Source: a virus. From it: a stretch of DNA of 27,089 bases. How positions within the stretch are numbered: the first letter of the stretch is position 1; each line of letters begins with the position of its first letter. Where the stretch lies: positions 1-27,089 of IMG/VR virus record IMGVR_UViG_3300021335_000072; one strand, 5' to 3'. This document shows, in pieces, positions 1-27,089 of the stretch. The position numbers and the translations under genes were made by a program. The notes under the pieces were generated by a model that ran no database searches, was not told the origin of the DNA, and saw only the letters and a list, made by a program, of their open reading frames with translations.

Positions 1-27
1 TGAGATTATTTTTTAAGGACTGATTTT

Positions 28-231
28 TTGCCAAGACGATTATTTAGATATGATGGGAATAGATGGACCAAAGTAGAAGACGATGTACGTATGACTTTAA
101 CAAATACAGATACACGCGGTACACAAAAAGGTACATTTGTAAATAACACAAACTCAAGCACTATTGCAGGAGACACAGTTGAAGAAAGACAGAGCTTATC
201 ACAAGCTCTAAGACCTAAGGCAGATAATTAA
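28..231 (+). CDS. Small conserved T4-like marine phage protein (67 aa), TTG start
   Basis: A 67-residue protein directly upstream of the gp15 homologue. The N-terminus MPRRLFRYDGNRW is, from memory, like that of small proteins of T4-like marine phages in the same tail-gene neighbourhood; I could not check this. The start is TTG at 28-30: the in-frame stop TGA at 1-3 leaves no upstream ATG, and AAGGA at 15-19 lies about 8 nt upstream as a ribosome binding site. The protein is polar, rich in Thr, Asn and Arg, with no membrane segment or signal peptide. Its TAA stop shares one base with the ATG of the next gene (TAATG at 229-233), so the two are probably translationally coupled. A structural or tail-assembly role is inferred from position only. 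Confidence 0.75.
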   Translation: MPRRLFRYDGNRWTKVEDDVRMTLTNTDTRGTQKGTFVNNTNSSTIAGDTVEERQSLSQALRPKADN

Positions 232-1676
232 TGCAACACTTTTATGACGGACAAATAAGAAGATATATTACGCAAATTATTAGACTTATGAGTAATTTTT
301 CTTATAAGGACGGCAGCGGCACAACTGTACAAATTCCTGTAATGTACGGAGATATAACTAGACAAGTTGGATCTATTCTGAGAGATAATTCCGAAAATAA
401 AATTCCTAGCGCACCAAGAATGGCTGTATATGTAACAGGCTTAGAAATGGATACACAAAGACTTGCAGATAGTAGTTATATAAACAAACTTAACATACGT
501 GAAAGAGCATACGATAGTGTCGGTAATGAATATTTAAAAACAGAAGGAAAAAACTACACAGTTGAAAGGTTGATGCCTACTCCATATACACTTAGCGTTA
601 GTGTAGATATTTGGTCAACTAATACTGATCAAAAACTACAGATTATGGAGCAAATACTTATGTTGTTTAATCCAAGTTTAGAAATTCAAACTACTGATAA
701 CTACGTTGATTGGACTAGTCTTAGTGTTGTAAATTTAGAGCAAGTTACTTGGAGTAATAGAAGTATTCCGGTAGGAACAGAAAGTGAAATAGATGTAGCC
801 ACCTTAGCTTTTCAGACTCCAATTTTTATTAGTCCTCCGGTTAAAGTTAAGCGGTTAGGAGTAGTAACAAATATTATTAATAGTATATTCAGTGAAGAAG
901 GTGCAGTAGAAGTTGATTTTGGAAGCTCTAATTATGCAGAAGCAAACGTAAGAACAAGAGTAGCTATTGCTCCAACTGGTGAGATTGAAACTATTAGAGA
1001 AACTAAGAAAATAGAAACAGATTTAACCGACATAATTATTTCTAATACACACAATACTCCAGAATTACTTGTAATGGGAAATAGTGCAAGATTAATTGTA
1101 AAAGGAATTGTTAACGGAGAATCTTGGACGGGGTGGATTAAAGGACACCCTGAAGTTTTTCAACCTGGAGTCACAGAGCTAAGACTTAACAGAAAAGATT
1201 TAGATAACGAAGTAGCAGGTACTGTAGCAATCAATCCAACTGATGAGTACGATCTGACCGTTACTTGGGATGAAGATACTCTGCCAACAGATACAGTTAT
1301 CACTAGCGACTTAGGCGATAGAAGTAAAATAGACTATATTATCGATCCACAAAAATCTAATCCTTTAGATCTAGGACTTACTGGTAATCCAAGAATTTTA
1401 ATACTAGGCCCAATTGGAGACAAATCAAACCAGGACGGTCCAGATGCTTGGAAAAATGCAGACGGTACTGACTTTGTTGCAAGTGAAAATGATATTGTAG
1501 AATGGGATGGAGTGAAATGGAGTATCATATTTGATGCAGATACAGATGTTAGCATTTATGGTACAGTGTACACAACGAATCTAAATACAGGCGTTCAATA
1601 TAAATTTGATAGCGGTGAATGGATACTTTCGATTGAAGGTGAATATCCAAATGGAACTTGGCGCCTAGTTTACTAA
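231..1676 (+). CDS. 15: Tail sheath stabilizer and completion protein, gp15-like
   Basis: 481 residues. The first ~205 residues follow the layout of T4 gp15, which caps the contractile tail and helps join it to the head: an N-terminal FYDGQIRRYITQIIRLMSNF block (T4 has a similar FYN..FRRY..L...FSN), then a PVMYGD block, an IPSAPRMAVYVTGLEMD block, the PTPYTLSVSVDIWS strand and QIMEQILMLFNPSL (T4 has QIVEQILPYFQP). The protein is much longer than T4 gp15 (about 270 residues). The extension from ~residue 220 is rich in beta-strand-like sequence and contains a WDGVKWSI segment near residue 425 resembling short motifs in phage fibre adaptors. It shares one base with the upstream gene. Assignment is by alignment from memory of the T4 protein; the role of the extension is unknown. 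Confidence 0.85.
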   Translation: MQHFYDGQIRRYITQIIRLMSNFSYKDGSGTTVQIPVMYGDITRQVGSILRDNSENKIPSAPRMAVYVTGLEMDTQRLADSSYINKLNIRERAYDSVGNEYLKTEGKNYTVERLMPTPYTLSVSVDIWSTNTDQKLQIMEQILMLFNPSLEIQTTDNYVDWTSLSVVNLEQVTWSNRSIPVGTESEIDVATLAFQTPIFISPPVKVKRLGVVTNIINSIFSEEGAVEVDFGSSNYAEANVRTRVAIAPTGEIETIRETKKIETDLTDIIISNTHNTPELLVMGNSARLIVKGIVNGESWTGWIKGHPEVFQPGVTELRLNRKDLDNEVAGTVAINPTDEYDLTVTWDEDTLPTDTVITSDLGDRSKIDYIIDPQKSNPLDLGLTGNPRILILGPIGDKSNQDGPDAWKNADGTDFVASENDIVEWDGVKWSIIFDADTDVSIYGTVYTTNLNTGVQYKFDSGEWILSIEGEYPNGTWRLVY

Positions 1677-1689
1677 GATAACTACAAGT

Positions 1690-2121
1690 ATGGACAAGAT
1701 TACTTGCAGTGGTGCATTATTTTATACATTAGATACTAATCGTTTCTTATTTTTACTAAGAGCACAAGGAAAAACTGCTGGTCTTTGGGGATTAGTAGGC
1801 GGAACCAACGAGGAAAAAGAAACTCCCTGGGAAGGTCTTAAAAGAGAAATTGTAGAAGAAATAGGAAATGTTGATATTAAAAAAACAATCCCTTTAGAAA
1901 CATTTATTTCCAATGATAATCAATTCCTGTTCCATACTTATCTTTGTGTTGTCCAGAAAGAATTTTTACCTAAATTAAATGATGAACATAATGGCTACGC
2001 TTGGGTCGAATTTGGAAAATGGCCAAAACCTTTGCATCATGGACTTAAAAATACATTGACAAATAAAACAAACATTGCTAAACTAGAAACAGTTTTTAAA
2101 ATGATAGATTTGATGGAGTAA
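1690..2121 (+). CDS. Nudix hydrolase
   Basis: 143 residues with an almost complete Nudix box at residues 38-60: G38, E44, R52-E53, E56-E57 and G59 fit GX5EX7REUXEEXGU. Only the last position is off (Asn60 where a hydrophobic residue is usual). Nudix enzymes hydrolyse nucleoside diphosphates linked to another group, using Mg2+ held by the REXXEE glutamates. The region before the box (GALFYTLDTNRFLFLLRAQG) and LWGLVGG fit the family fold. It lies 13 nt after the gp15 gene, with no strong Shine-Dalgarno at this start, and 2 nt before the cupin-like gene, so the three are probably one transcript. Nudix proteins are common phage accessory genes; the substrate (alarmone, dinucleotide, damaged dNTP or NDP-sugar) cannot be read from the sequence. 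Confidence 0.88.
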   Translation: MDKITCSGALFYTLDTNRFLFLLRAQGKTAGLWGLVGGTNEEKETPWEGLKREIVEEIGNVDIKKTIPLETFISNDNQFLFHTYLCVVQKEFLPKLNDEHNGYAWVEFGKWPKPLHHGLKNTLTNKTNIAKLETVFKMIDLME

Positions 2122-2123
2122 TA

Positions 2124-2483
2124 ATGCAAGATAATAAACCAATAAAAACTAATTATGGATACGAAGTGTTATGGGCTCAAACTAATAATTATGAAGCTAG
2201 ATTCCTTGTATTTGAAAAGGCTCACGCTAAGACCGATATCTATTTAGATAAAAATACAGATAAATCTTGGTTTGTAAACACTGGCAAATTTAAAATTCGT
2301 TGGATTGAAACCGAAGACGGAAAAATATTAGAGCAAGAATTTCCAGAAGGGACAGTTTTTCATGTTGATGCAATGAAACCTACACAAGTTATTTCTTTGC
2401 AAAATGATAGCAGCTTAACAGAAGTAAGTAATGTTCGTTCAAACGATCGTTTTACTATTATGAATGCAGAGCTTGTTGCCTAA
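2124..2483 (+). CDS. Cupin-like protein, related to mannose-6-phosphate isomerase type cupins
   Basis: 119 residues. The order of blocks (NYGYEVLWAQTNNYEARFLVFEK, then WFVNTGKFKIRW, then FPEGTVFHVDAMKPTQVISL, then LTEVSNVRSNDRF) matches the single-domain cupins related to the C-terminal domain of bifunctional mannose-6-phosphate isomerases: KPWGYE at the front, VLSGK in the middle, GD....P...H at the end, then EVST. The histidines that normally bind metal are absent: the first cupin motif reads TDIYLDKNTDKSW with no His, and the second has PTQV where His is usual. It may therefore be a non-metal binding or structural cupin rather than an isomerase. A GGAG ribosome site precedes the ATG, and its TAA overlaps the next ATG by one base. 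Confidence 0.65.
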   Translation: MQDNKPIKTNYGYEVLWAQTNNYEARFLVFEKAHAKTDIYLDKNTDKSWFVNTGKFKIRWIETEDGKILEQEFPEGTVFHVDAMKPTQVISLQNDSSLTEVSNVRSNDRFTIMNAELVA

Positions 2484-2758
2484 TGAAAATCACAGCATCA
2501 GAAAGATTTAAACAAGAACTAGATATTTTTAATGAAAAATTAGACACAATATCCGATGAAAAATTAAAAGATCAAGTTTTAGATTTAATTGAAAAATTAA
2601 AAATAATAATGGGAGATATCGACATTGGTCACGATGGAAATCTAAACGGTTTTATGAATCCTCATCTTATCTCGCATAAAAGACACGAAATAATTTCTAT
2701 AAGAGAAAAAATTTATAAATTACTAGGTTTAAAACTTAAAGAGCGACAAACGACTTAA
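2483..2758 (+). CDS. Small helical protein of unknown function (91 aa)
   Basis: 91 residues, highly charged and predicted helical: residues ~5-45 (RFKQELDIFNEKLDTISDEK onward to KLKIIMG) look like an amphipathic helical hairpin. A short loop with Gly, Asn and His follows (DIDIGHDGNLNGFMNPHLISH), then a second helix to the C-terminus. I do not recognise the family. It is coupled to the upstream cupin-like gene by a TAATG overlap. Its last 23 bases overlap the 3' end of the convergent fibre gene, an unusual arrangement that supports both ends being compact rather than one being spurious. It could be a small regulatory or binding protein; no function is claimed. Confidence 0.7.
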   Translation: MKITASERFKQELDIFNEKLDTISDEKLKDQVLDLIEKLKIIMGDIDIGHDGNLNGFMNPHLISHKRHEIISIREKIYKLLGLKLKERQTT

Positions 2759-3656
2759 CTGTAATTGCACCTACCATTGGCGCATGTGAAGTACATTGGT
2801 ATCTATAATTTCCACTTATACTTGAAGGAACTTTCCAATATAGAATTCCTTCGTCTTTATTTTGTGCATTTCCTTCTAATGATACAGTTCCGTCAGGAGC
2901 AACATGAACTAGTCCTGTGTTGTACGGAGTACTTGTAGGATCTTGTATTTGAAAAGGATGGCCTCCAGAACCATTTAAATCAAAAGCAATAGTAGTTCCA
3001 CTTATTGCATAAATTGTAGGATTATTGGTAGTTCCGTACTGGTCAAATCTATATGCGCTATTAAGAGTTTCAGTAACATATAGCATAGTAATAGCTGGCA
3101 AATACATTTGTCCAACTTGCCAATTAGACACTACAAATGTGCCAGCAGTGTTACTATTATATATCACAGACCCGTTTTGTAAACCGCTAATATTAACATC
3201 TGTTAGATCATTTAATGATGTTGCACCGCCTCCTGCTCCTGTATAATTGATAGTCACTGTATCATCTGTTATAGATGTACTGATATCAGTACCTCCTAAA
3301 ATGTTAAGAGTATCTGTAGTTGTATCTGCCTGCGTACTTCCGCTATCACCTACTATAGTATACCATAAATTTTGGTCGCTGCCGCCACCTCCACCTCCAC
3401 CTGTGTAGCTTATAGTTAAAGTGTCGTCTAAGATCGAAGTGGTGATAGAACTACCACCAGTAATTGTTAATGTATCATTAGGATCGTCTGCACTAGTTAC
3501 TCCGCTATCAGATGCAATATTTTTGAATGTATTTGATTGTAAGGCAGAACTTCCTGCTGAAACAATATTCCAAGATACTCCGTCCCATTGCCATGTGGTT
3601 GTTCCGTCTGTAAACGTATCGCCTTCTGATGGGCTATTAGGGTAGTTAAGTGCCAT
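2736..3656 (-). CDS. Tail-fibre-like structural protein with C-terminal cupredoxin domain
   Basis: 306 residues. Residues 1-35 (YPNSPSEGDTF...WQWDGVSWN) are a short phage fibre adaptor motif. Residues ~43-143 hold two ~50-residue repeats (DSGVTSADDPNDTLTI..., DSGSTQADTTTDTLNI...), each ending in a Gly-rich linker. Residues 147-176 carry the SLNDLTDVNISG motif common in marine phage fibres. Residues ~190-306 form a cupredoxin-like domain: GGHPFQI supplies His233, and YRYQCTSHAPMVGAITV supplies Cys288, His291 and Met294. The CX2HX2M spacing is that of amicyanin-type blue copper sites. The gene is last in the minus-strand group after the protease, with its own NATAAATA octamer and an AGAGGAAAT ribosome site. 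Structural role is inferred from repeats and context; copper binding is inferred from ligands. Confidence 0.78.
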   Translation of the reverse strand: MALNYPNSPSEGDTFTDGTTTWQWDGVSWNIVSAGSSALQSNTFKNIASDSGVTSADDPNDTLTITGGSSITTSILDDTLTISYTGGGGGGGSDQNLWYTIVGDSGSTQADTTTDTLNILGGTDISTSITDDTVTINYTGAGGGATSLNDLTDVNISGLQNGSVIYNSNTAGTFVVSNWQVGQMYLPAITMLYVTETLNSAYRFDQYGTTNNPTIYAISGTTIAFDLNGSGGHPFQIQDPTSTPYNTGLVHVAPDGTVSLEGNAQNKDEGILYWKVPSSISGNYRYQCTSHAPMVGAITVKSFVAL

Positions 3657-3675
3657 TTTATATTTCCTCTAACAT

Positions 3676-3683
3676 TATTTATG
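3676..3683 (-). promoter_or_regulatory. Candidate T4-type late promoter octamer (CATAAATA)
   Basis: Read on the minus strand this is CATAAATA, one base from the T4 late promoter octamer TATAAATA. Transcription would start about 6 nt downstream (~3670), leaving a short leader with the AGAGGAAAT ribosome site before the ATG at 3656. The octamer overlaps the TAA stop of the protease gene. Confidence 0.5.
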
Positions 3684-5235
3684 ATAAGCCTGTTCCAAAG
3701 GATCCAGCAATTCTATATGATTCATTAGTACCGTATTTGCTATATAAAAGTTTATTCGGACCCCCCAAAAGTGTCGTACTAAATTGAGCATAGTCCGTGC
3801 TTGAACCAGTTTGGTATATTGCACTAGTTGCATCTAAAAGTATTTTTTCTTTTACTTTTGCTGGATTTAAATCAGGTCTGGCGCCTAACATTAGTGCTGC
3901 TACTCCTGCAACTTGCGGTCCTGATTCGCTTGTACCTTGCAGCATTGCAATTTTATAAGTTGCATCTCCAGGATAGTCGATACCTGAATAGCTGTTAGTT
4001 GTGCTTGTACAACTAATGATATTTACTCCGGGTGCCCATATATCTACAGCAGGTCCTCTATTACTAAAGTTTGCCACTCTATCTAAATAATCACCTGCAT
4101 TATCATATATATCTGTATTAATTGCACCTACTTTAATGGCATCGTCGCTGTAAGGACTACTTCCTCTGTGATAAAAATACGTAATGCCACCTATAACTAC
4201 CTCATTATCATAGTCGTCACCTGTAGACAAATCGTGTTTATAATAATCATTACCAGCTGATATTACTACAACTATTCCAGCATCAATCATATCTTCAATT
4301 TCTGCATCAGCAAAAGCATTACGTGCAGGAATAACCCTTAACGTGCCAGGATAAGAACTTACTACTCCGTAATCTACCCATAATGTAGCGTCATCTTGAT
4401 TTGTAAATGTCCACGGAGTTCCTCTATAATTTCCACCAGTAGGATCACCGACGGCTTCGCTAATATATCCCCAACTCATATTTACGACAGTTGGACGACC
4501 ATTAGTTTTTGCAGTATGCCATAGTCTAATACTGTCAAATGCATCGGCTATAGGAATACCAGTGCCGCTGTCTCCAGAGCCCTCAAGACCTGCTAATTTT
4601 TGTGAATATACGTTTGCATTTTTGGCCCAGCCATAAGTCAATCCTGCTACTATTCCGGCACTATGTGTTCCATGTCCGTCTAAGTCTCTGTCGTGATTTG
4701 CGTTTTGTGTTCCAGCTAGTCCGCTTGCAGAATACCAATCAATACTTTGGTATCTTGTATTACCTTCATAATCATTCCATTCTGGATGTAGTGGCTCAAT
4801 GCCGCTATCTTGTATAACAACGTCTACTCCTGTTCCATCTAATGCATAAAGATAATTACTATCTGGTGCTGCACTAGATTGTCCGTAAACATTTGTCAAA
4901 GATATACTTCTACGCAATCCCCAATTTACTAATGTTGAATCTATACTTGACGGTTTCGAAAAGTCTGCGGTTTGCGTAGCATTCAACTTCATTTTTATAT
5001 CATCTCGTTGATCTGGCGGGATTTCTACAGCTTCTATACGATTGTCTTTCCTAAGATTTTCAGCTTCTTCGTCTGTTAGCATCCAATGAGTAATCCTTTT
5101 AGATCCTGGCCGAGGATTTGCTACATCTACACTTCTTTTAGGAACAGCATTATCTCCAGTTTCGGCAGCTAAATCACTGTCTACTTCTGAAATATCTATT
5201 CCTCTCTTAACTATAACTGCGTATTCTTTTTCCAT
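3679..5235 (-). CDS. Subtilisin-family serine protease (peptidase S8) with N-terminal prodomain
   Basis: 518 residues. Residues ~1-75 resemble an I9-type inhibitor prodomain (EYAVIVKRG at the front, LTDEEAENLRKDNRIEAVEI at the end). The S8 catalytic domain spans ~130-475 with an intact triad: Asp143 (VVIQDSGIE), His188 (DGHGTHSAG) and Ser436 (QGTSESGPQVAG), plus the oxyanion Asn329 (SAGND). No signal peptide is seen, so action in the host cytoplasm before lysis, or as part of the virion, is more likely than secretion. It lies between two fibre-like genes, 3 nt after the upstream one, presumably on one late transcript. Possible roles are maturation of adhesin or fibre proteins, degradation of host proteins, or a virion-borne protease acting on the host surface. 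The family call is secure; the role is inference. Confidence 0.93.
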   Translation of the reverse strand: MEKEYAVIVKRGIDISEVDSDLAAETGDNAVPKRSVDVANPRPGSKRITHWMLTDEEAENLRKDNRIEAVEIPPDQRDDIKMKLNATQTADFSKPSSIDSTLVNWGLRRSISLTNVYGQSSAAPDSNYLYALDGTGVDVVIQDSGIEPLHPEWNDYEGNTRYQSIDWYSASGLAGTQNANHDRDLDGHGTHSAGIVAGLTYGWAKNANVYSQKLAGLEGSGDSGTGIPIADAFDSIRLWHTAKTNGRPTVVNMSWGYISEAVGDPTGGNYRGTPWTFTNQDDATLWVDYGVVSSYPGTLRVIPARNAFADAEIEDMIDAGIVVVISAGNDYYKHDLSTGDDYDNEVVIGGITYFYHRGSSPYSDDAIKVGAINTDIYDNAGDYLDRVANFSNRGPAVDIWAPGVNIISCTSTTNSYSGIDYPGDATYKIAMLQGTSESGPQVAGVAALMLGARPDLNPAKVKEKILLDATSAIYQTGSSTDYAQFSTTLLGGPNKLLYSKYGTNESYRIAGSFGTGLS

Positions 5236-5238
5236 TTA

Positions 5239-6492
5239 TTATCCGTATGTGTTAACTGATGCTAAAACTTTCCAACTGTTACCTGTTCTAATAAAACTAA
5301 AACTTACTATGTCTGTTTGATTTGCTGTATAGTTTAATCCGGTTCCTCCCACAGATAATGGCGTAAAGTTTAGGCCGCCGATACTAACTGATGAAGGACC
5401 ATATGCAGTTGCGCCTTGTTCGATAATTAGAACACAGTTAATTGTTCTATCATTTGTTGTAGGAATATTTGTAAAATTGGGGGTAAAATTAGCTGCCGGA
5501 CTTGTATGATAAAAAACAGCTCCTGTGTCAAAATCGTGATCTACAACTCCTGTGGCTCCTGTCTTTGCAGGTGTAACATCAGTTGAATTAGTAATAACAA
5601 GTAATCCTGCTGCACTTGCAGCTATTGCTGCATCTACATAAGTTTTAACCGCGCCTTCTGTAGGAACAGCAGTATTGCTCGAATCGGCAAGTAAGGTATC
5701 TGTAGAAATTTCATTGATAGTTGCTCCAAGAGATAAATTAAAATCTGCTCCTACAGATAGATCTCCACTTGTGACCACACCGTCTGGTGCAGTAAGTGTA
5801 ATTGAACTTGCACTAACAAAATCAGGAGCACCTGCTTCTGTACTAACAAATGCTGTACCTGTTATTACTCCGCTGCTGGTAATAGGACCTGTAGAAATTG
5901 CATTGGTTGTAGTCGCTCCTGCGGTTGTTATTGTATCTAAATCTTGTTGTGCGGCTCCTGCCGCAGCAATAGTTATTGTGTTAGTTGATACATCAGAAGT
6001 AACTGTAATATTTGCACCGGCTTCTACAGTTAATGTTTCTGATCCGCTTGCAACTAATGTACTACTACCAGTAACTTCTATTTCGTTAAACGTATCGACA
6101 CTAGGAGCAGGTACACTTGGTTGGACCCATTGACTGCTATCTGCATCAGATACATAAACAAAGATTTTACCATTAGTACTGTTAAACCATATATTACCAG
6201 CTGCTGGTTCTGTTGGAGGTGTATCGCTGACATCCACGCTTGCGCCTCCGCCGCCTCCGCCGCCGCCTACACCTGCTGCTGTAGCTTTTGCTAAAAAATC
6301 AGTATTTGAAATGTTGTCTAAATCTGCTCTAGCTATTTCAAAACCTGCTTGATCTTTGCCGCTATAAACTCTTAGACTATTTGTTATTTTATTGAAGAAA
6401 ACTTCGCCGCTCGACCCTACATTACGATCTAGAAAATCATCAGGTCTAGGAATAATTCGTATTCTATCTACTACTGGTGCTGGATTGGCCAT
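5239..6492 (-). CDS. Tail-fibre-like virion protein (417 aa)
   Basis: 417 residues, low complexity and beta-rich. The N-terminal ~55 residues (IIPRPDDFLDRNVGSSGEVFFN...LRVYSG) form a short adaptor-like module, followed by a Gly run (residues ~75-84). Next come GNIWFNSTNGKIFVYVSDADSSQW (display-type strand pairs) and a long Thr/Ser/Ala/Val-rich beta region. Near residue 280 the motif AVPTEGAVKTYVDAAI occurs; a related VVPTQRAVKAYIEAQI is at the end of the giant protein in this window, and such motifs are common before trimerising fibre parts. The C-terminal ~120 residues look like a compact beta domain (VVDHDFDTGAVFYHTSP...NSWKVLASVNTYG). First gene of a late minus-strand group with an AAAGGAA ribosome site. 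Fibre role inferred from composition and neighbours. Confidence 0.75.
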   Translation of the reverse strand: MANPAPVVDRIRIIPRPDDFLDRNVGSSGEVFFNKITNSLRVYSGKDQAGFEIARADLDNISNTDFLAKATAAGVGGGGGGGGASVDVSDTPPTEPAAGNIWFNSTNGKIFVYVSDADSSQWVQPSVPAPSVDTFNEIEVTGSSTLVASGSETLTVEAGANITVTSDVSTNTITIAAAGAAQQDLDTITTAGATTTNAISTGPITSSGVITGTAFVSTEAGAPDFVSASSITLTAPDGVVTSGDLSVGADFNLSLGATINEISTDTLLADSSNTAVPTEGAVKTYVDAAIAASAAGLLVITNSTDVTPAKTGATGVVDHDFDTGAVFYHTSPAANFTPNFTNIPTTNDRTINCVLIIEQGATAYGPSSVSIGGLNFTPLSVGGTGLNYTANQTDIVSFSFIRTGNSWKVLASVNTYG

Positions 6493-6513
6493 AGTTGTTC
6501 CTTTATTATAATA

Positions 6514-6521
6514 TATTTATC
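6514..6521 (-). promoter_or_regulatory. Candidate late promoter octamer (GATAAATA) for the fibre-protease group
   Basis: On the minus strand GATAAATA lies 22 nt before the ATG at 6492. A start ~6 nt downstream (~6508) would leave a short leader carrying the AAAGGAA ribosome site (6498-6504). It forms a divergent pair with the plus-strand TATAAATA at 6551. Confidence 0.55.
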
Positions 6522-6550
6522 GTAAAATGTATATAGGTACACCGACTACT

Positions 6551-6558
6551 TATAAATA
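6551..6558 (+). promoter_or_regulatory. Candidate T4-type late promoter octamer (perfect TATAAATA)
   Basis: Exact match to the T4 late promoter octamer, 16 nt before the ATG at 6575. The strong ribosome site GGAGG (6563-6567) sits immediately downstream. With the usual T4 geometry the transcript would begin inside that site (~6564), so the exact start deserves mapping. The rest of the 82-nt divergent intergenic region (6493-6574) holds only this element, its minus-strand partner and the two ribosome sites. Confidence 0.6.
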
Positions 6559-6574
6559 ACTTGGAGGATAGTAA

Positions 6575-6877
6575 ATGGCTAAACCAAGGTTTGATGAACA
6601 CTACATAAAAGTATGTATGGATGAAGCTCCAATTGACCAAGATCATTATGAGTTTAACATAAATGGTAAACCGATTGTAATTAGAGGAAAAACTATTAAA
6701 TACCATTTATATAAATTAGAACATTTTGAAGAGACAAAGGTAGCCGAAGCATTTTTTTGGCTGAGATGGCACGGGCGACCACTAGGCGATTATTGTATGC
6801 AATTAGCAGAATCATTAGCTACAAATGGAAGCATTGTTCCTGCAATTCACAATATTCCATTGGAGTTCAAAAAATGA
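6575..6877 (+). CDS. Unknown protein (100 aa) behind a late-type promoter
   Basis: 100 residues, soluble, with no recognised family. Residues 1-45 look like strand-rich sequence (HYIKVCMDEAP, HYEFNINGKPIVIRGK). Residues ~45-90 look helical and aromatic (HLYKLEHFEETKVAEAFFWL, RWHGRPLGDYCMQLAESLA). Two cysteines and several histidines (HY, YHLY, EHF, WHG, IHN) are present, but no classical metal motif is seen. The ATG has a strong GGAGG site 7 nt upstream and a TATAAATA octamer before that. The stop overlaps the next start (ATGA at 6874-6877), so the pair is co-translated. The promoter type suggests late expression, possibly a small structural or assembly protein; this is inference. Confidence 0.72.
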   Translation: MAKPRFDEHYIKVCMDEAPIDQDHYEFNINGKPIVIRGKTIKYHLYKLEHFEETKVAEAFFWLRWHGRPLGDYCMQLAESLATNGSIVPAIHNIPLEFKK

Positions 6878-7287
6878 TTTACGAGCTTGTAGGAAATTCT
6901 TATATAAAATACGAAATCAAAGACAGAAAAGATGACAGTACAAAATACATTGCAAGGAAAAAACAAAAAGATTTAGTAAAACTTAAAAAATTATTATTTG
7001 CATCTCTATCTATGCAAGACACAATTTTATTATATAATAGTAATGGAAGTTATGAAACATTTGTTGCTAATTTTAATTTTAAAGAATATCCACATATTCC
7101 GCTAAAATTTTCTTTCTATAATAAAAAGGAAAACTCTTACCTAAATATAACTAAATTTCCGATTCACGATGCAGTCTATAATAAAGATTTAGCGTTAGAC
7201 TTATCTTGTATTGAGGAAGTAATTATACCAACTGACAGTTTAGAAAATCTTGAACAACTAATTTCTCAGCAAAAGTTTATAGTTTAA
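6874..7287 (+). CDS. Unknown protein (137 aa), coupled to the upstream small gene
   Basis: 137 residues starting MIYELVGNSYIKYEIKDRK. I chose ATG 6874 rather than the in-frame ATG at 6757, because it overlaps the stop of the preceding gene (ATGA) and has TGGAG at 6861-6865; the 39 extra upstream codons lie entirely inside the other gene and read as a shadow. The protein is Lys- and Ile-rich with a basic stretch at residues ~20-40 (KYIARKKQKDLVKLKKL), then strand-like aromatic sequence (YETFVANFNFKEYPHIPLKF), and ends LEQLISQQKFIV. No family is recognised. Its end overlaps the convergent gene of the enzyme cassette by 11 nt. Confidence 0.7.
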   Translation: MIYELVGNSYIKYEIKDRKDDSTKYIARKKQKDLVKLKKLLFASLSMQDTILLYNSNGSYETFVANFNFKEYPHIPLKFSFYNKKENSYLNITKFPIHDAVYNKDLALDLSCIEEVIIPTDSLENLEQLISQQKFIV

Positions 7288-8011
7288 AATGTTTTTGCCA
7301 AACTTCTTTTAACTTATTCCTTTTTGGAAACCAAGACATTGAATTAAAGTATTTCTTTTTCTTCTCCCATAACAAATCATTTTCATTAGCATCTCTGACT
7401 TCTAGTTCTAACTTTCTGTCTGTTACCGGAATAACATGGCACAAAGGAGTACCGGCTTTTATTAGGTGTCTGCCATTTTTTACGTTCCAACGAACTTGAA
7501 CATTTATTTCGTTACTAATTCCTGGATCTAAAATTCCAATTGTAGATTCAAATTCAAAACTATCAGGATAAGCTATAGGTATCATTAGTATTTTAACATC
7601 TTTGGGAGCAATTATTCTCCAAGGAGTATTAAACTTAATAACACCTTCTAAGCTATAATGAGGAGTCGACATTGTCTTCACAATGTCGTGCTCATGGCTT
7701 CCTAAAGGACCTTTAATACCATCAATTTCTAGTCCTTCGTCACTAGGAATAGCCCATTTATATGAATGGCCGTCACCGTTTGTTTCGATTAAACATTCAT
7801 GCCACATAGGTATTATGTAACCATAATTGTACAAATCAAAAATACCTGGACATTGCATAATATGATTAAAAGGACCGTCTTGTTGCTTTCTTTTTTTATA
7901 ATCTTGTCTAGCGTTTTTAATCCATTGGTGATCTATATGTTTTGCTTCGAATACAGGAACTGTATCGGTTACTCCGGGAATTAAACTAACAAATGTAATT
8001 TTATTTCTCAT
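7277..8011 (-). CDS. Unknown protein with beta-clip-like segment, last gene of the halogenase cassette
   Basis: 244 residues, last gene of the five-gene cassette, coupled to the upstream oxygenase gene by a 4-nt ATGA overlap. Residues 48-90 carry an aromatic, His-containing block (FNHIMQCPGIFDLYNYG, then IPMWHECLIE). Residues 158-196 (IGILDPGISNEINVQVRW...LIKAGTPLCHVIPV) resemble the core of the dUTPase/dCTP deaminase beta-clip fold, with Asp162 where dUTPases have the motif 3 Asp. The other dUTPase motifs are not evident, so I do not call an enzyme. The block order also recalls DUF6065-type proteins from memory; this is unverified. A substrate-binding or accessory role for the modification cassette is inferred from position only. 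Confidence 0.72.
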   Translation of the reverse strand: MRNKITFVSLIPGVTDTVPVFEAKHIDHQWIKNARQDYKKRKQQDGPFNHIMQCPGIFDLYNYGYIIPMWHECLIETNGDGHSYKWAIPSDEGLEIDGIKGPLGSHEHDIVKTMSTPHYSLEGVIKFNTPWRIIAPKDVKILMIPIAYPDSFEFESTIGILDPGISNEINVQVRWNVKNGRHLIKAGTPLCHVIPVTDRKLELEVRDANENDLLWEKKKKYFNSMSWFPKRNKLKEVWQKHFKL

Positions 8012-8586
8012 ACGTTATGCTCTAAAGTAATATCAAATGCAATGTTAATCCTAGTCGATTCGGAATAGTTTGGCTCTACTTCATGCGGCACCCACGCCGG
8101 CCAAAGGATAAAATCACCGTCATTAGGATTGATATAAAAGTCTCTAGTAAATGGTCCTGTGCTTATAATATTCGATAATGTCATAGCAGGATTAATAAAA
8201 CGTAGTTCTCCTGTATTTTGTGCCTGAGCATAATAGACTGCCGAGAAATGTGCTGTGGCATGATTATGCATAACATTTCTACTTTGCGGATCGTTAACGT
8301 TTATCCAATATCGTAAATTTGACTTTGTAGTTGCAGACTGGCCAAAAACTACATCTTCTTTTTTATAATAAGAAACTGCTTCAACAAGTAAATCATCTAA
8401 GCAATTAAAAATCCATTCGTGATGCATTAGATTTGTCTCTCCTCGCCAGCAACCTGGATTTGTATATCCTAAGTTAGGAGTCGATTGTTTATATTGATAA
8501 ATTTCTTTTATAAGCTCATTGCGCTGGTGTTCGGATCCTACAGAATGCCTAACAAATAAATTTGAATTAAACAGAGTTTGCATCAT
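8008..8586 (-). CDS. 2OG-Fe(II) oxygenase-like protein (TIGR02466-type)
   Basis: 192 residues with the features of the short putative 2-oxoglutarate/Fe(II) oxygenases of phages and marine bacteria. These are an HNHATAHFSAVYYA block (His107, His109, His113), a GELRFINP strand, then GDFILWPAWVPHEVEPN (His168) and ESTRINIAFDI with Arg179 in the place of the 2OG-binding Arg. Such enzymes use 2OG and O2 to hydroxylate or otherwise oxidise a substrate. The start MMQ at 8586 has AAGGA upstream; the second ATG at 8583 is equally possible. The gene overlaps the halogenase 3' end by 20 nt and the next gene by 4 nt. It is the shorter of two related oxygenases flanking the halogenase. Confidence 0.82.
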   Translation of the reverse strand: MMQTLFNSNLFVRHSVGSEHQRNELIKEIYQYKQSTPNLGYTNPGCWRGETNLMHHEWIFNCLDDLLVEAVSYYKKEDVVFGQSATTKSNLRYWINVNDPQSRNVMHNHATAHFSAVYYAQAQNTGELRFINPAMTLSNIISTGPFTRDFYINPNDGDFILWPAWVPHEVEPNYSESTRINIAFDITLEHNV

Positions 8587-10090
8587 TTATTTCCTTTATA
8601 TAATCATAATGGTTAGGGAATGTTGTTTTGATTAAATTAACTCTATGATTTTGATTTTCAATAAAAATTTTAGAATACAATTCAAGTTCTTGGCTAATGT
8701 CTTGCTTTTTATAACTTCCTGCGGCATGAATGACACTAAACCACTGGGGTGTACTAAACATGCTGAAAGGAGTTAATCTAAACCGTTTACTAGGAGTAGG
8801 ATAATATTGATTTATAATTTGTCTAATATTTTGTGGTAAATCATATATAGATCCCTTACGTATATCTTTCCAAAAATTTGTGTCTTCTTTATTACTAAAA
8901 TAATAATGTGCCCATACAAATGCAAAAATTTCATCAATCATAATATTAAATTGACTATTAATAATTTCTTTTGCTCTGTTGTTTAAAACATTACCTTCTA
9001 AATTAAGTACGTGTGCTAAGTTTTCTACTACAGTAGTAGTGAAAGTAATTCCGGTTGCTTCTAATGGTTCAATAAATCCTGCACTTAGACCTACAGCAAC
9101 CACATTGTTACGTGCTACATTTTCATGCTTTCCGCACTTCATTTTTAAATGGTTTGCAGGTGCATTGTATTCTTTTAATGTATCTCTTAATTCTTGTTCT
9201 GCTTGTTCATGATTTATGTATTTAGAACTATACACATATCCATTACCAATTCTTGTATAAACAGGAATAGTCCAACGCCAGCCAGCATTCATTGCTGTAG
9301 CTTTTGTATATGGATGGCATTCTGCATTTGGATCTGTATATTGTGTAGGCATTGCCACTGCACTATCGCAAGGCAAAAAATCTTGATAACTTATAAACTC
9401 TTCGCCTAGTTCTTTTTCTAGTAGAACACTACTAAATCCGGTACAATCAATGTACAAATCTGCTTCATATTTGTTTTTATCATCATATAGTGCAGTTATA
9501 CCGTTTTCGTTTTTATCTATTCTAGTAATAGCAGTGTCTACGTGAATTACTCCGTTGCACACGGTTTTTAATGTATCAATAATTTTTGCGGCATTAAAAT
9601 GAAATGCACCGTAATTTTCTTCACCGATCGCAAAGTTCTGATCTAAACCTTTAAACTTAGGTGATACGTTTTTCTTTGCTAATTGGTATGCAGGAAGCCA
9701 ATCAAAAAACTCTTTTTTATCTTTACTAATAAAATAATCGTTTGTATAAAATTCATCTGCTATAATAGAATTTTCTTGGCGATCATTATCGACAAAGTAA
9801 GGAGTATCATTCCATCCTGTCAATTCTACTCCATATTTAAAAACTGCTTCGCTAGAAGGTATCCAGTCATTTGGTCTCAAACCGCACCTATACAAAAATC
9901 CTGCAGAGTAAGGTTGTGTTCCTTCTCCAACACCAATAGGTCCTTTTGCAAGATCTTCAATTAACATTATTTCTGGTTTTAATCTTAGATTGTTATTAAG
10001 GTAAGCGGCAGTAAGCCAGCCACTTGTACCTCCTCCTAAAATTATAATTTTTTTAATTTTCGTTAACATAAAAAAGAGACTCTCTATCAT
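8567..10090 (-). CDS. Flavin-dependent (tryptophan) halogenase
   Basis: 507 residues with all landmark motifs of PrnA-type halogenases. The FAD-binding GGGTSG is at residues 19-24, VGEGT at 54-58, Lys85 (AVFKYGVELTGW) corresponds to the catalytic Lys79 of PrnA, and the halogenase signature W271-R-W273-T-I-P is intact. Glu344 (EPLEATG) corresponds to PrnA Glu346. These enzymes use FADH2, O2 and halide to make hypohalous acid that attacks electron-rich carbons, and need a flavin reductase, which is not encoded here. Halogenases occur in cyanophages; one, VirX1, is known to prefer iodide. The start at 10090 has ATAGGT upstream; ATG 10069 would remove 7 residues and fits the usual short N-terminus before the FAD motif. 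It overlaps the upstream oxygenase gene by 38 nt. The substrate is unknown. Confidence 0.93.
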   Translation of the reverse strand: MIESLFFMLTKIKKIIILGGGTSGWLTAAYLNNNLRLKPEIMLIEDLAKGPIGVGEGTQPYSAGFLYRCGLRPNDWIPSSEAVFKYGVELTGWNDTPYFVDNDRQENSIIADEFYTNDYFISKDKKEFFDWLPAYQLAKKNVSPKFKGLDQNFAIGEENYGAFHFNAAKIIDTLKTVCNGVIHVDTAITRIDKNENGITALYDDKNKYEADLYIDCTGFSSVLLEKELGEEFISYQDFLPCDSAVAMPTQYTDPNAECHPYTKATAMNAGWRWTIPVYTRIGNGYVYSSKYINHEQAEQELRDTLKEYNAPANHLKMKCGKHENVARNNVVAVGLSAGFIEPLEATGITFTTTVVENLAHVLNLEGNVLNNRAKEIINSQFNIMIDEIFAFVWAHYYFSNKEDTNFWKDIRKGSIYDLPQNIRQIINQYYPTPSKRFRLTPFSMFSTPQWFSVIHAAGSYKKQDISQELELYSKIFIENQNHRVNLIKTTFPNHYDYIKEINDANSV

Positions 10091-10697
10091 ATAAACCTAT
10101 ATTCATTGCAATCGATACTCTAATTTTTTCGCTTTGCTGTGGATTAACTGCATGACGTAAATATGAAGGAAATATAATTAAATCTCCTTCTTCAATGAAT
10201 GTAGGTACTGTTGCCAATTCTTTATAGTATGGCGGTAATTTATCTTTATTTTCTGTAGGAGCAGTAGCTCTTAATATTTGTTCGTGGGGGTTATAAAATT
10301 CTACTGCTTTATGCTCGTCTTTATCAAATTCTACATAATGAATAGCAGAAAACATAATAGGCATTGGTCCTGAGATATGATTGTGTTCTTCTTGCCAGCC
10401 GCCCTTTCCAGTAATATTATACCAAAAGTATGGTCGAATCATCCAGGATACACTTGTATCAAACCCAAGATTATTGAAAAGATTGTTAAAGTCTTGTCTG
10501 TAATAGTCTGTAAAAAGTTTTTGATCTAATGTAGGTGCTCCGTCAAAATAATCAGAAAATACTCTACATACTGGCGAGTTGTATCCTTGTTTTTCATACA
10601 CTGGCTTAATTGTGTCATCTATATGTTTTCTTATTTCATTATGCATAGATGCTTTTGTAACAAATATTGGAGTAGGAAATAAATCAAATCTCTTCAT
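10053..10697 (-). CDS. 2OG-Fe(II) oxygenase-like protein (TIGR02466-type), upstream copy
   Basis: 214 residues. The N-terminus (RFDLFPTPIFVTKA) is typical of the TIGR02466 family of putative 2OG-Fe(II) oxygenases. Candidate iron ligands are His105/His107 in EEHNHISG and His182 in IFPSYLRHAV; Arg193 in KIRVSIAMNI fits the 2OG-binding position. IPTFIEEGDLIIFP-like and FSAIHYVEF strands fit the double-stranded beta helix. The HNH pattern and spacing match the second oxygenase of the cassette (8008-8586), so the two are divergent paralogues. The start is coupled to the upstream methyltransferase fusion by a 4-nt ATGA overlap, and the 3' end overlaps the halogenase by 38 nt. Hydroxylation of the same substrate as the halogenase or of an intermediate is inferred. 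Confidence 0.84.
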   Translation of the reverse strand: MKRFDLFPTPIFVTKASMHNEIRKHIDDTIKPVYEKQGYNSPVCRVFSDYFDGAPTLDQKLFTDYYRQDFNNLFNNLGFDTSVSWMIRPYFWYNITGKGGWQEEHNHISGPMPIMFSAIHYVEFDKDEHKAVEFYNPHEQILRATAPTENKDKLPPYYKELATVPTFIEEGDLIIFPSYLRHAVNPQQSEKIRVSIAMNIGLYDRESLFYVNEN

Positions 10698-12370
10698 TTT
10701 TTAATCACCATAATATATAAGCCATTCCACCAACCGTCTGGATCTTCTTCGTCATTTAATATAAGTTTAGAATAAACAATTTCTGAGCCCATTTTAGCAA
10801 ACATATCATTAGCCGCATATACAGTTCCTTCCCAATTTGCATCATCTAAAACAACAATAGTTTCATTTGCTAATATAGGATACACATACTCTAATGCTTT
10901 TACGGTTTCGTCGTACCCGTGTTCTCCGTCATAAAAAAACATCTTTATAGGCTCTTCAATATCTGATAATTCTACATCATATAAGTCTTTGTTTATAACT
11001 TTCACAGAAGAATTGCCAACAACTCCTTCTATATTTTCTAAGAATGTTTCTTTTTTGTTTGGGGGTAACTTGATTTTTTCATTCTGTGGCTGAATATCGT
11101 TTTCCCATTTGTCAACACAGTATGCACTAATCAAATTATTTTCTAACACAGATGCTAACGTTGCTCCCTGATACGAACCTACTTCTAAGTAAGTATCTAC
11201 ACCTTGTGCTAGGTTATTAAGCAAAGTTTGAACACGTGGTGATGTTAATCCAGGGATGGAATTTGACGTTGTCACTATGCCGCTCTTTAACACACTATCT
11301 GCTACATGCTTTGCAAGTTCGCTATGCTTTTGTGGACTTTTTGCCTTGTAAATTTTATCACAATATTGACACTCCCAACAATCAAACTTGCAGTTACGTA
11401 TTTTGCTTCGCCAAACATCGATAGGTTTGTCTTTTAAATTTGTTTCCTTAATATAACTGTCAAACGTATCAAATAAAATTTCTTCATTGTAGTGCCATCT
11501 TTTAACAATATTCATTGTTTCTGACAATCTTTGCACACTTTCTCGGCCATGCATTTTAAACACATCAATACCTAAATCATTTAAAAATTCTTCCCAATCT
11601 TCTTTCCAAGGTGGTAAATCGGCTGTTTTTAAACTAACGCTAGGATCATCGACATCCCATTTAGGACAACTTACTCTACTTATAGGATCGTTAAAATATT
11701 GAGGATTATTACTTTGTCTAGTATTGTTAAAATGAAAGTGTTCTACCATCATTGGACAATTACCTAAACAGCCTTCGTTTGCTAATAGACTGTATTCTAT
11801 ATCTTTCCCTAAATTCTTTTTAATCCATAGTTTTGCATCTTTCAAGCGTAGAAGTGTATCTTTATCACGCATTAAATCTCTATCAAGATTAATATAATCA
11901 AAACCATACTTTGCGAGATTAACAATCTCGCTTGCAGTTCTAACGTCATTTAGGATTGTATTTTTTACCTTTAATTCTGGAAACGCTTTCTTTATTTGTC
12001 CAGTTGCCATCCAATGTGTATGAGGAATAGTTGCTGTGCGAACTCCTACATCATATAGTATTTTAAAGTTTTTAATAAATGTATCTAGGTTTTTTTGGTC
12101 TGGCCTAACTTGAATATTATTAAAAGTTGCGCTAACAGGAATACCAACTGTATCCTGGATATTAAGAGCAGCTCTAGCAAGGTATACGTGATCTTCTTCG
12201 CCACCTGCAAATACATCTCCCATTGCGTCAGATTCAAAAGGCGGAATACGAGAGGTAAAATATATATCGTAAATATAATCTTTATACAGTTTGCAAAAGT
12301 CTAAAAAATCTTGATATTGATCTGGACTTAGTTTTGGATTGAGTGGAATACTAAAAACTTTTTTTGACAT
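10694..12370 (-). CDS. U32-like TIM-barrel protein fused to class I SAM methyltransferase
   Basis: 558 residues, first gene of the cassette. Residues ~1-340 resemble the peptidase U32 family of TIM barrels (relatives of UbiU/UbiV and RlhA/TrhP, which bind iron-sulfur clusters and hydroxylate ubiquinone precursors or RNA). Visible are ANEGCLGNCPMM (Cys201, Cys205), SCPKW (Cys235) and a dense cysteine group CKFDCWECQYC (Cys327, 331, 334, 337), enough for one or two clusters. Residues ~370-558 are a class I SAM methyltransferase of the Methyltransf_24 type: motif I EVGSYQG (396-402), acidic Asp420 after strand 2, YDGEHGYDETVKAL (480-492) and VVLDDANW. Near-consensus sigma-70 promoter and AGGAAG ribosome site precede it. 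The fusion is unusual; chemistry and substrate are unknown. Confidence 0.8.
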   Translation of the reverse strand: MSKKVFSIPLNPKLSPDQYQDFLDFCKLYKDYIYDIYFTSRIPPFESDAMGDVFAGGEEDHVYLARAALNIQDTVGIPVSATFNNIQVRPDQKNLDTFIKNFKILYDVGVRTATIPHTHWMATGQIKKAFPELKVKNTILNDVRTASEIVNLAKYGFDYINLDRDLMRDKDTLLRLKDAKLWIKKNLGKDIEYSLLANEGCLGNCPMMVEHFHFNNTRQSNNPQYFNDPISRVSCPKWDVDDPSVSLKTADLPPWKEDWEEFLNDLGIDVFKMHGRESVQRLSETMNIVKRWHYNEEILFDTFDSYIKETNLKDKPIDVWRSKIRNCKFDCWECQYCDKIYKAKSPQKHSELAKHVADSVLKSGIVTTSNSIPGLTSPRVQTLLNNLAQGVDTYLEVGSYQGATLASVLENNLISAYCVDKWENDIQPQNEKIKLPPNKKETFLENIEGVVGNSSVKVINKDLYDVELSDIEEPIKMFFYDGEHGYDETVKALEYVYPILANETIVVLDDANWEGTVYAANDMFAKMGSEIVYSKLILNDEEDPDGWWNGLYIMVIKK

Positions 12371-12390
12371 ACTACTTCCTAATTTATACT

Positions 12391-12419
12391 AGTATATAAT
12401 CTTTTACTAAGTATGTCAA
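12391..12419 (-). promoter_or_regulatory. Near-consensus sigma-70 promoter of the halogenase cassette
   Basis: On the minus strand: TTGACA at 12419-12414, exactly 17 nt spacer, TATACT at 12396-12391. It is one base from the sigma-70 consensus in the -10 box and perfect in the -35 box. Transcription would start near 12384, giving a ~14-nt leader with AGGAAG (12380-12375) before the ATG at 12370. The -35 box overlaps the TGA stop of the upstream gene. A partial late-type octamer TATAAATT lies at 12388-12381. Confidence 0.7.
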
Positions 12420-12955
12420 TCTTCTTCTTGAGTTTTTAGTGTTTTTATGGTAAGAACAGGAGTAAGATCTTCAACCTTGATTCCTGGCGTTAAGGTATCA
12501 AAATATGTGCCTAAATATCTGTTTAAAGTATCGATACTGTTAGCTTCCATAATTATTTTTTTTAACGCTCCTATTTCTTTAATACTAGAAGTGTGATTTT
12601 CTACGTAATTGCAAAGGATTTTTTTCATCAGACTTGTACAATTTTTTTTATCATTAGCTGTTAGATGATACACTTGTTTATCACCTTCTTCTTCTTCGAG
12701 CAAACTATATCCTACAAATTCTACAGGATCTTTGACACCTTTGGGAGGTTTTTTAATAGTAATTTCATTATTATATGCACCAGTAAAAAAAGAAGACTTT
12801 GCTTCTTCTTTCGTTATGACTACATGATTAAGCCATTCTAAGTATTTTCCATCTGGCACTTCAGCAATAGTATAGTGCCAATACGCATCTAGGATTTTAT
12901 AATCTCTATCTACTCTAGGGTCATTCCCCGGTAGCGTCTCGTACGCTATGTACAT
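12416..12955 (-). CDS. Unknown protein (179 aa) downstream of the coiled-coil gene
   Basis: 179 residues, soluble, no recognised family. Residues 1-75 are mixed and aromatic (DYKILDAYWHYTIAEVPDGKYLEWLNHVVITKEEAK). A Lys/Pro turn (TIKKPPKGVKDP) and an acidic patch (LLEEEEGD) follow, then helices (KKNCTSLMKKILCNYVENH, IKEIGALKKIIMEANSIDTLNRYLGTYF). The ATG at 12955 has GAAGGAAG upstream and overlaps the preceding gene by 35 nt, so both are probably on one transcript. The gene ends inside the -35 box of the sigma-70 promoter. A tail or assembly function is suggested only by neighbours. Confidence 0.7.
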   Translation of the reverse strand: MYIAYETLPGNDPRVDRDYKILDAYWHYTIAEVPDGKYLEWLNHVVITKEEAKSSFFTGAYNNEITIKKPPKGVKDPVEFVGYSLLEEEEGDKQVYHLTANDKKNCTSLMKKILCNYVENHTSSIKEIGALKKIIMEANSIDTLNRYLGTYFDTLTPGIKVEDLTPVLTIKTLKTQEED

Positions 12956-13754
12956 TCAAACTTCCTTCTTGGTCATCTTCTACAGATTTTGCTAATGTTA
13001 AACTATCAGTTCCAACACTTCCATTAAGTTTTAACATATCCTCGGCACGCTGTTGCAATGTTAATTGGATATTTTGGTTTTGTACAGCATAATTGTAGCA
13101 AAGATTTAATACTTCTGTTTGCTGATCTGCAGGCAACATACAAATAGCATCCATATTACCGCCATTAATGCGACCATAAAAAATCATGTCCATAGCTGCT
13201 TGCTTAGCCATTCTATTTGTCCAATACTCTGCTTCGTATTCATCTTCTTCTTCTGTATCTAAAACTTCAAGTAAACTACGACCGTCTGCTGTTTTACCTT
13301 GTTCGCTTTCAAGCAATTCATTAACAAGGTCTACCAAATTTTGTCTTTCAAGATAATAATCATTCATTCTACGTTTAGTAATACCTAGTTCTCTTTCTAA
13401 CTTTCTAATTTCAAGTGCAAACTTTTTTGAAATTAGAGGATCATCTGTACTTTCACTATTTCGTCTTTCAATTTCAATATCTAATTCGAGCTTGTCCATT
13501 TCATATTCCATGCGTTCAAGTTGCTCTTCTCTTGATTTAATTTCAAGAAGCCACTGACGCATTTTAGCAAAAGGAGTAATTTGGGCATCGCCAACAAAGT
13601 GGCGTAATTTAAATCTCGGGTTGGTCCATTCTTTATTAATTGCTACATCTACAATTTGTTTATCTTTTTCGTCAAGAAATTTTTGATCAGTAATCGATGA
13701 TTGATTCCAAGCATCTGTATGATATTGTTTTAATCGATCTGGAAGGTTCCACAT
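12921..13754 (-). CDS. Coiled-coil protein of unknown function (277 aa)
   Basis: 277 residues. Residues ~65-150 are heptad-rich and strongly helical (REEQLERMEYEMDKLELDIEI, then RKLERELGITKRRMNDYYLER), broken near residue 100 by STDDP, which suggests an antiparallel or two-part coiled coil. Residues 160-180 are very acidic (TEEEDEYEAEYW). Residues ~180-215 hold MAKQAAMDMIFYGRINGGNMDAI, also helical. No enzyme motif is seen. The ATG has AAGGAG upstream, and an ATTAAATA octamer lies before that. It may be a tail or baseplate assembly factor as elsewhere in T4-like tail regions, but I do not recognise it as a specific T4 gene product. Confidence 0.75.
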   Translation of the reverse strand: MWNLPDRLKQYHTDAWNQSSITDQKFLDEKDKQIVDVAINKEWTNPRFKLRHFVGDAQITPFAKMRQWLLEIKSREEQLERMEYEMDKLELDIEIERRNSESTDDPLISKKFALEIRKLERELGITKRRMNDYYLERQNLVDLVNELLESEQGKTADGRSLLEVLDTEEEDEYEAEYWTNRMAKQAAMDMIFYGRINGGNMDAICMLPADQQTEVLNLCYNYAVQNQNIQLTLQQRAEDMLKLNGSVGTDSLTLAKSVEDDQEGSLNVHSVRDATGE

Positions 13755-13780
13755 GAATATTACTCCTTAAATATATACGA

Positions 13781-13788
13781 TATTTAAT
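13781..13788 (-). promoter_or_regulatory. Possible late promoter octamer (ATTAAATA)
   Basis: On the minus strand ATTAAATA lies 27 nt before the ATG at 13754. It differs from TATAAATA at the first and second positions... the core TAAATA is kept. The ribosome site AAGGAG follows about 12 nt downstream. This is weaker than the other octamers listed. The remaining bases of the 64-nt gap (13755-13818) are AT-rich, with a run of seven A (T on the minus strand) and no strong hairpin. Confidence 0.35.
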
Positions 13789-13818
13789 ATAAAAAAATTA
13801 TTATTTGATTGAAAGTGG

Positions 13819-15264
13819 TTAATCACGCCAGCCGCAAGCAGCAGAACTCATACCAGCATGACCTTTTGGTTCCATACTAGAACCGCCTTGGAACCCACTT
13901 TCATTAGCATAGTTCCAACGCCAACTGATATTGTTTTGCAAGCCATTGTACATGCCTATCATGTACTGGTGATGCTGACCCATTGTGAAGTTTTCTTCGC
14001 CTGAATTGCCACTAGGCTTAGTGCGTGTACCGCTTGTAGAGTCGGTGTACATGTTTGTCCTACGCAAGTTGTATCCACCGTTGTATCCACCTTCGTTGCC
14101 TGCCCACTGGTATTCCCATTTAGCATTAACTGTTTTTTGCTGGTGACTATTTGAAGGACTTGTACCGCCTCTTGCTGCAGAACTTTTTGTAGCAAAGGTA
14201 AATGTTCTTGCACTTGCACCTTGGTATCCTGCCCAGAATTGAGCTCTATATTCTCCGCTCATTGCCCAGCTATCGCCGGTTCCGGGATTTTCTATTTCAC
14301 TTGCAGCAGTTTCTGTTAGCAAATTCCATTCTTGGATTCTTCCGCCGTTCAATGTATAACCGTAATCAGTTCCGTCCCACATAGAACCTTGTCGTACGTC
14401 ACTGTAGATAAGATCCCATTTGTTTTGATGTGAAATATTATTTTCAGTACGCATACTAAAGCCAGTTACGTAGTTACTAGACACAACGTGGCCTCCGCCT
14501 GCACCCATAATAAACATATTATCTTTGTTGTTTATACTAGACTGATAGTTAAATCCTCTAACCTTACTATCACCGAGGTTAGTTGTTGAATCTGTCGACA
14601 TATTTGTTCTATTAACATTAGTCCAAACAGCAGCACTTTTGTATCCGCCGGCAGTATAGTTTGTCGTAATAATCTGTCTAGCTGCAAATGGAACTGTCAT
14701 AGACTTCCAATTACCTCTTTCTGTGTCGTGAGGTGCAGCAAAAAATTCTAAACCATCTCTACCTGCATTATAGCGTATTTCTCCATCACTTCCCATAGAA
14801 AAGAAATACATTGCAGAATAGTTATCAAGATTGTGTGTTCCTGCTGATAGCGTTCTTTGCCAAATATCCCAATCACCTGTGCTATAACTATCGATTAGAT
14901 TCTCTCCGTAAGAATCCACAATTTGTGTCCATCCGGATGTGCTTACCGCGGACCAACCAGGTTGACGCAGATAATATACAGTAGCTTCTTGATCTAGCAC
15001 TACAGTAATATTAGACGAGTCGTTAATGTTTAATGTGCATGGAAGTCCTAGTAAAAATTCTGGTAAGTTTTCGTATCTCCCCCAGTTAGTAGCTGCCGGA
15101 TCGATATATAATTGCAACCCGTTACGTGCAACACCTAATCCTCTAGCACTGTTAGAAAGAGTAACTCCGCCTAATGCATATATATTATTTGCTCCATTGT
15201 CAGTAAGAACAGGAAGATGCAAATAACCTGTATCATTAATAACTGTATTTTTTAACGTAGCCAT
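13819..15264 (-). CDS. Tail-fibre-like protein (481 aa), longer member of a tandem pair
   Basis: 481 residues. The last ~300 residues align along their length with the protein encoded just upstream (15268-16332). Shared blocks are FxARxIITTxYxAGGYK, WxNVNRTxxxxDxTxNLGD, GAGGGHxxSSNY, HQQKxVxxK, GGYNLRRTNM, MGQxHQYMxGxYNGLQNNI, ESGFQGGS and MEPKGHAG, ending in WRD. Within each copy the NVNRT...DTT and RRTNM...DTTSGT blocks suggest internal repeats. The N-terminal half differs: residues ~45-180 hold LamG-start-like GLQLYIDP and a beta-rich region (VVLDQEATVYYLRQPGW). It is separated from the upstream copy by 3 nt, with GGAGAG as ribosome site. This looks like a receptor-binding or decoration fibre; the C-terminal tip differs from the other copy (MSSAACGWRD against SSSGHCWWRD). 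Confidence 0.78.
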   Translation of the reverse strand: MATLKNTVINDTGYLHLPVLTDNGANNIYALGGVTLSNSARGLGVARNGLQLYIDPAATNWGRYENLPEFLLGLPCTLNINDSSNITVVLDQEATVYYLRQPGWSAVSTSGWTQIVDSYGENLIDSYSTGDWDIWQRTLSAGTHNLDNYSAMYFFSMGSDGEIRYNAGRDGLEFFAAPHDTERGNWKSMTVPFAARQIITTNYTAGGYKSAAVWTNVNRTNMSTDSTTNLGDSKVRGFNYQSSINNKDNMFIMGAGGGHVVSSNYVTGFSMRTENNISHQNKWDLIYSDVRQGSMWDGTDYGYTLNGGRIQEWNLLTETAASEIENPGTGDSWAMSGEYRAQFWAGYQGASARTFTFATKSSAARGGTSPSNSHQQKTVNAKWEYQWAGNEGGYNGGYNLRRTNMYTDSTSGTRTKPSGNSGEENFTMGQHHQYMIGMYNGLQNNISWRWNYANESGFQGGSSMEPKGHAGMSSAACGWRD

Positions 15265-15267
15265 TCT

Positions 15268-16332
15268 TTAATCTCTCCACCAGCAATGTCCTGAACTGGA
15301 CCCTGCATGACCTTTTGGCTCCATTGTAGAGCCGCCCTGGAATCCACTTTCTGTACCGTAGTTAAATCTCCAACTAATATTGTTTTGTAGTCCATTATAT
15401 TGTCCTAACATATATTGGTGATCTTGACCCATCGTATAATTTTCTTCTCCGCAATTTCCTACTGGCTTACTTACTGTTCCTGAAGTTGTATCACTGGTCA
15501 TATTAGTTCTACGTAAGTTATATCCGCCGCTATACGAACCTTCATTGCCGCACCATAAGCTGTTTCCAGTTAATTGTTTACTTTGTACAGACTTTTGTTG
15601 GTGATTATTACTTACGCCTGTGGTATATCCTCTTCCAAAGTTTTGTCTAGTTGCAAAGTTAAATCTTTGTTCGCTAGTGTTACCTGTCCACAATATGCCA
15701 AATGTTTCATGACTTCCTGCCCATGTATTACCAGTCGTCCAGGCAGTTCCTACAGTACCATTCATTACCTCAGCAGTCAAATTAAATTCTTCCCAGTTGC
15801 CGCCGGCGCCGCCGCCACTTACCCAAGCATAGTAATGTTCTTGGAAAATAGCACCAAATCTAAATCTGTTACCATCATCAAAATCCCATTTGTTTAGATG
15901 TGTATATCCTATTTCTGAACGCATGTTAAAACCGGAACTATAGTTAGAACTAATTGCATGTCCGCCACCTGCACCAAAAATCCATCCAATGTCTTTTGAA
16001 CAAGCACCTGGATTGTAGTTAAATGCACGAATACGTCCGTCACCTAAGTTGATTGTTGTATCGCTGTTAGCAAATGTTCTATTAACATTAGACCAAGCAA
16101 CACTATTCTTGTATCCGCCTGCCATGTAGTGGGTAGTAATAATAGTCCGTGCTTTAAAAGGAATTGCAAGAGACTGCCAAGTTCCGTTTGATTTATAAAA
16201 TTCTAAATTACCTTCGTCTGTGTTAAATCTAACAGACCCGAGTTGGGGATTTGTACGTTGGGAACTATTTCCCGTAGGAAGCCTTAAGTATCCTGTATCA
16301 TTGATTGTTAACTGTTTCCTGAACTCTGCCAT
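15268..16332 (-). CDS. Tail-fibre-like protein (354 aa), shorter member of a tandem pair
   Basis: 354 residues. The N-terminal ~55 residues (NDTGYLRLPTGN...GSVRFNTDEGNLEFY...GTWQSL) form an adaptor shared with the LamG protein upstream (LPNGNNGAR...LRFNTDLQYVEHYYKGQW) and partly with the downstream copy. Residues ~60-354 are the conserved fibre domain of the tandem pair, rich in Gly, Asn, Trp and Tyr with little charge, as in beta-structured phage adhesins. The C-terminus ends SSSGHCWWRD. The gene has its own GATAAATA octamer and an AGGAAG ribosome site, so it can be transcribed apart from the upstream fibre genes. No enzymatic motif is seen. Receptor binding is inferred from location and paralogy. 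Confidence 0.78.
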   Translation of the reverse strand: MAEFRKQLTINDTGYLRLPTGNSSQRTNPQLGSVRFNTDEGNLEFYKSNGTWQSLAIPFKARTIITTHYMAGGYKNSVAWSNVNRTFANSDTTINLGDGRIRAFNYNPGACSKDIGWIFGAGGGHAISSNYSSGFNMRSEIGYTHLNKWDFDDGNRFRFGAIFQEHYYAWVSGGGAGGNWEEFNLTAEVMNGTVGTAWTTGNTWAGSHETFGILWTGNTSEQRFNFATRQNFGRGYTTGVSNNHQQKSVQSKQLTGNSLWCGNEGSYSGGYNLRRTNMTSDTTSGTVSKPVGNCGEENYTMGQDHQYMLGQYNGLQNNISWRFNYGTESGFQGGSTMEPKGHAGSSSGHCWWRD

Positions 16333-16354
16333 TTTTAATTACTTCCTGTTAATG

Positions 16355-16362
16355 TATTTATC
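16355..16362 (-). promoter_or_regulatory. Candidate late promoter octamer (GATAAATA) inside the fibre gene cluster
   Basis: On the minus strand GATAAATA lies 23 nt before the ATG at 16332. A start ~6 nt downstream (~16349) would leave the AGGAAG ribosome site in the leader. The octamer overlaps the TGA stop of the LamG gene (TGATAAATA), the same stop-in-promoter layout as at 3676. Confidence 0.5.
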
Positions 16363-17245
16363 AGACACCAAAACGTCCTCTTGTATCCGAAAACAATGTA
16401 GATAATTCTGTATCACTTAGTGCTCTGTCATGTAGTGAAAAATAACCTATACGCTGACCAGGGCCTCTATATTGCCAACTTCCTTGATCGTCTACTTGTC
16501 CAATAAACAATGGATCAGTATTTCCATTTCTAGCATCAATTCCTACTGAGTTTGCGTTTGCGCTTCCGTTACGATATGCTCTCATTGTACCATTGCGAGA
16601 TGTTACAGTGATCATTTGCCATGTATTTTGAAAAGTTATAGGATCGGTTGTATCAACAGTTTGCTGACTTTGGCCATCACCGTTCCAAGTTATATGAAAT
16701 CTGCTACTTGAGCCACTATAGTACCAACACGCCGGACGTCTACGTCCTTGTGCGTTTCCCTTACAGAAAAATTGTGTCCAAGTACCATTATCGTCAAATG
16801 TTGGATATACCCAAACATTATAGGTCCAGTTTCTATGACTATAATTCAAACTAGGAGAAGCTAACACAGAAATATTGTTATTATTATTTAAAACTTGGTT
16901 AAAATAAGATTGCTGGCCATTACTTACCCAAGTTGTACCATATAATGTTCCGTGGTTGTTTTGTCCTGAAAGATCGTAAACTGTTACGCCACTTCCTGGA
17001 TAACTCGCAGGATCACTCGGATCGAATAATAAAACTAATCCTTCGTCAATATACCCGCCGCCATAATTTGCTCTTGTATCGCGCCACTGTCCTTTGTAGT
17101 AATGTTCAACATATTGTAGATCGGTGTTAAAGCGTAAATTAGCTGTAGTGTCTTGTCTAGCTCCATTATTTCCGTTTGGCAAAACAATGCCTTTACCTAT
17201 ATCCGATCCAGATAAATTCACATTTGTATTTTTAATATTTGCCAC
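16361..17245 (-). CDS. LamG/concanavalin-like lectin-domain fibre protein, GTG start
   Basis: 294 residues. Residues 1-60 are the adaptor shared with neighbouring fibre genes (GIVLPNGNNGAR, LRFNTD, HYYKGQW). Residues ~66-290 are a LamG-type jelly roll: EGLVLLFDPSDPASYPGSG opens the domain, YDLSGQNNHGTLYG and NWTYNVWVYP are core strands, WQMITVTSRNGTMRAYRNG is the typical middle, and GYFSLHDRALSDTELSTLF the typical end. Such domains often bind carbohydrate, so a role in adhesion to host surface glycans is likely. The start is GTG at 17245, supported by AGGAG 7 nt upstream and by the MANIKN N-terminus, which matches MATLKN of a neighbour. It ends inside the octamer of the next gene. Confidence 0.82.
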   Translation of the reverse strand: MANIKNTNVNLSGSDIGKGIVLPNGNNGARQDTTANLRFNTDLQYVEHYYKGQWRDTRANYGGGYIDEGLVLLFDPSDPASYPGSGVTVYDLSGQNNHGTLYGTTWVSNGQQSYFNQVLNNNNNISVLASPSLNYSHRNWTYNVWVYPTFDDNGTWTQFFCKGNAQGRRRPACWYYSGSSSRFHITWNGDGQSQQTVDTTDPITFQNTWQMITVTSRNGTMRAYRNGSANANSVGIDARNGNTDPLFIGQVDDQGSWQYRGPGQRIGYFSLHDRALSDTELSTLFSDTRGRFGV

Positions 17246-17258
17246 TAGAAACTCCTAA

Positions 17259-18140
17259 TTACTTTTTAATCTGTGTAGCTAATTCTTTTACTGCTTCTAT
17301 TAAATATGCTGTTAACTTAGTATATTGGATTCCTTCCGGTTTTCCATCTTTATATGAAACTACATTTGGGATCACATCTGCCACTTCTTCAGCAATCAAT
17401 CCTGCTTCATTTTGGCTAGATCCATCTTTTCTATCATAAATTTTACCAGCTAATTGCAAAATGCTTTCAAGGGCATTTTCAATTGGGTTAATATTTTCTT
17501 TATAAGCAATACTAGATGTCTCTGTTATAGTTGAAGCACTTAAAGTATTAAATGTACCGTTTGCTGCACTAGATCCGCCAATAGTTGTTCCGTCAATCGC
17601 TCCACCGTTAATATCTACAGAGCTACCTAAACTTGCTGTACCACTTACTGTGCAATTTGTCACACCTATTGCTGAACAACTTAGTGTACCCGTTGAAGGA
17701 ACAAAAGATAATTTAGAACTTGAAGTGTTAACAGAACTTACGCTACCGCTTGTGCTTGTTGATATTAAAGGATAGTGAGTAGTTCCGCTACCTGTTTGGT
17801 CACTTATTCCTATTCCAATTGAAGACCATGTCAAATTTCCGCTGCCGTCTGTTTGCAGGTATTGACTTGCACCGCCGTCGTCTGCAGGGAATGTCAAGGT
17901 ATAATTAGCAGCTAATGTTCCAGGAGATTTTAAAGATACTGAGAAGGAACTAGCGTTATCTGCCAACTTCAAGGAAGCACCTGCATTTACTTGCAAATTT
18001 GTTGCTACTCTTACTTCACCGGTGCCATTTGGATCTAATGTTAAATTAGCATCGGGCGTAAGCGTAGTAACCACGTTTTCTGTAGTAGATAGTACACCTA
18101 AAATTGGTCCACCTAATACACCTGTTGAAATTCTACGCAT
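17259..18140 (-). CDS. Fibre protein with C-terminal S74 intramolecular chaperone domain
   Basis: 293 residues. Residues ~20-205 are a low-complexity beta-rich fibre part (LTLDPNGTGEV, SLKSPGTLAANYTLTFPADDG, YLQTDGSGNLTWSS, the latter a common phage fibre motif). Residues ~205-293 are a peptidase S74 / endosialidase chaperone domain: SSIAYKENINPIENALESI, then AGLIAEEVADVIPNVV, then GIQYTKLTAYLIEAVKEL. These domains trimerise the fibre, help it fold and cut themselves off. Ser209 and Lys214 have the five-residue spacing of the Ser-Lys dyad that cleaves endosialidases. A good AAGGAG ribosome site precedes the ATG. It follows the 106-residue protein by 10 nt. Confidence 0.88.
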   Translation of the reverse strand: MRRISTGVLGGPILGVLSTTENVVTTLTPDANLTLDPNGTGEVRVATNLQVNAGASLKLADNASSFSVSLKSPGTLAANYTLTFPADDGGASQYLQTDGSGNLTWSSIGIGISDQTGSGTTHYPLISTSTSGSVSSVNTSSSKLSFVPSTGTLSCSAIGVTNCTVSGTASLGSSVDINGGAIDGTTIGGSSAANGTFNTLSASTITETSSIAYKENINPIENALESILQLAGKIYDRKDGSSQNEAGLIAEEVADVIPNVVSYKDGKPEGIQYTKLTAYLIEAVKELATQIKK

Positions 18141-18150
18141 TATTTTCTCC

Positions 18151-18471
18151 TTATGCTAGTGATGTTTCTATACCAAATACGACCGCCGACATATCAGTGC
18201 TGTTGCAATAGCAAACAATTTTACTGCCTGCGCCTAAAACAATGCCGCCTCTTTCTAGCACACCGTTTGCTAGTATTTCTGTATCAAATTCTATATATTC
18301 AGCATTTGTTGGTGTGTCTGCTGCTGCGACTGCAATACGTACATCACGTGTTGTTGCTGCTCTATTACACAAGTTAACTGACACTACTGAAAAAGTATCA
18401 GCAGGACAAGTATATAGTGTAGTGTTTGTTGCGGCACTCAAGTCCGCTGTTCCTAATACTCCTGTTGCCAT
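18151..18471 (-). CDS. Small virion-type beta protein (106 aa)
   Basis: 106 residues starting MATGVLGTADLSAATNTTLY, with a TCPADTFSVVSVNLCNRAATTRDVRIAVA core and VLERGGIVLGAGSKIVCYCNS. The alternation of short hydrophobic strands suggests a single small beta-sandwich. Four cysteines are present but no metal pattern. From memory, similar small proteins accompany the giant fibre gene in T4-like cyanophages and are called structural; unverified. GGAGA 8 nt upstream serves as ribosome site. The gene lies 13 nt after the giant gene and 10 nt before the S74 fibre gene. Confidence 0.75.
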   Translation of the reverse strand: MATGVLGTADLSAATNTTLYTCPADTFSVVSVNLCNRAATTRDVRIAVAAADTPTNAEYIEFDTEILANGVLERGGIVLGAGSKIVCYCNSTDMSAVVFGIETSLA

Positions 18472-18484
18472 TTTTTAATCTCCA

Positions 18485-21400
18485 TTATCTCAACATGTAG
18501 TTAATTGCTAGTGGGTAACCTGTGATACCACCAGTAAAGTTCATAGTTCCAGTGATATTTATCGCTGAACCTGATGCTGTAGTTATAATATTCGAACCAA
18601 TGAATATATCTCCAGCTGTGACTGTGTTTACGTTCAAGGACGCACCACCACCACCAATTTGTGCTTCAATGTATGCTTTCACAGCTCTTTGTGTTGGAAC
18701 AACATTGTCGCTGTTTGCAGTCATGAACGGGTCAGTACTAAATTCGTTAACTGCTGCACTATTACCGCCTAGTGTTACTTCGCCTAGCGATAGTTCTTGT
18801 AGACCTGCAATGTTAAATGCTTCAGCATCAAGTGTAGCAACACCAGTTGCCTGTTCAACGCTAAACAAGTTACCAACTCTAAAGTTACCATCTTGGTCTG
18901 TAGCAGTAAAGAACACTCGTCCACCGTTAAACTCTTTTGTTTCGTCTGCTGGGTCAGGATCAACAAGAGGCGTATTTGGGTAATTTGTTTTAGTAAAATT
19001 ACCTGTACCAATATCAAGGAAGTCGTGTCCAGTTAAACGTACCTGTGAATAACGTATTCTACAAGTTACTGACGCTTCGTCAGTAATTTCATCTGCAACT
19101 GTTACCTCTGGAGACACGTTTAAAAATGCTGTATATGAGCCATCTTCGTCGCCTACAAAACTAACAACATTTACAAGTTTATATGTTGTAGACAATCCGC
19201 TAAACACTACGTTAGATCCTGGAACTGGTCTTGCTGTTAGTCTCTTAACAGCAATAAATGATCCAAATTGTATAAAGTCTGCGCCACCATTAGAGTTGTT
19301 ATCGTTAATGTCTGCTGTTGCTTCAAGATATCCACTACCTCTATTGTTGTAGGTTGGATTAGCAAGAACTCCGCTACCTACACGCACTCTAACATTAATA
19401 TCATAAATGTTAGCAGGATCTGTGACAGTTACAGCAGGTAAATTTAAAGGATCATAACACGAACCTGGCTCCTGTAGTCTTATTTCGAAAATTTTCTCAC
19501 TTGCTACACCTACACGAGCTATTGCTTTGGCTCCGAGTCTAGCGTATGCACCTCCGGTTCCTGCTGCATTGGGTAGTAGAACGAACTTTCCTGTTCTATT
19601 AGGATTACCAAACGCACAAGCATTATACCCACCTGTTATAGTAGTGACTGTATATGCTTGCCAGTAAATACCATCCTGCGACCATTGCACTTCATTTGTA
19701 TCGTCTGAAGTAATTACAAAAACGCCCTGTCCATATGCAATTTTACGTTCAGTAGCAGTTAATGGCAATGCTAAAGATCCGTTTGTCCAATTTTTACCAT
19801 CTAATGAATACATAGTTCCATTAGTACTTCCTAATATTACCCAATGGTTATTACCAAAAGCAATATCTGTAGCAGAAGCTGCTGCGCTAGGTAATGAGAT
19901 ACTATTCCAAAGTATTCCGTCTTCTGACCAAACTGCATTAGTAGAACCACTTTGAACAGCTACAAATATACCTTGTCCGAATGCAATAGCATCATAACCA
20001 ATACCAGGTAAAGCATTTGTATTAAGTGTCCAAGTAGCACCAGCATCTTGTGAGTATGCAACATCTTGGTCTGCTGAACTAATAACAACATATCTGTTAT
20101 CATTAAGTGCTACATTACCAAATGCAACTCTTGTTTCTGCACCAGTGTTCAATCCTCCTGGAAGTGTTGTGCTACTCCAAGTATCTGCATCCGCACTGTA
20201 TGCTACATTGTTGCTACCATCTGCAACAACAACTACACTACTTACAAAATAGTCTGATGAACCATCATCTAGCAGACCACTAGCAATACTTGACCAGGTT
20301 CCTGATCCTGCTGTTGGCAATGTTTCCGCTGTCCACGTTTCACCGTCTATACTTAATGCTGCTGTAGTAGTTGTGTTACTAATTGCAAGGAATTTACCTT
20401 TTTGTCCAACACCGCTTATATCTAATCCAGTAACAGCACCGTTTGTATCTACACTAGTAACAGTAATAACTAGATCGTTAGCTGGACTTGCACCGTCTAA
20501 ACTTGTACCGGCAATGGTTACTGTTTCTAGTCTAACGTATCCTGATCCGCCAGCATTAATACTTACATAGTATTTGCTTCCTGTTCTAGTAACATCAAAC
20601 GTAGCACTCAATCCGTTAGCACTTGATGTACCTGAAATACCTGTGTATTGTGCTGATGTTTCAACATAATCTACATCTACCCAAGTAGAACTTGATGGTA
20701 AAGTAATCGTGCCGTTTGACTTAGGAGGAGCAGCAATATCAAGAGCTGGTTCTATTTCATATGTTGTAGAACTATTAGGTGCAACGATAGCAGTACCCGG
20801 AACAAAATGATCCCAACCTGCTGCTCCGTCTGATTCTCTTACAACCGTAGCAATCTTTGTTCCGGAATCATATGTATCTATTAATGCATATTGGCCAATT
20901 CCTGCACCACCTGATAAAATAACTTTCATGCCGGGGTATGCTGTAGAACTTGCTCCGTCTGTTGCTGCAAGAGAAATGCTTGTTGTTGTACCGCCTTGTG
21001 CAGTGTTTTGTACAACAGTAAATCCGTCTCCTCCAATTTCTCCGCTAGAGTCGTCTAAATCTAATAGTTTTACTTCAAATATACTGTCATCTCTAAATTC
21101 GTTTGCAACAACTTCTTCATTATCACCTGCGCCAAAGAAATCAATCTGTGCCTTTGTATAGTCGTTTCCTGCATGACTAAATTCTGCTACTAAAATTTTA
21201 TCTTGGTCTGTTACAACATTTGATATCACAGCATTATATTGGCTAACGTTATCGACTGCGCCGGTTACTGGAGTTTCTTCAGCGTCGAATCCTTCAGCAA
21301 TACTACCAAAGTCTCCGTATGAGTTGTTACCATTCGTTGCACGTATTCTGCCGCCATTTTCTGCAAGGTATCCAACGTGTGAATAGTAGGTAAACACCGA

Positions 21401-24400
21401 CACAAGTTCTGCTCTACCATTATTCGTGATCCAAGCACCGATGCCGTCGCCCATCAATTGAGTAAAATCGTTTGATACCATTGAGTCGTTGCCGCCGTCG
21501 TGTAGTGCACCGTCGATTTTTTGTCCGATACATGCATAACCGAAACAAGAACAGTTTTGCATATAAGGCGATCTTGCGCTAATCCAAGCACGTTTATCTG
21601 CTGGACCCCAACCTGGGTCAAGACTTGCATATGCACCAGCTGTCGGTCTACTTGTACCGTAAGCATTTGCAGGTCCTAAATCGCCTCTTAGTCCGTCTAA
21701 TGTTTGCAAACGTAGTCCAGTATTGTTCCTCATGTAGTAGAAATCTTCTTCTTGAGATCCGTTTACTGCGTTTACATAATACCTTGCTGCAAGTTTAGAC
21801 TTATAACAGCCCGGTAAGTAAAGAGTTAAATCAGTAGTTCCGGCAAATCTATATTCACGTTTAAATTCTTGTGGATATTGTATATCCCATTTGATTGCAT
21901 CAAGGTATGCTTTTATGTCTCTACTACAAAGTGCGACATTATAATCATATGCCTTTTCCATAGTAAATAATTGTGCATATGTATCATCTAAAAATCTAAT
22001 AACACTTCTGCGGATATCTGTTTTGTTAGCATAGATAGCAACTTGTGCATCTTGTAGTGCTTGTGGTGCCCAACTAACGTCCGGATATTCTACAGTCGGT
22101 AAGCCGTCTAGGTTACCGTCATTGATAACATCTTCGGTAATTTGAATAAGATCTTGTGCTAGTGTTTGTTCAGTTGCACTTGCTGCTGTTCCACTTGTAT
22201 CTTGACTTACACCTACCTGTAGTGGGAACCCTGTGCCAACATCTGCAGTAGTTTCAACAATGACAAATCCTGCTGCACTTGCTAGATAGTCATATGCTCC
22301 AACTGTTGCAAGTTGCTGTCCAGCACCTAATTGGCTTGCTGCGCCAACAAAGTATGATTGTGCTGCTCTAACACTTGCACTATTTCCGCCATACATAATG
22401 TCGTAGCATAGCGCATCAACAATATATCCAACATCGCGTTCACACTTTGCACTATCGTAAACAAGTGCTGGGAAGTTATCGGCAATATACTGCGTAACTT
22501 CCGCTTGTAGGAATGCTCTATTTGCTATAAGCTGCGCTACAGCATTTTGTGTATTTGCTGTTGCACCTGTTGGGGCAGGAAAACTTAGTGTATCTGCTAC
22601 GCCGTCTCCTGGGACAGATACGCTGACTGTACCATTTTGTAGTACGTCAATTACTTCGTCAAAGCCTGCATCTGCTCTAGTTTGAGCAGTTGTACTTGTT
22701 CTTACTTGGTTGATATAACCAACCTTAGACTTAGCATGATTAATACCTGCAATAGTCTGTGTTAATTGATCAGCAGTAACAGTAGCACCGCTTGCTCTTT
22801 GATAAGAAATACCATTATATACACTATTATAGTTAGTACCTAATACAACGTCATACGCAACACCATCTAAAATATATCCTGTATCTCTTGAACATTTAAC
22901 TTTATCATAGTCAAATACAGGAAGAGCTTCCTGTACAGTAACTAACGTTCCGCCTACTGAGTCTGTTAAAGTAAATGTAGTGCTACTTAAAATATCTTTA
23001 ACGTAGTATGTTGTATCCTCAACTAATCCTGCATTTGTTACACTGTTAGTTGAGTCGTCTTTATTTACAAACTTCACAGGCATATATGGTTTTAACCAAC
23101 TTGTATCGCTTGTATTTAAAATACCACCAACATTTACAGTTTCAGTGATTGACGTTTTAAAGTGCTCTGTGACATGAGAGTGTACTTCTTGTACAATAAA
23201 ATCCTTGTTTAATTCTAAATGTCTAATTGCGCTATAGTTATGATTTTCGTCAGTTTGTCTATTGCTTCCATTTGCATCACCGCCAAAAATTACATCTGTT
23301 ACAAAATCCCAAGTATTATTAATGCTAACAATAGCACCTGGATTTGTATTTACTGAGTCGATAACTTTTGTACGAGCAAATTCTAAAGCAGCAATAGTTG
23401 CATCTTTTTGGGCTCCTAATACTTCTGCTGCTGGAGCTCTCAAATACGAGTATGCTGCAATTATACTTGCAAAGTTTGTCTGGAGCATCATATCATATCT
23501 TGCAGAGTCGATAATAATGTTAACATCTCTCATACATTTTGCTTGATTATAAACAAAATCAGTATTAAATGTAGTGTTAATATACTGAATTGTGTCTAAG
23601 ATAGTTTGTGCTTCTGCACTATCAATTGCTGACTTTTCAGTTTGAAGTGTAGCACTTACTGATAGTGCTGATAAGTCTGGTGATACAATAGCAGGTAAAC
23701 TATCCAAGTTCCCTGCATCTAGTGCGTTAGTAATAATTGCCATTTTAGCAATAAGAGCGTTACCTTCAGTAGATGTAGCTGCTGTTCCTGAAGTGTCTTG
23801 TGTTAAGCCGTTTCCTGAACTTTCAGTTACATTAACTTCTCGTACAATTTCGTCTAAGACTGCTGACAATCTACCATATGCTAAGGATGTTTGTTCAGTT
23901 TGCTCTGCTGGGTATGCTGTGCCATCGTCGCCAAAATAAGATTGTGCAACACGAGTAGTTGCTAGTGTACCGCCATATAAAATATCAAAGCACATTGCAT
24001 CAACAATATATCCTGTATCTCTTGAACATTTTGTAGAATTATATTCAAACTGATACCAAGGGCTTACTGGATTACTAGCATTAGCTGCAATTTGGTCGTC
24101 GATCCAAGCAACAATTTCTGCCTGGATATATGCTCTGTTTGCAACAAGTTGATTCTTTGCATCTTCTGCATTTGTGCTAGGCAAAGTAGCCGGTGCTGGG
24201 AAACTAAGAGCATCTACAACGCCGTCTCCTGGATCTGCAGTGCCTACGCTTCCATTTTCTAAAATGTCAGTTACTTCGTTATAGGCAGCAAGGTGTCTAG
24301 TAATAGCTGTAGAATCGCTTAATTCATCTTCAAGTGTATCTCTAGCGAAGTTGATAGCGCCTATTGTTGCTGCTAATTGATTCTGCTTTACAATATACGC

Positions 24401-27089
24401 ATTAGGTCTGGTATAAGCAATACCGTTATAAACAGCGTTAAAGTTTGTTCCTAAGGCAACGTCAAAAGCTAGATCAGAAATTATAATATCTAAATCTCTA
24501 CGACATTTTGCACTGTCGTAGTTAAAATTACCAAAGTATTTGCTAATAAAATCGATAGTATCGATTTGAATCTGACTACTTGCGTTTGTCATTGCAGTAG
24601 ATGCAGCAACTAAGTCGCTATCAGCATTTGCTGTGCTTGGATAGGTAATGGTTGGTGCATTATCAAACCCGTCTCTTATAACAGTAATCACATCGTCCAT
24701 CAAACTACCAATAGTGTTTGATGTTCCTGCATTACCAGCATCTGGGTTTACAACCTGAGTTGTTTCTGAATACACAGGACTAACAGTAATATTTCTACAT
24801 ACAGTTTGCATTAACGATTTTAAATAAGCATATGCTGCAAGTGTTGCTGTTTTTTCAGTAGAATTAATTTGAAGGTTATTAGATGCGCCATCAAAATATG
24901 CTTTTCCTGCTTCTACACTTTGCCAGTTGCCGCCATAAGTTAAATCATATAATACAGAATCGATGATGAAACTTGCATCTCTACGACACTTAGTTCGGCT
25001 GTATTTTAGATCTGGATAGCCGTCATCCGCGTCTGCTAGATATGCCATCATTTCGTCTAAAATAAATTGTTGGTTTGCCCTTATTAAATCTCTACCGTAA
25101 CCGTCTGCGCTGTCTGAAAATTGATCGATAGCAATATGTTCGTATTCTAGTTTTTGATTGACTCCGAAGTCAATATTTCTACGAATAACTCTTGCAAGTT
25201 TTCCTACAGCAGTTTCTTGAGGTGCTTCAGCTAATGGATATTCTGAAACTTGTGTTAAAGTGTTGCCTGTAGTTTTTTCTACAGTATAACCTCTAACAAC
25301 ATCATTTAAAACTTTTTCCATCCTCTTAATGCCTTCAAAACTAAATTTTGCATCAGAAGCTGGAGTTAATTGATCAGCTTGATTATACTTTGTTCTAGCA
25401 TTTACATTTGTTGCACGTAGTTCGTCTCCCATTACACATGTTTCTCTAGGAACAATTATCGGTAGTACTTCGTAATATCTACCTGTTGAAACTCTAATAA
25501 GTGTAGTAGGCCAGTCTTCTGCAGGTATGTCATCTGCTACTCCTGCTGTGATTGCATCAGTAATGATTTTTACTAATGCTGTACAATCTGACAGTACAGT
25601 TTCTGCCTGCAACCCTGTTTCTGTATATTGCTCTACAATAGCAGTTGAATTATCTCCATTTGCAACTTGATAGTTTGTGCTAGGTGCTGTTTGATTTAAC
25701 ACAGCTTCAATTACAGTCAAGCCGTAATTAATACTTGCCTTTGTTTCGTCTTTTTGTGTTAGATACGGTGATCCTGCAGTGTCGTTGACATAACTTAGTG
25801 CAGCTTCTCTCGATTTAGCATTGCCGCCGTGTGTGATATCCCAAATTAAAGCATCAACAATAAAGCCCATATCTCTTTCGCATTTTGCACTTTGATATGC
25901 AAAACTAGTAGTGAAAGGCGCAATGTTATTTGTTATTTGGTAATCAGTCCACTCTACAATTTCTCTTTGAATAAATTGTCTGTTAAGTTCTAATAACCTT
26001 GCTGCATTTGGATTTTTTGCTCCTTTTTCTACTTGCTCGCAAGCATAACGGATAGTTTTAAAGGGCCTGTCAATAGTTTTACCATAAATTGGAGAAGGAC
26101 TATCAACACCATGTTCAGCTACCCAATAAACATCTTCTGCAGAACCTAATGTTGCCCATTCAGGTAAATTATTTGCTCCAACAGTTAAAACTTGTCCATC
26201 AGTTCCGATTGGAAGTCTAGCAGGAGCAGATCCTGTATAATATACCAAGTCTCCTGTAGTAGTAAGTACATCTTCTTCTTTACCTATTGCGAGAATATTC
26301 CAATAAGTTCCAGAAGTATCTAAATCCGGACGAGAGTTTTGTGCTCCGCCACCTGGTTCGATTTTAGTTTCTGTGCTAAAATCGTCTCCTTCTGAAATGT
26401 GTCCTCCTACACATACATATGTATTTGCACCGTAACGCACTACATCACCTAAGAAGTACTCTTGATCATCTAGCCATTCGCCACGCCAGTCAAGTCCGCT
26501 GTTTAATCTGTTCCAATATGTTGCATTAGGAGGTTGTTGATTAGAATGATCTTGAATACAAATATATGTATATCCACCTTGTCTTACTAATTCACCTACC
26601 CTATATTCATATGAAGAGCTATCTTCTCCCCATTCACCTAAAAATCTAATACCTTGCGAAAAAATTTCCCAGTCAACTGCTTCTTGTGCAGGTTTTTTCT
26701 CAACGTTTGATGTTTTGGCAATATAAGTATTGCCTCCGTAACGTACTACATCACCTTCTTGGTATGGAGTATATGCGTCCCATTCGCCTTCAAATTGGAA
26801 TCCTTCAACAAATTTTTCCCAATTAGCACTATCTGTGCCAAATGCTGCACTTGCAGTGTGTGCTGTAGTACATACCCATAGTCCTGCGCCGTATCTAATA
26901 ACATCATTTACTTTGTATCTAGTACCTGTGACCCATTCGTATTTGTAGTCAATTCCTTGGTTGAATAAATCCCAGTTTGCAATATCCGCTTCTAGCCCGT
27001 CAGCAGCAAGAGCTTGTGATGTATGTGCTGTATTGGCCACGTACACAGATGAACCATATTTTACAACATCATTAATTTTATAACTTGTT
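18485..27089 (-). CDS. Giant multidomain fibre/baseplate-associated protein, 5' end outside window
   Basis: At least 2867 residues. An in-frame GTG lies at 27046, but the frame stays open to the window edge and the 14 extra codons (ending SYKINDVVKYGSS) continue a repeat, so the true start is beyond 27089. Numbered from 27046: residues 1-255 are tandem carbohydrate-binding-like repeats. Residues 303-345 (WVAEHGVDSPSP...RPFKTIRYAC) and 512-550 (TLIRVSTGRYYEVLPIIVPRETCVMGDELR) are the first coils of a pectin-lyase-like beta helix. Residues ~351-1735 hold eight KCxRD repeats, and residues ~1790-1930 resume helix-like coils (HDGGNDSMVSNDFTQLMGDGIGAW). Residues 2215-2500 carry Asp-box repeats. Residues ~2705-2853 are the FFTATDQDGNFRVGNLFSVEQATG module that I know from cyanophage structural proteins. 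Function is inferred: host-contact virion protein. Confidence 0.9.
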   Translation of the reverse strand, partial: TSYKINDVVKYGSSVYVANTAHTSQALAADGLEADIANWDLFNQGIDYKYEWVTGTRYKVNDVIRYGAGLWVCTTAHTASAAFGTDSANWEKFVEGFQFEGEWDAYTPYQEGDVVRYGGNTYIAKTSNVEKKPAQEAVDWEIFSQGIRFLGEWGEDSSSYEYRVGELVRQGGYTYICIQDHSNQQPPNATYWNRLNSGLDWRGEWLDDQEYFLGDVVRYGANTYVCVGGHISEGDDFSTETKIEPGGGAQNSRPDLDTSGTYWNILAIGKEEDVLTTTGDLVYYTGSAPARLPIGTDGQVLTVGANNLPEWATLGSAEDVYWVAEHGVDSPSPIYGKTIDRPFKTIRYACEQVEKGAKNPNAARLLELNRQFIQREIVEWTDYQITNNIAPFTTSFAYQSAKCERDMGFIVDALIWDITHGGNAKSREAALSYVNDTAGSPYLTQKDETKASINYGLTVIEAVLNQTAPSTNYQVANGDNSTAIVEQYTETGLQAETVLSDCTALVKIITDAITAGVADDIPAEDWPTTLIRVSTGRYYEVLPIIVPRETCVMGDELRATNVNARTKYNQADQLTPASDAKFSFEGIKRMEKVLNDVVRGYTVEKTTGNTLTQVSEYPLAEAPQETAVGKLARVIRRNIDFGVNQKLEYEHIAIDQFSDSADGYGRDLIRANQQFILDEMMAYLADADDGYPDLKYSRTKCRRDASFIIDSVLYDLTYGGNWQSVEAGKAYFDGASNNLQINSTEKTATLAAYAYLKSLMQTVCRNITVSPVYSETTQVVNPDAGNAGTSNTIGSLMDDVITVIRDGFDNAPTITYPSTANADSDLVAASTAMTNASSQIQIDTIDFISKYFGNFNYDSAKCRRDLDIIISDLAFDVALGTNFNAVYNGIAYTRPNAYIVKQNQLAATIGAINFARDTLEDELSDSTAITRHLAAYNEVTDILENGSVGTADPGDGVVDALSFPAPATLPSTNAEDAKNQLVANRAYIQAEIVAWIDDQIAANASNPVSPWYQFEYNSTKCSRDTGYIVDAMCFDILYGGTLATTRVAQSYFGDDGTAYPAEQTEQTSLAYGRLSAVLDEIVREVNVTESSGNGLTQDTSGTAATSTEGNALIAKMAIITNALDAGNLDSLPAIVSPDLSALSVSATLQTEKSAIDSAEAQTILDTIQYINTTFNTDFVYNQAKCMRDVNIIIDSARYDMMLQTNFASIIAAYSYLRAPAAEVLGAQKDATIAALEFARTKVIDSVNTNPGAIVSINNTWDFVTDVIFGGDANGSNRQTDENHNYSAIRHLELNKDFIVQEVHSHVTEHFKTSITETVNVGGILNTSDTSWLKPYMPVKFVNKDDSTNSVTNAGLVEDTTYYVKDILSSTTFTLTDSVGGTLVTVQEALPVFDYDKVKCSRDTGYILDGVAYDVVLGTNYNSVYNGISYQRASGATVTADQLTQTIAGINHAKSKVGYINQVRTSTTAQTRADAGFDEVIDVLQNGTVSVSVPGDGVADTLSFPAPTGATANTQNAVAQLIANRAFLQAEVTQYIADNFPALVYDSAKCERDVGYIVDALCYDIMYGGNSASVRAAQSYFVGAASQLGAGQQLATVGAYDYLASAAGFVIVETTADVGTGFPLQVGVSQDTSGTAASATEQTLAQDLIQITEDVINDGNLDGLPTVEYPDVSWAPQALQDAQVAIYANKTDIRRSVIRFLDDTYAQLFTMEKAYDYNVALCSRDIKAYLDAIKWDIQYPQEFKREYRFAGTTDLTLYLPGCYKSKLAARYYVNAVNGSQEEDFYYMRNNTGLRLQTLDGLRGDLGPANAYGTSRPTAGAYASLDPGWGPADKRAWISARSPYMQNCSCFGYACIGQKIDGALHDGGNDSMVSNDFTQLMGDGIGAWITNNGRAELVSVFTYYSHVGYLAENGGRIRATNGNNSYGDFGSIAEGFDAEETPVTGAVDNVSQYNAVISNVVTDQDKILVAEFSHAGNDYTKAQIDFFGAGDNEEVVANEFRDDSIFEVKLLDLDDSSGEIGGDGFTVVQNTAQGGTTTSISLAATDGASSTAYPGMKVILSGGAGIGQYALIDTYDSGTKIATVVRESDGAAGWDHFVPGTAIVAPNSSTTYEIEPALDIAAPPKSNGTITLPSSSTWVDVDYVETSAQYTGISGTSSANGLSATFDVTRTGSKYYVSINAGGSGYVRLETVTIAGTSLDGASPANDLVITVTSVDTNGAVTGLDISGVGQKGKFLAISNTTTTAALSIDGETWTAETLPTAGSGTWSSIASGLLDDGSSDYFVSSVVVVADGSNNVAYSADADTWSSTTLPGGLNTGAETRVAFGNVALNDNRYVVISSADQDVAYSQDAGATWTLNTNALPGIGYDAIAFGQGIFVAVQSGSTNAVWSEDGILWNSISLPSAAASATDIAFGNNHWVILGSTNGTMYSLDGKNWTNGSLALPLTATERKIAYGQGVFVITSDDTNEVQWSQDGIYWQAYTVTTITGGYNACAFGNPNRTGKFVLLPNAAGTGGAYARLGAKAIARVGVASEKIFEIRLQEPGSCYDPLNLPAVTVTDPANIYDINVRVRVGSGVLANPTYNNRGSGYLEATADINDNNSNGGADFIQFGSFIAVKRLTARPVPGSNVVFSGLSTTYKLVNVVSFVGDEDGSYTAFLNVSPEVTVADEITDEASVTCRIRYSQVRLTGHDFLDIGTGNFTKTNYPNTPLVDPDPADETKEFNGGRVFFTATDQDGNFRVGNLFSVEQATGVATLDAEAFNIAGLQELSLGEVTLGGNSAAVNEFSTDPFMTANSDNVVPTQRAVKAYIEAQIGGGGASLNVNTVTAGDIFIGSNIITTASGSAINITGTMNFTGGITGYPLAINYMLR
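19547..20404 (-). repeat. Six Asp-box (BNR-like) repeats, probable beta-propeller
   Basis: Six units of ~40-50 residues with the pattern S-x-D-G-x-x-W: LSIDGETW, YSADADTW, YSQDAGATW, WSEDGILW, YSLDGKNW, WSQDGIYW. Each alternates with AFGxGxFVxV-type strands. This matches Asp-box propellers such as sialidase-like folds; no sialidase catalytic residues are visible. Confidence 0.7.
21842..25996 (-). repeat. Eight KCxRD helical repeats within the giant protein
   Basis: The anchor Y-x(2,4)-KCxRDxxxIIDxxxYDxxxGxN recurs with its Cys at residues 389, 687, 848, 1007, 1171, 1385, 1534 and 1707 (numbering from 27046). Spacing is mostly 149-173 residues; the first interval (298) contains the beta-helix coil at 512-550. 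Between anchors a helix such as NRAYIQAEIVAWI and an FPAPxG or LPxVxxPD segment also recur. Confidence 0.85.
26284..27089 (-). repeat. Five tandem ~50-residue CBM5/12-like repeats at the start of the giant protein
   Basis: Five units share EW-x(n)-Y-xxGD/ND-V-V/I-RYG-xxxY/W-x-C/A-x-x-H-x(n)-W-xxF/L. Their anchors are YKINDVVKYG (window edge), YKVNDVIRYG, YQEGDVVRYG, YRVGELVRQG and YFLGDVVRYG. The pattern of conserved Trp, Tyr and GDVV recalls chitin-binding CBM5/12 modules. More units may lie upstream of the window. Confidence 0.75.

Follow-up and report, generated by a model that had tools for sequence, protein, structure and literature searches.

A fibre-linked halogenase, 2OG oxygenase and methyltransferase cassette in a phage genome: a candidate tail-fibre modification operon

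The 27,089-nt window analysed here (the whole stretch from the IMG/VR record IMGVR_UViG_3300021335_000072) carries five overlapping minus-strand genes, which encode a U32-like barrel fused to an O-methyltransferase (U32MT), two 2OG-Fe(II) oxygenases (OXY1 and OXY2), a flavin-dependent halogenase (HAL) and a dUTPase-fold protein (P7084). The arrangement recurs in dozens of diverged contigs, far beyond chance. We tentatively propose, from gene content and neighborhood, that the cassette may be a tail-fibre (adhesin) modification or maturation operon.

The five ORFs span 7277-8011 (P7084), 8008-8586 (OXY2), 8567-10090 (HAL), 10053-10697 (OXY1) and 10694-12370 (U32MT), with overlaps of 4, 20, 38 and 4 nt in rising coordinates. 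These coordinates bear out the five same-direction genes with overlapping ends described in the initial annotation. The overlaps of 4, 20 and 4 nt stand, and that of 38 nt is probably 17 nt, as HAL likely starts seven codons later, at about 10069, where its relatives start. No substrate-peptide gene was found within the cassette; the 785-nt gap after P7084 contains a minus-strand 66-aa ORF without homologs. The source is a marine or lake phage, and the cassette sits inside the tail-fibre genes; psbA and psbD were absent in the relatives.

HAL (phrog_2928) matches the Pfam family Trp_halogenase (PF04820; 8e-95, 318.7 bits, cut-off 21) and has the motifs GGGTSGW (GGGxxGW) and WRWTIP (WxWxIP). 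Its annotation as a PrnA-type halogenase with intact catalytic Lys85 and Glu344 is thus confirmed, as both residues are also invariant in 26 viral halogenases. The oxygenases (both phrog_81) match 2OG-FeII_Oxy_5 (PF13759) at 7e-19 and 1.2e-16, and their HxH, distal H and R ligands are conserved in at least 98% of sequences, the family showing HxH rather than HxD; both oxygenase assignments therefore hold. A flavin reductase had been reported missing from the window, and none was detected in ten contigs of relatives (63-245 kb) either, so the reductant for the halogenase must come from elsewhere.

U32MT (phrog_1458), which has seven invariant Cys, comprises a U32-like barrel (residues 1-282) and a cation-dependent O-methyltransferase (365-558). 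The fusion of a U32-like barrel to a SAM methyltransferase described earlier is upheld at the level of fold, the predicted barrel matching the U32 protein Mk0906 (5d88; Z 16.0, rmsd 3.3 Å, 226 residues), but not by profile, as no U32 match was found in Pfam or NCBIfam. The essential E162/C170/C177 of TrhP (E-x7-C-x6-C) are not kept in U32MT, which has E199-x-C201-x3-C205. With profile and residue spacing both lacking, membership of the true U32 family (TrhP, RlhA, UbiU/V) was dropped, and we use "U32-like" only. The methyltransferase domain matches Methyltransf_24 (1e-10, 42.4 bits, cut-off 26.3), and a DDxN metal-type motif near residues 509-512 is nearly invariant. Its predicted model resembles TomG and COMT (Z about 17) and TrmR (Z 16.2), with MycF and SpnH also among the fold matches; TrmR is the best PDB sequence match (E 0.005).

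The two TrmR matches also raise a reading of U32MT as an RNA enzyme, a hydroxylase plus O-methyltransferase for a 5-methoxyuridine-like tRNA modification, with the other genes as unrelated passengers. In tRNA, ho5U34 is formed by the U32 protein TrhP and taken on to mo5U34 by the methyltransferase TrmR, and eukaryotes have a related fusion, TrhO-TrmR (PMC6599085). Like that pair, U32MT combines a U32 barrel and a TrmR-like methyltransferase of the kind that work in sequence; unlike it, the window version is fused, has its key U32 residues spaced differently and is strictly tied to fibre genes, and the window has no tRNA. We consider an RNA target very unlikely.

The predicted model of P7084 (phrog_7084) has the dUTPase beta-clip fold (Z 10.4, rmsd 3.6 Å, 132 residues), in agreement with the beta-clip-like segment previously noted in this protein. 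The dUTPase signature motifs PRSGLA and GFGSTG are absent from an alignment read by eye, and a working dUTPase was dropped from consideration on that ground; P7084 also had no dUTPase profile match even at E 1 and no match in a PDB-sequence profile search. DUF6065 (PF19541) weakly matched 2 of 33 P7084 homologs (best E 0.005), the window copy not being one of them.

To profile the cassette in other viruses, we used 93 distinct viral loci with a U32MT gene and at least 4 kb of sequence downstream. Single-protein scans of viral contigs with the halogenase and P7084 returned no or two relatives, and alignments were required; in a genome-wide scan with U32MT, the only matches were two phage-like contigs that had been binned into MAGs. 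Fifty-eight of the 93 loci have a halogenase, 51 of these together with a 2OG oxygenase and P7084. The order fibres-(g12416)-g12921-U32MT-(OXY)-(HAL)-OXY-P7084 is kept in 51 of 93 loci, and gene ends mostly overlap where the set is full (most gene pairs have a median gap between -4 and -27 nt, and OXY-HAL one of +1). The initial annotation had proposed looking in other viral contigs for the same gene set in conserved order, which was found, and had named rare co-occurrence and unrelated neighbors as grounds for refuting it, neither of which was seen. Its further claim of one co-expressed unit is supported. Its compact pathway survives as a conserved unit but not as a fixed set of five genes: U32MT and P7084 occur without a halogenase in 20 loci (19 of them with an oxygenase) and U32MT alone in 15, so HAL and OXY1 are optional and the system is modular. 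The halogenase is an optional insert, and the methyltransferase-oxygenase pair is ancient.

The gain and loss of HAL, OXY1 and second P7084 copies inside the block would also suit a hitch-hiking gene island, in which genes of unrelated roles travel together because recombination is concentrated in the fibre region. The order, however, is retained at 50-70% protein identity across many diverged contigs, the gene ends overlap, and a 2OG oxygenase also lies within 3 kb of the halogenase in 38 of 59 distant loci that lack U32MT. We regard joint travel without a shared role as improbable.

A sigma70-like promoter (TTGACA and TATACT with a 17-nt spacer; 12391-12419, minus strand) ends 20 nt before the U32MT ATG. 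In relatives, promoters and terminators were enriched upstream of U32MT and at this position only: promoters with at least 11 of 12 matches were present in 8 of 56 cases compared with 0.4 in shuffles, the remaining genes of the cassette showed no such enrichment in loci with a halogenase, and the sigma70 scan across the whole region was at chance level. The T4 late-promoter motif TATAAATA was not enriched in the window. Fibre genes are usually expressed late. The sigma70-like promoter hints at early expression of the cassette, which counts against the fibre-maturation reading.

The genes upstream of U32MT, all on the minus strand, are a small protein (g12416, 12416-12955), which usually immediately precedes U32MT where a halogenase is present, the helical, coiled-coil-like g12921 (phrog_1409, 12921-13754), which precedes U32MT in 77 of 86 loci and is possibly a fibre-assembly factor, and two phrog_1417-type fibre paralogs, the candidate substrates (13819-15264, with the C-terminus ...KGHAGMSSAACGWRD; 15268-16332, with the C-terminus ...KGHAGSSSGHCWWRD). 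Three further virion or fibre genes (16361-17245, 17259-18140 and 18151-18471) and a giant tail-fibre protein of 2853 aa (18485-27046) follow and are syntenic in relatives, and a tail-fibre protein is encoded downstream of the cassette (5239-6492, also minus strand). Fibre homologs lie just upstream in 62 of the 64 U32MT loci with enough sequence to test. Among 50,697 phage records, the matches, in isolate cyanophages, number 123 for U32MT, 123 for g12921 and 119 for the phrog_1417 fibre, with almost identical host make-up when compared as record totals; for comparison, a T4-like neck gene matched about 440 Synechococcus/'Cyanophage' records. In S-RIM14, U32MT is about 6 kb away from g12921, yet retained. 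The association with adhesins noted earlier is thus borne out by linkage and by the co-occurrence of U32MT with one fibre family. T4-like phages also park accessory genes near fibre genes, so linkage is not proof of fibre modification; in HTVC008M, moreover, the 2OG-HAL pair sits between terminase genes.

The otherwise diverse fibre paralogs share one C-terminal tail, of the pattern SSGxCxW and usually ending Trp-[Arg/Lys]-X (18 residues; codons at 13822-13875 and 15271-15324 on the minus strand). The C-terminal Trp was present in 74 of 83 fibres from loci with HAL, OXY and P7084, in 37 of 37 from loci with OXY and P7084, and in 2 of 14 where these genes are absent; one locus (L049) keeps it without OXY and P7084. 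The rarity of the tail where the oxygenase and beta-clip genes are absent is confounded by phylogeny, as each trait changes only 3-5 times on the tree and independent pairs cannot reach significance. The Trp as a halogenase-specific mark was dropped because it is kept where the halogenase is absent, and HAL-specific aromatic columns in fibres were set aside as confounded by phylogeny.

Related gene rows are already known in cyanophages but are interpreted as metabolic or DNA-repair genes. The two-domain phrog_1458 protein of the T4-like cyanophages S-H25, P-SSM4, S-RIM2 and P-RSM1 is about 45% identical to U32MT and has the same fibre and g12921 neighbors, followed by a 2OG-oxygenase-like gene; unlike the window, no halogenase or P7084 lies beside it in the regions read, and it is annotated only as hypothetical. 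In P-SSM4, P-RSM1 and S-H25, it overlaps the oxygenase-like gene, which is annotated 'endonuclease V', 'tail fiber protein' or 'hypothetical'. In Syn9, S-RIM44, S-CREM1, P-TIM40 and Sf-FP1, a halogenase, a P7084 homolog and several 2OG oxygenases form a row directly behind tandem tail-fibre paralogs, an accessory cluster that the window cassette fits, whereas no U32MT was seen there, the fibres belong to a different, Gly-rich family, and one or two halogenases accompany about 4-9 oxygenases. VirX1 of cyanophage Syn10 (PDB 6QGM) shares the family, catalytic Lys/Glu, WxWxIP motif and phage origin of HAL and has an adjacent P7084-type gene, but the two are only about 30% identical over the same fold. 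The S-SSM6a/S-SSM7 cluster (PMC7824862) likewise combines a phage halogenase, 2OG oxygenases and a methyltransferase; its carbamoyltransferases, HAD phosphatases and HemK-like methylase are absent from the window cassette, none of whose five genes encodes a carbamoyltransferase or HAD phosphatase.

Published readings favor an auxiliary metabolic pathway, which would make a halogenated, methylated small molecule (a signal, antibiotic or protectant) from a host metabolite, its position by the fibres being incidental. The cyanophage halogenase was read as antibiotic protection (PMC2984593), the 2OG oxygenases as 2OG/nitrogen metabolism or DNA repair (PMC3037559), and the S-SSM6a cluster as making a halogenated amino-acid or sugar metabolite (PMC7824862); many small aromatic compounds serve as VirX1 substrates (PMC8407142), and a separate sigma70-like promoter would also suit such a pathway. 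Yet genes for scaffold building, carriers, transport or resistance are missing from the unit, the occurrence of U32MT in isolates follows that of one fibre family and of g12921, and fibres lie upstream in 62 of 64 loci, so we find this explanation unlikely. Decoration of sugars, on the fibres or on host surface polysaccharide, would alter adsorption or superinfection. Methyltransf_24 O-methyltransferases include sugar enzymes such as MycF and SpnH, and capsule decoration was also offered for S-SSM6a (PMC7824862), but the unit has no glycosyltransferase or sugar-nucleotide enzyme, and PrnA-type halogenases target aromatic rings. We give glycans little credence as the target.

Among the targets listed in the initial annotation (host metabolite, peptide or surface glycan, or the phage's own adhesins), the adhesins are the best supported, by linkage and the shared fibre family. 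As relatives keep the enzymes beside the same host-recognition fibres, fibre proteins are the most likely candidate target, which all the enzymes may share. In such a fibre-modifying operon, the enzymes would be made as one unit from their own promoter. The U32-like barrel, the 2OG-Fe(II) oxygenases or both may introduce hydroxyl groups, which the fused O-methyltransferase could methylate, and the halogenase, where present, would add a halogen onto an activated aromatic ring with FADH2 from the host. P7084 may be a binding or presenting partner, and the substrate would most likely be the tandem phrog_1417 fibres just upstream, with their common tail. In open-access literature, we found no relevant papers on halogenation or 2OG modification of phage fibres.

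To our knowledge, neither viral halogenases nor the 2OG oxygenases that marine T4-like phages carry in multiple copies have a known natural substrate, and both are usually catalogued among genes of metabolism or DNA repair. The cassette gives them a concrete, testable candidate. It is possible, though more doubtful than fibre modification as such, that the operon is dedicated to aromatic residues at the tips of trimeric tail fibres, which it would hydroxylate, O-methylate and halogenate, and that this is the native role of VirX1-like viral halogenases and marine T4-like 2OG oxygenases. If true, phages could give the proteins with which they recognize hosts a chemistry that the 20 amino acids do not offer.

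The window, a 27-kb viral contig from IMG/VR (G+C 37%), comes from the tail region of a phage that is T4-like and has a contractile tail. The tail-sheath gene (231-1676) is adjoined by plus-strand genes for a Nudix hydrolase and a cysteine-dioxygenase-like cupin (1690-2483), both conserved in relatives (the Nudix at up to 78% identity). The product of a baseplate-connector-like gene (2736-3656, minus strand) has a C-terminus resembling a cupredoxin/plastocyanin-type domain. A minus-strand subtilase gene (Peptidase_S8, 3679-5235) also sits among the tail genes; most relatives keep it in this position, and processing of virion proteins is a possible role. One fibre gene occupies 5239-6492, and others run from 13819 up to the window's right edge. 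All five minus-strand enzyme-cassette genes of the initial annotation were found, with overlaps as it described, including 38 nt for the halogenase as called; the halogenase in relatives begins at the second Met of MIESLFFMLTKIKK, which probably shortens the overlap with its upstream neighbour to 17 nt. Two small plus-strand genes separate the cassette from the downstream fibre gene: 6575-6877 (100 aa), with a 34% identical homolog in matching place and orientation in the relative's locus L009, and ~6874-7287 (~137 aa), with no homolog among the fetched loci.

The first cassette gene (10694-12370; phrog_1458, E 3e-175) encodes a barrel fused to an O-methyltransferase (U32MT). In its AlphaFold2 model (pLDDT 85), residues 1-282 form the barrel and match the U32 protein Mk0906 (Z 16.0), and residues 365-558 match cation-dependent O-methyltransferases (Z ~17). 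The barrel assignment therefore holds by fold and not by sequence profile: U32 profiles gave no match to U32MT, and its E/C/C triad, which TrhP cannot do without (PMC6599085), has a different spacing, so "U32-like" is the right term. Seven cysteines (201, 205, 235, 327, 331, 334 and 337) are invariant in 32 relatives, a pattern consistent with one or more Fe-S clusters. Genes 2 and 4 (OXY1, 10053-10697; OXY2, 8008-8586) match 2OG-FeII_Oxy_5 with the HxH, H and R residues conserved, and gene 3 (HAL, 8567-10090) encodes a PrnA-type halogenase with K85 and E344 in place and a WxWxIP motif. The beta-clip-like segment noticed in the fifth protein (P7084, phrog_7084; 7277-8011) belongs to a modelled dUTPase/beta-clip fold (pLDDT 89, Z 10.4); the dUTPase motifs PRSGLA and GFGSTG are absent from the window protein, and 2 of 33 homologs match Pfam DUF6065 (E 0.005). 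P7084 is duplicated in one sublineage (loci L013, L020, L023-L027, L032, L037-L042, L045-L051 and L070), the second copy being diverged and without the C-terminal helix region.

A scan of viral contigs with U32MT as the query yielded 80 loci, and gene-by-gene searches revealed one gene string in most of them: a giant fibre, small fibre genes, two phrog_1417 fibre paralogs (13819-15264 and 15268-16332 in the window), g12921 (12921-13754), g12416 (12416-12955), U32MT, an optional OXY, HAL, OXY and P7084, then a fibre, the S8 protease and the baseplate connector. With each distinct U32MT counted a single time and a minimum of 4 kb required downstream, the set comprised 93 loci, which were collected by similarity to window genes and so sample this lineage, not all phages. 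HAL was present in 58, with OXY and P7084 as well in 51 of these, the recurrence in conserved order that the initial annotation had proposed to look for. P7084 occurred without HAL in 20 loci (19 also with OXY), and U32MT stood alone in 15, so HAL and OXY1 are optional additions to an older framework. The exact window order (U32MT, OXY, HAL, OXY, P7084) appears in 13 loci if four that carry P7084 twice are included. Adjacent enzyme genes have overlapping ends in most cases, and fibre homologs lie within 6 kb upstream of U32MT in 62 of the 64 loci with room. The cassette is genuine: an enzyme operon that is conserved, modular and linked to fibre genes. A second, distant halogenase lies downstream of it in six loci (L014, L031, L036, L041, L044 and L047), often on the opposite strand and alongside further 2OG oxygenases. 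Two phage-like U32MT contigs (L091, L092) were binned in Dehalococcoidia and Euryarchaeota MAGs, probably by contamination.

Sigma70-like promoters (at least 11/12 matches) were found upstream of U32MT in 8 of 56 halogenase-bearing relatives (0.4 expected from shuffles) and 4 of 26 halogenase-less ones (0 expected), and hairpin-plus-T terminators were likewise enriched there (14/56 and 4/26). Neither signal was enriched upstream of other cassette genes in halogenase-bearing relatives. The cassette thus probably forms its own transcription unit within the fibre block; in the window, a promoter-like TTGACA-17-TATACT ends 20 nt before the U32MT ATG.

Among 50,697 phage records, U32MT, g12921 (phrog_1409) and the phrog_1417 fibre matched 123, 123 and 119, with near-identical organism/host breakdowns (accession lists compared in part); the T4-like neck gene matched at least 439 Synechococcus/"Cyanophage" records. 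P-SSM4, P-RSM1 and S-H25 share the order fibre, two small genes, U32MT and an overlapping 2OG-oxygenase-like gene. In S-RIM14, U32MT lies ~6 kb from g12921 (34887-35504 versus 41395 onwards, in different isolates of nearly equal length), and 2OG oxygenases adjoin g12921. A second set of cyanophages, S-RIM44, Syn9, P-TIM40, S-CREM1 and Sf-FP1, carries HAL, P7084 and ~4-9 2OG oxygenases directly behind tandem Gly-rich fibre paralogs from a different family. Of 59 distant viral halogenase loci that lack U32MT, 38 have a 2OG oxygenase no more than 3 kb away, and 2OG-FeII_Oxy_3 proteins are encoded by 30 of the 80 neighbouring genes sampled. HTVC008M is an exception to the fibre linkage, its 2OG-HAL pair lying between terminase genes. 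In four cyanophage records (L003, L004, L005 and L250), 2OG-oxygenase-like genes are labelled DNA endonuclease V, ferrochelatase or minor coat protein, and P7084 triphosphate nucleotidohydrolase, probably misannotations.

Each phage has two or three phrog_1417 fibres, diverged paralogs that share the C-terminal tail KGxxGxSSGxCxW[RK]x. A Trp falls within the last five residues in 74 of 83 fibres from loci with HAL, OXY and P7084, and in 2 of 14 from loci that have none of these three genes, where fibres usually extend beyond the motif. It is also kept in 37/37 fibres of loci with OXY and P7084 only, so the Trp end was dropped as a halogenase mark. On the U32MT tree, the enzyme and Trp-end traits change just 3-5 times. 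Joint changes of the Trp end with OXY or P7084 make up one or two independent pairs, too few for significance, and opposite changes are almost absent. The tail is a possible substrate signature, a lead and not proof. Aromatics at fibre alignment columns 128, 317 and 427 are frequent only in halogenase-bearing loci, making these candidate halogenation sites, confounded by phylogeny.

Cyanophage halogenases and 2OG oxygenases, long known, have been read as protecting against antibiotics (PMC2984593), as serving DNA repair or nitrogen metabolism (PMC3037559, PMC9146016), or as carrying out metabolite/capsule chemistry (PMC7824862); no proposal of fibre modification was found in the open-access library searched. 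In the mechanism proposed here, the U32MT fusion, acting as a U32-type hydroxylase and an O-methyltransferase, would work with the 2OG hydroxylases and HAL to decorate a single aromatic target, most probably in the fibre proteins, with OH, OMe and halogen. TrhP/TrmR provide a natural precedent for a hydroxylase and methyltransferase pair, and their action on tRNA makes tRNA a rival target of U32MT (PMC6599085); fibre proteins are favoured by the gene linkage, by co-occurrence and by the C-terminal tails that the fibres share. Ten relatives yielded no flavin reductase, so FADH2 must be host-supplied, as anticipated. Tail fibres are trimers, as dUTPase folds usually are. VirX1 is also a trimer (PMC8407142), so a threefold complex would be an attractive possibility. 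Fibre modification, at a little under even chances, is the best-supported function of the cassette.
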